DNA of 64,000 nucleotides from Mesorhizobium loti (GTDB lineage Bacteria; Pseudomonadota; Alphaproteobacteria; Rhizobiales; Rhizobiaceae): positions 62,001 to 126,000 of the forward strand of contig NZ_PJRO01000010.1 in the NCBI RefSeq assembly GCF_002858745.1, read 5' to 3'. Below are positions 1 through 64,000 of the stretch, piece after piece. Each line of letters starts with the position of its first letter. Positions within the stretch are counted from its first letter, which is position 1. Below the pieces are notes generated by a model. That model did not search any database, was not told where the DNA came from, and was given only the letters and a program-made list of their open reading frames with translations. The translations under genes and the position numbers were made by a program.

Positions 1-1
1 C

Positions 2-1564
2 GCTGGCGCCGGGTCGGCCGGCTGCACCGTTGCCAACCGGCTGGTGACAGCCGGCAAGCGCGTCCTGCTGCTGGAAGCCGGACCGCGTGACAACGACAAA
101 TTCATCCATATGCCGGCGACCTTTGCCAAAGTCATCGGCACCAATCGCAGCTTCATCTACGAGTCCGAACCGGAGACGAATGTTGGCGGGCGGCGGCTGC
201 CGATTCCGCAGGGCCGTACACTCGGCGGGGGCTCCTCGATCAACGCAATGCTCTACATCCGCGGCCAGCATGAAGATTATGACACCTGGCGTGACCTCGG
301 TTGCTCCGGCTGGGGATGGGACGACGTGCTGGCGGCATTCAAGCGGCTGGAGCGTAACGAGCGGCTGGACGGCAGCTATCACGGCACCAGCGGCCCCCTA
401 CCCGTATCGGATGCGCGCCACAAGCATCCGCTGTCGCTTGCCTATGTGAAGGCCGCACAGCAGGCCGGGTATCGCTACAATGACGACTTCAATGGCGAGC
501 GCCAGGAAGGTGTCGGCTTCTACCAGCTCACAACACTCGACGGCGTCCGCCAGTCGGCGGCGACGGTGTTCCTGAAACCGCTCGCCGGCAATCCCAAACT
601 CACAGTTGTCACCGATGCCCAGGTCAGTACGCTGACGCTGGAGAATGGCGCGGCGAGCGGTCTCTCCTATACGACGGCCGACGGCCGCGTGGTGCAAGCC
701 TCCGCCAAGGAAGAAGTGATCCTGGCTGCCGGTGCACTGGCGACGCCGAAGATCATGATGCTGTCGGGACTGGGACCCGCAGCGCACCTTGCGGAATTGG
801 GCATTCCGGTCATCCGCGACATGCCGGGCGTCGGCAAAGACCTGCAGGATCATGTCGCGACACCGGTCTATGCCGCAACGCGCGAACCGATCTCGCTGCT
901 CGGCCAGGACAAGGGGCTGAAGGCATTGCGGCATGGGCTGCAATATGTGCTGTTCGGCACCGGCCTGCTCACCTCTAACGTGGTGGAGAGCGGTGGTTTC
1001 TTCGACACCGATGGCGACGGACGACCGGACATCCAGTTCCATGTGCTGCCGGTGATGATCGAGAACGCGGTGCATGGCTCTGTGGCTGAGCACGGCATGG
1101 AGCTGAACCCTTGCGTGCTGCGACCCAAATCCCGTGGCAAGGTGGAGTTGCGTTCGCGCGATCCGAACGATCCGATCCGGTTCACCACCGGTTTCCTCTC
1201 GGAGCCGGACGATCTGAAACTGCTCGTCGAAGGCGTGAAGGTGGCGCGCAATATCCTGCGCCAGCCGGCCCTGCAGGCGGTGATCCGAGAAGAGCTGAAG
1301 CCCGGTGGCGCAGCGGACCTGCAGGAAGAGAAGATCGTCGATCACATCATGCAGACAGCCAAGACCGTTTACCACCCGGTCGGTACCTGCCGGATGGGTA
1401 GCGACGAGGCGGCGGTTGTCGACACGCAGCTTCGTGTACGCGGTGTGCCACGTCTGCGCATCTGTGACGCCTCGATCATGCCGCGCCTGATCAGCGGCAA
1501 CACCAATGCGCCGACGATCATGATCGCGGACCGGTGTGCCGACTTCATTCTCTCGACGGCTTGA
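2..1564 (+). CDS. GMC-family FAD-dependent alcohol/choline dehydrogenase (5' end outside window)
   Basis: The reading frame is already open at base 2 and begins inside the FAD-binding Rossmann motif (GAGSAGC, residues 1-7 of the visible part), so the start codon and a few residues lie upstream of the window. The GMC signature GRTLGGGSSINAMLYIRG follows at about residues 70-90, and the C-terminal active-site region has YHPVGTCRMG and the closing NTNAPTIMIADRCAD block. GMC enzymes of this type oxidise alcohols or choline to aldehydes with bound FAD in the cytoplasm or at the membrane. The aldehyde dehydrogenase that starts 181 bases downstream on the same strand suggests a two-step alcohol to aldehyde to acid route. 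The family is clear; the substrate cannot be read from sequence. Confidence 0.9.
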   Translation, partial: AGAGSAGCTVANRLVTAGKRVLLLEAGPRDNDKFIHMPATFAKVIGTNRSFIYESEPETNVGGRRLPIPQGRTLGGGSSINAMLYIRGQHEDYDTWRDLGCSGWGWDDVLAAFKRLERNERLDGSYHGTSGPLPVSDARHKHPLSLAYVKAAQQAGYRYNDDFNGERQEGVGFYQLTTLDGVRQSAATVFLKPLAGNPKLTVVTDAQVSTLTLENGAASGLSYTTADGRVVQASAKEEVILAAGALATPKIMMLSGLGPAAHLAELGIPVIRDMPGVGKDLQDHVATPVYAATREPISLLGQDKGLKALRHGLQYVLFGTGLLTSNVVESGGFFDTDGDGRPDIQFHVLPVMIENAVHGSVAEHGMELNPCVLRPKSRGKVELRSRDPNDPIRFTTGFLSEPDDLKLLVEGVKVARNILRQPALQAVIREELKPGGAADLQEEKIVDHIMQTAKTVYHPVGTCRMGSDEAAVVDTQLRVRGVPRLRICDASIMPRLISGNTNAPTIMIADRCADFILSTA

Positions 1565-1745
1565 TTGCGGCTAGCGAGCATCAACCTTCCGCATCGGCAG
1601 CTATGGCGCTGCCATAAAGCTGTTGACGCTCGTTCAAATCGGGCGTTCCATTCCCGTATGCGTACGGAGCATTCCGATGCGCGAGCATGCTTTACGCGTT
1701 TTCAATGCCTTACGGCAAAACGATCAAGCAGGAGTGGAGTTGGCT

Positions 1746-3167
1746 ATGTTGCATGTCAAACCCGATTTGCTGCGTGAGCGCTTCGACATGCAACGACGCG
1801 CCTTCGCAGCGGAACCGTTTCCTTCCCTTGCCGTGCGCAAGGATCGCCTGAAGCGTCTGCAGGCACTCACTGAAAATCACGAAAAAGCATTCTGCGAGGC
1901 CATCGACGCCGACTTCGGCAGCCGTTCTGCGCATGAAACGCGTTTTGCCGAACTCTTCGTGGTGCGCGCCGGCATCAATCATGCACTCTCGCATGTCGGT
2001 TCCTGGATGCGTGCTCGCAGCATTGCCACCAGCCTGCCCTTCCTGCCGGGCAAGAATCGTCTCGTGCCGCAGCCTCTCGGCGTGGTCGGCGTTGTCTCAC
2101 CGTGGAATTATCCATTCCAGCTCGCCGTTGCCCCGGCGACGGCAGCACTCGCGGCCGGCAACCGGGTGCTGATGAAACCGTCGGAGCTGACCCCACGCTT
2201 TTCGGCCCTGCTGGCCGATCTGGTGGCTGAACATTTTGCACCGGAGGAAGTCGACGTCGTCACCGGCGACGCCGAGACTGGCAAGGCTTTCGTGTCGCTG
2301 CCCTTCGATCACCTCATCTTCACCGGCTCCACCGCGGTTGGCCGCCAGGTGGCACTTGCCGCCGCTGCCAATCTGACACCGGTGACGCTGGAACTGGGCG
2401 GCAAGTCACCGGCGATCCTCGATCGGTCCTGTGACATGGATGCGGCCGTGCGCAGCATTGTCTTCGGCAAGCTGCTCAATGCCGGCCAGACCTGCATCGC
2501 GCCGGACTATGTGATGGTGCCGCAAGGCCAGGCTCCGACTTTGACGAAGAAGTTTGCCGAGGCAGTCAGGAAGCTCTACCCGACCTTGAAGGCCAATCCC
2601 GATTACAGCTCGATCGTCTCAGACCGTCACTATCAGCGGCTGAACAGCCTCGTCGAGGAAGCGGCTGCAGGCGGCGCTGTCGTAACCGAGATCAATCCGG
2701 CCAACGAGACGCTTCTCGCTGAGGGTCGCAAAATCGCTCCGACTCTGGTGCAAAATGCACCGGAAGACAGCCGTTTGATGCGTGAGGAAATCTTCGGCCC
2801 CGTGTTACCTATCCTCGAATATGCGTCGCTGGATGACGCGATCGACCACGTGAACCAGCACGACCGGCCGCTCGCGCTCTACTGGTTTGGAAAGGATTCC
2901 GCAGCGCGCGAACGCGTGCTGCACGAAACCATTGCCGGCGGCGTCACAATCAACGACTGCCTGCTGCACATCGCGCAGGAACGCCAACCCTTCGGTGGTG
3001 TCGGTGCCAGCGGGACCGGCGCCTATCATGGCGAATGGGGCTTCCGCACCTTCAGCAAGGAAAAGCCGGTGTTCCTGCAATCGCGCTTCAATGGCGGTGC
3101 GCTGCTGCATCCTCCCTACGGCGCGATGTTCGAGCGCGTGCTGAGAATGCTCAGGCTGGTGACCTGA
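1746..3167 (+). CDS. Coniferyl-aldehyde-type NAD(P)-dependent aldehyde dehydrogenase
   Basis: A 473-residue class-3-like aldehyde dehydrogenase. The cofactor and catalytic motifs are present: SPWNYPFQL, FTGSTAVGR, ELGGKSP with the general-base Glu, and NAGQTCIAPDY with the nucleophilic Cys, followed by EEIFGPVLPI. The start was put at the ATG at 1746 because GGAGTGGAG lies 7-15 bases upstream and the family N-terminus begins there; the frame stays open to an upstream ATG at 1623 whose product has no family similarity I can recognise. Members oxidise coniferyl aldehyde or medium-chain aldehydes to acids. It probably takes the product of the preceding GMC dehydrogenase. Exact substrate uncertain. 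Confidence 0.9.
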   Translation: MLHVKPDLLRERFDMQRRAFAAEPFPSLAVRKDRLKRLQALTENHEKAFCEAIDADFGSRSAHETRFAELFVVRAGINHALSHVGSWMRARSIATSLPFLPGKNRLVPQPLGVVGVVSPWNYPFQLAVAPATAALAAGNRVLMKPSELTPRFSALLADLVAEHFAPEEVDVVTGDAETGKAFVSLPFDHLIFTGSTAVGRQVALAAAANLTPVTLELGGKSPAILDRSCDMDAAVRSIVFGKLLNAGQTCIAPDYVMVPQGQAPTLTKKFAEAVRKLYPTLKANPDYSSIVSDRHYQRLNSLVEEAAAGGAVVTEINPANETLLAEGRKIAPTLVQNAPEDSRLMREEIFGPVLPILEYASLDDAIDHVNQHDRPLALYWFGKDSAARERVLHETIAGGVTINDCLLHIAQERQPFGGVGASGTGAYHGEWGFRTFSKEKPVFLQSRFNGGALLHPPYGAMFERVLRMLRLVT

Positions 3168-3185
3168 GCGCAAATAACAGTGCCG

Positions 3186-4079
3186 CTACCGCTTGGACTG
3201 CCCTTCGCCGATCAGCCGCATGAACTCGGTCTCAGCGGCAGTAGCGTAGCGCTCCTTGTGACGCAGCATGAAAAACTTGCGGCGCGGTACCGGACAGTCG
3301 ATCGCAATCAAATTGCCGGCGGCGAGCGCGTTGGCGGCAACGAGCCGAGACATCACCGTCACTCCTGCGCCAGCCGCGACAGCCGTTCGTACCGCCTCAT
3401 TGGTCGGCAGCACCAGGCCGATATCGATTTCGGCTTCTGAAACACCTTCCTGGCGCAACATGGCAGCAAGGGTCGAACGCGTTCCGGAGCCACTTTCACG
3501 CAAGATCCAGCTTGCCGCTGCGAGCGAGGGTTTGGCATCCTTGCCGAGCCGCCCCCAGGGATGGCCTGGCGGCGCCAACAGTACCATCTCGTCCTCGGCT
3601 ACAGTGGTGACGGCAAGGGTCGGTTCGTCGACCTCACCCTCGACAAAACCCAGATTGGCTTCACCGTCGCGCACCTGGGCCGCGACGGTTTCGGTGTTGC
3701 CCATGGCGAGTGAAACGGCAATGCCGGAATGCTGCGAGCGGAAAGCGTGGATGAAAGGCGGCAGCCAGTAGTTGCCGACTGTCTGGCTGGCGGCGAGACC
3801 GAGCGAGCCGACCTTCAACCCGGCGAGGTCTGCGAGAACCAGTTCGGCAGCAGTCGCCCGCGCCAGCACCGCTTTGGCTTCGACCAGGAAAAGGCGTCCG
3901 GCATCGGTGAGTGCGATGCGGCGACCGACACGGTCAAACAGCTTTGTCGCATAGCGCGCCTCGAGAGCCGCCACAGCCGCGCTCGTTGCCGATTGCGTCA
4001 GGTGGAGATCACGTGCGGCATTGGTGACGTGCTCGCGTTCTGCGACGGCAACGAAAATGCGCAACTGCTCCAGCGTCAT
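3186..4079 (-). CDS. LysR-family transcriptional regulator
   Basis: A 297-residue regulator with the N-terminal winged helix-turn-helix of LysR proteins (MTLEQLRIFVAVAEREHVTNAARDL, residues 1-25, with the recognition helix LTQSATSAAVAALE) and a periplasmic-binding-protein-like effector domain from about residue 90. It lies 111 bases downstream of the YeiH-type exporter on the same strand, an association common for LysR proteins of the CysB/YeiE sort, so the exporter is the likeliest target. The effector is unknown; a sulfur compound is a guess from the partner gene. Confidence 0.88.
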   Translation of the reverse strand: MTLEQLRIFVAVAEREHVTNAARDLHLTQSATSAAVAALEARYATKLFDRVGRRIALTDAGRLFLVEAKAVLARATAAELVLADLAGLKVGSLGLAASQTVGNYWLPPFIHAFRSQHSGIAVSLAMGNTETVAAQVRDGEANLGFVEGEVDEPTLAVTTVAEDEMVLLAPPGHPWGRLGKDAKPSLAAASWILRESGSGTRSTLAAMLRQEGVSEAEIDIGLVLPTNEAVRTAVAAGAGVTVMSRLVAANALAAGNLIAIDCPVPRRKFFMLRHKERYATAAETEFMRLIGEGQSKR

Positions 4080-4089
4080 GCGAACTCCT

Positions 4090-4192
4090 TAGAGCGCCAT
4101 GCGTCCATCTGAACGCGCAAGGACGCTCTAAACTTCTCAATCAGCGCATCGTGCTTGCCGAAAATCGAACCCGATTTTCGAGCCGATGCGCT
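4090..4192. repeat. Pair of rhizobial-type intergenic palindromes
   Basis: Two inverted repeats lie back to back. The first has TAGAGCG (4090-4096) matched by CGCTCTA (4124-4130), with a second nested pairing GCGTCC/GGACGC. The second is a long stem with AGCGCATCG (4143-4151) matched by CGATGCGCT (4184-4192) and, inside it, CGAAAATCG (4159-4167) matched by CGATTTTCG (4172-4180). The second overlaps the last codon of the yeiH-like gene and could end or stabilise its transcript. Elements of this build are scattered between genes in rhizobial chromosomes. Confidence 0.7.
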
Positions 4193-5234
4193 AGCCCACC
4201 AGTTTGACCAGAAGCAGGCTGAAGCAAGCGATAAAGACAAACGCCGAAAGCGCAAGCAGCAAGGGCCGAAGGCCGCGTGAGCGTATCTTGCCGATATGCG
4301 TCTGCAGGCCCATCGCGGCCAGGCCGACCGACAACATGAAGGTGGTGGCGAAAGCGATCAACGATTTGGCCTCGGCCGGCACTTCAACAGCGCTGTTCAA
4401 TGCGACAACGGCGACAAAGGCGAAAACAAACCAGGGCATGGGCGGCTTCGCGGTCTTCTCGGCGGCCCTGCCCCGCGCAGCCATGACGCCAAGCGCGATC
4501 ACCATGGGCGCCAGCAGCGCCACCCGTGCCAGCTTGGCGATAGTGCTGATTTCGCCGGCCTGCGGACCAACCTGGAAGCCGGCGCCGATCACCTGCGCGA
4601 TCTCATGGATTGAAGCACCCGCCCACAGGCCAAAGCCATGCTGATCAAGCCCTGCCGTGGCAGCCAGCAGCGGGTACCCGAGCATCGCGATGGTGCCGAA
4701 CAACGTGACTGAAGCAACCGCATACGCGACATCCTCGTCGCCGGCATTGGTCACCGCATTGGTTGCAACGATGGCGGAGGCGCCACAGATCGAGGTTCCG
4801 GCGGCGATGAGCTCGGCCAACTTGCGTTCGACGCCAAGCAGGCGGCCAAGGCCGAGCGTGAAGCAGAAGGTTGCCAGCAGCGACAGCGCGACAATCCCGA
4901 CACCGCTTATCCCGATCGCCGCTAGTTGCGTCACCGTCAGCTGGAAGCCGAGCAGAACGATAGCAAGTCTGAGCAGCGTGCGCTGGCAAAAGGCGATGCC
5001 GGCGCGGGTGTTGGCCGGCAGGCCGACCAGGTTGGCGAAGACGATGCCGACGATGACGGCCAGGATCATCGGGCTGAAGATGCCAAGCCCCGGCAATTCG
5101 CGCATTGAAAAGGCGGAAGCCGCGACGATCACCGCCAGCACGACACCTGGCCAGATCGATGTTTTCTTATCGGCCGCCAGCTCGCCAATCGCGGTAGGTG
5201 GGGCAATGGGGCGATCAAACGAAACGGCAGACAC
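4191..5234 (-). CDS. YeiH-family putative sulfate exporter
   Basis: A membrane protein of about 347 residues with some ten hydrophobic segments and the family core [12 protein letters not shown]...[25 protein letters not shown] and [14 protein letters not shown]. The family (UPF0324/YeiH) is annotated as a putative sulfate exporter, though its transport substrate is poorly established. I chose a GTG start at 5234 because GGAG sits 6 bases before it and this gives the length usual for the family; an ATG at 5270 and a TTG at 5285 are also in frame. An inverted repeat lies just upstream of the chosen start. The LysR gene downstream is the likely regulator. Confidence 0.85.
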
Positions 5235-5268
5235 GGCATTCTCCAATTCCAGGCAGAATTGGAATGCC
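5235..5268. promoter_or_regulatory. Inverted repeat at the 5' end of the yeiH-like gene
   Basis: GGCATTC (5235-5241) and CAATTC (5244-5249) are mirrored by GAATTG (5256-5261) and GAATGCC (5262-5268). If translation begins at the GTG at 5234 this lies in the untranslated leader, where it could be an operator for the neighbouring LysR protein or a leader hairpin. If translation begins at 5270 it is coding. Confidence 0.4.
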
Positions 5269-5400
5269 ATTCTCTCTGTTGCCAATCCAACGCATTGTCC
5301 GTGTCAAATCATTCGGTTCAATCGAACGATCTCACGGTCAGCGGTCGAACAATGAAACACGCCGATCGTCTCTCGGCGCGTTCGTCAGGCTAACGACAGA

Positions 5401-6087
5401 TCAGCCGATCCAGCGTTCGTAGTCGGACACCAGCAGATGCAGTGGCGCTTCGTTCTCTTCGATGTCGGAGAAACGGCCGATCGGCTCGCGGAAGATGTTG
5501 TCGGTGAGATCGTCGTTGACGGTCGAGACCTCGCCGATCAGCACATCCTTGCCCTCAGCCCAGAAGGCATGCCAGACGCCCGGCAGCAGCGTGACGCTTT
5601 CACCCGGATCGAGCTTGAGCAGGCCTCCGGCCGGCAGCTTGCGGATGGTGCCGTCGACTGGGACCGAGACCTCGGCCGTCGGATCGATACCCCCTTCTGC
5701 GTCCGGCATGAACAGTTCCAGCACAAGCTTGCCACCACCGCGGTTGATGATGTCTTCGGCCTTGATGACGTGCCGGTGCATCGGCGACAGCTGGTCCTTG
5801 CGTGTGATCATGATTTTCTCGGCATACAGCATGCCGGCGCCCTTCTTCATGTCCTCGAAGCGGCCGTTGCGCACCGTGAACAGGAAGAGACCGAGCTCGT
5901 CGAACTTGCCCTGGCCGTAATCAGTGATGTCCCAGCCAAGCCGGGAGTCGAACACGCCGGCGGAAGCGCCGCGCTTGGCCTTCATTTCATCGGGCGTCCA
6001 ATAGGCAAAAGGCGGCATGACGTAACCGAAGGAGCGGATGAAGGCATCGCCCTCGCGAAGTATGGCGTTGACGGTCGAACGTTTCAT
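5401..6087 (-). CDS. D-lyxose/D-mannose-type sugar isomerase
   Basis: A 228-residue cupin of the bacterial D-lyxose isomerase family, which interconverts D-lyxose and D-xylulose (often also D-mannose and D-fructose) with a divalent metal. Visible metal-site features are the SPMHRHVIKAEDI segment with two His, the downstream VLEL acidic residue, and the late His in LLPGVWHAFWAEG. The length matches the family. The ATG at 6087 is used because the family N-terminus (MKRSTVNAILREGDAFI) begins here; the open frame continues upstream without similarity. No sugar kinase or transporter is adjacent, so the pathway context is not shown by neighbours. Confidence 0.88.
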   Translation of the reverse strand: MKRSTVNAILREGDAFIRSFGYVMPPFAYWTPDEMKAKRGASAGVFDSRLGWDITDYGQGKFDELGLFLFTVRNGRFEDMKKGAGMLYAEKIMITRKDQLSPMHRHVIKAEDIINRGGGKLVLELFMPDAEGGIDPTAEVSVPVDGTIRKLPAGGLLKLDPGESVTLLPGVWHAFWAEGKDVLIGEVSTVNDDLTDNIFREPIGRFSDIEENEAPLHLLVSDYERWIG

Positions 6088-6190
6088 GAGGAAGGTCCTG
6101 TGAAAGCAGCTAAGGCTAAGCAGACTTGCGTGGCCTCGCCGACGCTTCGTAGCGCAACGTCCGCCGGCTGTCGATGAGCCGCGTGGCGGC

Positions 6191-6946
6191 TCAGGCGTCG
6201 GCGCGCCGCGCCGCCATCCGGCGCATCGCAATGACCCGACGGCGGCGGATTTCCGTGCGCATCGCAATCAGATGCAGCGCAAAGAACAGGACCGTGAAGC
6301 CGATGGCCATCACCAGAAGCGGCCATAAAAGGCTGGGATCGATGGTCGGCCCGTCGAGCCGGAACACGGAGGCTGGCTGGTGAAGCGTGTTCCACCATTC
6401 AACCGAAAACTTGATGATCGGGATGTTGATGAAACCGACCAGCGTGATGATCGCGGCAGCCCAGGCCGCACGCGCGACATCGTCCAGCGCGCGGGTCAGC
6501 GCGATAATGCCGAGATACATCAGGAACAGCACAAAGACCGAGGTCAGCCGGGCATCCCACACCCACCAGGTACCCCACATTGGCTTTCCCCAGATCGAGC
6601 CGGTGATCAGCGCCAATGCGGTGAATACAGCGCCAATAGGGGCCGCTGCCTTCAATGATACGTCGGCCAAAGGATGGCGCCACACCAAGGTGCCCAATGC
6701 CGAGAGGGCCATCACCGTATAGCACATCATGGAGAGCCAGGCGAAAGGCACATGGATGTACATGATGCGAACGGTAACGCCCTGCTGGAAGTCTTCCGGC
6801 GCGGTGAAACTCATGTAAAACCCGACCGCGAGTACGACGACCGCGATGACGGTCAGCCAAGGCACCAGCCGGTCGGCCAATGCCATGAACCGCGTCGGGT
6901 TGGCCAGGTCTGCCCAGCTCGAAGGGCGTGAACTCGTTTCGCTCAT
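6191..6946 (-). CDS. ccmC: Heme exporter / cytochrome c maturation protein CcmC
   Basis: A 251-residue integral membrane protein with six hydrophobic segments and the tryptophan-rich heme-handling motif WGTWWVWDARLTS near residue 120-135, plus conserved periplasmic His residues. CcmC passes heme to the chaperone CcmE in system I cytochrome c biogenesis at the inner membrane. The usual partners ccmA, ccmB and ccmD are not beside it: downstream is the sugar isomerase and upstream is a hairpin and ndvA. Either the ccm cluster is split in this genome or this is a second copy. Confidence 0.93.
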   Translation of the reverse strand: MSETSSRPSSWADLANPTRFMALADRLVPWLTVIAVVVLAVGFYMSFTAPEDFQQGVTVRIMYIHVPFAWLSMMCYTVMALSALGTLVWRHPLADVSLKAAAPIGAVFTALALITGSIWGKPMWGTWWVWDARLTSVFVLFLMYLGIIALTRALDDVARAAWAAAIITLVGFINIPIIKFSVEWWNTLHQPASVFRLDGPTIDPSLLWPLLVMAIGFTVLFFALHLIAMRTEIRRRRVIAMRRMAARRADA

Positions 6947-6998
6947 ATCGTGTTCTTAGAACCTTTCGATCGAGGTTTGAAGCCATGCCGAAAGGACA

Positions 6999-7027
6999 AC
7001 ACCGCGCACCCTGAGGGTGCGCGGTGT
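6999..7027 (-). terminator. Hairpin downstream of ndvA
   Basis: A perfect 13-bp GC-rich stem (ACACCGCGCACCC at 6999-7011 with its complement at 7015-7027) with a 3-base loop. It begins 40 bases beyond the ndvA stop codon. The following tract on the minus strand (TGTCCTTTCG) is only weakly T-rich, so this may be a terminator or a 3'-end stabiliser that separates ndvA from ccmC. Confidence 0.65.
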
Positions 7028-7067
7028 CATTTCAATCACGAAGGGCCGGAGCCTGGATGTTCGCCAA

Positions 7068-8843
7068 TCAGGCGGCTTCGCCAGTCACCGACACGATGCT
7101 GAGGCGACGGACCTCCTCGTCGGCGAGCAGCCCGCCAGCGCGCAACAGCGAGGCGAAGCGGCCATTACGCATCGACAACTCCTGGAAACCACCCATCTCG
7201 ACGACGCTACCCTTGTCCATGAAGACGACAAGGTCGGCATCGCGAACCGTGGTCAGGCGATGGGCGATGACAAAGGTGGTGCGGTCGCGACGCAGGTCGT
7301 CGAGCGCTTCCTTGACACGGCCCTCGGTCTCGACGTCGAGCGCGCTGGTCGCTTCGTCGAGGACGAGGATCGGCGCGTCCTTCAGCACCGCGCGGGCAAT
7401 GGCGATACGCTGACGCTCGCCACCCGACAGCTGGCCGCCACGCTCGCCAACGATGGTATCGTAGCCGTTGCTCTTGGCCAGGATGAAGTCCTGCGCCACG
7501 GCTGCATTGGCGGCAGCATGCACCTCTTCATTGGTAGCGCCATCGCGACCGACGCGGATGTTGTCCTCGATCGAACGGTTGAGCAGGCCGGCATCCTGGA
7601 AGACGGTGGCGATCGAATGCCGCAGCGACTTGCGAGTTACCGTGCGGGTGTCGATGCCATCGATCAGGATACGACCCTCGCTCGGCGTATGGACACGCTG
7701 CAGAAGATTGATGAGCGTGGTCTTGCCTGCGCCCGTCGGACCGACGATGGCAACCGTCTGACCGGCCTGAACTTCGAAGGACACGTCCTCGATGCCCTGC
7801 GTGGAGTTGGCGAAATTGAAGCTGACGTTCTCGAAGCGCACATTGCCCGTGACCTTACCGAGATCGCGCAGGTCTTCCGGTTCGGCGGCTTCGGCAGAGT
7901 CCTCCTCGAGTTTGTAGAATTCCTCGAGCTTGGCGCGGGCTTCCGAGATCTGCGTCACAAAATTCGAGACTAGGTCGAGGCGGCCGATCAGCAGCGTGGC
8001 AAAGCCGGTGAATGCGACGACGTCGCTGATGCGCAACTCGCCATGCATGACCAAATAGGAGCCGATCATCAACACGACCATCATCGAGACCGTCGACGAC
8101 AAACGGTTCATGGCGCTGGCCAATGCCCACCAGTCAAGCACCGGGTTCTGAGCGCTGAGCAGATCCTTGATGTAACGCTTCAGTGCCTCCGATTCATGAC
8201 CGATACGGTTATAGCTCTGCAGAACGGCAACGTTGCTGACAGAATCGGTCACATGGGCAAAAACGGTGTGATAATGGCGCTCGACGTTGGCCTGGCCCTT
8301 CTTGGTCTTGCGCATAACCAGCCGACCGATGGCGAAATAGAACACGCCAAGCACCAGGAGAACCGCGGACATGCGCGCATCCAGGCTGATCGCCGTCGGC
8401 ACCAGAAACACCAGCGCGACAACGGTTGACAGATGCTGGCGCATGAATTCCAGCCACAGGGTAAACAGCGACTCGACGGCGCGCAGCAGCGTCTGCAGCG
8501 AGTTTGAGGTGCCGCGCTGCTGGTGCCAGGCGAGCGGCATGGTGATGACGCGTTCGAAGGATTCGCACAATACTTCCGAGCGACGCTTGTGGGCGAAGCG
8601 GTCAGCACCGCGAGCGACGAGAACGACAGCGATGATGTTGAAGGCGCCGAGGCCTGCCCACATGACCAGCTCGCTGAACGGGTTGGTGCGTTCGGCGATC
8701 GCGCCGATAACCTTACCCAACAGCATCGGTTCGTAAACCGCGACCATCGCTAGCATGACGTTCGCCATGCAGATCAGGATGAGACGCTTCTTATCGGCAG
8801 TAAGATAGCCGAGCGCTCTCCAGTAGATTTGCAGCAGGGACAA
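7068..8843 (-). CDS. ndvA: Cyclic beta-1,2-glucan exporter NdvA/ChvA (ABC permease-ATPase)
   Basis: A fused ABC exporter of about 591 residues: six membrane segments in the first 310 residues, then an ATPase with Walker A GPTGAGKTT (about residue 366), signature LSGGERQR (about 469) and Walker B ILVLDEATSALD (about 496). It moves cyclic beta-1,2-glucan made by NdvB into the periplasm for osmoadaptation and host interaction. I prefer a TTG start at 8843: GGGAG lies 8 bases upstream and the protein then begins MSLLQIYWRALGYL, like known NdvA proteins. In-frame ATGs at 8870 and 8897 lack a ribosome-binding site. Its position directly behind ndvB supports the call. Confidence 0.92.
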   Translation of the reverse strand: MSLLQIYWRALGYLTADKKRLILICMANVMLAMVAVYEPMLLGKVIGAIAERTNPFSELVMWAGLGAFNIIAVVLVARGADRFAHKRRSEVLCESFERVITMPLAWHQQRGTSNSLQTLLRAVESLFTLWLEFMRQHLSTVVALVFLVPTAISLDARMSAVLLVLGVFYFAIGRLVMRKTKKGQANVERHYHTVFAHVTDSVSNVAVLQSYNRIGHESEALKRYIKDLLSAQNPVLDWWALASAMNRLSSTVSMMVVLMIGSYLVMHGELRISDVVAFTGFATLLIGRLDLVSNFVTQISEARAKLEEFYKLEEDSAEAAEPEDLRDLGKVTGNVRFENVSFNFANSTQGIEDVSFEVQAGQTVAIVGPTGAGKTTLINLLQRVHTPSEGRILIDGIDTRTVTRKSLRHSIATVFQDAGLLNRSIEDNIRVGRDGATNEEVHAAANAAVAQDFILAKSNGYDTIVGERGGQLSGGERQRIAIARAVLKDAPILVLDEATSALDVETEGRVKEALDDLRRDRTTFVIAHRLTTVRDADLVVFMDKGSVVEMGGFQELSMRNGRFASLLRAGGLLADEEVRRLSIVSVTGEAA

Positions 8844-9034
8844 CTCAATTACTCCCGCGTAACGATCCATGGTGTGCCGCATTATTGCGGCGAACACCTA
8901 GCCCTAGATGGGTGGCAAAACAATGCCCGCCTATGCCTTCTGCTCCGTTCCGACGAACAAAACATGACAACGGGCAGAAATCTGCCGTGATCGCGTAACG
9001 GTCTGAGATAAAAGGTGAAATCCCAATCCTGCGG

Positions 9035-9072
9035 CAAAATTGCGGCAGACTCTCATTGCTGCCGCAATTTTG
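9035..9072. terminator. Hairpin between ndvB and ndvA
   Basis: A perfect 14-bp inverted repeat, CAAAATTGCGGCAG at 9035-9048 and its complement at 9059-9072, with a 10-base loop. The stem ends in A/T runs on both sides, so it could work as a terminator on the minus strand just after ndvB (stop at 9121). If it works, ndvA needs its own promoter in 8844-9034. Confidence 0.6.
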
Positions 9073-9120
9073 TGCAACGGGAGGCCAACCCAAAGGCCTC
9101 CAGCACCATTCCCGCCCCTA

Positions 9121-12100
9121 TCAGGCTGGAATCTTGACAATAATCTCGCTGGAGCCGCCCTCCTTGAGGTCGAAAGCGTTACCTTTCACCTTGGCGCCGT
9201 CGACTTCCAGCGAGATGGTCTTGGCGGCCTTGGCGCGCACGACACGGATAGAGTGTTCTGTACCGGCGATCTTCAGCTTCGCCGAATAACCTTCCCAATC
9301 CGTTGGCAGCTTGGGGGTGATCTCGACGCGGTTGCCGCGTTGCTCGATGCCGAGAATGCCCTCCACGGCAGCACGGTAAAGCCATCCAGCCGAGCCGGTA
9401 TACCAGGTCCAACCGCCACGGCCGCCCTTGCCTTCGCCGGCATAGATGTCGGCAGCAACCACATAAGGCTCGACCCGATAGTGTTCGGCCGACGCATCAT
9501 CCAAGGCGTGATTGACCGGGTTCAACATCGAGAAGCAGCGATAGGCTTCGTCGGCACGCCCCATCTCGGCCAGCGCGATGACGAACCAGGTTGCGGCGTG
9601 TGTGTACTGGCCGCCGTTTTCGCGAACGCCCGGTGGGTAGCTCTTGATGTAGCCAGGATCCTTCTCCGTCTTGGAGAAAGGCGGCGTGAACAGCTTCACG
9701 ATCTTGAGCTCATCGTCGACGAGATGCTTGATCGCCTGATCCATCGCCGTCTGCGAGCGGGCTGGATCGCCCTCACCCGACAGTACGCTCCACGATTGGG
9801 CGATCGAGTCGATCTTGCATTCGTCGGACCTGCGCGAGCCGAGCGGCGAGCCGTCATCGAAACTGCCGCGGCGATACCATTCCCCGTCCCAGGCAGCATT
9901 CTCCAGCGCCCGCTTGAGGCTGGCCGCATGTGCTTCCCAGGCCTTGGCGCGCTTGGCGTCGCCTTGCGCCTTGGCCACCGGCGCGAAGTCTGTGAGCGTC
10001 CTCAACAGGAACCAGCCCAGCCAGACGCTCTCGCCCTTGCCGCCGATGCCAACACGGTTCATGCCGTCGTTCCAGTCACCGCCAAGGATCAGCGGCAGGC
10101 CATCGGTGCCGGTTCTCTGAACGGCGAGGTCCAGCGCCCGCGCGCAGTGCTCATAAAGCGGAACACTTGTCTTGGAGACCTGAGGCTCGAAGAAGGAATC
10201 ATGCTCGCCTTCGGCCAGCGGCTTGCCCTCGATGAACGGCAGCGCCTCCTTCAGGATTGCCTTATCCCCGGTAACCAGGACGTAACGCGATACCGCATGC
10301 GCCAGCCAGACGACGTCATCCGAGATCATGGTGCGCACACCGGCGCCGGTGCGAGGCAGCCACCAATGCTGGACGTCACCTTCCGGGAATTGCCGCTGCG
10401 CCGCGTTCAGGATCTGCTCGCGTGCCAGTGACGGGTCATGCGCCAGCAGGGCTAGCGTGTCCTGCAACTGGTCACGGAAACCGAAGGCACCGCTCGCCTG
10501 GTAGAAAGCCGAACGCGCGCGGATGCGACAGGCCAGCGCCTGGTAAGGCAGCCAATGATTGACCATGGCATTGAGCGCCTTGTCAGGCGTCTCGACCTGG
10601 ATCGTATCAAGGAAACCGCGCCAGCTGCGTTCGTTCTCAGCCAGTCTTTCGTCGAAATCCTTGGCACGATGCGTCTTGACCAGGGTACTCGCCTCCTCGG
10701 CGGAAGCTGCATCCCCGATCAACCAGAGCAAGGTGACGTCACCACCCGCCGGAATGTCGACATCGCGCGCCAGCGCGGCACAGGGATCATCCCCCGCCTC
10801 GACACGGCCGGACAAGGCCACGCCTGCAAGGACGGACTGCGGCGTCGCGGTGCTGCCGTCGCGGCCGAGGAATTCCTGCCGGTCGGCCGTGAACGACTGT
10901 GGTTCACGATCGCTGGCCAGAAACGCCACGCGGTCGCTGAAATCGAGCCCATACGGGTTCTGCGCCAGCAAGGCTCCCGTGGCCTCATCGCGCTGCGAGA
11001 GGATGGTGGCCGCCGTTTTCGAGCGGTGGCTGCCCAGCACCCATTCGGCATAGGCGTAGACACGCAACCTGACCGGTGCCGATCCAGCGTTCTGGATGCG
11101 CAGACGCGAAATGCGCACAGGGTCGGCTGGATCGACGACGTGGGTCAGATCCATAGACAGCGCCCCACGCCTGGTACGGAATGTGGAGAAGCCTTGCCCA
11201 TGCCAGGCTTCGTAGACCATGGCCGGGTCGCGCAACATCGCGGCCGTCGGCGAATAAGATTCACCGCTGCCAAGATCGTGGATGTATATGCCTTCGCCCG
11301 GACGGTTTGTGACCGGGTCATTCGACCATGGCGTCAGCTGGTAGTCGCGACTGTTGCGGCTCCAGGTAAAGCCGGCACCCTCGGCTGATGTGTGAAAGCC
11401 AAAAGCCTCATTGGAAACCACGTTGATCCACGGCTGCGGTGTCGAGCGCTCGCCGGTCAGGCGAATTACGTAGTGACGGCCGTCACCGTCGAAACCGCCA
11501 TAGCCGTTCCAGTAATCGAGGCCGCCGCCATCGGCTGGCGCCTTGTCTTCATCCTTCTTCGCAGTCTTGCGTGGCGCCGGCATGATCGTGTCGCGGAGCA
11601 CTGCGGCTCCGCCCGGATGCAAGGTATCGCGCGCCTGGATCGCCGCAGTTTCGGCACGCTCGATCTGATCAAAGATCGTGCCGTTGCGGGTGTGCAGCAC
11701 CACGCGCGCCACCGCGAGCAGCGTCTTGTAGGTGGTTTCGTCCATCAGGTCGCGGCGCACAGCGAAGATATGCTGACGCGAACCAAACTCGTTGCCTCGC
11801 AGGCGACTGTTTTCGCACAACGCGTCGATCGCCTGCTGCAGGTCCTGCACATAGGACGAAGCCTGCTCGTTGACGATGACGAGATCAGCCGTCATGCCGC
11901 GGGCACGCATGTATTCCTGGAAGCGAAGTGCTTCGGCGACGATCTCGAGATCGGCTACGTCGCCGATACGAACCGCGAAAATCGGGAAGTCACCCGAAAT
12001 ACTGGTCGGCCACAGGCTCGACTGCCGGCCAAGACCGGGAGCGATAGCGTCAGACGGCAGGCGCAGGAACGGGTCGGGGTAGATCAGATACCGCGCCAGC

Positions 12101-15100
12101 TTCTGCACATTGGAAGCGTCCGTCAGGCTCAGGCCCATATGGCGGGTCTGCACTTGCGAACGCGTCCATGCCAGCATCGACTGGCGGGCAAAACTCTCGG
12201 CGTGGTCGAGCCGCGCAATTGCCTCATCCAGTTCATTGCGGTTGGCACCGGTGACGGTCCAGAAGGTGAGCGATATCTTCTTGTTCGCCGGCACCCGTAC
12301 ACGTCGACGCAGTGCGGCGACAGGATCAAGCGTGAACCCGGCGTGTCCTTCCAATCGAGCATCTGGATCGAACGCAGCTGCATTGGCAATGGTGCGGCCA
12401 CGACCAATGAAGGCACGACGATCGGTCTCGGCTTCGCCGTCGCGGGCAAGCCCCGATGGATCGGTGACGAAATGCACAGCCGCGATGTCCGGTTCACCGG
12501 CATCGCGCTTGCGGCGCGTTGCGAAGATGGCGTTGTTGTTCGGCGCGATCTCGGTTTCGATGAACATCTTGGAGAAGGCAGGATGAGCGTAGTCCGCTGC
12601 CTCCTGGCCGAGCACCAGTTCGGCAAACGAAGTCACCTCGATATGCCGGTCTGTTGCGCCGTCATTGTAAAGCGTGACCCGCCGGCCCTCGCCATTGCCT
12701 TCCGAAATGACGATGCATTCCACCTCAGAGCGCAGAGAGTGTACGGTCTTGATGAACGTCGCCTTGTCGTCCGAGAACTGCGCCTGTGCGGTTTCACCCG
12801 GCGCGCGCTTCGGCTCGACGGTCGCCGACCACCAGTCGCCAGTGTCGGCATCCCGCAGGAAAATGTAAGAGCCAAGCCGGTCCTCGGTCGGATCCGGCTG
12901 CCAGCGGGTGACAGCCAAGTCACCCCAGCGCGAGTAGCCCGAACCGGTCGCCGTCACCATCACGGAGTAGCGGCCATTGGACATCAGATTGGTGGCGCGC
13001 AGCGCCCATGCCGGATCAAGCACCACGCGCATGTCTGGGGTCTGCGCCTCGGTGTCGTCGGCAACAGCCTGTTCTTCGGCATCGGTGCGCACGGTGTCGG
13101 CCGGAATCTCGCGCGGCGCCTTCTCCTGCAGCAGCAATTCGGCGGACTCGATCACCGGGTCGCTGTGGAAGCGATCACGCAGGCGTCCTTCGAAAACGGC
13201 ATCGGCGATGGCCGCAATCGACATGCCGGAGTGGTGGGCGAAGTAGTTCTGCACGACGGCGCAGCTCGCGCCTTCCGGCACACGCTGCGGCGTGAAGTCG
13301 ACTGCATCGTAATAACCGTGGCGGCCGAGCGCGCCGATCTCCTTCAGGCGCTTCAGATTGGCTACGGACTCACGCGGCAGGAATTGCGCGCTCAAAATGG
13401 TGGCGTAGGGTGCAATCACCATGTTTTGAGCGAGACCGCGCTTGAGTCCGAGACCAGGCACGCCGAAGTTGGTGTACTGATAGTTCATCTCGCGGTCGCG
13501 GGCATTGTAGGCCGCTTCGGAAATACCCCATGGCACCCCCTTCGAACGGCCGTATTGGATCTGCCGCTTGATGATGAGTTGGCTGGTCTGATTAAGGATC
13601 GACCCTTGCGGTTCCTTCATCACCAGCGGCGGCATCAGATATTCGAACATCGAGCCGGACCAGGACATCAACGCGCCGCGGAACCCGATCTCGACGATCG
13701 GGCGACCCAGGCGGAACCAGTGTTCAGTCGGCAGGTCGCCCTTGGCGATGGCGAACAGGCTGGTCAGTCGGCATTCGGACGCGAGCAGGTCATAGCAGGC
13801 CTCGTCGAGCTGACGTTCCTCGACGCGGTAACCGATCGACAACAGCTTGCGGTCCTGCCGCAGCAGGAAGCCGAACTCCATCTCGAACGCATAGCGGCGG
13901 GTGCGCTCATGCAATTCGAGCAGCTTGGCGCGCATTGCCTGGACCGCCTTTTCGTCGGCCTGAGCATCCTGCACATGCGCTTCGCAGGTTGCTTCGAGTC
14001 GCGCAGCCCAATCGACGATGATGTCGCTGGCTGTCGACTTTGCCTCGCCATGAATGGCCGCGGCGAGCTTGCGGATTTCGCCCGCGAGCACGGTCAGGTT
14101 GACGGTGCGGGCCGATGCCATCTCGGGCTGTGCCTTGATGGTACGCACGGCACGGCGCATGCCGTCCAGCCGATCGGCCAGACGCTGGCGCAATGGCCTG
14201 AGCTGGCGCCGATCGTCCGGCAATTCATCCAGGCATTCGTTCAGCACGGCAACCGTGTCGAGGACACCCTCGACGTCGCCATGCAGATGCACGGACGGCG
14301 CCTCGGCCCATTCGGTACAGGTTGCGGCGACCGTCACCAGATGGCCAGCCAGATTGCCGCTGTCGACCGCGGAAATGTAGGTCGGGCGCAACGGATTGAG
14401 CGTCGTCGTCTCATACCAGTTGTAGAGATGGCCGCGGCTGCGCTCCATGCGTTCGATGGTCGACATGGTGGCGTCGATGCGCGCGATTGCGTCCGAAAGA
14501 CTGATCCAGCCGAAGTCACGCGCAGAGACGACGGACAGCAGGTAGACACCGATATTGGTTGGCGATGTGCGTGTGGCAATGATCGGCTTCGGGTTTTCCT
14601 GGAAGTTGTCGGGCGGCAGATGGTTCTGCTCAGCCGTGACGAAGTTCTCGAAGTAGTGCCAGGTGCGGCGAGCCGCGATGCGCAGCGCATGTACGTCCTG
14701 CGGCAGCAGATGCAGCCTGTCTTCGGTTTCGGCTGAGCGGCTGACCAGCCAGGCGAACGCCGGCGATCCGATCCAGAACAATGCAAAGGCAAACGCCACA
14801 AAGGCTCCGGTGGAATCGTCGAGAACCGGAATGGCGAGACCGATGGCGCCGATGATCACGGCGCCATACATCATGGAATAATAGGAGCCTATGTCGTTGC
14901 CGCTGCCCTGATGCGCCTGCGAGGCCGTACGCCATTCGAGCAGATTCTTGCGGCTGACGAAGAGACGATAGAGCGTGCGAATGATGGCATCGCCCATCAT
15001 CCAGGCCTGATGCGCCATCAGCACGATCTTCAGGGCCACCATCGCCGTGCCGAAGGCGATGTCGTGCACAAGTGCCGAGAAATGCCCTCGTGGGGTGGCA

Positions 15101-17685
15101 TCACTGTTCTTCGGGATGATTGCGTTGACGATGTCGAATGTGGGCGCCATGAACAACGTCAGGATGAGAAGTCCCTGCCATTGGGCAGCCTGCGTGAAGG
15201 GCAGTAATGTCCAGCCGGCGATCGCCGCCATCACCCAGAAGATCGGAGTCAGTGAGCGGCGCAGATTGTCGATCATCTTCCAGCGCGACAACGCCGGAAC
15301 ACCCGAGCGCGGATCGAAGATGAAGCTCAAGAGCTGCCAGTCGCCGCGCGCCCAGCGATGGTTGCGCGAGGCGTCAACCCAATAACGTGTTGGATAATCC
15401 TCGACCAGCTCAACATCGGTGACGAGCGCAGAGCGTGCCAGGGAGCCTTCGAGCAGATCGTGGCTGAGAACGGTGTTGTCTTCGATGCGTCCCTTCAGCG
15501 CCGCCTCGAAGGCGTCGACATGATACAGGCCCTTGCCGGTGAAGGAGCCGTCGCCGAACACGTCCTGATAAAGATCCGAAACGGCAAAGACGTAGGGGTC
15601 GAGGCCACGATTGGCAGAGAAAACACGCTGAAAGAATGATGCCTCATCGCCCGTGGTAAGCGAAGGCGTGATGCGCGGTTGCATGATCGCGTAGCCGGCA
15701 GTAACCCGACGCTTGGTCGCATCATAATGCGGCTTGTTCATCGGGTGGCACATCTTGCCGATCAGTTTCGACACGGCATCGCGTGTCGTGCGCGTATCGG
15801 CGTCCAGCGTCATGACATGCACGACGTTTTCAGGCAGCGGCGTTTCCAGCGGCAGGAAGGTGGTATCCTTGTCGCCGCGCAGCAGCAGGTTCAGTTCATG
15901 CAGCTTGCCGCGCTTGCGCTCCCAGCCCATCCAGCGCCCTTGCGCCGGATTGTAGAGACGGCGGCGGTGCAGAAGGTAGAAACGCGGCGCGCCCTCGGTC
16001 GGGTAGCGTTGATTAAGTTCCGCGATCTGACTGCGGGCAAACTCCAGAATTTCCGTATCATTGGTGCTGATTTCCGATTTGCTGTCCGGCCAGTCCGAGA
16101 GCAGAGCGAAATACAGCTCACCCGACACATTGGCGAGGTGGTGCACTTCGATGTTGCGCACGTTCTCCTCGACATCGTCGCGCGAGCCAATCAGCGACGG
16201 TACAACGACGAGGGTTCGTGCCTCAGCCGGAATACCGTCCTTGTATTCATAGCCGACGAGGCGCGTGGGCTTCAGGAACAACAGGAATACGGTGTTGAAA
16301 AAGGCCAACGCGCCTTCGCTCGCCGGCACCGCGAACAGCACCAGCATCAGCGTTATGCCCCAGAGTGGCAAGCCGAGCGCGGCCAGCGCACTGCCGGACA
16401 ACCAAAGCAGAAGGGCCGTGAGCAGGAAGACGGGCAGCACAATGCCCAGCCAGCCGGTCTTGCGGAAACCACGCAGAAAACTACGTGCCAGGCTCGGCGA
16501 ATAGCCGATCGCTTTCTCGAGTTCAGGCCGGCGGGACCCGACAAGGAAGAATCCGATATCCGTGGTATCGGCAGCATCTGTCGCGTCACCGGCCGCTTGC
16601 CTTGCCGCACCCGCCATATCAGTCGCCTGTTCGGCGACATGGTATTCGGACTGCTTCGACCGTTTGGCCAGATCCTCGATCTCGGTGCGGTACTGATCGC
16701 GCGACGGGAAATCGAGTTCGCTGAAATTGGTGCGTTCACGCAGCAGTGCATCGATGCGGCTGACACCTTCGAACCAGATCGTCCAGTCGACGTCGTTGAT
16801 GAGGCGCAGGCCGCGAATGATGTTGCCGGTAGTGACGTTGCCGCTCGATAAGGTCTGATGCTCTGCAATGGTGATCTTTTCGGCGTCGGTGCCGGACTTC
16901 TCCAGCTCGGCTTCCAGCCATTCGAGTGCCCTGCCCGCGTTTTGCGAGCCGTCGCGCAAGCGATAGAGAAGTTGCGTGGCAAATGAAGTGTCGGCTGCCT
17001 GGGCCTGGTATTTGTCCAGGATTGCCTGCCGGTCGGCACTGTCGCCGGCAGCCAGCACGCGGTCGGCCACATCGTTGGCGATGAGACGTAAGTCTCTCGA
17101 GCGGTTGACCCGAACGGCGAGCCGGCGCAGGTTCTCGATAAGCACGAAGCGCAGCAGCGACGGCAGCGCCCAGATCTCGCCGATCTTCATCGGTTCGACC
17201 GACTGGAACCCCTCGACGATCGCCTTGAACATCTGCGCCGAGACGGAACTGTCCGAATGCGCAACGTAGGCCCAAGCCACCGCCAGCGCGCGTGGCACGC
17301 TGACGCTTTCGGAGAGTTTCAGCGTAGGCAGTTGCTTGTAGAAACGGCGCGGCAGATCGCGCTTGATCTGGTAGATGGTCTCCTCGACCAGATAGTTGTT
17401 GTCGAGAAGCCACTGCGCGGCTGGCGTTACCGTCTCGCCTCTTGCCTGGGCGGCATTGGTCAGCTTGTAGACCTCGAGGATCTTCTTGGCGCTTTCGCGG
17501 ATCCGCTTCTGGAAGTCGAATGGCTGCAAGCCGGCAAGATCGGAAACGTCGCCTCTGGCGAGGCTTTCACCCAGCGCCCGCAACCTGTCTTCAGGCAGAA
17601 ACTGCGACCGGATCGGCTCTTCCGCTGCAGCAGGGAAACGCGCGGTGGCTGTCCGGATTTCGGCGGGGCTGGTCTGAATATTCAT
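9121..17685 (-). CDS. ndvB: Cyclic beta-1,2-glucan synthetase NdvB/ChvB
   Basis: A giant inner-membrane enzyme of 2854 residues, the normal size for the family. From the N-terminus: a soluble region, a first pair of membrane segments near 413-456, a GT84 glucosyltransferase domain with TLDADTRTTRDAV (about 626), further membrane segments near 810-970, a long central part, and a C-terminal GH94 phosphorylase domain with GGDWNDGMNRVG (about 2537) holding the general-acid Asp. The protein primes on itself, elongates beta-1,2-glucan from UDP-glucose, trims it and closes the ring. The ATG at 17685 is used; a TTG codon just before it also fits the frame. Very long open frames on the other strand are codon-bias shadows. 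Confidence 0.97.
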   Translation of the reverse strand: MNIQTSPAEIRTATARFPAAAEEPIRSQFLPEDRLRALGESLARGDVSDLAGLQPFDFQKRIRESAKKILEVYKLTNAAQARGETVTPAAQWLLDNNYLVEETIYQIKRDLPRRFYKQLPTLKLSESVSVPRALAVAWAYVAHSDSSVSAQMFKAIVEGFQSVEPMKIGEIWALPSLLRFVLIENLRRLAVRVNRSRDLRLIANDVADRVLAAGDSADRQAILDKYQAQAADTSFATQLLYRLRDGSQNAGRALEWLEAELEKSGTDAEKITIAEHQTLSSGNVTTGNIIRGLRLINDVDWTIWFEGVSRIDALLRERTNFSELDFPSRDQYRTEIEDLAKRSKQSEYHVAEQATDMAGAARQAAGDATDAADTTDIGFFLVGSRRPELEKAIGYSPSLARSFLRGFRKTGWLGIVLPVFLLTALLLWLSGSALAALGLPLWGITLMLVLFAVPASEGALAFFNTVFLLFLKPTRLVGYEYKDGIPAEARTLVVVPSLIGSRDDVEENVRNIEVHHLANVSGELYFALLSDWPDSKSEISTNDTEILEFARSQIAELNQRYPTEGAPRFYLLHRRRLYNPAQGRWMGWERKRGKLHELNLLLRGDKDTTFLPLETPLPENVVHVMTLDADTRTTRDAVSKLIGKMCHPMNKPHYDATKRRVTAGYAIMQPRITPSLTTGDEASFFQRVFSANRGLDPYVFAVSDLYQDVFGDGSFTGKGLYHVDAFEAALKGRIEDNTVLSHDLLEGSLARSALVTDVELVEDYPTRYWVDASRNHRWARGDWQLLSFIFDPRSGVPALSRWKMIDNLRRSLTPIFWVMAAIAGWTLLPFTQAAQWQGLLILTLFMAPTFDIVNAIIPKNSDATPRGHFSALVHDIAFGTAMVALKIVLMAHQAWMMGDAIIRTLYRLFVSRKNLLEWRTASQAHQGSGNDIGSYYSMMYGAVIIGAIGLAIPVLDDSTGAFVAFAFALFWIGSPAFAWLVSRSAETEDRLHLLPQDVHALRIAARRTWHYFENFVTAEQNHLPPDNFQENPKPIIATRTSPTNIGVYLLSVVSARDFGWISLSDAIARIDATMSTIERMERSRGHLYNWYETTTLNPLRPTYISAVDSGNLAGHLVTVAATCTEWAEAPSVHLHGDVEGVLDTVAVLNECLDELPDDRRQLRPLRQRLADRLDGMRRAVRTIKAQPEMASARTVNLTVLAGEIRKLAAAIHGEAKSTASDIIVDWAARLEATCEAHVQDAQADEKAVQAMRAKLLELHERTRRYAFEMEFGFLLRQDRKLLSIGYRVEERQLDEACYDLLASECRLTSLFAIAKGDLPTEHWFRLGRPIVEIGFRGALMSWSGSMFEYLMPPLVMKEPQGSILNQTSQLIIKRQIQYGRSKGVPWGISEAAYNARDREMNYQYTNFGVPGLGLKRGLAQNMVIAPYATILSAQFLPRESVANLKRLKEIGALGRHGYYDAVDFTPQRVPEGASCAVVQNYFAHHSGMSIAAIADAVFEGRLRDRFHSDPVIESAELLLQEKAPREIPADTVRTDAEEQAVADDTEAQTPDMRVVLDPAWALRATNLMSNGRYSVMVTATGSGYSRWGDLAVTRWQPDPTEDRLGSYIFLRDADTGDWWSATVEPKRAPGETAQAQFSDDKATFIKTVHSLRSEVECIVISEGNGEGRRVTLYNDGATDRHIEVTSFAELVLGQEAADYAHPAFSKMFIETEIAPNNNAIFATRRKRDAGEPDIAAVHFVTDPSGLARDGEAETDRRAFIGRGRTIANAAAFDPDARLEGHAGFTLDPVAALRRRVRVPANKKISLTFWTVTGANRNELDEAIARLDHAESFARQSMLAWTRSQVQTRHMGLSLTDASNVQKLARYLIYPDPFLRLPSDAIAPGLGRQSSLWPTSISGDFPIFAVRIGDVADLEIVAEALRFQEYMRARGMTADLVIVNEQASSYVQDLQQAIDALCENSRLRGNEFGSRQHIFAVRRDLMDETTYKTLLAVARVVLHTRNGTIFDQIERAETAAIQARDTLHPGGAAVLRDTIMPAPRKTAKKDEDKAPADGGGLDYWNGYGGFDGDGRHYVIRLTGERSTPQPWINVVSNEAFGFHTSAEGAGFTWSRNSRDYQLTPWSNDPVTNRPGEGIYIHDLGSGESYSPTAAMLRDPAMVYEAWHGQGFSTFRTRRGALSMDLTHVVDPADPVRISRLRIQNAGSAPVRLRVYAYAEWVLGSHRSKTAATILSQRDEATGALLAQNPYGLDFSDRVAFLASDREPQSFTADRQEFLGRDGSTATPQSVLAGVALSGRVEAGDDPCAALARDVDIPAGGDVTLLWLIGDAASAEEASTLVKTHRAKDFDERLAENERSWRGFLDTIQVETPDKALNAMVNHWLPYQALACRIRARSAFYQASGAFGFRDQLQDTLALLAHDPSLAREQILNAAQRQFPEGDVQHWWLPRTGAGVRTMISDDVVWLAHAVSRYVLVTGDKAILKEALPFIEGKPLAEGEHDSFFEPQVSKTSVPLYEHCARALDLAVQRTGTDGLPLILGGDWNDGMNRVGIGGKGESVWLGWFLLRTLTDFAPVAKAQGDAKRAKAWEAHAASLKRALENAAWDGEWYRRGSFDDGSPLGSRRSDECKIDSIAQSWSVLSGEGDPARSQTAMDQAIKHLVDDELKIVKLFTPPFSKTEKDPGYIKSYPPGVRENGGQYTHAATWFVIALAEMGRADEAYRCFSMLNPVNHALDDASAEHYRVEPYVVAADIYAGEGKGGRGGWTWYTGSAGWLYRAAVEGILGIEQRGNRVEITPKLPTDWEGYSAKLKIAGTEHSIRVVRAKAAKTISLEVDGAKVKGNAFDLKEGGSSEIIVKIPA

Positions 17686-17965
17686 CAAGCAATCCGTGCG
17701 GTGGGGACCGGTCGCGGCGCGTCCGTGTCGTCCCCGGTGTTCAACATCGATTTACAGGTGATTGATTGCATAGCAAAGCGGGTCGAACGAGCTTGTTCCG
17801 TCTTCCCGTCAAGATTAGCGGACGTTGCCTTGCCGACAACCGTGATACTCGTGCTCATGCTCACAACGGGAAGGAGCGAAAGGCAAGGATTCCGGCAATT
17901 TCGTGATGACGCAACCGCCGGGCCCGATATTTCGAGGCAGGTCCGATAACGCTTGGAGACAGCCT

Positions 17966-18541
17966 TTAATCGTTTTGGATAGCGATCAGGAAAAGTACCG
18001 CATGCGGCAGAGGACGGAGCGACAGCGTCTGCCCTGCGTTGGTGAGCCACAATGTATCGCGCACGCCAAGCGCGAGTGTCGACGATTCGCCGACCTGGAT
18101 GCTGCCGTCCTGGCAGAACACAACCGTGGTGCCCGCTTCAGTAATGAGGTCGAGCGGCTCGGAGAGCGACATGCGTTGCACGGCATGATGCGTGCGGCCG
18201 CGGCGGGTCATCACATTGAGATCGGTGATCGGCCCCGCAGGCAGGGACGCCTCGGTCGCAGCGTCGGCAGGAAAGAACAACGGTTCGGAGGTATGCGTCA
18301 GGTCGATCGGCTCACGGCCAGCGATAGAGAGCCGCATGCCTTCACCTTCGAGGATCGAAAGCGTGCGGTCGATGCCGGCAAAGACCGAAAATGGTCCGCC
18401 AACTTCGACACGCGCCATCGAGATGCGCCAGTCGAAATCATCAAGCCCGGCGCCCGCCGGCGAAACGACGATCTCAGTCGTCGTCCCGCCGCCGTTCTTC
18501 CACGGCATGGATCGATAGTCGCTGGCGCGAAGGATACGCAT
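17966..18541 (-). CDS. hutD: HutD-family protein
   Basis: A 191-residue cupin-like protein with the family opening MRILRASDYRSMPWKNGGGTT and a WRISMARV segment. It is the last gene of the hutI-H-G-U-D run and its start lies 4 bases past the hutU stop, so it is surely co-transcribed. HutD is not an enzyme of the pathway; work in Pseudomonas suggests it limits hut expression, perhaps by sensing a pathway intermediate. The longer open frame upstream of 18541 lies inside hutU and is not used. Confidence 0.9.
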   Translation of the reverse strand: MRILRASDYRSMPWKNGGGTTTEIVVSPAGAGLDDFDWRISMARVEVGGPFSVFAGIDRTLSILEGEGMRLSIAGREPIDLTHTSEPLFFPADAATEASLPAGPITDLNVMTRRGRTHHAVQRMSLSEPLDLITEAGTTVVFCQDGSIQVGESSTLALGVRDTLWLTNAGQTLSLRPLPHAVLFLIAIQND

Positions 18542-18545
18542 CGGC

Positions 18546-20222
18546 TTAGCCGAGAATGCCCGGCAGGTTGAGCTGATGCTCTTTCGCACACTCGATGGCG
18601 ATGTCGTAGCCGGCATCGGCATGACGCATGACGCCGGTTGCCGGGTCGTTCCACAACACACGCTCCAGACGGCGCGCCGCATCCTCGGTACCGTCGCAGA
18701 CGATAACCATGCCGGAATGCTGCGAGAAGCCCATGCCAACGCCGCCGCCATGGTGCAGCGACACCCAGGTCGCACCCGAGGCTGTGTTGAGCAGCGCGTT
18801 GAGCAGCGGCCAGTCGGAGACGGCGTCCGAACCGTCCTTCATCGCTTCCGTTTCGCGGTTCGGCGAAGCGACCGAGCCGGAATCGAGATGGTCACGACCG
18901 ATGACGACAGGCGCCTTCAGTTCGCCCTTGGCGACCATTTCGTTGAATGCGAGGCCGAGACGGTGGCGGTCGCCCAGGCCGACCCAACAGATGCGCGCCG
19001 GAAGACCCTGGAACTTGATGCGCTTCTGCGCCATGTCGAGCCAGTTGTGCAGGTGTTTGTTGTCGGGCAGCAGTTCCTTCACCTTGGCGTCGGTCTTGTA
19101 GATATCCTCAGGGTCGCCTGAAAGTGCCGCCCAACGGAACGGACCAATGCCGCGGCAGAACAGCGGGCGGATATAGGCCGGCACGAAGCCGGGGAAATCG
19201 AAGGCGTTCTCGACACCCTCTTCCAGCGCCATCTGACGAATGTTGTTGCCGTAGTCGACGGTCGGAACACCCATCTTGTGGAAGTCGAGCATCGCCCGGA
19301 CCTGAACGGCCATCGACTTCTTCGCTTCCTTGGCAACGGTCTTGGGAGCGCGTTCGCGCTTTTCTTCCCATTCAGCGACAGTCCAGCCCTGGGGCAGATA
19401 GCCATTGACCGGATCATGGGCAGAGGTCTGATCGGTGACGGCGTCCGGCTTCACGCCGCGGCGCACCAGTTCCGGGAAGACGTCGGCGGCGTTGCCGAGC
19501 AGTGCAACGGATATCGCCTTCTTTTCCTTGCAGGCCTTGTCGATGATGGCCAGCGCATCGTCGAGATCCTTGGCCTGCACATCGACATAACCGGTCTTCA
19601 GGCGCATCTCGATGCGTGAGGCCTGGCATTCGACGGCAAGACAGGCAGCGCCCGCCATGGTCGCGGCCAAGGGCTGGGCACCACCCATGCCGCCCAGGCC
19701 CGCGGTCAGGATCCATCGGCCGGACAGATCGCCATTGTAATGCTGTCGACCCATTTCGACGAAGGTCTCGTAGGTGCCCTGAACGATGCCCTGGGAGCCG
19801 ATATAGATCCAGGAGCCGGCCGTCATCTGGCCGTACATCATGAGGCCCTTCTTATCGAGGGCGTTGAAATGATCCCAGGTTGCCCAATGCGGCACGAGGT
19901 TGGAATTGGCGATCAGGACGCGCGGCGCATCCTTGTGCGTCTTGAACACGCCAACCGGCTTGCCGGACTGCACCAGCAGCGTCTCGTCTGCCTCCAGATT
20001 GCGCAGTGCGCTGACGATGCGGTCGAAGCTCTGCCAGTCGCGTGCCGCACGGCCGATACCGCCATAGACCACCAGCTCGCCCGGCTTTTCGGCAACGATG
20101 GGGTCAAGGTTGTTCATCAGCATGCGCAGCGGCGCTTCGGTCAGCCAGCTTTTGGCGGTCAACTCGGTGCCGGTGGCGGCGCGAATGGTGCGGGAATTGT
20201 CGATACGGGTGTGTTGGGTCAT
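18546..20222 (-). CDS. hutU: Urocanate hydratase
   Basis: A 558-residue urocanase, the second enzyme of histidine breakdown: urocanate plus water to 4-imidazolone-5-propionate, using tightly bound NAD. Family blocks are plain: [49 protein letters not shown] and the C-terminal [16 protein letters not shown]. Full family length. It starts 19 bases after the hutG stop and is followed closely by hutD. Confidence 0.97.
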
Positions 20223-20241
20223 GCGAATGCTCCCTCGAAAA

Positions 20242-21060
20242 TCAGGCCTTCGCCCAGTTGAGTGCGGTCGTCAGGATTTCAGTCAGTGTCTTGCGCATCG
20301 GCGCGGCGAAGTCCGGGTCGTAGCGGCTCGGCCAGTTCGCCTGCTCGACCTTGCCCACCGGTTCCAACATGTAGCCACGACAGGACAACTCCATCTGCAG
20401 GGCATGGACCCCCGCTTCCGGATTGCCGTGATGGCGCGTGATCCAGCCGCCCTTGAAACGGCCGTTGACGACAAAAGGACGCCCGGTCGCTGCCATGATA
20501 TCGGCAACCTGCTTTTCCAGGACCGGATCCGTGCTCTTGCCGGAATTGGTGCCGAGATTGAATAGCGGCAGCTTGCCTTCGAACAGCCGGGGAATGATGG
20601 ACCGGATCGAATGACAGTCATAGAGCACGATCTTGCCGTGCAAGCCTCGAAGCCGGGCGATCTCGGTTTCGAGCGCGGTGTGATAGGGCTCGAAATAGGT
20701 CGTTCGGCGCTCGGCAACACCGTCGACGTCCGGCTCCAGACCGGCCTTGTAGAGCGGCTCTCCATCAAAGGTCGTTGTCGGGCAAAGCTCGGTCGTCGCC
20801 TGTCCCGGATAGAGCGAAACACCGGACGGATCGCGATTCACGTCGATAATGGAACGCGAGATGGTGGTGCGCACGATCGTCGCGCCCAGATCGGACGCGA
20901 AATCGTACAGCTTTTCGATCCACCAGTCGGCATCACGACGAGCCAGCCAGGGCGAAACGAAACGATCTTCCAGTCCCGCAAGATCGAGACCGGTATGAGG
21001 AATGCTGACCAGCAGCGGCGCCTCGCCCCGCTGGACATCAAGCCAGGAAGGCTGGGTCAT
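20242..21060 (-). CDS. hutG: N-formylglutamate deformylase
   Basis: A 272-residue N-formylglutamate amidohydrolase, the last step of the five-step histidine route: N-formylglutamate to glutamate and formate. Metal-site and family motifs include LLVSIPHTG near residue 20, DCHSIRS and the GGWITRHHG segment. Its ATG at 21060 overlaps the hutH stop by 4 bases, so the two are translationally coupled. Its presence with hutF fits the variant that forms formylglutamate instead of releasing formamide directly. Confidence 0.95.
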
Positions 21061-22601
21061 ACAGCGGCTCCGCTGACTGCCGGCAGCTTGACTGCGCCCG
21101 CCGCCTTTGCAAGCGCGCCTTCACGTACCAGGGCGATCGCCTTTTCCATGTCGGGATGGAAATGGCGGTCGTCGTCAAGATGCGGCACCTGTGCCCGCAA
21201 TACCTTGCGCACGGCCTCGAGCGGCTGGCTTGAGGCCAGTGGCTGGTGGAAATCGCAACCCTGCGCCGCAGCAAGCAGCTCGATGCCGATGACGGCTGTG
21301 GCGTTCTCGATCATGCCGATAAGCCGGCGCGCACCATGCGCAGCCATCGAGACGTGATCTTCCTGGTTGGCCGACGTCGGGATGGAATCGACCGAAGCCG
21401 GGTAGGCCTTCTGCTTGTTTTCCGAGACAAGCGCGGCCGCCGTCACCTGCGGGATCATGAAGCCGGAATTGAGGCCTGGCTTCGGCGTGAGGAAGGCGGG
21501 CATGCCCGACAGTGCCGGATCGACCAGCATGGCGATGCGCCGTTCCGCCAACGAACCGATTTCGCAGACGGCGAGCGCGATCATGTCGGCGGCGAATGCC
21601 ACCGGCTCGGCGTGGAAGTTGCCACCCGAGAGCGCGGTATCATCCTCGGCGAAGATCAGCGGATTGTCGGTGACGCCATTGGCTTCCGTCTGCAGCGTAT
21701 CGGCCGCCTTGCGCAGCACGTCCAGCGCCGCACCCATCACCTGCGGCTGACAGCGCAGGCAATACGGGTCCTGAACGCGTTCGTCGCCGACACGGTGGGA
21801 TTCGCGGATGGCGCTGCCGGCCATCAGGTTGCGCAGCGCCTCGGCGGTTTCGATCTGACCACGATGCTTGCGCAGCAGATGGATACGCGGGTCGAACGGG
21901 GCGTCGGAGCCCTTGGCGGCGTCAGTCGACAACGCACCGGCGACCAGCGCGGATTGATAGAGCACCTCGGCTTCGAACAGGGCGGCCAGAGCATAGGCGG
22001 TCGAGAATTGCGTGCCGTTGAGCAGAGCCAGACCTTCCTTGGCGCCCAGCGTGACCGGTTCCAGCCCATGTGACGCAAATGCGACCCTCGCCGGCACGCG
22101 GCCATGCGGCGTGAAACATTCGCCGACGCCGATCATGACCGCGGTCATGTGTGAAAGCGGGGCAAGATCACCGGAAGCGCCGACCGAGCCTTGCGCCGGC
22201 ACGACCGGAATGACGTCGCTTGCCAGCATTTTCTGCAGAAGATCGATGGTCTGCTGCCGCACGCCCGAGGCACCCTGCGCCAGGCTCGCCATCTTGAGCG
22301 CCATCATCAGACGCGCCACGGCAACGGGGATCGGCTCGCCGACACCGGCGGCATGCGAGAGCACGATGTTGCGCTGCAGCGTTTCGAGATCGGCGGCAGG
22401 AATGCGTACGCTGGCAAGCTTGCCGAAGCCGGTGTTGATGCCATAGACCGGCTCGCCCTTGGCGACGATGCGTTCGACGGCCTTGGCGCTGGCGTCGATG
22501 GCCGCCTTACAGGCGGGGTCGAGCATTGGGGTTGCGCCGCGATAGATGGCGCGCCAGTCGGCCAGCGTGGTGTTGCCGGGCTTCAGTACGAGTTCTGTCA
22601 T
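21057..22601 (-). CDS. hutH: Histidine ammonia-lyase
   Basis: A 514-residue enzyme that removes ammonia from L-histidine to give urocanate. The Ala-Ser-Gly triad that cyclises to the MIO electrophile is at residues 142-144 ([15 protein letters not shown]), and the INTGFGKLA block is near residue 55. The ATG at 22601 gives the usual N-terminus and overlaps the hutI stop by 4 bases; the frame upstream lies within hutI and is not family-like. Central gene of the minus-strand hut operon. Confidence 0.97.
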
Positions 22602-23830
22602 AGTCCCCTCCAGATACGGGCATGGAGCGGATTGAAGCCCATGCGATAAACGAGTTCTGCCGGCCGCTCGATGTCCCAGATGGCGAGGTCGGCCCATTTC
22701 CCGGCTTCCAGCGTACCGGTCTCGCCAAGCAGGCCGAGCGCGCGAGCAGCCTCGCGCGTCGTGCCGGCGATGCACTCCTGAACCGTCATCGCGAACAGTG
22801 TCGCAGCCATGTTCATGGTGAGCAGCAGCGAGGTCAGCGGCGACGTGCCGGGATTGTTGTCGGTCGCCACCGCCATCTTCACCCCGTGCTGGCGAAAGAG
22901 CGCGATCGGCGGCTTTCTGGTCTCGCGGATGAAATAATAGGCTCCAGGCAGGACGCCGGCGACGGTTCCTGCCTTGGCCATCGCGATAGCGCCAGCTTCA
23001 TCGGTGTATTCAAGATGATCGGTCGACAGCGCGCCATAGCTCGCGGCGAGTGCAGCGCCGTTGAGATTGGAGAGCTGGTCGGCGTGCAGTTTCACCGGCA
23101 GGCCGGCGGCCTTCGCCGCATCGAAGACGCGGGCGATCTGTTCCAGCGAGAAGGCAATTCCTTCGCAAAAACCGTCGACGGCATCGGCCAGCCCTTCAGC
23201 GGCGATCGTCGGCAGCATCGTCTTCGCCACAAGGTCGATATAGGCGTCCTTGTCGCCATTGGCTTCGGGAGGCAAAGCATGAGCGCCGAGGAACGTCGTG
23301 CGCACCGTCACCCGGCGCTCGACGCCGAGGCGGCGGGCCGCCTTCAGAGACTTCTTTTCATTGTCGAGATCGAGGCCATAGCCGGATTTCACCTCGATCG
23401 TGGTAACGCCTTCGGCCATCAGCGCATCGAGGCGTGGCAGCGTCTGGGCAACGAGTTCATCCTCGCTCGCCGCGCGCAACGCCTTGACCGAAGAGACGAT
23501 GCCACCACCAGCGCGCGCCACCTCTTCATAGGTAGCGCCAGCCAGCCGCATCTCGAACTCGTTGGCACGGTTGCCAGCGTGGATGAGATGGGTGTGACAG
23601 TCGATCAGACCAGGCGTGATCCAGCGACCGTGACAGTCGATGATCTCGGCACCAGCCGGAGCAGCCGGCATATCCTTCTCGGGGCCTGCGTAGACAATAC
23701 GGCCACCGCTCGCCACGATGGCGCCATGCTCGATTTCACCAAGACCGGCGGCATTTTCGGCGAGCGTTGCCAGGCGCGCATTGCGCCAGACACGGCTTAC
23801 TCCTGCCCGGCCTTTCTCCTCCTCAGCCAT
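22598..23830 (-). CDS. hutI: Imidazolonepropionase
   Basis: A 410-residue metal-dependent amidohydrolase that opens the ring of imidazolone-5-propionate to N-formimino-L-glutamate. The metal site HTHLIHAG, the [10 protein letters not shown]-type segment, KLHADQLS and the late [10 protein letters not shown] block are all present. Start at the ATG at 23830, preceded by AAAGG; the frame continues upstream across the intergenic operator and is ignored there. It is the first gene of the hutI-H-G-U-D run and lies 30 bases from a perfect palindrome that is probably the HutC operator. Confidence 0.95.
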
Positions 23831-23860
23831 AGCCTTTTTCCGCTTCACTCCGTCGAAATT

Positions 23861-23872
23861 ATGTATATACAT
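23861..23872. promoter_or_regulatory. Probable HutC operator between hutI and hutF
   Basis: A perfect 12-bp palindrome, ATGTATATACAT, in the short divergent region between hutI and hutF. It contains the TGTA-N2-TACA core described for HutC, and the hutC gene itself is 1.5 kb away. One bound dimer could repress both arms. The sequence and position are direct; the binding is inferred. Confidence 0.75.
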
Positions 23873-23931
23873 ATTAAGACGCGACGCAAGCATTAATGTC
23901 GCGTAGGCTACGGCAAGCGGAGGACGAAGGC

Positions 23932-25287
23932 GTGACGGCAATTTTCGCGGAACAGGCTTTTCTCAGCGGTGGCTGGCACAAGAATGTGCGCTTGGAAGTC
24001 TCCGAAGGCACATTGGTTTCGGTCGAAGCTGAGGCCGCTTTCCAAGCCGGCGACGAACGCCATGCGACCATAGTTCCCGGCATGCCCAACCTGCACAGCC
24101 ACGCCTTCCAGCGTGGCATGGCAGGCCTCGCCGAAACCCGTGGCCCGGGCGCTGATTCTTTCTGGAGCTGGCGCGAAGTGATGTATCGCTTCGCCCTGTC
24201 GATGACACCGGAAGACGTCGAGGCCGTCGCTGCTCAACTCTATGTCGAGATGGTGGAGACCGGATTTTCGCGGGTCGGCGAGTTCCACTATCTGCATCAC
24301 GATCGCGACGGCAGGCCTTACGCCAACATCGCCGAAATGGCCGAGCGCATCGCGGCTGCGGCCAAGGCGACTGGCATCGGACTGACACTGCTTCCGGTAT
24401 TCTACGCGCATTCGGGTTTCGGTGGCGGTTCACCGAACGATGGGCAGCGCCGTTTCATCAATGATCTAAACGGCTTCTCCAGACTTCTCGAAAAATCAAA
24501 GGAAGCGGTACGAGGACTTGATTGTGCGGTCGTCGGCGTCGCGCCGCATAGCCTGCGTGCGGCGACTCCCGAAGAATTGTCGGTTGTTGCCAGGCTCGAA
24601 CCGAAAGCGCCGATCCACATCCATATCGCCGAGCAGGTGAAGGAAGTGGAGGATTGTGTTGCCTGGTCCGGCAAGCGGCCGGTGGAATGGCTACTGGAGA
24701 ACCAGGACGTCGATAGCCGCTGGTGCCTGATCCACGCCACCCATATGACCGACGACGAGACGACCGCCATGGCGAAGTCGGGCGCGATCGCCGGCCTGTG
24801 CCCGATCACCGAAGCAAATCTGGGAGACGGCACCTTCTCTGCGCCCTTGTTCTCGAACCATGGCGGCCGTTGTGGCATCGGTTCCGACTCCAATGTGCTG
24901 ATCGGGGTTGCAGACGAACTGCGCCAGCTCGAATATTCCCAGCGCATATTCCACCGTGCCCGAAACGTGCTGGCTGCCCCCCGTCAGTCCAACGGTGAAA
25001 ATCTGTTCGTGCAGGCCCTCATCGGCGGAAACATCGCCATGGGAATTGCATCGACGGGTCTGAAAGCCGGCGCACCGGCCGATTTCGTTTCGCTCGACGC
25101 CAACCATCCGTCGTTGGCCGGAAAATCCGGCAATGCGATTCTCGACACCTGGATCTTCGCTGGCGGCACACGCGTCGACTGCGCCTGGGTTCATGGTCGC
25201 AAGCTGGTAGAAAACGGCCGGCATTTCGCACGCGAGGCCATTGCCGAACGCTTCCGGAACGTGATGATGCGGTTATCGGCCGGCTAA
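23932..25287 (+). CDS. hutF: Formimidoylglutamate deiminase
   Basis: A 451-residue amidohydrolase that converts N-formimino-L-glutamate to N-formyl-L-glutamate and ammonia, feeding HutG. Metal and family motifs: [37 protein letters not shown] and [12 protein letters not shown] choose the GTG at 23932 because GGAGG lies 8 bases upstream and the protein then starts at the first family-like residue; an in-frame ATG at 23896 has no such site. Divergent from hutI across the operator and 37 bases before hutC. Confidence 0.93.
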
Positions 25288-25324
25288 GGGCCGCGGGATT
25301 CGAAAAGCGGAGAACAACAGGCTG

Positions 25325-26050
25325 ATGAACACACGAGCGGAACCGGCATCGCTCCATCAGCGTATCCTGTCCGACATCAGCGAAAAGATCCTGTCCGGCG
25401 TCTGGGCGCCAGGTCACCGTATTCCCTTCGAACACGAATTGACCGCCGAGTACAATTGCTCGCGCATGACCGTGAACAAGGCACTGTCGCAGCTTGCCAA
25501 AGCCGGCCTGATCGAGCGGCGCCGGCGTTCAGGCAGTTTCGTGCGTCAGCCGCATTCCCAGGCCGCGATCCTCGAGATTCATGACATCCGCACCGAAGTG
25601 GAAGCGACCGGCCTGCCCTATCACTTCGAGCGTGTTTCGCGCCTCAAGCGCCGTTCCAGTGCCGAGGATCGGGAACTGCTCGGCCTTGATGCAGCAGGCG
25701 CGGTTCTGGCCGTGGAATGCCGGCACTTCGCCGGAAAACGGCCATTCTGCCAGGAAAAACGGCTTATCAACCTGAGCGCTGTTCCGGAGGCGGAAGACGA
25801 AGAGTTCCTGGAAATCAGCCCGAATCCCTGGCTGGTCGGACATGTGCCCTGGAATGCAGCCGAACACCGCATCCGCGCCATGGCCGCCGACGAGGACGTC
25901 GCTTCGGCACTCGATATTACAGCCGGCTCGCCCTGCCTTGTCGTGGAGCGCCGAACCTGGAATGCCGAACGCCCTGTCACGCAGGTGCGCTTCATCTATG
26001 CGGCCGAAAGCCATGAATTGGTAGCGCGTTTCGCGCCATCACAGGGGTAA
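25325..26050 (+). CDS. hutC: GntR/HutC-family histidine utilization repressor
   Basis: A 241-residue regulator with an N-terminal GntR winged helix (LHQRILSDISEKILSGVWAPG then the recognition helix region CSRMTVNKALSQLAKAGLIERRR, residues 10-60) and a C-terminal UTRA effector domain. HutC proteins repress hut genes and let go when urocanate binds. It follows hutF by 37 bases, so it is probably autoregulated through the shared operator. Its last 12 bases overlap the convergent acetyltransferase gene. Confidence 0.93.
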   Translation: MNTRAEPASLHQRILSDISEKILSGVWAPGHRIPFEHELTAEYNCSRMTVNKALSQLAKAGLIERRRRSGSFVRQPHSQAAILEIHDIRTEVEATGLPYHFERVSRLKRRSSAEDRELLGLDAAGAVLAVECRHFAGKRPFCQEKRLINLSAVPEAEDEEFLEISPNPWLVGHVPWNAAEHRIRAMAADEDVASALDITAGSPCLVVERRTWNAERPVTQVRFIYAAESHELVARFAPSQG

Positions 26051-26512
26051 GTTTCGGGTCTCCAGCCTGGCCTGTTGCCGCCACTGATAAAGAATATCGG
26101 GCTCGCGCTCTTCATTGTCGCGACCATCGGTTTCCTGGACGGCCGCGAAGCCATGCTTTTCGTAGAAGCGGCGCGCAATCATGTTCTTCTGGAACGTCCA
26201 CAGCTGCAATTTCGGCCAGGCTGCCTTCGCCATCTCAAGCAGTGCCGCGCCGATGCCTCGCTTCTGGTAAGCCGGCAGAATATAGAGCTGGTCCACCCAG
26301 CCTTCCCTGAAAGCAATGAAGCCGACGATCTCGCCGTCTATGGCGCCCCAGATCTCGCAGGTTCCGTAAACATGGTTGCAGAAGAAGTGCCGGTCTTCTT
26401 CGGGTGTGTGCAACCCCGCCAGCCACGGCAGCCGCTCGTCGAACGATTGCCGCAAAACGACAGCGACACGAGCCATGTCTTCCAAATCCAGGCGGCGCAA
26501 GGAAACGGTCAT
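26039..26512 (-). CDS. GNAT-family N-acetyltransferase
   Basis: A 157-residue single-domain GNAT protein. The acetyl-CoA loop is seen as LPAYQKRGIGAALLEMA near residues 80-95, followed by NMIARRFYEKHGF, the typical beta-5/alpha-4 region. Acetyl acceptor unknown. It converges on hutC with a 12-base overlap and is separated from the helicase gene upstream by a strong terminator, so it is probably a lone transcription unit. Confidence 0.85.
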   Translation of the reverse strand: MTVSLRRLDLEDMARVAVVLRQSFDERLPWLAGLHTPEEDRHFFCNHVYGTCEIWGAIDGEIVGFIAFREGWVDQLYILPAYQKRGIGAALLEMAKAAWPKLQLWTFQKNMIARRFYEKHGFAAVQETDGRDNEEREPDILYQWRQQARLETRNLPL

Positions 26513-26546
26513 CGATCAGACAATGCCGGGGAACGATAACAAAAAA

Positions 26547-26576
26547 ATGGGGCCAATCCGAACCGGATGGCCCCAT
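26547..26576 (-). terminator. Rho-independent terminator of the DEAD-box helicase gene
   Basis: A hairpin, ATGGGGCC (26547-26554) with GGCCCCAT (26569-26576) and an inner ATCCG/CGGAT stem, lying 10 bases beyond the helicase stop. Six A residues at 26541-26546 form the U-tract on the minus strand. Confidence 0.85.
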
Positions 26577-26585
26577 CTTTATTCA

Positions 26586-28124
<1,539 letters not shown>

Positions 28125-28682
28125 AATTATCTTCTTTCATGCGGCGCTTGCCGCAAACAACAATGGCGGCGGAGCGCAACCCGCCGTCAAAAACAGGAAT
28201 GGGACGACAAGGCGGGCGGACAAAAAGCCCGCTCGGCTGCGCTGTCGTGCCCGCCAGCCTCTTGCCGCGGGACTTACACCGCCTTGCCCAATGCAAGGGG
28301 AACAGACGCAACCAGTCTCAATCAGGGAGAAAGCCGGAAAAGACCCGGCCCGAGCGCCTATGGGCGGCATATGGAGGAGTTCGCAAAAAAATGCAAGGGG
28401 TTGATGTTGCATTGCAGCATTGCAGCATTGCAGCGAAGGCATCTCCACTTTTCAGATGAGAAGCCGTCGCCGCCAACCGACTAAACAGATTGCAGCAAGA
28501 CATCGCGCATCAAATCGGAAACAGATGGCACAGCCGCTGACAATCCCATCGCCGGCCGGCTTTTGATTTTCACAGGCGAAGGAGCGAAATACGGGTTTGC
28601 ACCACGAAACCAAAGCCCTGCTTGCGCTCCCCGCGCCGCGCCGATACCAAAAGCGGACCAAGTATCCGAGGGAGGCCGCCCA
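28125..28682. other. Divergent intergenic region between the helicase gene and pccB
   Basis: 558 bases with no coding sequence I can support on either strand; the short open frames lack ribosome-binding sites and family features. It must hold promoters for the helicase (minus) and pccB (plus). Its one striking element is the tandem 8-mer at 28409-28432. Confidence 0.6.
28409..28432. repeat. Three exact tandem GCATTGCA units upstream of pccB
   Basis: The 8-mer GCATTGCA occurs three times in a row with no spacer, ending about 250 bases before the pccB start. TTGCA-type repeats upstream of propionyl-CoA carboxylase genes are known binding sites of short-chain acyl-CoA regulators (PccR/ScfR, TTTGCAAA-N4-TTTGCAAA in Rhodobacter). 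The match here is partial, so an operator role is only a possibility; slippage-derived repeat is the alternative. Confidence 0.5.
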
Positions 28683-30215
<1,533 letters not shown>

Positions 30216-30248
30216 GATGGAACGGTCGCCGCGTTTTGGTGGCGATCA

Positions 30249-31244
30249 TCACGCGATGGGCGTGTTGGCGCGGATTGCATCCGCGAAAACTTTCGCGATT
30301 TTCTTCGCGCCTGCCTCTGCCGGATGGATTTCGTCACGATACCAATCGCGCTGCGTCATTATCGACCTGAGATCATTGTAGACGACATGCGCGGTGCTCT
30401 GCGCAAAGGACTGCAAGGCGAGGTTGAACAACTCGACCATGCGGGCAACGATCGCCCTGCACAGCAGCGCGTGATCGACAGGATCGAAGCCGAGTGCTTC
30501 CAGTGGGCCACCCAGATAATGTCCCCCCTTCGTTGGGGTGGCGTTGGCGTAGCCGTGCACATAAAGCACGACACGGCCGCCGGTAGCGTCGCGTGCATCA
30601 TTGGCCAGTGTCCGGTAGAAGCCCATCATCTGGCTGATTTTCTGCGGAAATGTCGTCTTGATGTAGTCGGCGGCGTGCGCTGGATCAGTGTCGCCCGGCT
30701 TGCGCGGTTTCACATAGGCAGGAATCGAGCCAAGCACATCGTTGCCGCCACCCGAGAACAGGAAGTGCCCGAACAGGCCGGAGCGTAGCGGCTGGCGATA
30801 CTGCTTGGCCGTAATCATCGCCTCCAGTTCGTCGCCCCACAAAGCGATGTTGCTGACGTCGAAATCGCTACCGAGAAAGTCGATCGCAGTCTTGGGGTAG
30901 ATGTAGTCAGGCAGGTTGAACCAGGAGTCACCTTCGGCCAGCAGCTTGATCCGCGCCGCCTTGCGGAGCGTCGTCGTGAGCCGGCGCGGCTTCTTTGGAA
31001 GCGGCGTTTGTGCTCGTGTCGCCTCCGCATAAAACCTGGAAATCGCCTCGGGGTTTGGCCTGGTGCGGCCGACGTCCACCAGATCTTCATTGAACTTCAG
31101 CGCCGGTGCGAACGGCTTGCTGTGCTCTTCGTCCGGCAGAAAATAGTCGGTGAGTTCCCGCTCACTGAGCGATGCTTCCCGGCAGCGTCTACGCAACTCA
31201 GCAAGCTTGATCGGCGGGCTTTGGGTCTTCTTTGCGATCATCAT
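30249..31244 (-). CDS. SGNH/GDSL-type hydrolase
   Basis: A 331-residue protein with the blocks of SGNH hydrolases: AEGDSWFNLP with the nucleophile Ser107, a Gly block near 137, GGGND at 166-169 and DEIHP with Asp304/His307. It lacks a signal peptide and has a basic 100-residue N-terminal extension, so it is probably cytoplasmic. Its ATG directly abuts the stop codon of the alpha/beta-hydrolase gene (TGAATG), so the two are almost certainly co-translated. The substrate, probably an ester, is unknown. I do not recognise the pair as a named system. Confidence 0.8.
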   Translation of the reverse strand: MMIAKKTQSPPIKLAELRRRCREASLSERELTDYFLPDEEHSKPFAPALKFNEDLVDVGRTRPNPEAISRFYAEATRAQTPLPKKPRRLTTTLRKAARIKLLAEGDSWFNLPDYIYPKTAIDFLGSDFDVSNIALWGDELEAMITAKQYRQPLRSGLFGHFLFSGGGNDVLGSIPAYVKPRKPGDTDPAHAADYIKTTFPQKISQMMGFYRTLANDARDATGGRVVLYVHGYANATPTKGGHYLGGPLEALGFDPVDHALLCRAIVARMVELFNLALQSFAQSTAHVVYNDLRSIMTQRDWYRDEIHPAEAGAKKIAKVFADAIRANTPIA

Positions 31245-32255
31245 TCACTCCGCCCAACCAGCAATGATTTTGGCCGTGTTCTGGTTCATCAGATAGCCAT
31301 AGAGATCATGCGGGTTGGAGACGAGTTGCCCGCCGGAAGCGTCCCGATAATGCCAGCAATTGTAGATCTTCCTGTCGGTGATCGAGCGGCAGTAGTGCCT
31401 GGTGCGCATGCTTGAGAAAGTCGTGCGCATGCTTTGCACATGCGCAATGAAATCGTCTTCTGCATGCACATTGACCCAGTCGACGAACTGGTTGCGCGGA
31501 TATTTTTCATCTTCCAGCGCTACGGCATCGAGCAGGTTGCGCTGAATGCCGATTTCGCCGAGTGGACAGCCTAATGTGAGCCAAAGCCTGACCGGGTTCG
31601 CTCCTTCGTCGCGGCGGTCCTCGTATTCGGAACGGAACGAATATTTCCAGAAGACGTCGTAGGCGACCATGCAGCCCATGCTATGGGTGACAAGGCAAAC
31701 ATCATCGCCGTCAGTGAGAGATTGTTTCAGGACGTCCTGCAGCCGCGCACGTATGTCCGAGCCGACACGCTGCGATGTGAGATAGACGGCCAGATCCCAC
31801 TTGATCGAGACCTCGACCAGCGAGTTGACGAGGCCGAAAGTGAACAGCTCACCGAACATGGAAGCGGCGTGTATCGCCTCGTCCAGGAAGCGCCAATCCT
31901 CGGCGATGTCCAGCACATGGCGATAAGTCGCCTTGTTGAAGGTACGCAACTCGTCGGTCAGGTCGAATGCCGCATCCAGCGCCGCAGCCGGAAAGCACGG
32001 TTTGAAATCATAGGCAGGATCGTTTTGGGCGCTCAGCAGCGCGGCGGTCTTGGCATCGTAGGACGCCTCGATGCGGTTGGTGACATCGCCGTAATATGCG
32101 CTGGTGAATTTGATCGCACCGCTTTCGATATCATGTGCCACAGCGGCCCTGCCCGCCCGCTGCAACCCTCTGATGATGGCGCGCCTAGCAAGAGCTGCAA
32201 GCGCGGAGCCAGCCGGCTTGATGTCCCTGCCGTGAACGAGGATGAGGTGTTTCAT
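31245..32255 (-). CDS. Alpha/beta-hydrolase-like protein coupled to an SGNH hydrolase
   Basis: A 336-residue protein opening with LILVHGRDI (oxyanion-hole HG) and carrying a nucleophile elbow VTHSMGCMVAY with Ser192. The classic GxSxG has Thr in place of the first Gly. There is no signal peptide. Start at the ATG at 32255, where the family beta-strand begins, preceded by CGAGGG. It runs directly into the SGNH hydrolase gene with no spacer. Lipase/esterase-like chemistry is likely, the substrate is not known, and there is no recognisable toxin, effector or secretion partner next door. Confidence 0.72.
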   Translation of the reverse strand: MKHLILVHGRDIKPAGSALAALARRAIIRGLQRAGRAAVAHDIESGAIKFTSAYYGDVTNRIEASYDAKTAALLSAQNDPAYDFKPCFPAAALDAAFDLTDELRTFNKATYRHVLDIAEDWRFLDEAIHAASMFGELFTFGLVNSLVEVSIKWDLAVYLTSQRVGSDIRARLQDVLKQSLTDGDDVCLVTHSMGCMVAYDVFWKYSFRSEYEDRRDEGANPVRLWLTLGCPLGEIGIQRNLLDAVALEDEKYPRNQFVDWVNVHAEDDFIAHVQSMRTTFSSMRTRHYCRSITDRKIYNCWHYRDASGGQLVSNPHDLYGYLMNQNTAKIIAGWAE

Positions 32256-32350
32256 GCCGCGAGCCCTCGCTGGATGGGCCACGGTAGCACAATGCCATAC
32301 GGCTATCACAAGTCTTGCGACGTACGCCGAAGGGCGTACGTGCCAAAACC

Positions 32351-32527
32351 TCAGGCGGCTCTTACCAGGTCGTTGTATTCATCCAGATCGACATAAAAAA
32401 CGCGGGTGATCTCGGTAATGATCTCGTCGTCGTCATAACCCTGCGATTTCAGGATGTTGATGGCAGTCAGGATATCGACGCGCTCAACAAGGCGTCGTTT
32501 CTGGTAGTCTTCGAGAAACGTCTCCAC
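32351..32527 (-). CDS. Small acidic protein of 58 residues, function unknown
   Basis: A compact open frame read on the minus strand from a GTG at 32527, with AAGGGA 7 bases upstream, to a TGA at 32351-32353. The product begins VETFLEDYQKRRLVERVDIL and continues as a predicted helical protein rich in Asp/Glu with a YDDDEIITEIT stretch and an aromatic C-terminal part (VFYVDLDEYNDL). The regular hydrophobic spacing and third-base GC preference look like real coding. It ends 95 bases before the hydrolase pair on the same strand. I do not recognise a family. Confidence 0.6.
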   Translation of the reverse strand: METFLEDYQKRRLVERVDILTAINILKSQGYDDDEIITEITRVFYVDLDEYNDLVRAA

Positions 32528-32806
32528 CGGCCCGTCCCTTGCCCGATGCCCAGCAACGCCCAGATCACGGAAGAAAACGCTATAGCTAATCGCTTGCGCG
32601 GAACTTGTCCGTGCCAGCGACGTCTTCCTCGATCTGCCCCCAAATCAAGTTTGACGCGGAAAATATGGCCGACTCACCAAGGCCAACCGAAGGGTAACAT
32701 GGGTGGACCCAAGTGCAGCAATATTAGTTGTCCGAAATATATGATTTCAGTGGTGAAGTTTGCGCAAGAGGCGATGTTGCGGTCTTGTCGAAAAAATGGT
32801 GCAAGC

Positions 32807-33232
32807 ATGCGCCGACCACATTCGGACCGATCAATGATACGTTGCCTGATCTTCCTGTGTTTCTTTGTGGCTGCAGGGCTTGCGGATGGCAGCGCACGCG
32901 CTGCCATTTCTGACGGCACCCTGCCCGATGGCAGCTATCACTGCGAAATCTATCTTCTTGGGACTTTCGTCAACCTGGGCGACATCAAGATCAAGGGACG
33001 TGTCTATAGCGGTCCAACCTACGGATCGGTGATGCAGGGTTACAATTACGAGATGGACAACAATGGCGAGATCAGCTGGCTCGGCCCCGTCGGCGGTTTC
33101 ACCAGCGGCGGCAACGGTATCTCGCTTACCCAGGTGACAGCCGACGGCCCCGCTGACGCTTCCTTCGACATCATCATGCGCCAGCCGGACGGGGCCTTCA
33201 GCGCGGCAACCTGCACGATCCGCACACCCTGA
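32807..33232 (+). CDS. Small secreted protein of unknown function
   Basis: A protein of 141 residues (or 132 from an in-frame ATG at 32834) with a signal peptide: basic start, hydrophobic CLIFLCFFVAAGLA, and a probable cleavage after ARA. The mature part has two Cys (SYHCEIYL and AATCTIRT) that could form a disulfide, and many Gly/Asp residues, suggesting a small beta-rich periplasmic protein. Neither start has a strong ribosome-binding site. A longer open frame reaching back to 32315 is antisense to the 58-residue gene and is not used. Confidence 0.65.
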   Translation: MRRPHSDRSMIRCLIFLCFFVAAGLADGSARAAISDGTLPDGSYHCEIYLLGTFVNLGDIKIKGRVYSGPTYGSVMQGYNYEMDNNGEISWLGPVGGFTSGGNGISLTQVTADGPADASFDIIMRQPDGAFSAATCTIRTP

Positions 33233-33261
33233 AAACCGGCGAGGTCACTCGTTGATCCGGC

Positions 33262-33293
33262 AAAAAACCGCGGAACGCCGTAAGCATTCCGCG
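33262..33293 (-). terminator. Terminator of the GMC dehydrogenase operon
   Basis: CGCGGAA (33269-33275) pairs with TTCCGCG (33287-33293) with a short inner GC/GC extension; A residues at 33262-33267 give a U-tract on the minus strand. It lies 18 bases beyond the stop of the GMC gene. Confidence 0.8.
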
Positions 33294-33310
33294 CGCAGGC
33301 TCGGGAGTCT

Positions 33311-34882
33311 TCAGATCGCCTTCGCCGCCATCTGCTTGGCGATATGGTCGGCCTGCCTGATTGCCAGCGTGACGATGGTCAATGTCGGGTTTTCAGCACC
33401 GCCGGTGGTGAACTGGCTGCCGTCTGAGATGAACAGGTTCTTGATATCGTGCGTCTGGCCATGCTTGTCGACGACGCCGTCTTCCGGCTTCTCGCTCATC
33501 CGGTTGGTACCGAGATTGTGCGTCGACGGATAAGGCGGCGTCGGGAAAACGCGCGTCGCGCCAACAGCGTCATAGATTGCAGTGCCTTGCCGGTAGGCGT
33601 GGTTGCGCATAGCGATGTCGTTGGGATGGTCATCGAAATGGACGTTGGCCACCGGCATGCCATGCGCATCCTTTTCGGAAGCATGCAACGTCACTCGATT
33701 TTCGGCACGCGGCATGTCCTCGCCGACAATCCAGAGACCTGCCATGTGATCGTAGTGGTCGAGCGCCGTGGTAAAGGAACGCCCCCAGCCGCCCGGGTTG
33801 AGAAATGCCGCCATGAACGGCAGCCCGAGCGACAGCGTCTCCAACTCGTAGCCGCCGACGAAACCGCGCGAAGTGTCGTTGCGAGCCTCGTCGCGTACGA
33901 TGCCGGCCATGGTTGTGCCGCGATACATGTGCACCGGTTTGTCAAAGATGGCGTAGACCGAGCCAGTGGTATGGCGCATGTAGTTGCGCCCCACCTGCCC
34001 CGACGAATTGGCAAGCCCATGAGGGAATTTTGAGGATTCCGAATTGAGCAGCAGTCGTGGGCTTTCAATCGAATTGCCGGCAACGGCTACGATGCGTGCC
34101 TTCTGCTCGTGCAGCTTGCCGTCCTTGTCGGCATAGACGACACCCGTCACCTTGCCGGAAGCATCGTGGTTGATCTTGAGAACCATGGCATTCGGGCGCA
34201 CCTCAAGGTGTCCGGTCGCCTCGCCCTTGGGGATTTCGGTGTAGAGCGTCGACCATTTGGCGCCCCATTTGCAGCCCTGGAAGCAGAAGCCGGTCTGCTG
34301 GCAGGAATTGCGGTCGTCGCGCGGCTGCGAATTGATCGCCATGCGCCCGGTATGACATTCCTTGTAGCCGAGTTTGTCGGCACCGGCTTTCAACACCTTG
34401 AAATTGTTGTTGCCGGGTAAACCTGGGATATCGTTGGTGCGCGTCACCCCCATCCTGTCTTCTGCCTTGGTGTAATAGGGCTCGAGTTCGGCCAGGGTGA
34501 CCGGCCAGTCGAGCAGGTTTGCGCCCTCGATTTTTCCGTAAGTGGTGAGCGTCTTGAACTCGTGTTCCTGCAGGCGTAGCGAAGCGCCGGCCCAATGCGT
34601 GGTGGTGCCACCCACCGCCTTGACGATCCACGCCGGCAGATTGGGAAAGTCCTTTGCTACACGCCAGTCGCCCGATGTCGTGCGCATGTCCTTCCAGGCG
34701 AGCTGGGCAAAACTGTCCCACTCATCATTGATGAAGTCGTCATATTCGTAGCGGCCGCCGGCTTCGAGGATGACGACATCGATGCCTTTCTGGGCGAGTT
34801 CGTTGCCGAGCGTGCCGCCGCCGGCGCCCGAGCCGATGATGACGACCACGCCATCATTCTTGAGATCGAATGGTGCTGCCAT
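33311..34882 (-). CDS. GMC-family dehydrogenase, large FAD subunit (gluconate-2-dehydrogenase type)
   Basis: A 523-residue flavoprotein: FAD-binding GSGAGGGTLGNELAQ near residue 15-30, LEAGG soon after, and a C-terminal block HNLGTNRMSEKPEDGVVD plus FTTGGAENPTLTIVTLAIRQAD. The ATG at 34882 has GGAGG 5 bases upstream. It has no export signal of its own, while the gene just upstream codes for a Tat-exported small subunit, so the large subunit probably travels with it to the periplasm, as in gluconate/sorbitol/fructose dehydrogenase complexes. The membrane cytochrome c subunit of such complexes is absent here. Substrate unknown, probably a sugar or polyol. Confidence 0.88.
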   Translation of the reverse strand: MAAPFDLKNDGVVVIIGSGAGGGTLGNELAQKGIDVVILEAGGRYEYDDFINDEWDSFAQLAWKDMRTTSGDWRVAKDFPNLPAWIVKAVGGTTTHWAGASLRLQEHEFKTLTTYGKIEGANLLDWPVTLAELEPYYTKAEDRMGVTRTNDIPGLPGNNNFKVLKAGADKLGYKECHTGRMAINSQPRDDRNSCQQTGFCFQGCKWGAKWSTLYTEIPKGEATGHLEVRPNAMVLKINHDASGKVTGVVYADKDGKLHEQKARIVAVAGNSIESPRLLLNSESSKFPHGLANSSGQVGRNYMRHTTGSVYAIFDKPVHMYRGTTMAGIVRDEARNDTSRGFVGGYELETLSLGLPFMAAFLNPGGWGRSFTTALDHYDHMAGLWIVGEDMPRAENRVTLHASEKDAHGMPVANVHFDDHPNDIAMRNHAYRQGTAIYDAVGATRVFPTPPYPSTHNLGTNRMSEKPEDGVVDKHGQTHDIKNLFISDGSQFTTGGAENPTLTIVTLAIRQADHIAKQMAAKAI

Positions 34883-34921
34883 GGTTTCCTCCCATGAATT
34901 CATACAAGTGTCGGGTGTGGT

Positions 34922-35452
34922 TCAGAGCCACTCGATGTCATCGAAGCCGCGGCTGATGTAGCCGCCCTTCGAGTAGGACTCGCCTTCGTAGCCGAACACC
35001 GGCCAGAGCTCTTTCTGGTTGTAGAGGCTGACAACCAGCCCGCCGCGCATCGCCTGGAAGAACGGCGTCGCCTCAATGGCCTTGAGCACGGCGACCCGCT
35101 CTTCCTCCCAGCCGAGCCCGCAGTAGCCGCCCTCGCCGGCACGCTTGTCGAGGTCCGCAATCCCGGCCTCGATCAATTCCTTGTGCTTGGCATCCTTGCC
35201 GGCCTGCTCGTCATGGCTCTTCACGGCGATCGCGTAGAATTTGTCGGCCAGTTGATCGTGCGGATAGATGTCGCGTGCCAACTGGATGAGCGTTGCCATG
35301 GTTTCCGGCCTCAGCGTCGCTGTCTCCAGACCCCAGGCATTTTCAGGACTTATGACTGCGTTTCCTGCAATGACCAGCAGTGCGCCAATACCACCGCGTT
35401 TCAGAAGCTCGCGGCGCGACAGGCCAGGCCTGCCTTCATAGATCGTAACCAT
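34922..35452 (-). CDS. Gluconate 2-dehydrogenase subunit 3 family protein (Tat-exported small subunit)
   Basis: A 176-residue protein with a twin-arginine signal (LSRRELLKRGG, Arg13-Arg14, then a hydrophobic stretch to about residue 30 and a cleavage region near PENAWG). The rest matches the small-subunit family of GMC dehydrogenases (ATLIQLARDIYPHDQL; later GWEEERVAVLKAIE). It starts at the ATG at 35452, with GGGAGGA 4-5 bases upstream. The GMC large subunit follows 39 bases later, so the two form an operon. Confidence 0.87.
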   Translation of the reverse strand: MVTIYEGRPGLSRRELLKRGGIGALLVIAGNAVISPENAWGLETATLRPETMATLIQLARDIYPHDQLADKFYAIAVKSHDEQAGKDAKHKELIEAGIADLDKRAGEGGYCGLGWEEERVAVLKAIEATPFFQAMRGGLVVSLYNQKELWPVFGYEGESYSKGGYISRGFDDIEWL

Positions 35453-35533
35453 TTTTCCTCCCGTGCTTGCTCTTGCGCCCTTCCGGCGCTGTGGCTGGCG
35501 CCGCATCCTTCCCTGGATGCAGCGGCTTTCCTC

Positions 35534-35929
35534 CTATTTGAAACGGCCGTGGCGCTGCAGAACCTCGATCTTGTAGCCGTCGGGGTCCTCGACGAAGAAG
35601 AAACGCGCCAGCAGCGTACCGTCGCGGTTGAACTCGACGATCTTCTTCGGGTTGATGCCGAGCGCGCCGAAACGGTCGTGCTCGGCATCGAGATCGGAGA
35701 CAGACACTGCGAAGTGACCATAACCGTCGCCCAGCGCATAAGGCTCCGCCCTGCCCTTGTTGACCGTCAGTTCCACCTCGAAATCGCTTTCCGGATTGCT
35801 GAGATAGACGAGCGTAAAGGTCTCGAAATCCAGACGTTCGGCAATGTCGAGGCCAAAGGCCTGCTTGTAGAATTTGACCGACCGGGTTTCGTCCAGGACC
35901 CGGATCATCGTGTGGATTGCTTTGGCCAA
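35534..35929 (-). CDS. gloA: Lactoylglutathione lyase (glyoxalase I)
   Basis: A 131-residue VOC-fold metalloenzyme that turns the hemithioacetal of methylglyoxal and glutathione into S-lactoylglutathione. Features: IHTMIRVLD at the start with the metal-binding His, FYKQAFGL, ELTVN with the Glu ligand, GYGHFAVSV with the second His and VEDPDGYKIEVLQ with the last Glu. Full family length. Lies 81 bases upstream of the Tat-subunit gene on the same strand; co-transcription is possible but not needed. Confidence 0.93.
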   Translation of the reverse strand: MAKAIHTMIRVLDETRSVKFYKQAFGLDIAERLDFETFTLVYLSNPESDFEVELTVNKGRAEPYALGDGYGHFAVSVSDLDAEHDRFGALGINPKKIVEFNRDGTLLARFFFVEDPDGYKIEVLQRHGRFK

Positions 35930-36164
35930 GGGAACTCCGTCAGCGTTGTCTGATCGAGAGGATTATGGGCCCGGCGAAAAGAGTTTGGTGGCAGCCCGTT
36001 ACCACGCGCAAATCCATGCTCCCGCTTATGGTTTTGGCGATTCCACCGTTGCGTCGCGGGACGAAAGTCCGATTGCCGGCTCAGGCATTTCGGCGGAAGA
36101 TATGCTGAAAGCTGGCTGGTGCGGGATGACCGGCCAAAGCCAGAATAAGGACGGGAGATTTTCG

Positions 36165-36470
36165 ATGTGCAGGGTGTTTGCCGGGCAGGACCCGGAAGGG
36201 TATCGCCAGATCAACCGGTCGATCCGGATCGCCGGCCATTCGACCAGCATCCAGCTGGAAGCCACTTTCTGGGAATTGCTGGACGAAATCGCAGAGAGCC
36301 AAGGCCTGACCACGCCGAAGTTCATCTCGAAACTTTACGACGAGGCCATTGAAATCAACGGCGAAATCCCGAATTTTGCGTCGATGCTGCGTACCACTTG
36401 CGCGCTTTATCTGCGCGGCCACCGCCCTTGTGCGGAAGACCTTGAGGCACTGAGGCGCCAGGCTGCCTGA
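36165..36470 (+). CDS. Ribbon-helix-helix domain protein
   Basis: A 101-residue protein whose core (INRSIRIAGHSTSIQLE followed by WELLDEIAESQGLTTPKFISKL) has the strand-helix-helix pattern of the RHH_4 family common in alphaproteobacteria. The ATG at 36165 has GGGAG 7 bases upstream; the open frame further upstream has no family features. Such proteins may bind DNA as dimers. Target unknown. It converges on cckA across a 49-base gap. Confidence 0.8.
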   Translation: MCRVFAGQDPEGYRQINRSIRIAGHSTSIQLEATFWELLDEIAESQGLTTPKFISKLYDEAIEINGEIPNFASMLRTTCALYLRGHRPCAEDLEALRRQAA

Positions 36471-36519
36471 AGTTCAGAAGAGCCGCTTATCCCACCTGAT
36501 CAACAGGAACGGAACCGCT

Positions 36520-39132
36520 CTAGGAATCGCCCTCGAGTACATCCTTCACAACGGTGGCGAGCTGTTTCAGCGAGAACGGCTTTGGCAGGAAACCGAACTG
36601 GGCGTCGGCAGGCAGGTTCTTGGCGAAGGCGTCCTCGGCATAACCCGACACGAACACGAATTTGATGGTCGGTTGGCGCTTTCGCAATTCGCCGAGCAGT
36701 GTCGGGCCGTCCATTTCGGGCATGACGACGTCCGAGACGACGATGTCGATCTTGCCTTCGAGTTCGTCGAATACCTCCAGCGCCTCGACGCCGGATGTCG
36801 CCTCGTGCACAGTGTAGCCGCGCGATTTGAGCGCACGCACGCCGCCCATGCGCACGGCGTCCTCGTCTTCGACCAAGAGGACGATGGCTGAGCCGGAGAG
36901 GTCCTTGGCATCGCCAGCCTTGGCTGCGTCGCCATTCTTGGCCGGTTCGGCCGCGACCATCTTGGTGTCGCCTGGTTTGCCTTCCGCCGCTTGCTTTACA
37001 GCCTCGGCTACATGGCGCGGCAGAAAGATGCGGAAGGTCGTACCCTTGCCGACTTCGGAATCGCAGAAGATGAAACCGCCGGTCTGTTTGATGATACCGT
37101 AAACCATCGACAAGCCCAGACCGGTGCCCTTGCCGACCTCCTTGGTGGTGAAGAAGGGTTCGAAGATCTTCTTCAGCACATCCGGGGCAATTCCCGAGCC
37201 GGTGTCCTCAACTTCGACGACGACATAATCGGCTGCAGGCAGCTCGCGATAGGAAAAGGCGGCGCATTCGTCGGCCGTGACGTTCTTGGTGCGTACGGTG
37301 AGATCGCCGCCTGAAGGCATGGCATCTCGGGCGTTGACGGCGAGGTTGACCACGACCTGTTCGAACTGACCGATATCGACCTTGACCGGCCAGAGATCGC
37401 GGCCATGATCGACCTTGAGCTTGACATTGTTGCCGACAAGGCGGGCGAGCAGCATGCGCAAGTCGGCCAGAACATCGGTAAGGTTGAGTACCTCAGGCCG
37501 CAAAGTCTGCTTGCGTGAGAAAGCCAGAAGCTGACGCACCAGCGATGCCGCCCGGTTGGCATTCTGCTTGATGTTCATGATGTCCGGGAACGACGGATCC
37601 GACGGGCGGTGGTTGGCCAGCAACAGGTCGGATGCCATGATGATTGCAGTCAGCACGTTGTTGAAGTCATGTGCTATGCCGCCAGCGAGCTGGCCCACGG
37701 CCTGCATCTTCTGGCTCTGAGCCATCTGGCCTTCCAACGCCTTCTGCTCGGTGGTTTCCACCGCATAGACGATGGCCGCCTCTTCGGCGCCGTCGCTGTC
37801 GGTACCGTCCGCTACAGCGTTGACGTAAAATCGGACATGACGCTCCTCGTTGTCGGGCAGGACCGTGTCGATCGGAGTAATGTCGGCCTGACGCTGATGT
37901 GCCTTTTCAAGCGCGGCAGCAAAGGATGGCCGGTCGCGTTCATGGATGACCGTATCGAGCCGCACCTTACGGTCGAGCGCATCACGGTCGACCGCAGGTG
38001 AGAACAACGACAGGAACGGCGCATTGGTGCGCAGGATGCGGCCTTCATGATCAACACCGGCGATTGCCATCGGTGTCGAATTGAAGAAGCGGGTGAAGCG
38101 GATTTCAGAAGCCCGCAATTCAGCGGAAGCATCCTCACCCTGGGTTCTGTTGAGCACGATGGTGCGACTTGGACCGTTCAGCCCATCGCGGCTCGCCGAA
38201 ACGCGATGCATGAAGCGCACTGGTAGTGCCTTGCCGGTCATGGTGGTGAGATCGAGATCGATCACCGCGTTGCGCGTGGTGCCGGGATCCGCGCGCACCG
38301 AGCGGATCAGCGCCATGCCGTCGCCGGCGACGATATCCGGCAGCGTAACCGCACCCGGCGTGAAATATGCCAGGTCGATCCCCAGCCATTCGGCCAAGGT
38401 CGCATTGATGTAGGTAACGCGACCGTCCTGATCAGCGGCGAAGAATCCCGCTGGCGCATGATCCAGATGGTCGATCGCCTGCTGGAGATCGAGGAAGAAA
38501 CGTTCCTGCTCGGCACGTTCGACCGAAATGTCGGCAAGCTGCCATGCCGACAGCGGTTGGCGCAGGCCCGGCACAGAGAAGGTACGCGCCCGCGTACGAT
38601 ACCAGCGCCCGCCGGGCTCGGCACCCGGCCGGACCGATTGCGCCAGTCGGAACTCGCCGTCACCTGCCTGTCCATCGCGCAAACCGGCGGAAAGGCGGTA
38701 AATGGTGCTGGTCGCTTCGGGAATGTCGGAAAGAAGCCCCTCCACCGTCTTGATGTCGGCGGCGGAAGTTGCGCCTGTCATGTCGGCATAGGCGCGGTTG
38801 GCGTAGATGACGCGATCCTTGGCATCCGTCACCAAAAGGCCCTGTGACATGGAGTCGACGAAGGCCTTGGAGAGTTCGTCGCTGGTTGAGCGCGGCGCGA
38901 TCTGCACGAAACCGATCGCCGTTGCGAACAGGAAGCCGACGCCGATCATCGCCAGGACGCCCAGCATGCCAAGCAGGAACGGATCGCCGAAACGTTCGCG
39001 GAAAATGCCGAAGATAACGGCAGCCACAGCCAGCACCACCATGAAGATGATGAGCCGCGTGACTGCGCCCGGCCGTGTACCCTGGTCGACGATCGGCATG
39101 GGATAAAACTCGCCGCCCGTTTCCTTGGCCAT
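36520..39132 (-). CDS. cckA: Cell-cycle hybrid histidine kinase CckA
   Basis: An 870-residue kinase: two N-terminal membrane segments (about 25-47 and 52-74), PAS-type sensor domains, a dimerisation/phosphoacceptor segment with [14 protein letters not shown] (His about 488), an ATPase domain with [16 protein letters not shown] and [14 protein letters not shown], and a C-terminal receiver with the phospho-Asp in [13 protein letters not shown] (about 799). In alphaproteobacteria CckA feeds phosphate through ChpT to CtrA and CpdR to control cell division. The ATG at 39132 follows a purine-rich AGCAGGGGG. ChpT and CtrA are not in the window. Confidence 0.93.
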
Positions 39133-39372
39133 GTGCCCCCTGCTCACCAATTCCAGCCACCGGCGCCCCGACTCGCCCGGTTGAATCATATTCTCCCTGC
39201 CCGGAAAAGGCCCTGCTGGCAAATGTGCGCCAAAAACGACGTTATCACGAGGCTTTACCGCAAGCCGCTCCGATGTGCCCTGTTCACAAAGCGTCAAACG
39301 CGCCTTGCGACAACCGGACACCGCCTTTAGTGTCGCCGGCGCTGGGGCCGGATCATTTTTTTGGGGATGTCT

Positions 39373-40104
39373 ATGCTGAGTTGGCTGGAAAGCATGGCAG
39401 GGCCGAATTATGCGCCTGCCATCCTGTGGACCTTCGCGGCCCTGGTCCTGCTCGTCATCCTTTTGGTCATCGTCAGGCTGATCCGCGGCCTGACCTTCGG
39501 CACCTATGTCGCCGGCGGCAAGAACCGCAAGACGCGCCTTGCCGTGATGGATGCCACCGCCGTCGACAGCCACCGCCGCCTGGTCCTTGTACGCCGCGAT
39601 GACATTGAACATCTCATCCTTATCGGCGGGCCGACGGACGTCGTGGTCGAGCGCGACATCCGCATGGTGCCATCGCGCCGCCCGGTCTTGACCGGCGAAG
39701 CCCAGCAACAACAGCAGCCGGCGCGCGCTGCCGGTGAACAGCGTCAACCACAGGCGGCTCCGGCACCTGCGCCACCGCGTCGCCCTGAACCGCCACGCCA
39801 GCAGGTTGCGCCCAGCGCGCCGACGCCACATCGCGAGCCGACCCTGCCGTTGTCTTCACCACCAAAGGTTCAACAACCCGCCGTGCAGGCCGCAGTCCGC
39901 CAGGAACCCGTCCGTGCCGAACCGCCATTTCGCGCACCGCCAGAGCTGATGGAAGATCCGCTCGATGACGCGTTGATGCACGAGCTCGAAGTTTCGCTGG
40001 AAGAGGATGACGTGCCGCCAGCGAAAACAAACGCAAAGGCACAACCGTCACTGGACGATGAAATGGCCAAGCTGCTCGGCGAGCTTTCCAGCCACAAGCG
40101 GTGA
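39373..40104 (+). CDS. FliO-like membrane protein with Pro/Gln-rich tail
   Basis: A 243-residue protein: one membrane segment at about residues 12-36 (ILWTFAALVLLVILLVIVRL), then a FliO-type small domain (RLAVMDATAVDSHRRLVLVRRDDIEHLILIGG) and a ~130-residue tail rich in Pro, Gln and Ala. FliO helps assemble the flagellar export gate, but no flagellar gene is nearby, so this may be a FliO-domain protein with another role. The ATG at 39373 has GGGGA 5 bases upstream; in-frame TTG 39361 and ATG 39367 are less likely. It diverges from cckA. Confidence 0.75.
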   Translation: MLSWLESMAGPNYAPAILWTFAALVLLVILLVIVRLIRGLTFGTYVAGGKNRKTRLAVMDATAVDSHRRLVLVRRDDIEHLILIGGPTDVVVERDIRMVPSRRPVLTGEAQQQQQPARAAGEQRQPQAAPAPAPPRRPEPPRQQVAPSAPTPHREPTLPLSSPPKVQQPAVQAAVRQEPVRAEPPFRAPPELMEDPLDDALMHELEVSLEEDDVPPAKTNAKAQPSLDDEMAKLLGELSSHKR

Positions 40105-40135
40105 TCTGCCGCTCAACGTCCGGCCATAAAAGAAA

Positions 40136-40156
40136 ATGGCCGGCTAAGCCGGCCAT
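40136..40156. terminator. Bidirectional terminator between the FliO-like gene and dksA
   Basis: A perfect 9-bp stem, ATGGCCGGC (40136-40144) and GCCGGCCAT (40148-40156), with a TAA loop between two convergent genes. An A-rich tract before it provides a U-rich tail on the minus strand. Confidence 0.8.
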
Positions 40157-40186
40157 CTCCGAAGACAAATCAAACGCCGATAACCA

Positions 40187-40603
40187 TCAGTCGTCGCGAT
40201 AGACCTTTTCCCGACGTTCGTGGCGTTCTTGCGCTTCGATCGACAACGTGGCGATCGGGCGAGCATCAAGGCGCTTCAGTGAGATCGGCTCTCCCGTTTC
40301 CTCGCAATAGCCGTAAGTACCTTCGTCGATGCGCTGCAGAGCGGAATCGATCTTGGAAATCAGCTTGCGCTGACGATCGCGTGCCCTCAGTTCGATCGCC
40401 CTGTCCGTCTCCGACGATGCGCGGTCGGCTAGATCAGGGTGGTTGGCGTTTTCTTGCTGCAGAATTTCGAGAGTTTCGCGCGCCTCGCGCAGAATATCAT
40501 TCTTCCAGGTAATCAACTTATGCCGAAAGTATGATTTTTGCCGTTCATTCATGAACGGCTCGTCTTCGGAGGGTACGTAATCGGAAGCTACTATTTCGCT
40601 CAT
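40187..40603 (-). CDS. dksA: RNA polymerase-binding transcription factor DksA, Cys-poor type
   Basis: A 138-residue DksA: a coiled-coil hairpin (about residues 25-95) that enters the RNA polymerase secondary channel, then the globular part. Zinc-binding DksA has four Cys; here only Cys100 remains, with Thr103, Ser121 and Ala124 at the other places (CEET, 17 residues, SIEA). It should fold without zinc, like the DksA2-type paralogues. It acts with ppGpp in the stringent response. The ATG at 40603 follows GGGTGAG; an in-frame GTG at 40612 is possible. Confidence 0.92.
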   Translation of the reverse strand: MSEIVASDYVPSEDEPFMNERQKSYFRHKLITWKNDILREARETLEILQQENANHPDLADRASSETDRAIELRARDRQRKLISKIDSALQRIDEGTYGYCEETGEPISLKRLDARPIATLSIEAQERHERREKVYRDD

Positions 40604-40852
40604 TCGACTCACCCGACTGCCCCAAATTTGGCGCCTATATATTCGCGACGCAATTGCTTAACAAGCGCAATCCGTCGTTCCGTCACGCATTTGTTAATAC
40701 AAGCCCTGCCCCGCGCCGCCACGTTCCAGGTCAACCTCAGGTCGTGCCGTTCTTGGCATATCTGCCAACAGGCCAGCCGTTGCGTCGAAGCTTCCGGCTG
40801 GCTAATTCTTAATTGAAGGATCGGCGGACGGCGCCGACCGGAAAGGATCTGC

Positions 40853-41356
40853 GTGGCGAAACTTTATCTTCTCAGGCACGCCAAAGCCGGGTGGGCATTG
40901 CCGGGTACCCGCGATTTCGACCGGGCACTCGACCCTTCCGGCGTTACCGATGCCGAGATGATAGGAACCGCCATGCGCGCTCACGGCTATGTCCCGGACA
41001 TGACGCTGTGTTCCGGCGCGCTCAGAGCCCGAGAGACCCTCGGCGGCATCGCCAGCCACACCGATACCGGCCGCGTGCTCTATTTCGACAAACTCTACAG
41101 CGAGGACGCTGCCGGCTATCTGGAGATCATACGCGACCATGGCGGCTATGGCTCTCTCCTGGTCATAGGCCACAATCCGATGATGGAAGACCTTGCCATC
41201 GCCGTATCCGGCGACGGTGAGGACGGCGCACGGGAGACCTTGGAACACGGCTTTCCAACCTCGGGACTAGCAGTCGTCCGCTTCGATGGCAGTCTGACGA
41301 GCGCGGTACCGGGCAAGGGTTACCTGGAAGCGTTTCTGACACCCATCACGGTCTGA
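40853..41356 (+). CDS. sixA: SixA-like histidine phosphatase
   Basis: A 167-residue member of the histidine phosphatase superfamily with LLRHAKAGW (RHG-type motif, catalytic His9) and LVIGHNPMM holding the second catalytic His. SixA removes phosphate from phosphohistidine on HPt domains or PTS proteins. The start is a GTG at 40853, 4 bases after a GGA; the following residues AKLYLLRHA are the normal family N-terminus. A free HPt protein is encoded 19 kb away in this window, but no link is shown. Confidence 0.85.
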   Translation: MAKLYLLRHAKAGWALPGTRDFDRALDPSGVTDAEMIGTAMRAHGYVPDMTLCSGALRARETLGGIASHTDTGRVLYFDKLYSEDAAGYLEIIRDHGGYGSLLVIGHNPMMEDLAIAVSGDGEDGARETLEHGFPTSGLAVVRFDGSLTSAVPGKGYLEAFLTPITV

Positions 41357-41362
41357 CGATAC

Positions 41363-41467
41363 GTTGGAGTAGTTCCGCTTTTCTCCGAATCGCGGAAACA
41401 CTCCAACTCTTTGGTTTCTACGCAATTCCGGACGCAAAACCGCAGCGCACTTTTGCTGGAATTGCGT
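41363..41467. repeat. Two adjacent rhizobial-type palindromic elements
   Basis: Element one: GTTGGAGT (41363-41370) mirrored by ACTCCAAC (41400-41407), with nested TTCCGC/GCGGAA. Element two: ACGCAATTCC (41420-41429) mirrored by GGAATTGCGT (41458-41467). This mosaic palindrome type is common between genes in rhizobia. It fills most of the 199-base gap between the sixA-like gene and ycjX. Confidence 0.75.
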
Positions 41468-41555
41468 TAGCCATTCAAAAGCCACCCCCGGCAGCCTATA
41501 TCGGAGTTCCCGTATTAGGCTGGCCGCGGGACGAGCAGAGCGCGAGAGACACCGA

Positions 41556-43031
41556 TTGACTTCATCGCTGACCACTATTTCCGATGAGGCTCGCATCGCG
41601 CTGGACACGGTCACCGGTCGTGCCGCCGGGTTGTTTCGGCCGTCGATGCGGCTTGGTGTCACCGGTCTCTCCCGTGCGGGCAAGACCGTGTTCATCTCAG
41701 CCCTTGTCCACAACCTCATACATGGCGGGCGCCTGCCATTGTTCGAGGCGCAAAAGTCGGGGCGCATCGCGCGCGCCTTCCTGGAAGAGCAGCCCGACGA
41801 CGCCGTGCCACGCTTCCAGTACGAGGACCATATCGCGGCGCTGGTCGACCAGCGCATATGGCCCGACTCCACACGCGCCATTTCGGAATTGCGGCTGACC
41901 ATCGAGTTTGAATCGGCTTCCGGTTGGAACCGGATGTTTTCGGCGGGGAAACTTTCGGTCGACATCGTCGATTATCCCGGCGAGTGGCTGCTCGACCTGC
42001 CACTGCTCGGCAAATCCTTCGCCGATTTCTCCAATGAAGCCTTCGAACTGGCGGCGTTGCCGGTCCGCGCCGATCTCGCGCGTGAATGGCGCGCACTTTC
42101 GGCGACCGCAGCTGTCGACTCCGATGCCGACGAGCTGACCGCGCGCCGGCTGGCCGAGAGCTTTTCAGCCTATCTGAAGGCGTGCAAACTCGACGAACGC
42201 GCCCTTTCAACCTTGCCGCCCGGTCGCTTCCTGATGCCTGGCGACCTCGACGGTTCGCCCGCGCTGACCTTCGCGCCACTGCCTGGCATTACGGGAAAGC
42301 GGGCCCGGCCCGGCTCGCTGCATGCCATGATGGAACGCCGTTACGAGGCCTATAAGACCCATGTGGTGAAGCCGTTTTTTCGCGAGCATATTGCCCGTCT
42401 CGACCGCCAGATCGTGCTCATCGATGCCATGCAGGCCCTGAACGCGGGACCTGCCGCCATGGCCGACCTCGAACGCGCCGTTACCGAGATCCTCGCCTGT
42501 TTCCGACCAGGGCGAGGCAGCTTCCTGACCGACTGGTTCGCGCGCCGTATCGACCGCATCCTGATCGCCGCGACCAAAGCCGATCATCTGCATCATGAAA
42601 GCCATGACCGGCTGCAGGCGATCGTCAGGCGCCTCGCCGACCGCGCCATTGCCAAGGCGAGTTTCACCGGCGCGGCAGTCGACGTCGTCGCCATGGCGGC
42701 CGTGCGCGCCACCCGCGAAGGCACCGTCAAGCAAGGGGGCGAGACCTTGCCTGTGATTATCGGCACACCGCTGGAGGGGGAGCGGATCGGCAACGACACC
42801 TTCAATGGCAACACCGAGACAGCCATATTTCCCGGTGACTTGCCGAAAAGCGTTGATGCTGTTTTCGAGGAGCTCGCGTCAGATCGTGCGGATAAGTCTG
42901 ACCCCACCATCCGGTTTGTGCGCTTCCGTCCACCGAAGCTTGAGCGCACGGCTGAGGGCGTCACGCTGTCACTGCCGCACATTCGTCTAGACCGTGCCCT
43001 GCAGTTCTTGATCGGAGACCGCATCGCATGA
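41556..43031 (+). CDS. YcjX-family P-loop NTPase
   Basis: A 491-residue protein with an N-terminal nucleotide-binding loop GLSRAGKTVFISALVHNL (about residues 34-52) and family blocks such as DIVDYPGEWLLDLPLL. YcjX proteins are GTPase/ATPase-like, cytoplasmic, and often grouped with envelope-stress (phage-shock) functions in enterobacteria. The start is a TTG at 41556 with a GAGAGA purine run upstream; no ATG near it fits better. The next gene, a YcjF-type membrane protein, overlaps it by 4 bases (ATGA), the standard ycjX-ycjF pair. Confidence 0.88.
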   Translation: MTSSLTTISDEARIALDTVTGRAAGLFRPSMRLGVTGLSRAGKTVFISALVHNLIHGGRLPLFEAQKSGRIARAFLEEQPDDAVPRFQYEDHIAALVDQRIWPDSTRAISELRLTIEFESASGWNRMFSAGKLSVDIVDYPGEWLLDLPLLGKSFADFSNEAFELAALPVRADLAREWRALSATAAVDSDADELTARRLAESFSAYLKACKLDERALSTLPPGRFLMPGDLDGSPALTFAPLPGITGKRARPGSLHAMMERRYEAYKTHVVKPFFREHIARLDRQIVLIDAMQALNAGPAAMADLERAVTEILACFRPGRGSFLTDWFARRIDRILIAATKADHLHHESHDRLQAIVRRLADRAIAKASFTGAAVDVVAMAAVRATREGTVKQGGETLPVIIGTPLEGERIGNDTFNGNTETAIFPGDLPKSVDAVFEELASDRADKSDPTIRFVRFRPPKLERTAEGVTLSLPHIRLDRALQFLIGDRIA

Positions 43032-44113
43032 CCACGTCCCGCAAGCCGGCGGCGTTCCGCATCGAGCCGGAAACTGCATTGAAGCCAACGGCGACGGCCG
43101 TTGAAACGTCGTTGGAAACGACGCGCAAGCCACGCGCGATGAAGGCCGAAGCAGCAATCGTCGTACCCGACGCGGTCGATGTTTTCGACGAGCCGGACCT
43201 GATCGCAGCTGAACCACCTGTGCCACCTGCACCGCGCAAACGTTCGTTCCTTGCCAACATTTTCTTCGGCGCCATCGGCGTGCTGGTATCGCTGGCCATC
43301 GGCTTGTGGACGGATCGGCTCATCCGCGACCTGTTCGCACGCGCCGACTGGCTCGGCTGGCTGGCCGCTGGCGTCGCAGCAATCGCGCTGCTGGCGCTGT
43401 TGGTCATCCTGGCGCGTGAATTCCTGGCAATCGCGCGGCTCGCCAAGGTTGAGAAGCTGCAATCCAAAGCCCTGGATGCCATCGCCCGTGACGATCCCAA
43501 TGCAGCGCGCGCGGTAGTCGACGAATTGTCTGCTTTCGTTGCAGCACGGCCACAAACTGCCGCCGGTCGCCGCGCGCTGGCTGAACTGCGCGGCGAGATC
43601 ATCGACGGCGGCAACCTCGTGCGACTGGCTGAGACCGAAATCCTCGGCCCTCTCGATGCCCAGGCCAAGACGATGATCCTGGATGCAGCCAAGCGCGTAT
43701 CGCTGGTTACTGCGGTCAGCCCACGCGCACTGGTTGACGTAGCCTATGTCGTGTTCGAGGCCGGACGCCTGATCCGGCGTCTTTCGGAATTGTATGGCGG
43801 CCGTCCTGGCACGCTTGGCTTCTTCCGGCTTGCCCGTAGCGTACTGGCCCATCTTGCCGTTACCGGCTCGATCGCCGTCGGCGACAGCTTCGTCCAGCAG
43901 ATCGTTGGTCACGGCCTCGCAGCCCGACTGTCGGCAAAGCTGGGTGAAGGCGTGGTCAACGGCATGATGACGGCACGAATCGGCATCGCTGCCATGGAAA
44001 CCGCCCGCCCCTTACCCTTCACTGCCGTCAAACGACCAGGCATGGGTGATTTCCTTGCCGCATTGACCTCTTTCGCTGGCCGAAAGGAGCGCGGCAACGA
44101 CGCGACCTCCTAA
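43028..44113 (+). CDS. YcjF/TIGR01620-family membrane protein
   Basis: A 361-residue protein with a basic, disordered first 75 residues, two membrane segments at about 80-100 and 110-135 (FFGAIGVLVSLAIGLW; LGWLAAGVAAIALLALLVIL), and a conserved C-terminal domain ending in FTAVKRPGMGDFLAAL. Its start overlaps the ycjX stop by 4 bases, so both are made together and probably act together at the inner membrane. The biochemical role is unknown. Confidence 0.87.
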   Translation: MTTSRKPAAFRIEPETALKPTATAVETSLETTRKPRAMKAEAAIVVPDAVDVFDEPDLIAAEPPVPPAPRKRSFLANIFFGAIGVLVSLAIGLWTDRLIRDLFARADWLGWLAAGVAAIALLALLVILAREFLAIARLAKVEKLQSKALDAIARDDPNAARAVVDELSAFVAARPQTAAGRRALAELRGEIIDGGNLVRLAETEILGPLDAQAKTMILDAAKRVSLVTAVSPRALVDVAYVVFEAGRLIRRLSELYGGRPGTLGFFRLARSVLAHLAVTGSIAVGDSFVQQIVGHGLAARLSAKLGEGVVNGMMTARIGIAAMETARPLPFTAVKRPGMGDFLAALTSFAGRKERGNDATS

Positions 44114-44167
44114 TTCTACCGCCTTCACGCTCCGTTTGGCGTGATGATGCGGACGCCCTGGCCAGCG

Positions 44168-44467
44168 TCAGTGGCCGATCATCCATTTCTTGCGCATTGA
44201 TGTCGGCTTGTTACCAATCTTGCACAGTGCGCAACCACAGCCGCTCAGATGTGCCTTCTTGACCACTTTCGGTTCCGTGCCGCTTTGCTCTGAACGCGCC
44301 AGTGCACGGCGCAGCTTGCCGTTCATCAGGCTCAGGCGAGGCGCTGCCACATCCCTGTTGCTCTGTTCCTTGCATTGTGGGCACGCACATGCCCTCAGCG
44401 CATCCTGCATCGGCACCCATTCCTCAAATGGTCCGCAATCGTCACAAACATAGTTGTAGAGCGGCAT
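44168..44467 (-). CDS. FmdB-type zinc-ribbon protein
   Basis: A 99-residue protein beginning MPLYNYVCDDCG, as FmdB proteins do, with two CxxC pairs (Cys8/11 and Cys29/32) that make a zinc ribbon, and an extra Cys cluster near the C-terminus (SGCGCALC). FmdB was named as a putative regulator of formamidase expression. Here it lies downstream of an AmiS/UreI channel and the formamidase gene, on the same strand and in the same order as in known fmd clusters. Confidence 0.87.
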   Translation of the reverse strand: MPLYNYVCDDCGPFEEWVPMQDALRACACPQCKEQSNRDVAAPRLSLMNGKLRRALARSEQSGTEPKVVKKAHLSGCGCALCKIGNKPTSMRKKWMIGH

Positions 44468-44569
44468 TGCCAGCCTCCCAAAAGCATCAAGAACAATATG
44501 GCAGGCGAAGGAGCTCTCGCCCGCTCAAGTTGCCAGGCTGAGTTATCGCCTGACCATACGAGAACCGCA

Positions 44570-45082
44570 TCACAGCTTGCCGTCCAGCAGCAGGAAGCCC
44601 GGCAGCCAGCCAGTGACGATGCCAGCAAGCAGTGTCGCGATCGCAGTCGGCCGCAGGATCGGCCGCTGCAGCGCCAAAAGCAGGAAATACAGGAACCACA
44701 CCACGCCCCAGATGACCCAGTTGGATGCCATCCAGAAGTCGATCGACGTTTGGCCGTCTGAAAACCCCCGTGCCGCTACCGGAATGGTAGTGATGGCGAC
44801 GAACAGGCTGAACCAGCCGAGCCCTCGTCCGTCCACCTTCATCACCCTGTTGTAGGCCACCCAAAAATAGGTCGCCGAAAACAGGATCGTCAGCGCCGCG
44901 CCCTTGATGGACGCAGCATCGGCGCTGGGTCCAAACGCCCAGGCGAGCGATACGCAGAACGTCACGACACCGGAAACCACGTTGATAACAATGATTTCCA
45001 GGTTCTCGATTTTCCCGAGAAGCCACAGCCCGTTCAGGAAGAGAACGGCGCCGACATAAAGCAAAGCAAATCCGAGCAGCAT
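44570..45082 (-). CDS. AmiS/UreI-family amide or urea channel
   Basis: A 170-residue membrane protein with about six hydrophobic segments and the family blocks LGFALLYVGAVLFLNGLWLLG and WVAYNRVM. AmiS/UreI proteins let short-chain amides or urea cross the inner membrane. The ATG at 45082 has GGGAGGG 5 bases upstream; an ATG at 45136 lacks one. It lies between the formamidase and the FmdB gene, so formamide or a similar amide is the likely substrate. Confidence 0.88.
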   Translation of the reverse strand: MLLGFALLYVGAVLFLNGLWLLGKIENLEIIVINVVSGVVTFCVSLAWAFGPSADAASIKGAALTILFSATYFWVAYNRVMKVDGRGLGWFSLFVAITTIPVAARGFSDGQTSIDFWMASNWVIWGVVWFLYFLLLALQRPILRPTAIATLLAGIVTGWLPGFLLLDGKL

Positions 45083-45151
45083 GAAATTCCCTCCCAAAAG
45101 AGCGCCGGCCAGTACTGAGCCTGACCGTCGCTTCATTGTTGTGCAGCCTGA

Positions 45152-46378
45152 TCAGCTCGTCTTGGCTACGTCGGCCTTGAAGTCCTGCTTCTTCGGTCCG
45201 TGGGCGTTGGGATTGATGTCGAAGTCGAAGATCGCCGTCGGAATGGCCAAGGTGGCGCAAACGTTGGGAATATCGACGATGCCGGCGATGCGTCCTTCGA
45301 CAGGGGCAGTGCCCAGGATCATGTAGGCCTGTTCGCCGGAGTAGCCGAACTTCTTGAGGTACTCGATGGCGTTGAGGCAGGCCCTGCGATAGGCGACATG
45401 GGCGTCGAGATAGTATTGCTCGCCCGTATGCTCATCGACCGAGATGCCCTCGAAGATGAGATAGTCGTCAAAATGCGGATCGATCGGGCTTGGCTTGAAG
45501 ATCGGGTTGATGACGCCGTATTTCGCCATGCCACCCTTGATGACGTCGACGCTGATATCAACCCAGCCGGCCATTTCAATAGCGCCGCAGAAAGTGATTT
45601 CGCCGTCGCCCTGCGAGAAATGGATATCGCCCATCGAGAGTCCGCCGCCCTTTACATAGACTGGAAAGTAGACCTTCGAACCGCGCGACAGGTTCTTGAT
45701 GTCGCAGTTGCCACCATGCTCACGCGGCGGAACTGTGCGCCACGCCTCCGCCGCGGCCTTCCTCGCCGCGTCGCCCTTCAACTGCCCCATCAGCGCGGTA
45801 TCGGCATATGGCAGCGCTGCAAGTGGCGGCACACGGGTAGGATCGGTCGCCACCAGCTCGGCCTCACGCCTGTTGGCTTCCGCAAGCAGCTTGTGGTCCG
45901 GCAGGCAACCGATCAGGCCAGGATGGATGATACCGGGATAACGCACGCCCGGAATGTGGCGCGACGTCGTGTAGATGCCATGGAAATCCCAGCAGGATTT
46001 GCTGGCTTCGGGGTAATGCTCGGTCAAGAAGCCGCCGCCGTTTTCTTTGGCGAACAACCCGTTGAAGCCCCATTCGGAGTCAGGCTTCGCGCCGAGGTCA
46101 AGGATGTCGACAACCAACAGATCGCCGGGTTCCGCGCCGTCGACGCCGAACGGGCCGCTAAGGTAGTGAACGCGCGTCAGGTCGACGTCGCGGACGTCAT
46201 TGGCACTGTTGTTGTTGCCGATCTGGCCTCCCGTCCAGTCGTGGCACTCCACGCGATAAGTGTGTCCTGGCTTGAGATGATCCACCATCGGAATGTCCGG
46301 ATGCCACCGGTTATGCGTCTTGATGGCGTGATCTTCTGGCGCTTTGTTCAGGTCGACTGAGAATACTGTCTGTGGCAT
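45152..46378 (-). CDS. fmdA: Formamidase
   Basis: A 408-residue FmdA/AmdA-family amidohydrolase that splits formamide to formate and ammonia. Visible family features: MPQTVFSVDLNK start, ECHDWTGGQIGNNNSA, HYLSGPFGVDGAEPGDLLVVD, and GDIHFSQGDGEITFCGAIE. Length equals that of the known bacterial enzyme. The ATG at 46378 follows GAGGAGGA; the open frame further upstream crosses the promoter region. It heads a minus-strand fmdA-amiS-fmdB operon, and a two-component regulator gene diverges from it. Confidence 0.94.
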   Translation of the reverse strand: MPQTVFSVDLNKAPEDHAIKTHNRWHPDIPMVDHLKPGHTYRVECHDWTGGQIGNNNSANDVRDVDLTRVHYLSGPFGVDGAEPGDLLVVDILDLGAKPDSEWGFNGLFAKENGGGFLTEHYPEASKSCWDFHGIYTTSRHIPGVRYPGIIHPGLIGCLPDHKLLAEANRREAELVATDPTRVPPLAALPYADTALMGQLKGDAARKAAAEAWRTVPPREHGGNCDIKNLSRGSKVYFPVYVKGGGLSMGDIHFSQGDGEITFCGAIEMAGWVDISVDVIKGGMAKYGVINPIFKPSPIDPHFDDYLIFEGISVDEHTGEQYYLDAHVAYRRACLNAIEYLKKFGYSGEQAYMILGTAPVEGRIAGIVDIPNVCATLAIPTAIFDFDINPNAHGPKKQDFKADVAKTS

Positions 46379-46520
46379 GCGGCTGTTCCTCCTCAATGCC
46401 AGCGTGCAAGAGGGTGGCTTGCGCGCCGTCCTCGTCCTTGCACCGGGCTGCGCGACGCCGCCCGGTATCGCCGTGCAATGCCAAGCTAGGTGCGTCATGT
46501 AATCGCCATGCATCGGAATG

Positions 46521-46553
46521 CCGCCCGCTTTGTAATTTTTTGTAACCGGGCGG
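46521..46553. promoter_or_regulatory. Phased TTTGTAA direct repeat inside an inverted repeat, fmdA/response-regulator intergenic region
   Basis: TTTGTAA occurs at 46529-46535 and again at 46539-46545, a 10-bp step, which is one helical turn and the usual arrangement for tandem binding of OmpR/PhoB-type regulators. The pair is enclosed by CCGCCCG (46521-46527) and its complement CGGGCGG (46547-46553). It lies about 150 bases before fmdA and 200 bases before the divergent OmpR-type gene. Binding by that regulator is inferred. Confidence 0.5.
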
Positions 46554-46576
46554 CTAGCCACCAGCGCTCGCAGCAC

Positions 46577-46604
46577 GTGACGCTCGAACGATTTTAGTTA
46601 TAAT
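46577..46604 (+). promoter_or_regulatory. Candidate sigma-70-type promoter for the OmpR-type regulator
   Basis: A perfect TATAAT at 46599-46604 preceded after 16 bases by GTGACG (46577-46582), which matches the -35 consensus in four of six places. It lies about 140 bases before the regulator start. Perfect -10 boxes are uncommon in this GC-rich sequence. Confidence 0.4.
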
Positions 46605-46742
46605 TTTCAGCGTATTGGGCAAACCTTCCCGCGGGCGGGAAACATCGACTTGCCCTCGCTTGGCTTCATGCGACGTCGACCGCGACCAATGACCATCTTC
46701 CCTTCTCGACCGTACCTACGAATTGCGATTATCGTAGCGGTC

Positions 46743-47480
46743 ATGTCAGTGGCCGAACCAAGATCGCGCATTCTCATTGTCGATGACGATCATCGGCTGT
46801 GCAGTTTTCTGGAAAAATTCCTCACGAGCGAAGGTTACGCCATCGTCAGCGCCCATGACGGGCGTGCGATGCGGCGCGCCCTTGCCGACGAAGCGTTCGA
46901 TCTTGTCATCCTCGATCTCGGCTTTCCTGTCGGCGAGGACGGCGTGACCCTGGCGCGCAGCATGCGCCCACAATACGACCTGCCGCTGATCATGCTGTCG
47001 GGCAAGAACACCACAATCGACAAGGTGGTCTGTCTCGAATTGGGAGCCGACGACTACATTACAAAGCCTTTCGAGCCGCGCGAGCTCCTGGCGCGCATAC
47101 GGACGGTATTGAGGCGCTTTGCCAAGGCCATCAACCTGCCCGAACCAGCGGAGATGGATCGCTCAGCCGCTGTCTGTTTCGACGGCTGGCGGCTCGACCC
47201 GACGCGCTACAAGCTGTCGTCGCCTGACGGCGAAAATGTACGACTTACCAGTCAGGAGTTCCAGATCCTGTCGGCACTCGTCGAACGGCGCGGCCGCATC
47301 CTGTCGCGCGAGCAGATCCTGGACATCGTCGCCAATCGCAACTGGACGCCCTATGACCGTAGCATCGACGTTCTGATCGGCAAGATACGCCGTAAATTAA
47401 GAGACAATGCGCGTGACACGCAGTTCATCAAGACCATTCGCGGCGTCGGCTATATGTTCGCCACTCAGGGCCGAGACTGA
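46743..47480 (+). CDS. OmpR-family response regulator
   Basis: A 245-residue two-domain regulator: receiver domain with acidic pocket VDDD (residues 13-16), phospho-Asp58 in VILDLGFPVGEDG and Lys108 in YITKPF, then a winged-helix DNA-binding domain ending in FIKTIRGVGYMFA. The loop after Asp58 is one residue longer than the usual DLMLPG form. The ATG at 46743 gives a standard N-terminus. It diverges from formamidase and converges, with an 84-base overlap, on the receiver-kinase gene, so it probably belongs to the same signalling system. Confidence 0.9.
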   Translation: MSVAEPRSRILIVDDDHRLCSFLEKFLTSEGYAIVSAHDGRAMRRALADEAFDLVILDLGFPVGEDGVTLARSMRPQYDLPLIMLSGKNTTIDKVVCLELGADDYITKPFEPRELLARIRTVLRRFAKAINLPEPAEMDRSAAVCFDGWRLDPTRYKLSSPDGENVRLTSQEFQILSALVERRGRILSREQILDIVANRNWTPYDRSIDVLIGKIRRKLRDNARDTQFIKTIRGVGYMFATQGRD

Positions 47481-48665
47481 GGCACGCGGTAGATAGAGGT
47501 TGATCCGGGTGCCTTCGTCCGGCTTGCTGGAGATGCCAAGGCGCCCGCCCGACTGCCGCACGAATCCATCGACCATCGGCAGGCCCAGGCCATTGCCCTT
47601 GCCCGCAGGTTTGGTGCTGAAGAGTGGTTCCAGCGCCCTGCGGCGTACCGCTACCGGCATTCCATGCCCGGTATCGATGACAGAAATGACGACATAGTGA
47701 CCGGGCAACAGGCCCGACGCGACCCGTGCGTCGTCCGGCCGGACGACAAAATTGCAAGCCTCGAACCGGAGCGTGCCGCCGTCAGGCATCGCGTCGCGCG
47801 CGTTGAGCGCGAGGTTGAGCAGGCTGGTTTCCATCTGCGCCGGGTGAACCTCGATTTCATGCAAATCATCCGCAAGCGCGAGCAAGAGGCTGATCTTGTC
47901 GCCCAGCGTACGGCGCAAGACACGCATCAGGTCCGGCAGCACTGCGTGCAAATCGACTCGGACCGTATCGCCTCCTTCCTGGCGGCCGAAATTGAGCAGG
48001 CGCGTCGTCAGGTCCGTACCCGCCTTTACCGCCCCCAGCGCATCGTCGACCATCTGCGCCAGCTCGGGTTCGGTTCGTACATGCTCCTGCAGCCAGCGCA
48101 GATTGCCGAGCAGGACCGCCAGGATGTTGTTGAAGTCGTGCGCGATACCGCCGGCCAGTTGTCCCATCGTCTCGATGCGCTGCATCTGCCCGAGTCGCTC
48201 AGCGACCAGGCGTTTTTCCTCCATCAGGCGGGTGCGCTCGAAGCAGCGCTCCAACGTCGCCAACAGGTCGGCGCTATGGAATGGCTTGCACAGATAGTCA
48301 TAGGCGCCAGCCTGCAACGCCTCCACAGCCGTTTCGACCGAGGCATAGGCGGTTACCATCAGGCAGATGAGATCGGGGCTTTGCCGGCGAAACGCCCGGA
48401 CCAGCTCGACCCCATTGCCCACGCCTAACCGTATGTCGACAAGGGCAATCGCCGGCTGGTGCAGCGCCAACGCGCCTTGGGCCGACAACGGATCATGCGC
48501 GACGATCGCCTGATAGCCTTCAAGTTCAAGTAATCCGGCGAGGCTCGCGGCAAAGTCCTCATCGTCGTCGACAATAAGGACACGCTTCTTCTCAACCGAC
48601 TCAGTTCCGTGCGGGATGATATCGTCGCCGATGAAATCGGTCTGCAGGTCGGTCTGGTCTGTCAT
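47397..48665 (-). CDS. Receiver domain-histidine kinase protein
   Basis: A 422-residue protein with the receiver in front: acidic pocket near VDDDED (residues 32-37), phospho-Asp77 in ALVDIRLG and Lys127 in YLCKPF. A short coiled linker leads to a kinase core with [16 protein letters not shown] (His176), NARDAMPDGG, DTGHGMP and GKGNGLGLPMVDGF. There are no membrane segments or sensor domains, so it must take its signal by phosphotransfer or contact. Its ATG overlaps the stop of the permease-kinase gene (4 bases), so the two are co-translated. The last 27 residues, beyond the kinase fold, are encoded antisense to the OmpR-type gene. Confidence 0.9.
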   Translation of the reverse strand: MTDQTDLQTDFIGDDIIPHGTESVEKKRVLIVDDDEDFAASLAGLLELEGYQAIVAHDPLSAQGALALHQPAIALVDIRLGVGNGVELVRAFRRQSPDLICLMVTAYASVETAVEALQAGAYDYLCKPFHSADLLATLERCFERTRLMEEKRLVAERLGQMQRIETMGQLAGGIAHDFNNILAVLLGNLRWLQEHVRTEPELAQMVDDALGAVKAGTDLTTRLLNFGRQEGGDTVRVDLHAVLPDLMRVLRRTLGDKISLLLALADDLHEIEVHPAQMETSLLNLALNARDAMPDGGTLRFEACNFVVRPDDARVASGLLPGHYVVISVIDTGHGMPVAVRRRALEPLFSTKPAGKGNGLGLPMVDGFVRQSGGRLGISSKPDEGTRINLYLPRASVSALSGEHIADAANGLDELRVTRIVS

Positions 48666-51346
48666 GACGAACCAGCTCCCGTCCGCGGCAACACGATCGA
48701 CACACGCGTGCCGGAGCCTTGTTCGCTGTCGATCAGGACCGAGCCGCCATGCTGCTCAACGATGCGCTTGACCAGCGGCATCCCCAGTCCAACGCCAAAT
48801 GCCTTTGTGCTGAACAGCGGTTCGAACACCCGTGCCACCGTTTCGCGCGACATGCCTGCACCATTGTCGGCGACGCAGATGATGGCATTTTCGCCCTCGC
48901 AGCGGGTGGAGACGACGATCGCCGCGTCATCCACCGCGTGCCCTTCGCAGGCCTGGAGGGCATTGGCCAGAACGTTGGAAAAAGCCTGCCGCAGCCGCTC
49001 GCCATCGGCCGATATCCTGCATCCAGCGGCGAGCTGGAGCTTTATCGGCCGCGCGGCGTCCTGTTCGGCGACATGTTGGGCTACCCACCGGTCGATCAGG
49101 ATCGGCGTCACGATCAAGGCGTGCTTGCGTGAGAAATCGAGCAGGTCCTCGATGATCCGCACGCAACGCCAAGCATTGCGCTGCAACCGTTGCAGCTCGG
49201 AGAGCACTGGTTCGTCGGCCTTCTTCAGCGAGCGAAACAAGACGTCGGCTGATGTCACCAAGGTGCCCAGCGGATTGCGCAGCTCGTGGCTGACTGTTGC
49301 CGTGATCTGGCCGATGGCGGCCAGGCGTTCGTTGCTCGCCAGGTCCCTCTGGGTCTGACGCAGTTTTTCCAGCGACGCGACCAAGTCTCGTTCGGCAAGT
49401 TCGCGACTCTCCTGTGACAGCACGATCCACCAGGCGCCGATGCCCAGCAGGGGCAGCAGAGCGAGGAAGACACGCAAAAGCAGCTGGCCGCTTGCCAGAT
49501 GGGGTTGTTCCGATCCCGGCTCGATCAGCCGATAGGTGAGAAGAAACACGCCGCCGGCGACCACCGCCAGGGCAAACAGCACACCCGCCACCTTGAGCAG
49601 GCGCTGCCCCATGCGGGGAGCGATCTTGTCGCGCATATGCGGCAGCGCCCGGCCAAAATAGCGCGTGCGCGAGGTCTCCAGCGCGCCTCCCGGCGACTTG
49701 CACACATCGTGGCAATGCGAATCCAGACTGCAGCACAACGAGCAGATCGGCTGCTCATAGAAGGTGCAGTGGACCATGTCGGAGCGTTCATAGGTGACGC
49801 CGCAGATGGCGCACAAATTGCTGTCCAGCCTCGTCGCAGGCAACTCGACGGGCTGGCGCGCCAGATAATATCGCCCTTTGGTCGCGACGCCGATTGCAAC
49901 TGCACAGCCAAGCGCGGTGACAAAGGCAATTGGCGCGGCATAGGCCTGCACCATGACGCCGAAAATGCCGGAGAAACACAGAAAAGCAACGAACGACGCC
50001 ATGGCCATCGAGCCGCAGCCGACAGGGTTGAAGTTATAGAGATAGGCACGCTTGAATTCGGGAAAAGCGGGGCTGACCCCAAGCGGCTTGAGGATGGCGA
50101 GGTCAGCGAAGATCGAGCCGATCCACGCGGCTGCGATGATCGAGTAGACCGCCAGCACCAGCTCGAGCGTCTGGAAGATGCCGAGCAGCATCAACAGCAG
50201 CGAGATCAGGATGTTGAATACCAGCCATACGACCCGACCAGGGTGATAGTGGGTGACGCGCGAGAAGAAATTGGACCAGGCCAACGAACCGGCATAGGCG
50301 TTGGTGACGTTGATCTTGACCTGCGAAATCAGCACGAATACCGCTGCGAGGGCGAGCACAACGCGCGGATCGGGGCTCACATATTCATATGCCTTGATGT
50401 ACATGTGAATTGGTTCAAGTGCTGTCGACCGCGACAAGCCGGCCTGGATTGCGAGCACCGCCAACAGGCTGCCACAGAGAATCTTGAACCCGCCGACGAC
50501 GATCCAGCCCGGGCCGGCAGCAATCACGGCCGCCCACCAGCGGAAACGGTTCTCGCGCGTCTTGTCAGGCAGAAAGCGCAGATAGTCGACCTGCTCGCCA
50601 ATCTGGATGGACAACGCGCACAGAACGCCAACGGCCGAGCCAAATGCAAGGAAGTTGAACCCCTCGCCTGTCATATCGCTGCCGACGAAAGCCGCCCACT
50701 CGTCGAGCGTATCGGGATGGGCAAGCAGGATATAGGCGAATGGTGCCAGATGCATGGCGATCCAGATCGGCTGCGACAGAAGCTGCAGCTTGCTGATCAG
50801 CGTCACGCCCATGAAGGTGATCGGGATGATGACAACGGAAGAAATGACATATCCCAGCACGAGCGGCACATCGGCAAACAGATTGAGCGCCTGCGCCATG
50901 ATCACCCCTTCGAGGGCGAAAAAGATGAAGGTGAATGTCGCGTAGATCAGCGAGGTGATCGTGGATCCGATGTAACCAAAGCCGGCGCCGCGTGTCAGCA
51001 GATCCATGTCGATGTTGTGACGGCTTGAATAATAGGCGATCGGCAGGCTTGTCACGAAAACAAACAGGCATGTCACGAGGATCGCCGGAAAGGCGTTGGC
51101 GAAGCCGTAGCTGAGCGTAATCGCACCGCCGATAGCCTCAAGGGCAAGAAACGAAATGCCGCCCAACGCAGTGTTGGCGATGACAAATGGCGACCACCGG
51201 CGAAACGACCGGGCTGCGTAGCGGAGCGAATAGTCTTCCAGCGTCTCGTTGGCGATCCAGGAATGGTAGGATCGCAGGGCTGGCAACTGCGGCGTTTCCA
51301 TCACGTTCGGCACGCATGCGCGATGGCCCGATACAGCGACCGGCAC
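48662..51346 (-). CDS. NCS1-type permease fused to a Cys/His-rich module and histidine kinase
   Basis: An 894-residue protein in three parts. Residues ~40-490 match the NCS1 cytosine/purine/hydantoin transporter family, with about 12 membrane segments (for example FVIANTALGGISFLALEAIGG and ALSIQIGEQVDYLRFLP). Residues 512-549 hold eight Cys and three His (CAIC, HC, CSLCC, HCHDVC), like a zinc or redox module. Two more membrane segments (about 585-605, 620-643) lead to a kinase core with phosphoacceptor His687 in TVSHELRNPLG, then DNGAGM and GVGLGMPLV. There is no receiver domain; the co-translated next gene supplies one. Start: GTG at 51346 with AGGAGGAG 9-10 bases upstream; an ATG at 51301 is the alternative. 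Architecture parallels CbrA, which has an SLC5 transporter part. Confidence 0.9.
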   Translation of the reverse strand: MPVAVSGHRACVPNVMETPQLPALRSYHSWIANETLEDYSLRYAARSFRRWSPFVIANTALGGISFLALEAIGGAITLSYGFANAFPAILVTCLFVFVTSLPIAYYSSRHNIDMDLLTRGAGFGYIGSTITSLIYATFTFIFFALEGVIMAQALNLFADVPLVLGYVISSVVIIPITFMGVTLISKLQLLSQPIWIAMHLAPFAYILLAHPDTLDEWAAFVGSDMTGEGFNFLAFGSAVGVLCALSIQIGEQVDYLRFLPDKTRENRFRWWAAVIAAGPGWIVVGGFKILCGSLLAVLAIQAGLSRSTALEPIHMYIKAYEYVSPDPRVVLALAAVFVLISQVKINVTNAYAGSLAWSNFFSRVTHYHPGRVVWLVFNILISLLLMLLGIFQTLELVLAVYSIIAAAWIGSIFADLAILKPLGVSPAFPEFKRAYLYNFNPVGCGSMAMASFVAFLCFSGIFGVMVQAYAAPIAFVTALGCAVAIGVATKGRYYLARQPVELPATRLDSNLCAICGVTYERSDMVHCTFYEQPICSLCCSLDSHCHDVCKSPGGALETSRTRYFGRALPHMRDKIAPRMGQRLLKVAGVLFALAVVAGGVFLLTYRLIEPGSEQPHLASGQLLLRVFLALLPLLGIGAWWIVLSQESRELAERDLVASLEKLRQTQRDLASNERLAAIGQITATVSHELRNPLGTLVTSADVLFRSLKKADEPVLSELQRLQRNAWRCVRIIEDLLDFSRKHALIVTPILIDRWVAQHVAEQDAARPIKLQLAAGCRISADGERLRQAFSNVLANALQACEGHAVDDAAIVVSTRCEGENAIICVADNGAGMSRETVARVFEPLFSTKAFGVGLGMPLVKRIVEQHGGSVLIDSEQGSGTRVSIVLPRTGAGSS

Positions 51347-51649
51347 ATGAAACTGCTCCTCCTAAAACCTGCTCCCGGTCAAATGATCACACAAAGGCGA
51401 TTGCCAGACCAGCCCGCACCATCTCCGGGATGCCGGCTTTTCCACGATGCGCCAGCCTGACAAGGTCTCCCCGGTCAGCATCCGATCCAGTTTTGCCGCG
51501 GTCGCGTTCCGGCTCTCTCCTTACGGATCGATATGATCGCGTAGGACCAGGTTTACTGCCTTCCAATTGCCCCAAGTGACGAAGCATTAACCAATCTTCT
51601 TCATGGTTGGCCTCGTTCCAACACAGCTCCTCGTTGCCGGGTGTCATCC
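51347..51649. other. Divergent intergenic region
   Basis: 303 bases between the permease-kinase gene (minus) and a secreted-protein gene (plus). It contains the strong minus-strand ribosome-binding site AGGAGGAGC (51363 to 51355). I see no further gene, RNA or repeat in it. Confidence 0.5.
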
Positions 51650-52207
51650 ATGAAAAGCGTGTTCCTGTCCGCCGCCATGCCTTTCGCGATTACGGTTACC
51701 GCCTCGCTCGCAGCGGGTACGTCGGCGTTCGGCGCCGACCGTGACAAGCAGTTTTTCCAGGCGGTCGAAGGACAATGGGTTGGACCTGGCGAAATCGTTG
51801 CCGGCAAATACAAGGGCACCAAGTTCACCTGCAATTTCAAGGGATCCACGCCCGAAGGCAGCAAGGTCGGCATGACGCTGGATGGCGACTGCCGCGTCGG
51901 CGTCTTCTCGCAGAAGATGGGAGCAACCGTCGAGCGCAAGGGGCGTGATGGCTACAAGGGCTCCTTCATGGGTGGCTCGACCGGCTCCGGGCTCGATATC
52001 ATTTCCGGCAATGTCGTCGACAACCGCAAGGTCGTTTTCGCCATCAACCGCAATCAGCTGCGCGGCGTCATGCAGGCGCGTGTCCCCAATGACAATTCGA
52101 TGATCGTCACGGTATCGGTGAAGGTCGACGAGCAGATGGTTCCGGTGATCGGCATGAACCTGAAGCGTGTCGACGACGTGGCCGTTGGTGCCGTCGCCCG
52201 CAACTGA
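51650..52207 (+). CDS. Conserved secreted/periplasmic protein of unknown function
   Basis: A 185-residue protein with a signal peptide (MKSVFLSAAMPFAITVTASLA, cleavage near SAFGA about residue 27). The mature part is Gly/Lys/Val-rich with likely beta strands and two Cys (FTCNFKG and DGDCRVG) that may form a disulfide. I recognise the general type from rhizobia but no function. The ATG at 51650 is used; a GTG three codons earlier is equally in frame. A strong terminator follows. Confidence 0.75.
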   Translation: MKSVFLSAAMPFAITVTASLAAGTSAFGADRDKQFFQAVEGQWVGPGEIVAGKYKGTKFTCNFKGSTPEGSKVGMTLDGDCRVGVFSQKMGATVERKGRDGYKGSFMGGSTGSGLDIISGNVVDNRKVVFAINRNQLRGVMQARVPNDNSMIVTVSVKVDEQMVPVIGMNLKRVDDVAVGAVARN

Positions 52208-52229
52208 CGAGCGATCCATTTACAAAAAC

Positions 52230-52254
52230 AAACGGCGGCCATAGGCCGCCGTTT
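52230..52254. terminator. Bidirectional terminator
   Basis: A perfect 11-bp stem: AAACGGCGGCC (52230-52240) and GGCCGCCGTTT (52244-52254) with an ATA loop, between two convergent genes. The A- and T-runs at the stem ends serve both strands. Confidence 0.85.
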
Positions 52255-52294
52255 CAACATGCGCAGAGCCCTGGCCCCGCACGAAGCCGGGCAA

Positions 52295-52564
52295 TCAGCC
52301 CTTCTTCACTTCGGCAATGATCTCGTCATAAGCCTTGCAAGCGTCGGCCTGGTTGGTCGAGCTCGAATACTTGGTTGCGATTTCCTGGATCTTGGCCGTC
52401 CATTCCGTGGCCTTGGCCGGGTTCTTGGTCACAGCTTCCTGAACTGCAGTCGTCAGTTCCTGTGTCTTCTTGCCGATGACCTCTGCGGTGCATTCGGGTG
52501 CCTTCGAGCAGGCCGAAAGACCGAGCGCCGCGACGCCGACAACAGCCAGCACAATCTTCTTCAT
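52295..52564 (-). CDS. Small lipoprotein
   Basis: An 89-residue protein with a lipoprotein signal: MKKIVLAVVGVAALG followed by the lipobox LSAC, giving a lipid-modified Cys at about residue 19. The mature 70 residues are mostly helical and rich in Ala, Lys, Glu and Thr, with two further Cys (ECTAEV and ADACKAY). Start at the ATG at 52564 with AGAGGA upstream. It is probably anchored in the outer membrane or faces the periplasm. Function unknown. Confidence 0.8.
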   Translation of the reverse strand: MKKIVLAVVGVAALGLSACSKAPECTAEVIGKKTQELTTAVQEAVTKNPAKATEWTAKIQEIATKYSSSTNQADACKAYDEIIAEVKKG

Positions 52565-52822
52565 GGTAGTCCTCTCCATAGTGGCGGCGATCCCGTCCGC
52601 CCCGTGTTTCTAGCCCCAGCCCCGTCGTCCATAGCGCGCCATCGTGGCCTGCTGCAACTCACCAACGTACAGGCCTTGGAAATATTGGATTTACCGGCCG
52701 CGAATGGTCCATCAGCCCGGGCTCATGGACGATGATTCGGGGCTGTTCGTAGCGCGATGAAGTCCCTATCCTGACCAGGGGATTCCTCCCTCCAACCACA
52801 CGGCAAAAAAGCGGGAACAACG

Positions 52823-54667
52823 ATGGCGGTTGAGGCTTCAAGCAGCGAGCTGGTGAACGTGGTGGCGCTTCTCGGCGCCGGCGTCGTCGCCGTACCGATC
52901 TTCAAGCGCGCCGGTCTCGGCTCGATCCTTGGTTATCTGGCTGCGGGACTGGCTATAGGCCCGTTCGGCTTGCGCATCTTTTCCGACCCAGCCGCGATCT
53001 TGCATGTGGCAGAACTCGGCGTGGTGATGTTCCTGTTCATCATCGGTCTCGAAATGCAGCCGTCACGGCTTTGGGGACTGCGTCGCGACATCTTTGGGCT
53101 GGGTGCACTGCAGGTCGGATTATGCGCGCTGCTGCTAACGGCCTGCGGACTTGCAGGCGGTTTCCCCGTCGCTCAGGCTTTTGTCGCCGGCGCGGGATTC
53201 GTGCTGACCTCGACCGCTATCGTCATGCAATTGCTCGAAGAACAGGGCGAGATCGCCACCCCGAAGGGGCAGCGCATGGTTTCCATCCTGCTGCTGGAAG
53301 ATCTGGCCATCGTGCCGCTGCTGGCACTGGTGGCCTTCCTGGCTCCCGGCGGCGCGGAGACCACGCTGCAGCAACGTTTCACCGAAATCGGCATCGGCAT
53401 CGCCGCGATCGTCGGCCTGGTGGTTGCCGGCCGCTATCTGCTCAATCCGTTGTTTCGCGTGCTGGCCGATGCGCGTGCACGCGAAGTGATGACGGCCGCG
53501 GCCCTGCTGGTCGTACTGGGATCGGCGCTCGTCATGCAGATGAGCGGCCTTTCCATGGCGATGGGTGCCTTCCTCGCCGGCGTGCTTCTGTCAGAATCAA
53601 CCTTCCGCCATCAGCTCGAGGCCGATATCGAGCCGTTCCGCGGCGTGCTGCTTGGCTTATTCTTCCTCGCCGTCGGCATGTCGCTCAACCTCGCCGTCGT
53701 GGCTGAGAACTGGCAACTGGTCGCGATCTATGTGGTTGCCTACATGGTGGCCAAGGGGCTCGGCATCTACGTAGTGGCGCGGCTTCTGAAGGCGTCGAAT
53801 CGCGAAGCGATCGAACGTGCCGCAGTCATGGCGCAGGGCGGCGAATTCGCCTTCGTGCTCTATTCCTCGGCCACTCAAGCCGGCATCATCGACGGCCGGG
53901 CAAACGCCATCCTCACCGCCATCATCATCATCTCGATGGTGCTGACCCCGCTGGTCATCATAGCGCTCCGCTACCTGTATCCCCCGCGTGACGAGCCGTC
54001 GCTTGACGGCGTCGATGTCGCGGAAGGCCTGTCGGGTTCGGTGCTCATCATCGGCTTCGGCCGTTTCGGCCAGATCGCCAGCCAGCCGCTCATCCTGCGT
54101 GGCGTCGACGTTTCGATCATCGACAACGATGTCGAGATGATCCAGGCCGCCGCCAATTTCGGCTTCAAGGTTTATTATGGCGATGGCACAAGGCTGGATA
54201 TCCTTCACGCTGCAGGCGCCGGACGCGCCCGCGCGGTGCTGATCTGCGTCGACAAGCCAGAAACCGCTGTGCGTGTGGCTGAGTTGGTCAAGGCCGAGTT
54301 CCCGCTGGTGACGGTGTTCGCCCGGGCCTTCGACCGCGGCACCTCGCTGCAGCTGGTCAAGGCGGGTGTCGATTATCAGCTCCGCGAAACCTTCGAGTCG
54401 GCACTGGTTTTTGGCGGCTCGACGCTTGAGGCGTTGGGCGAAGACCCGGATGAAGTCGCAGACGTGATCGAGGACGTGCGGCGGCGTGATGCCGCGCGGT
54501 TCGACCTGCAGCTCACCGGCGACATCCGCGACGGGCGTAACTTCCTGAAGGGCAACCTCGCAACACCGGTTCCGGCGCCTGTGACGCAGCCGCGTCGGCC
54601 AGCGCAGGCACTCAGTGAAGAGACGGCGGAAGTCCTGAAAAATGCCACTCCCGCTGTTTCGTCCTGA
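52823..54667 (+). CDS. Kef-type monovalent cation:proton antiporter (CPA2) with RCK domain
   Basis: A 614-residue protein: about 12 membrane segments over residues 8-385 with the CPA2 exchanger core (TSTAIVMQLLEEQGE; LSMAMGAFLAGVLLSES; FFLAVGMSLNL), then a TrkA-N/RCK nucleotide-binding domain beginning LIIGFGRFGQIASQPL with DGTRLDIL, and a ~60-residue variable tail. KefB/KefC relatives exchange K+ for H+ and are gated by glutathione adducts or nucleotides. No ancillary kefF/kefG-like gene is adjacent. The ATG at 52823 follows GGGAA. Confidence 0.9.
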   Translation: MAVEASSSELVNVVALLGAGVVAVPIFKRAGLGSILGYLAAGLAIGPFGLRIFSDPAAILHVAELGVVMFLFIIGLEMQPSRLWGLRRDIFGLGALQVGLCALLLTACGLAGGFPVAQAFVAGAGFVLTSTAIVMQLLEEQGEIATPKGQRMVSILLLEDLAIVPLLALVAFLAPGGAETTLQQRFTEIGIGIAAIVGLVVAGRYLLNPLFRVLADARAREVMTAAALLVVLGSALVMQMSGLSMAMGAFLAGVLLSESTFRHQLEADIEPFRGVLLGLFFLAVGMSLNLAVVAENWQLVAIYVVAYMVAKGLGIYVVARLLKASNREAIERAAVMAQGGEFAFVLYSSATQAGIIDGRANAILTAIIIISMVLTPLVIIALRYLYPPRDEPSLDGVDVAEGLSGSVLIIGFGRFGQIASQPLILRGVDVSIIDNDVEMIQAAANFGFKVYYGDGTRLDILHAAGAGRARAVLICVDKPETAVRVAELVKAEFPLVTVFARAFDRGTSLQLVKAGVDYQLRETFESALVFGGSTLEALGEDPDEVADVIEDVRRRDAARFDLQLTGDIRDGRNFLKGNLATPVPAPVTQPRRPAQALSEETAEVLKNATPAVSS

Positions 54668-54711
54668 GCTTGAGATTTCCTGATCAACTCTTTGGAAAAA
54701 AGAGGAAACCG

Positions 54712-55260
54712 ATGAATAATGTCGATGAACGCGCGTTGGAGGTAACGGCCTTCTGGCGCAAAGCCGGCGCGGATGCGTGGTTCACGAAAAACCTGGCCTT
54801 CGACACCGAATTCAGAACCCGTTATCTCGACTTGCATCATGCGGCAGCGCGGCGTGAGCTGGACGACTGGATCGACCACACAGAAAGCGCTCTGGCGCTG
54901 ATGATCCTGCTTGATCAGTTTCCGCGCAACTGCTTCCGCGGCACCGCGCACATGTTCGCTACCGATCCGCTCGCCCGCCATTTTGCTGTGAAAGCTGTCG
55001 AGGCCGGCCACGACATGGCCGTCGACGCCGATCTTCGGGTGTTCTTCTATCTGCCTTTCGAGCATTCCGAGAATCTGGACGACCAGTTGCGTAGCGTTAA
55101 GCTGACCGAGGCCAACGCGCCGGACTATCTCAAATACGCGATCGAGCACCACGAAATCATCGAGCGTTTCGGTCGCTTCCCGCACCGCAATCCGCCGCTC
55201 GGCCGCGAGACCACTGCTCAGGAAAAGGCATTTCTCGACAATGGCGGTTTTTCCGGCTGA
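54712..55260 (+). CDS. DUF924 family protein
   Basis: A 182-residue helical protein with family blocks LILLDQFPRNCFRGTAHMFATDPLAR-type sequence near residues 65-90 and FYLPFEHSE near 120. The fold is TPR-like; no activity is established. The ATG at 54712 follows AGAGGAAA. It starts 44 bases after the antiporter gene on the same strand and converges on folK. Confidence 0.85.
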   Translation: MNNVDERALEVTAFWRKAGADAWFTKNLAFDTEFRTRYLDLHHAAARRELDDWIDHTESALALMILLDQFPRNCFRGTAHMFATDPLARHFAVKAVEAGHDMAVDADLRVFFYLPFEHSENLDDQLRSVKLTEANAPDYLKYAIEHHEIIERFGRFPHRNPPLGRETTAQEKAFLDNGGFSG

Positions 55261-55286
55261 TGCCGGGGAATCGTCGTCCGGCAGGA

Positions 55287-55799
55287 TTAAGCCTGCCACC
55301 AATCGCGGCCGGTTGGCAATCGTTCGATGCCCGCGACATCCATGGCCGCAAGCCGCTCCGAAACGGTCTTGCCGGCCAGAACAAGTTCCGGCGCGATTTC
55401 AGCCAACGGCACCATGACGAAGCCGCGCTCCAGCATACGCGGGTGCGGCACTGCCAATTCGGTTTCGTGAATGGCGCGGTTACCGAAGACAAGGATATCG
55501 ATGTCGATCAGGCGCGGTCCCCAGCGCTCTTCGCGCACCCGCTTCAGCCTCCGTTCGGTTTCAAGACATAGTTCAAGAAGCACATGCGGCGTCAACTCAG
55601 TCGTCAGTTCCGCAGCGATGTTCAGGAAATCCGGCTGGTCGGTCTTGCCCCAGGGTGGCGTACTGTAAAGCGAAGAAACAGTGACGACGCGTGTCCCGGC
55701 ATCCTCGTTCAACATGCGCAGGGCCGAGGCGATGGATTGAACCGGATCGCCAAGATTGCCGCCGAGGCTGAGGAAAACGCTGTTATTGCGGCCAGACAA
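55287..55799 (-). CDS. folK: 6-hydroxymethyl-7,8-dihydropterin pyrophosphokinase
   Basis: A 170-residue HPPK with SLGGNLGD, LYSTPPWGKTDQPDFLNIAA and the nucleotide/Mg site RWGPRLIDIDIL, followed by VPHPRMLERGFVM. It adds pyrophosphate to hydroxymethyldihydropterin before sulfonamide-target step FolP. I place the start at a TTG at 55799: GAGG lies 6 bases upstream, inside the end of folB, and no ATG or GTG lies close to the conserved region. It overlaps folB by 17 bases, and completes a folP-folB-folK operon. Confidence 0.92.
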   Translation of the reverse strand: MSGRNNSVFLSLGGNLGDPVQSIASALRMLNEDAGTRVVTVSSLYSTPPWGKTDQPDFLNIAAELTTELTPHVLLELCLETERRLKRVREERWGPRLIDIDILVFGNRAIHETELAVPHPRMLERGFVMVPLAEIAPELVLAGKTVSERLAAMDVAGIERLPTGRDWWQA

Positions 55800-56142
55800 C
55801 GGTGACCTCGACGTAATCGAGAACGCCGGGCACCGGCGCATTGGGCTTGCGGACGGTGATGTCAGCCGTCTTGATCTGCGGGAAACGCTGGGTCAGCGCC
55901 TTGGCGACATCAAGCGCCAACGCCTCGATGAGAAAACGCCGTTCACCGGTGATGATCTTCTCGATGACGGTGAACGCAACACCATAATCAACAGTACTGT
56001 CGATGGCATCTTCGTCTAATTCCCTGGCGGGGTCGACCGTCAGCACCGCGTCGACGTAGAAGCGCTGGCCAAGCCTCTCCTCCTCGTCATGCACGCCGTG
56101 CCTGGCAAAGAAAGCGCAGTTCTTCATGCGGATGACGTACAT
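55783..56142 (-). CDS. folB: Dihydroneopterin aldolase
   Basis: A 119-residue DHNA with FFARHGVHDEEERLGQRFYVD near the N-terminus, where the family Tyr/Glu substrate-binding positions lie, and the late LNKPNAPV-like segment RKPNAPVPG. It cleaves dihydroneopterin to hydroxymethyldihydropterin for FolK. Its ATG overlaps the folP stop by one base (TAATG), and its end overlaps folK, so translation of the three is coupled. Confidence 0.93.
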   Translation of the reverse strand: MYVIRMKNCAFFARHGVHDEEERLGQRFYVDAVLTVDPARELDEDAIDSTVDYGVAFTVIEKIITGERRFLIEALALDVAKALTQRFPQIKTADITVRKPNAPVPGVLDYVEVTVVWPQ

Positions 56143-56993
56143 TATCGAGGTTCCTGCGGGGTGTTGCTGCGGGCCAACATAGCATCCGTCATGGCCAACG
56201 CATCCACGTTGATTGCGACATCGTGGACGCGAAACAGATCGGCGCCCTTGAGCCGCAGGATGACGCTGGTGGCGGCGGTGCCGGCAGCTCGATCCGAGGC
56301 GTCCTTGCCGGTGACGGTGCCGACGAAACGCTTGCGGGATGCACCGACGATGAGCGGAAAACCGAGGTCGGTCATCTCCTCGAAGCGCGCCATCAGATCG
56401 AGGTTTTCCTCGGCCGTTTCCTTGTTGAAGCCAAAGCCTGGATCGAGCACGATCCGGTCGTCGTCGATGCCGGCCTTCCGGGCGATCTCCAGGGACTTTT
56501 CCAGGAATATGCGCTGGTCGGCAATGACATCCTGCAGTTTCTCGCGGCCGCGGCCGGTATGCATGATGATCACGCCAGCCCTTGCCCTCGAAACCTCATC
56601 ACCGATTTCAGGTTCCCGCTGTAAGCCACAGACATCGTTGACAATATGAGCACCGGCCTTCAGTGCCAGACGAGCCGTTTCGGCGCGATAGGTGTCAACT
56701 GAGATCAGCGCCTCGCCGCGCTTTGCCAATTGCTCAATGACCGGTAGAACGCGCTGCTGTTCTTCATGCGCCGTGACGGCGGCAGCACCTGGCCGGGTTG
56801 ATTCCCCGCCGACATCGATGATGGCGGCCCCTTCATGCACCATGCGGTGCGCCTGTTCGACCGCCAACTCTAGTGCCTCGAACCGACCACCATCTGAAAA
56901 CGAGTCAGGCGTCACGTTGAGGATACCCATGACGACGGACCGCTCGCCGAGGTCGATATGGCGTCCATGCGCCAATTGCCATCGTCTGTTCAT
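56142..56993 (-). CDS. folP: Dihydropteroate synthase
   Basis: A 283-residue TIM-barrel enzyme that joins p-aminobenzoate to hydroxymethyldihydropterin pyrophosphate; it is the sulfonamide target. Signature segments: MGILNVTPDSFSDGG, DVGGESTRPGA, NDVCGLQ and DPGFGFNK. The ATG at 56993 gives the usual N-terminus; the frame continues upstream without similarity. First gene of the folP-folB-folK operon. Confidence 0.95.
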   Translation of the reverse strand: MNRRWQLAHGRHIDLGERSVVMGILNVTPDSFSDGGRFEALELAVEQAHRMVHEGAAIIDVGGESTRPGAAAVTAHEEQQRVLPVIEQLAKRGEALISVDTYRAETARLALKAGAHIVNDVCGLQREPEIGDEVSRARAGVIIMHTGRGREKLQDVIADQRIFLEKSLEIARKAGIDDDRIVLDPGFGFNKETAEENLDLMARFEEMTDLGFPLIVGASRKRFVGTVTGKDASDRAAGTAATSVILRLKGADLFRVHDVAINVDALAMTDAMLARSNTPQEPR

Positions 56994-57077
56994 CTTTGCC
57001 CGCCAAGCTGTGCTGGCGATACGTATTTCGTTGCGCCGGCAAGGGCCGTAACGCAAGGTGGGGCAAGAGGCAATAAA

Positions 57078-57692
57078 ATGAATCGAACCCTGCTTACCGC
57101 GCTGCTCGTCTTTTTTGCCGTTTCCACGGCCGAGGCAGCGAATCTCGTGAAAACTTACAGCTACTTTTCAATCGGCGGACGCTCGCTGGAACAGATCCAG
57201 GCAGAGCTGTCGAAACGCGGGCCTTCCGTGAAGTCCACAGGCATGCGCCATCCCGGTGCCACCCGCATGGCCTTCACCAGCCGTATTGGATACGCCGAGG
57301 CACCGGACTCGTGCCGCATCGTGTCGGCTGTGGTGACGGTGAAGACCCATGTCATCCTGCCCAGATGGAAACCGCGCGGCAAGGTCGGCCCCGATGTGCG
57401 GCTGTTCTGGAACACGCTTGCGGCCGACATCAAGCGACATGAAGACCGCCACGTCGAAATCGCCAAGGATTACGGCCGGCGCCTGGAAAGTTCGTTGAGA
57501 GGCATCGGCAAAGAGGACAATTGCAAGCTCGCAGCGGCGCAAGCCAGGGAAGTGACGGCAAGGATCCTCAGTCAGCACGATCAGGCGCAGGTTGAATTCG
57601 ACCGTGTCGAAATGGTCAATTTCGAAAGCCGCATCATCAGGCTGATGCGTTATCGCATCCAGCAGATCGAGGCTGGCCGCCTGCCCGGCTGA
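57078..57692 (+). CDS. DUF922 domain secreted protein (putative zinc protease)
   Basis: A 204-residue protein with a signal peptide (LLTALLVFFAVSTAEA, cleavage about residue 20) and the DUF922 core. Residues His121-Glu122-x-x-His125 (HEDRHVEIA) form an HExxH zinc site, so it is a probable periplasmic metalloprotease, though activity is unproved. Two Cys (Cys79 and one near residue 160) may pair. The ATG at 57078 has AAGAGG upstream. It diverges from folP. Confidence 0.85.
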   Translation: MNRTLLTALLVFFAVSTAEAANLVKTYSYFSIGGRSLEQIQAELSKRGPSVKSTGMRHPGATRMAFTSRIGYAEAPDSCRIVSAVVTVKTHVILPRWKPRGKVGPDVRLFWNTLAADIKRHEDRHVEIAKDYGRRLESSLRGIGKEDNCKLAAAQAREVTARILSQHDQAQVEFDRVEMVNFESRIIRLMRYRIQQIEAGRLPG

Positions 57693-57979
57693 GCGGCAGT
57701 CCCCGGGATTTTATTGGATTTTGCGAAACAGGATCAATGGAAGCAACCCGTTGGTCCTTGAGGGCCGTGGGCTATATAAGGAACGAGATTGCCGACAAGG
57801 CGCGTTCGGTTGCGGCCGACAACAAAAAATTTCAACCGTCTGTCGAAATGAGCACAGCCGGCGCGACATAAGTTCGGCCAATGCAGGTTTCTCGACAAGT
57901 ACGGACCATCAAGCCGCCACACATTACCCGGATCTTGCTGGGGTTCGCCCTCAGGCAGGTGTGCGCGGCAGACAGGTGA

Positions 57980-59464
57980 ATGACCATGGACCAGAGTGTT
58001 TCAAACCCTGCGGCGACAGAAGATGGTGCGCTTTCGGAAAGCGAAAAGAACGCCATCATCGGCGGCGTGCTTCTGTCGATGCTGCTGGCAGCACTCGACC
58101 AGACCATCGTGGCGCCGGCCATGCCGACCATCGCGGAGGCGCTGGGCCATGCGCAGTACCTGCCTTGGATCGTCACCGGCTATCTGCTCACCGCCACCGC
58201 AATGGCCCCGCTCTACGGCAAGATTTCCGACGTGCACGGCCGACGGCCGACGCTTTATGCGGCAATCCTGATTTTCCTGGCCGGCTCGCTGGTGGCCGCG
58301 CTTGCGCCAAACATGCTGGTTCTCATCATTGGCCGCGCCATCCAGGGCCTGGGCGGCGGTGGCCTGTTTGCGATGGCGCAGACGGTGATCGGCGATCTGG
58401 TGCCACCAAAGGAGCGCGCCCGTTACGCCGCCTGGATTTCCGGCACCTGGGCCGTCGCCAGCATCGCCGGCCCTCTGCTCGGCGGCACCTTTGCCGAGCA
58501 CCTGCACTGGTCGCTGATCTTCTGGATCAACCTGCCGCTAGGCCTGCTGGCCATGGCCATCATCAACAAGCCGCTGAGAAAACTCCCCGTTGCCGCTCAC
58601 AGGCACAGCATCGACTGGCTGGGGGCCGCACTGCTGGTCATTGCCACCTCACTGCTGCTTTTGGCGTTGAATTGGGGCGGCGGCACGTATCCTTGGGGTT
58701 CAGCGCAAATCCTCGGCCTGTTCGCCGCCTCGGCCATCACCTGGGCCGTCTTCGCGCTGCGGCTGGTCAAGGCGACCGAACCCCTGATCTCGCTGAACGT
58801 GCTCGGCAATTCGATCGTCCTTGCCGGAACGCTGTCGCTGTTCCTGCTGCAGGCCGCGAATGTCGGGTTGTCGGTCTACCTGCCAGTCTATCTTCAGGCT
58901 CATCTCGGCCTGACCGCTTCGGAATCCGGCCTGGCGATGCTCGGCATCCTGCTCGGCACTGTCGCCGGCGCGACCACGGCGGGCCGCCTGACGCCGCGCT
59001 TTACCCATTACAAGCGGCTGGCGCTGATCGGCGTCTGCTTCGGCATCGCTGCCTTGGCCGTGCTCGCCTTCGTTGCCGGCAGCACGTCGCTGGTCTGGGT
59101 GGTGGTGCTGACCACCTGCGTCGGTTATGGCGCAGGCACCACCTTCCCGGTCGCAACCATCTCCGTACAGAATGCGGTCGAACGCAGCCATCTGGGTGTG
59201 GCGACCGGCGTGCTCACCTTCATGCGGTCGCTGGGCGGCGCACTCGGTGTCGCACTGCTGGGCGCGGTCGGTGTCGCGTACGGCCTTCCATTGATGGGTG
59301 AAGGCATTCAGGCGCAGACGCAGTTGTCGTCAGCGGTTCCGTTTGCCGCGATCTTCTTCGTCAGCGTGGCGCTGCTTGTCGCAACGCTTGCAGCCCTTGC
59401 GGTGATGCCCGAGAAGCCGCTACGCGGTCGCGACGAAGCCGAGGCGCCGATGATTGCGGAATAA
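57980..59464 (+). CDS. DHA2-family (EmrB/QacA) MFS drug efflux transporter
   Basis: A 494-residue, 14-segment MFS protein. Typical features: LAALDQTIVAPAMPTIAEAL in segment 1 (motif D1), GKISDVHGRRPTLY (motif A) between segments 2 and 3, and the motif C-like GPLLGG in segment 5. Such pumps exchange protons for drugs or other organic compounds at the inner membrane. No regulator or membrane-fusion partner (EmrA) is adjacent. The ATG at 57980 has AGGTG just upstream; ATG 57986 is also possible. The 287-base region before it holds no gene I can support. Confidence 0.9.
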   Translation: MTMDQSVSNPAATEDGALSESEKNAIIGGVLLSMLLAALDQTIVAPAMPTIAEALGHAQYLPWIVTGYLLTATAMAPLYGKISDVHGRRPTLYAAILIFLAGSLVAALAPNMLVLIIGRAIQGLGGGGLFAMAQTVIGDLVPPKERARYAAWISGTWAVASIAGPLLGGTFAEHLHWSLIFWINLPLGLLAMAIINKPLRKLPVAAHRHSIDWLGAALLVIATSLLLLALNWGGGTYPWGSAQILGLFAASAITWAVFALRLVKATEPLISLNVLGNSIVLAGTLSLFLLQAANVGLSVYLPVYLQAHLGLTASESGLAMLGILLGTVAGATTAGRLTPRFTHYKRLALIGVCFGIAALAVLAFVAGSTSLVWVVVLTTCVGYGAGTTFPVATISVQNAVERSHLGVATGVLTFMRSLGGALGVALLGAVGVAYGLPLMGEGIQAQTQLSSAVPFAAIFFVSVALLVATLAALAVMPEKPLRGRDEAEAPMIAE

Positions 59465-59508
59465 GCGTTCAGAAACAGAAGATTACAGCTCAGTTCCAAG
59501 CCAGGAAA

Positions 59509-59829
59509 TCAACCCTGGCGCTCGGGAATGCGCACCACCAGCCCATCCAGTTCGTCGCGGACCTTGATCTGGCAGGACAGGCGCGAGTTCGGCTGCACTT
59601 CATAGGCAAAGTCGAGCATGTCCTCCTCCATTGCCTCGGGCTCGCCGACCACGCCTGTCCAGGCTTCGTCGACATAGACATGGCAGGTTGCGCAGGCGCA
59701 GGCGCCGCCGCATTCGGCCTCGATACCTGGAACCGCATTGCGGATGGCGTTCTCCATAACGGTCGAGCCGCTTTCGGCATTGACGTCGAAATGCGTCCCG
59801 TCATGGGTGATGTAGGTCAGTTTTGTCAT
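59509..59829 (-). CDS. [2Fe-2S] ferredoxin, adrenodoxin type
   Basis: A 106-residue ferredoxin with the cluster ligands Cys40, Cys46, Cys49 and Cys86, exactly the C-x5-C-x2-C-x36-C spacing of adrenodoxin-type proteins ([11 protein letters not shown] then RLSCQIKV). These carry electrons for cytochrome P450s, Fe-S assembly or hydroxylases. No redox partner is adjacent, so its client is not shown. It faces the efflux pump gene convergently. Confidence 0.93.
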
Positions 59830-59972
59830 TTGATCACCTGAGAAGTCACAGCCGAGATAATCACTCGGCGGCGCAAGTCAACTGCCGCGCGAAACCGCCT
59901 CAAAGTGACGCTTTTTGAAAAACTGGACTTCAGCCAGCGAACGGCACTCGTCCGTCCAGCAGATGGACCACT

Positions 59973-60338
59973 CTAACGGCTGATCGCGGCGATGAAGTCG
60001 CGAACGTCTTCAACCAGGGGGCCGAGCTTTTTGACAAGGCGGTCGTCTTCCGGCTGGCGTTCGAACGCGGTCGCCCAATCGGCTATTGCCAGGGCACCGA
60101 CCCCTCGAGCCGATCCTTTCAGAGCGTGTGCCAAAAGGAGACGCTGGCTTTTGTCGGCCGCCGGAAGCTTCTCGTCCACCGAGAGCGCCTGCTGCACGAA
60201 CAGTGCCAGCACCTCGCGCTCCAATTCCCGATCGCCCATGGTTTGCCGGGACAGATGCTCCATATCCACAGGCCTGCTCCGGGCCCGTCCCGACGCCTCA
60301 CCACCCGGCATCGAAAACGCCACGTTTACGCTACGCAT
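59973..60338 (-). CDS. Free-standing HPt phosphotransfer protein
   Basis: A 121-residue protein with the HPt signature HALKGSARGVGA; His71 is the likely phosphoacceptor. It is a four-helix bundle that would shuttle phosphate between receiver domains. The ATG at 60338 has GGAG 8 bases upstream; an ATG at 60353 is less well placed. It is not ChpT, which is longer and has a degenerate ATPase fold. No kinase or regulator is adjacent, so its pathway is open. Confidence 0.87.
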   Translation of the reverse strand: MRSVNVAFSMPGGEASGRARSRPVDMEHLSRQTMGDRELEREVLALFVQQALSVDEKLPAADKSQRLLLAHALKGSARGVGALAIADWATAFERQPEDDRLVKKLGPLVEDVRDFIAAISR

Positions 60339-60618
60339 AACACTCAACTCCATTGCCGCAGCAGCCTGAAGCCGCACAAGCTAACGAATTCCGATGGATG
60401 GCGGGTTAACAGGGAGTTGTGAAAAATGTTTGGCAACGCGGCCCCGGCTCACGCTTCCGTTAACCTTATATTTAAAGTTTTACGTATGCCTCCGAATGCA
60501 TGTTTTCTTTACCCCCCTGTGTCATTACGATACGAGGGTCCAAAATCAGGCCTCGGCGCGGGACGACAAAAGACAATAACGACCGCTCTCGCAGCAGCTA
60601 GTACAGGGTAGCGAAGGC

Positions 60619-63600
60619 ATGGCGAAGAAAACCACCACGACGAAGAATCTTGATTCCGAGGTCGCCAAAGAGCTCGAACAGGCTCTCGATTTCGACCTCT
60701 CCGCGGAAGCGGGAGATCTCGACATCGCTGCCTCCATGGAAGATCTGGAAGCTCAGATATCGCAGGCAGCTGACGAACTTGCCCGTGCCGGCCGCGCCGA
60801 AAAGGCAGCGCCAGTGCAGGCTCCCCAGCCAGCCAAGGTTGTGGCGACTGAACCCAAGCCCGCTGAGCTCAGGCCCATTGAGCCACGCAATGGCGCAGCG
60901 CAGCCCACCGGGTTCGCGCCTGCCAATGACGACCGACAGAAGGACTATCGCTCCTTGCTGCACGGTCTCAATCGCCGCGCCTCCAACACCATCTATTGGG
61001 TGGTGGCGTTTGTTTCGATCGCCTGGATCGCAGGTGCCGCGGCACTCGCCAATCTCCTGTTCGGTCCAGATATCTGGAACATCCGCTCCATCGCGCAGGT
61101 GCTGCAGCGCCCCGAGCTGATCGGAATCGCCGTCGCGGCGATCGTTCCGATCATCCTGTTCTGGGCTTTTGCTGCCATGGTCCGGCGCGCGCAGGACATG
61201 CGGCTGGCTGCCCAATCGATGACAGAAGTCGCGTTCCGCCTCACCGAGCCGGAAAACATCGCGCAGGATCGCGTGATGATGATCGGCCAGGCCGTGCGCC
61301 GTGAAGTCGCGGCCATGGGCGAAGGCATCGAACGCACACTCGCGCGCGCCGTCGAACTGGAAACGCTGGTTCACAGCGAGGTCAGCCAGCTCGAGCGCTC
61401 CTATACGGAAAACGAGAGCCGCATCCGCAACCTGGTCGACGGACTGGGCAGTGAACGCGAAGCCGTCATCGGCCATGCCGAGCGTGTGCGTGCTTCAATC
61501 TCAGGCGCGCATGAGACCCTGCGCGACGAGATCAACTCCGCCAGCGACATCATCCGCGAGAACATCCTCGGCGCTTCGAGCAAGCTGTCGATGACCATCA
61601 CCTCGTCGGGTGACCAGCTGATCGACCGTATCAATGAAAGCTCGATGTCGATTTTCGATTCCGTCGAAAGCCGCCTCGACACGATCACTGACCGCCTGTC
61701 CACGTCCGGCGAGGCTTTCGCCAGCCTGCTGGACACGCGCATCGCGAAGCTCACCGACAGCACCGACGGCCTGACCCGCTCGCTGACGGAACTGCTCGAC
61801 GACCGCACGCAGGGTATGGTTTCGTTGCTTGGCGGTGCCGCCCGCACCTTGAGCTCCGAGTTCGAATCCAGTCTCTCCGGCATCGAACGTACGCTGGCCG
61901 AGCGTGGCCAGGCCCTGATCAGCGAATTCCAGACCCGCGCCGAGGCACTCGACACGGGCACGCAGAAGCTCAATGCTGCGCTGGAGGCCCGTGCCCGCCA
62001 GATCAATGAAACGCTTGTCGATCGCGCCCGCGATATCGCCAACGCCTTCACCGACGGCAAGGACACGCTCACCGCCATCATCGACCAGGGCAAGGCGCAG
62101 ATCGGCACCGACATGGCCGATATCGTTAACTCGACCTCGACGATGCTGGAGGCACGCGCAACAGATTTCGCCGGCCGCATGGAAGCGGCGCGCCACGCTG
62201 TGTCGCGCACCTTCGATGCAGACATCGCCCGCCTTGCCGACGCCCGCGCCGGCATCGAGGACGCTGTCGAGAACCACAGCCGCAAGCTGGAAGAGAGCCG
62301 CGAGCGCATGGCTGCCGCCATGCACGCGGATCTGGAGAAGTTCTCCGAAGGTCGTGCCGCCATCGACGAAGCCGTCACCTCGCAAGTCCACATGCTTTCC
62401 GAAGGCCGCAACCTCATCAGCCGCGCCCTCGAGGAGGATCTGCGTAAGGTCAACGAGTCGCGCGCAGCCATCGATGCCTCGCTCGGCAGCCATCTGGAGC
62501 GCCTGGAAGAAGGTCGCTCGCGCCTGACCCTCGCCCTGAACGAGGACGCCGACAAGCTCGTGCATGCCCGCACCATCATCGACGAAATGGTTTCCGGCCA
62601 TGTCGGCAAGTTGGCCGAAGGCCGTGGGATCCTCGCCCGTGCTCTCGATGCGGACCTCAACAAACTGACCGAAAGCCGCGCAGACATTGACAATCTGGTT
62701 GCTGGCCAGGTTGCCAAAATCGCCGAAGGCCGTGCTGTGCTGGCACGCGCGCTCGAAGCGGACGTCGACAGCATCAAGGCGCTGATGGAAAGCCATTCGG
62801 TGCAGCTCGCCGACGATCGTGACCAGCTCGGTCGCGCGCTCGACGCCGACCTGTCCAGTGTCCGCCGGCTGGTCACCGACCACTCCGGCCAGCTTGCCAA
62901 CGAGCGCAGCCTGCTATCGCAGACGCTGGAATCGGACCTTGCCAAGCTCGCAGAGAGCCGTGCATCGATCGACGGGTTGGTTGCAGGCCAGGTCGAGAAG
63001 CTGGCCGAAGGCCGCGACATCCTCAAGCGCGCGCTCGAAGCCGATCTCGGGACGATCAGCTCTGTCATTTCCGACCAATCGCAGAGACTGACCGACGACC
63101 GCTCGCAATTTGCTCGTCTGCTGGAACAGGATCTGGCGAGTGTCAGCGAACTCGTGCGAGGGCATGCCGAGCAGCTTGCGGCCGACCGCTCACAGCTGGC
63201 CAGGGCTTTGGAAGACGACCTCGCCAAGCTTGCCGACAGCCGCTCGTCCATCGACGGGCTGGTCACCGGCCAGGTCGAGAAGCTCGCCGAAGGCCGCGAT
63301 ATTCTCAAGCGTGCGCTCGAGGCCGATCTCAACACCATCACGGCGGCGATCGGCGATCAGTCGCAGAAGCTGGCCGACAATCGTGCCCTCTTCTCTTCGG
63401 CATTGGATGCCGATCTCGGCAACGTCAATCAGTTGATCGCCGGTCACAGCGAACGGCTCGCCGCCGATCGTTCCCTGCTTGCCAGGGCTCTGGAAGACGA
63501 TCTCGCCAAGCTCGCCGACAGCCGCTCGTCGATTGACGGACTGGTTGCCGGTCAGGTCGAAAAACTCGCCGAAGGCCGCGATATCCTCAAGCGTGCACTC

Positions 63601-64000
63601 GAAGCCGATCTCAACACCATCACGACGGCGATCGGCGATCAGTCGCAAAAGCTGGCCGACAACCGCGTTCAGTTCGCGCAGGCTCTCGACGCCGACCTTG
63701 CCAGCGTCAATCATCTTGTCGCCGGGCACAGCGAGCGTCTCGCCGCGGATCGTTCCCTGCTCTCCAAGACACTCGAAGACAACCTCTCGAGCGTCAGCAA
63801 TCTCGTCGCGGATCACAGCGAAAGGCTGGCGGCCGACCGTGCTCTGCTTTCCAGGGCGCTGGAGGATGATCTGGCTAAGCTCGCCGACAGCCGTTCGTCG
63901 ATCGACGGCCTTGTCGCCGGCCAGGTCGAGAAGCTCGCCGAGGGCCGTGATATCCTCAAGCGCGCCCTTGAAGCCGATCTCGCCAAGATCGGTGATAGCC
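60619..64000 (+). CDS. Giant membrane-anchored coiled-coil repeat protein (3' end outside window)
   Basis: The frame opens with an ATG at 60619 and is still open at the last base (1127 residues seen). Residues 1-120 are charged and Pro/Ala-rich; two membrane segments lie at about 124-147 and 167-188; all the rest is a long coiled coil. From about residue 450 it becomes repetitive, with the motif L-A-x-x-R recurring at 18- or 29-residue steps (GQVEKLAEGRDILKRALEADL and variants). Both ends of the membrane hairpin would face the cytoplasm, making it a possible scaffold at the inner membrane. Related rhizobial proteins are sometimes called kinesin- or apolipoprotein-like; those names have no functional basis. 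Confidence 0.85.
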   Translation, partial: MAKKTTTTKNLDSEVAKELEQALDFDLSAEAGDLDIAASMEDLEAQISQAADELARAGRAEKAAPVQAPQPAKVVATEPKPAELRPIEPRNGAAQPTGFAPANDDRQKDYRSLLHGLNRRASNTIYWVVAFVSIAWIAGAAALANLLFGPDIWNIRSIAQVLQRPELIGIAVAAIVPIILFWAFAAMVRRAQDMRLAAQSMTEVAFRLTEPENIAQDRVMMIGQAVRREVAAMGEGIERTLARAVELETLVHSEVSQLERSYTENESRIRNLVDGLGSEREAVIGHAERVRASISGAHETLRDEINSASDIIRENILGASSKLSMTITSSGDQLIDRINESSMSIFDSVESRLDTITDRLSTSGEAFASLLDTRIAKLTDSTDGLTRSLTELLDDRTQGMVSLLGGAARTLSSEFESSLSGIERTLAERGQALISEFQTRAEALDTGTQKLNAALEARARQINETLVDRARDIANAFTDGKDTLTAIIDQGKAQIGTDMADIVNSTSTMLEARATDFAGRMEAARHAVSRTFDADIARLADARAGIEDAVENHSRKLEESRERMAAAMHADLEKFSEGRAAIDEAVTSQVHMLSEGRNLISRALEEDLRKVNESRAAIDASLGSHLERLEEGRSRLTLALNEDADKLVHARTIIDEMVSGHVGKLAEGRGILARALDADLNKLTESRADIDNLVAGQVAKIAEGRAVLARALEADVDSIKALMESHSVQLADDRDQLGRALDADLSSVRRLVTDHSGQLANERSLLSQTLESDLAKLAESRASIDGLVAGQVEKLAEGRDILKRALEADLGTISSVISDQSQRLTDDRSQFARLLEQDLASVSELVRGHAEQLAADRSQLARALEDDLAKLADSRSSIDGLVTGQVEKLAEGRDILKRALEADLNTITAAIGDQSQKLADNRALFSSALDADLGNVNQLIAGHSERLAADRSLLARALEDDLAKLADSRSSIDGLVAGQVEKLAEGRDILKRALEADLNTITTAIGDQSQKLADNRVQFAQALDADLASVNHLVAGHSERLAADRSLLSKTLEDNLSSVSNLVADHSERLAADRALLSRALEDDLAKLADSRSSIDGLVAGQVEKLAEGRDILKRALEADLAKIGDS
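62953..64000 (+). repeat. 282-bp tandem super-repeats within the coiled-coil gene
   Basis: Blocks that begin at the same codon (E/D-S-R-x-S-I-D-G-L-V) start at 62953, 63235 and 63517, each 282 bases (94 residues, built from steps of 18+18+29+29), and at 63886 after 369 bases, that is 282 plus one extra 87-base unit. The copies at 63235 and 63517 are nearly identical in DNA. The array runs beyond the window. Confidence 0.85.

Follow-up and report, generated by a model that had tools for sequence, protein, structure and literature searches.

Few transporter-type kinase sensors figure in the literature, namely CbrA, CrbS, RpuS and Ks-Amt5, as far as the excerpted sources cited here extend. In the SLC5/STAC kinases CbrA, CrbS and RpuS, the membrane domain has a transporter fold and is attached to a histidine kinase controlling genes for small-nutrient use (PMC13022988, PMC5715377, PMC9100948). 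Ks-Amt5 of Kuenenia is an ammonium sensor kinase whose conversion into a sensor reportedly cost it transport (PMC5764959). The protein described here, encoded in a 64,000-nucleotide stretch of Mesorhizobium loti DNA that we analysed as a whole and call the window, shares the general plan of the SLC5/STAC kinases but differs in three respects: its membrane module is NCS1-type rather than SLC5, its linker, an eight-cysteine module with two helices, appears distinct from the STAC four-helix bundle, and its neighbourhood concerns amides and urea rather than histidine, acetate or pyruvate. Like Ks-Amt5, it would be a nutrient permease converted to kinase-based sensing of a nitrogen compound; unlike that protein, which has an Amt fold and is a trimer, it has an NCS1 fold, hundreds of relatives and several output domains. 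We think it likely that an NCS1-fold permease from a distinct urea/short-amide clade serves as the input domain of this sensor histidine kinase.

The sensor gene lies on the reverse strand (48662–51346) as one intact ORF, open throughout, that would encode 894 aa from a GTG start or 879 aa from an ATG at 51301 (METPQ...); conservation favours the ATG as the likelier start. The protein comprises, in order, an NCS1-fold permease, an eight-cysteine module, two further membrane helices and a HisKA/HATPase kinase. Pfam places the HisKA dimerisation/phospho-acceptor domain at residues 679–742 (49121–49312, reverse strand; E 9.2e-14) and the HATPase_c catalytic domain at residues 781–889 (48680–49006, reverse strand; E 5.4e-23), with the H-box SHELRNPL at 686–693, the N-box at 791–799, G1 at 827–832, the F-box at 841–848 and G2 at 851–856. 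A preliminary description of this DNA had claimed a kinase core with normal H-, N- and G-boxes and no receiver, and both claims hold, as the boxes were located and the Pfam scan found no receiver domain in the window protein.

The same description had called the membrane half an NCS1-type permease and suggested searching for proteins with PF02133 (NCS1) and kinase models in one chain. PF02133 matched none of the 47 fused members scanned (E ≤ 0.01), and in the Pfam scan of the window protein the permease half had no match at E ≤ 1. (Set A7 combines the window protein with 46 of the 70 locus proteins that were usable; A5 and A6 were built without L004, L172 and L173 (partial).) The assignment itself nevertheless stands. 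The permease core (residues about 36–495; 49862–51241, reverse strand) was assigned by AlphaFold2/Foldseek/VIA and by hhalign to an NCS1 set. The AlphaFold2 model of this half (pLDDT 84.5, pTM 0.87) has NCS1 proteins as its top structural matches (Mhp1 2jln, E 5.9e-10; CodB 7qoa, E 5.8e-9), and structure comparison gave Z scores of 33.6 for CodB and 26.2–29.5 for Mhp1, with the next entry at 23.5. In hhalign, the permease matched the NCS1 set with prob 97.5 and E 6.7e-12 over 411 columns. A stand-alone sister from Klebsiella, 42% identical to the window permease, passes PF02133 (38.1 against a cut-off of 23.5 bits), and an Arthrobacter sister falls below that cut-off. At E ≤ 10, a PDB search with family sequence profiles returned no NCS1 chain and nothing beyond weak matches to zinc fingers. 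Because the structure comparison, hhalign and the Pfam-positive sister agree, the fused membrane half, as modelled, is NCS1 in fold. An SLC5 origin was rejected, since hhalign against nine SSS proteins gave prob 0.4 and E 0.15, compared with 97.5 for NCS1; the contrast with CbrA drawn in the preliminary description thus proved sound.

The permease shares with Mhp1 and CodB its membrane fold, an aligned D-x-x-R-[FY] segment and an Asn-rich TM8. It departs from Mhp1 in that the substrate-stacking Trp and Gln are replaced, a Lys stands at the aligned Na+-ligand serine and a kinase is fused. Conserved Glu146 in TM3 (50909–50911, reverse strand) aligns with Mhp1 Gln121, and conserved Lys344 in TM8 (50315–50317, reverse strand) aligns with Mhp1 Ser312, which we take to be a Na+ ligand. 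Glu146, Asp254, Arg257, Lys344, Asn346 and Asn349 are common to the fused and stand-alone permeases, but the invariance of Lys344 and its neighbours, and in one earlier set also of a Cys, is partly by construction, because the 77-row set of fused proteins was picked with a KIN expression and earlier row sets with KIN and Cys expressions. The residues were counted again in 53 distinct rows selected purely by profile or BLAST.

The fused and stand-alone permeases compared here differ at one site in TM1, where residues 66–70 of the window protein (51137–51151, reverse strand) read F-L-A-L-E and the stand-alone permeases have Y-L-A-D-F/Q. Relative to the latter, the fused rows have lost the Asp and gained a Glu at the adjoining position: Glu is present in 77/77 fused rows and Asp in none (0/77), whereas Asp is present in all 13 stand-alone rows. 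One of the 77 rows, L062, has a frame of 689 aa that stops ahead of the kinase. Five short-tailed proteins (L017, L072, L073, L085, L086) were dropped before this set was formed, L085 being counted as stand-alone, as were five that carry KINLTN (L067, L069, L084, L092, L093); the latter five also show FLALE in TM1, the TM8 Lys and the eight-cysteine pattern. The Glu state was repeated in 53/53 distinct fused rows of a set chosen by profile or BLAST only. In a tree for which 40 of 77 fused rows were hand-picked, the stand-alone permeases group in a single clade (93/99). Very long branches lead to the NCS1 outgroup, however, which prevents safe rooting, and the tree does not tell fusion from fission.

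In our best reading, a urea/amide permease has become a sensor here, as in the parallel cases of CbrA and Ks-Amt5; the ligand, transport and signalling of the protein are what we infer from the comparisons given here. Because the TM1 Asp is lost and a Glu gained, we further infer from these residues that the fused form would act mainly as a receptor and would transport little, if anything. The preliminary description had offered two options, a transporter-derived sensor or a transporter whose flux is measured, of which the TM1 split favours the first. The second option, a true transceptor whose permease half still imports the amide and whose kinase responds to that flux, a mechanism put forward for CbrA, is a possible but doubtful alternative. 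It draws on the excerpted report that the CbrA SLC5 domain is a histidine transporter (PMC13022988) and on the six residues shared by fused and stand-alone permeases. However, the Asp found in 13/13 stand-alone permeases is absent from every fused row examined, uptake genes (AmiS or Urt) often lie near the sensor, a stand-alone paralogue adjoins the sensor in two records, and Ks-Amt5, in its excerpted description, provides a precedent for loss of transport (PMC5764959).

Gene neighbourhoods bear on the ligand. A genome scan found at least 581 relatives of the permease, of which the best 80 loci were kept for counts. Among these best 80 of at least 581, and within the DNA stretches examined, amidase-type genes (FmdA, AmiE, AmiF or AmiS) lie near the sensor in 58, Urt ABC transporter genes in 53, and one or the other in 67. 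Neither was found in the remaining 13, eight of which are stretches of ≤13 kb and five of ≥16 kb (L026, L027, L057, L061, L088). As a control, PF03069 matched at E < 1e-150, a line set after the list was known, in 4 of 58 class genomes, all four with the sensor, which occurs in 5/58 (P 1.2e-5). Adding the near-full-length match of G067, a genome without the sensor (E 1.5e-85), gave P 5.8e-5, and admitting every match at E ≤ 1e-20 (11 genomes) gave P 3.5e-3. PF03069 finds no match in G111, one of the five sensor genomes, and G093 carries the sensor and FmdA on separate contigs. Stand-alone sisters are near urease, formamidase or aliphatic amidase genes in 11 of 16 neighbourhoods, several of them near-copies: urease in 6/16 (Klebsiella, Acinetobacter) and formamidase and/or aliphatic amidase in 5/16 (Moraxella, Arthrobacter U41, Tsukamurella, Methylovirgula and a Thermosynechococcus MAG). 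No such genes were found in the DNA examined for the other five (L124, L157, L163, L191, L192), and the stand-alone matches H78, H79 and H81 lie outside this sample. These neighbourhoods and sisters suggest that the ligand is probably a small nitrogen compound such as formamide, urea or a short-chain amide.

In the preliminary description, the candidate ligands were purines, pyrimidines, hydantoin or related amides, and only the last agrees with the neighbourhoods and sisters. That the protein senses nucleobases, hydantoin or allantoin is improbable. The NCS1 fold and the database names of the stand-alone sisters ('cytosine permease', 'allantoin permease') speak for such ligands, but the neighbours of sensor and sisters alike are mostly genes for urea, formamide and short amides, and the proposed comparison of substrate-site residues turned out negative. 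The Mhp1 ring-binding site, which we take to be Trp117, Gln121 and Trp220, is not matched: Trp117 aligns with Phe/Leu, Gln121 with a conserved Glu, and Trp220 with Val/Ile or with the next position (mostly Leu/Val/Ala/Ser/Cys), equivalences that come from distant profile alignments, the TM6 one shifting by one position between two alignments. Ring-stacking tryptophans of the Mhp1 type are thus not conserved in these profile alignments. Because the neighbourhoods concern amides and urea and the site residues differ from Mhp1, the nucleobase reading is probably wrong, and we rejected it as the main reading.

The eight-cysteine module (C-x2-C-x11-C-x7-C-x2-CC-x5-C-x3-C; residues 512–549; 49697–49813, reverse strand) is followed by two further membrane/signalling helices (residues about 577–608 and 617–653; 49388–49618, reverse strand) that lead into the kinase. 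Neither feature appeared in the preliminary description, and the Pfam scan of the window protein reported no domain between permease and kinase. All eight cysteines are kept in 77/77 proteins of the motif-selected set and in 52/53 rows of the independently selected set, the 53rd being a fragment. The module is probably a zinc finger; its RING/PHD/FYVE-like matches are weak (Foldseek E of 0.3 and Z of 3.7 at best), and folded alone it gave a pLDDT of 69.9 and no significant fold match. Its conservation could be taken to mean that it is itself the input of a metal or redox sensor for which the permease is a membrane anchor. We consider this very improbable, as the permease itself is strongly conserved, the stand-alone sisters sit with urease and amide genes, and 7/13 stand-alone permeases already carry a shorter CxxC...CxxC form, which 4/13 have lost.

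The fusion recurs widely. Among the best 80 of at least 581 loci, permease and output share a single frame in 73, with a kinase signature in 70 and a GGDEF output in three (recognised by motif in two and by Pfam in L032). The remaining seven comprise four that run off the DNA end, L017 and L062, which end early, and the stand-alone L085. Sensor relatives occur in 26/385 class genomes, with a frame of ≥899 codons in 25, and 520 records of the plasmid collection match, 485 of them with a single match over ≥80% of the full protein. Besides HisKA kinases, the NCS1-type module is also N-terminal to hybrid kinases and to GGDEF/EAL outputs; the family is not rare, and the fused protein is commonly named 'ATP-binding protein'. 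The single frame proposed in the preliminary description is thereby borne out, and the frameshift or assembly error joining two genes that it had named as its refutation has a negligible probability and was rejected, for although relative G005 is broken within the permease and the L017 and L062 frames stop ahead of the kinase, recurrence in 73 of these loci rules out a chance join, as do the class genomes with long frames and the plasmid records.

The local gene set suggests how a signal might be relayed. A REC-HisKA-HATPase kinase gene (47397–48665, reverse strand) starts with a 4-base overlap of the sensor stop, so the two are probably translationally coupled. Beyond it lie an OmpR-type response regulator identified by Pfam (46743–47480, forward strand; start MSVAEPR), formamidase FmdA (45152–46378, reverse strand; start MPQTVF; NF045496, 752 bits against a cut-off of 500; PF03069), an AmiS/UreI-family amide/urea channel (44570–45136, reverse strand; PF02293, E 3.8e-56) and an FmdB-family zinc-ribbon protein (44168–44467, reverse strand; PF09723 and TIGR02605 over cut-off), all five being kept in 7/7 nearest loci (L016–L022). 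Between fmdA and the regulator gene is a candidate regulator site (46499–46545, forward strand) with a GTAA half-site at 46499 and TGTAA-N5-TGTAA at 46531–46545, the latter the one match in the whole window. The repeat occurs upstream of fmdA in 8/8 homologous intergenic regions, which are related to each other, against 0.002 expected per set in shuffles that keep base content only. N5 is the right spacing, as N6 gave no matches. Genome-wide there are three exact matches, no more than for the reversed control (also three), so the repeat is uninformative outside its conserved place. We propose that formamide, urea or another short amide would bind the permease pocket from outside, that the pocket would move as during a transport cycle, and that this movement would reach the kinase by way of the cysteine module and the two extra helices. 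Phosphate might then go via the partner REC-kinase and/or straight to the OmpR-type regulator, which would bind the TGTAA repeats and switch on fmdA-amiS-fmdB.

In the AmiC/AmiR system, too, short amides control aliphatic amidase genes locally, there through a soluble ligand-binding pair. The control proposed here would be alike in that respect, but with a membrane kinase and a two-component regulator in place of soluble proteins. The AmiC/AmiR gene names are mentioned in the excerpted text of PMC13209695. We found no published description of an NCS1–kinase architecture among the open-licence full-text papers listed by our searches, in keeping with the earlier suggestion of a possibly undescribed class. 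On balance, we lean towards an undescribed receptor family for urea and short amides. On this view, exchange of the TM1 Asp for a neighbouring Glu would have made a portable sensory module of an NCS1-type permease whose tail resembles a zinc finger. In several phyla this module would then have been combined with kinases, hybrid kinases and c-di-GMP enzymes, and it would have reached Klebsiella plasmids too, while the stand-alone sisters would be urea/amide importers that have been overlooked in urease and formamidase operons.

If this is true, NCS1 would join SLC5 and Amt as a transporter family used in sensor kinases, with hundreds of relatives, and would provide a concrete candidate for bacterial sensing of external formamide or urea. 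The pairing of sensor and stand-alone forms, split at one TM1 site, would make the question of how a transporter becomes a receptor directly testable, and a likely function is offered for permeases that are named cytosine or allantoin permease but adjoin urease genes.

The sensor gene (48662-51346, minus strand) is a single open frame of 894 residues counted from a GTG, with conservation beginning near an ATG at 51301; residue numbers here refer to this protein, and those in our family alignment A3 are 15 lower. HisKA (679-742) and HATPase_c (781-889) are its sole Pfam matches, all kinase boxes are found in the sequence, and Pfam detects no receiver domain. The NCS1 profile PF02133 finds no match in the protein at E ≤ 1 and none in 47 fused members scanned at E ≤ 0.01 (0/47). 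Nonetheless, the membrane half is NCS1-fold, on which three other lines concur. The sensor region, modeled with AlphaFold2 from 56 sequences (pLDDT 84.5, pTM 0.87), has Mhp1 (E = 5.9e-10) and CodB (E = 5.8e-9) as its best Foldseek matches in the PDB, against 2.7e-6 for the next family, and structure comparison gives Z scores of 33.6 for CodB, 26.2-29.5 for Mhp1 and 23.5 for the next entry. Profile-profile comparison with the family yields a probability of 97.5 for four NCS1 proteins (E = 6.7e-12, 411 columns) versus 0.4 for nine SSS proteins. Finally, a Klebsiella permease that stands alone and shares 42% identity with the window permease scores 38.1 bits against the PF02133 cut-off of 23.5, under which its Arthrobacter counterpart falls; family sequence profiles alone found no NCS1 chains in the PDB. 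The NCS1 permease-kinase fusion proposed in the preliminary description is thus borne out in one open frame, although of the domain search suggested there only the kinase part was positive.

The fusion is widespread. Scanning 84,980 species genomes with a degenerate pattern gave at least 581 permease relatives, of which the best 80 were kept. Among these 80 loci, 70 carry a same-frame kinase signature, and in 3 the output is GGDEF, recognized from the motif in two and by Pfam in L032; the other seven comprise four truncated at the end of the DNA stretch, two whose frames end early (L017 and L062) and one stand-alone permease (L085). Pfam outputs in 47 fused proteins were HATPase_c (44), HisKA (43), receiver (27), GGDEF (3) and EAL (2). 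The same membrane module precedes differing outputs, as is typical of sensory input modules. Three Sulfurimonas loci (L032, L040 and L061) join the permease and cysteine module to GGDEF or GGDEF-EAL (c-di-GMP) with no kinase, and no amide genes were found in the surrounding DNA stretches. A Hylemonella MAG (L081) has two neighboring fused sensor genes, at 8914-12375 and 15777-19277. The sensor occurs in 26 of 385 class genomes, and the Klebsiella permease as query matched 51 of 398 phylum genomes at E ≤ 1e-60 (at most three candidates scored per genome), all in open frames of at least 894 codons among the matches listed. A plasmid collection held 520 matching records, by name 340 from Klebsiella and 77 from Sinorhizobium, counts that may include chromosomes, since chromosome-sized records such as NZ_CP104448.1 (4.1 Mb) and CP125156.1 (5.4 Mb) are labeled plasmids there. 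Within the window's genus group, 2 of 37 genomes have the sensor, one copy being frame-broken. The sole other such genome is G005 (L006, L013), where the break, within the permease, may be real decay or a sequencing error.

Fused and stand-alone forms differ most cleanly in TM1: all 77 rows of a fused set picked partly by a KIN sequence motif (Lys344 and its neighbors) have F66, L/M/C69 and E70, whereas all 13 stand-alone proteins have Y66, D69 and F/Q70. All 53 fused rows picked without any motif filter likewise have F66, a non-acidic residue 69 and E70. Judged from sequence, this loss of the TM1 aspartate favors reading the fused form as a receptor. Both forms share Glu146, Asp254, Arg257, Lys344, Asn346 and Asn349. 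In the proposed comparison with Mhp1, whose residue numbers we confirmed, Glu146 aligns with Gln121, Phe/Leu with Trp117, and Val/Ile or, in a second alignment, the next position, mostly small or aliphatic, with Trp220; these tryptophan replacements fit a small ligand. Lys344 aligns with Ser312, which we take to be a sodium site. This placement may parallel that of CbrA K196, described as occupying the Na2 site (PMC13022988).

Between permease and kinase, all 77 rows of the first fused set carry the cysteine pattern C-x2-C, C, C-x2-CC-x5-C-x3-C, with a total length of 38 in 76. Of the 53 rows picked without any motif filter, 52 have it complete, the remaining row being a fragment. Among the 13 stand-alone sisters, seven have a shorter CxxC...CxxC C-terminal end, two the full form (Methylovirgula and a Thermosynechococcus MAG), and four have lost it (Arthrobacter, Tsukamurella). 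The predicted fold of the module has no significant structure match and suggests only zinc-finger character.

In the window, the sensor is followed, with a 4-base overlap, by a REC-HisKA-HATPase kinase, to which an OmpR-type regulator is convergent; divergent from the regulator are genes for formamidase (FmdA; 752 bits against the NCBIfam equivalog), for an AmiS/UreI channel and for a zinc-ribbon protein of the FmdB family. The 3' ends of regulator and REC-kinase overlap by 84 bases (47397-47480). All five partners are kept in the seven nearest loci (7/7). Across the 80 loci we counted FmdA in 55, FmdB in 40, AmiE in 23, AmiS in 12, AmiF in 10, UrtA in 53, UrtB in 52 and a LuxR-type regulator in 53; any amidase-type gene occurs in 58, Urt in 53 and either in 67. 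Elsewhere in the window lie a 2855-residue GH94 protein (9121-17688, minus strand; PF06165, PF17167), presumably a cyclic beta-glucan synthase, and a 1103-residue PAS-HisKA-HATPase-REC hybrid kinase (36520-39831, minus strand).

As a control for formamidase frequency, we searched 58 class genomes, 5 with the sensor, for PF03069. It matched 11 at E ≤ 1e-20, associated with the sensor at P = 3.5e-3; at E < 1e-150, a line set after the list had been viewed, it matched four, all with the sensor (P = 1.2e-5, or 5.8e-5 on adding sensor-less G067, near full length at E = 1.5e-85). The two genes share a contig within ~8 kb in three of these four genomes and lie on separate contigs in G093; G111, the fifth sensor genome, has no PF03069 match.

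All eight fmdA-regulator gaps of the window and nearest loci, which align poorly outside the repeat, contain TGTAA-N5-TGTAA and, 32-33 bases off, a GTAA half-site; shuffling the bases gives an expectation of 0.002 per set. The repeat matches once in the window against 0.01 expected and three times in the genome, no more than the reversed control, so this candidate looks like a local site rather than the mark of a large regulon.

The surroundings of the stand-alone sisters speak for urea and amides. Of 16 neighborhoods, several of them near-copies and thus not independent, six adjoin urease genes (Klebsiella and four Acinetobacter plasmids), and five have formamidase and/or aliphatic amidase nearby (Moraxella, Arthrobacter U41, Tsukamurella, the Thermosynechococcus MAG, and Methylovirgula, where a fused sensor is also present); none of these enzymes was found in the examined DNA of five (L124, L157, L163, L191, L192). 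In Acinetobacter baumannii L163, the permease adjoins a divergent fused sensor. The urease-adjacent permeases (L123:7983-9590, L158:8956-10563, L164:8956-10563, L193-L195), annotated as cytosine permease, allantoin permease or hypothetical protein, are probably urea/amide permeases. A possible further member of this clade is Mycobacterium smegmatis msmeg_3402, a "putative cytosine permease" numbered next to formamidase 3403 and described as up together with it in nitrogen starvation (PMC4222082).

Among the matches listed from full-text literature, which covers few subscription papers, none describes an NCS1-kinase, in keeping with the earlier suggestion that no such protein had been characterized. 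Two papers (PMC13060141, PMC13209695) mention Urt/formamidase clusters, in Klebsiella CG307 and in Pseudomonas veronii; by term counts, their main text lacks "histidine kinase". On a Klebsiella plasmid (L122:13995-17375), a fused copy and then a regulator-like frame are divergent from urtABCDE and formamidase; this is possibly the cluster that the urinary-tract work on CG307 names UTS without mention of a kinase.

Precedents for a transporter-derived kinase sensor are Ks-Amt5, described as a permease that has lost transport (PMC5764959), and CbrA, whose SLC5 domain is reported as a histidine transporter (PMC13022988). In the model we propose, the permease pocket would most likely bind formamide, urea or a related amide. 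The cysteine module and two helices would relay the pocket's movement to the kinase, and fmdA-amiS-fmdB would then be turned on by way of the partner REC-kinase and the OmpR-type regulator.
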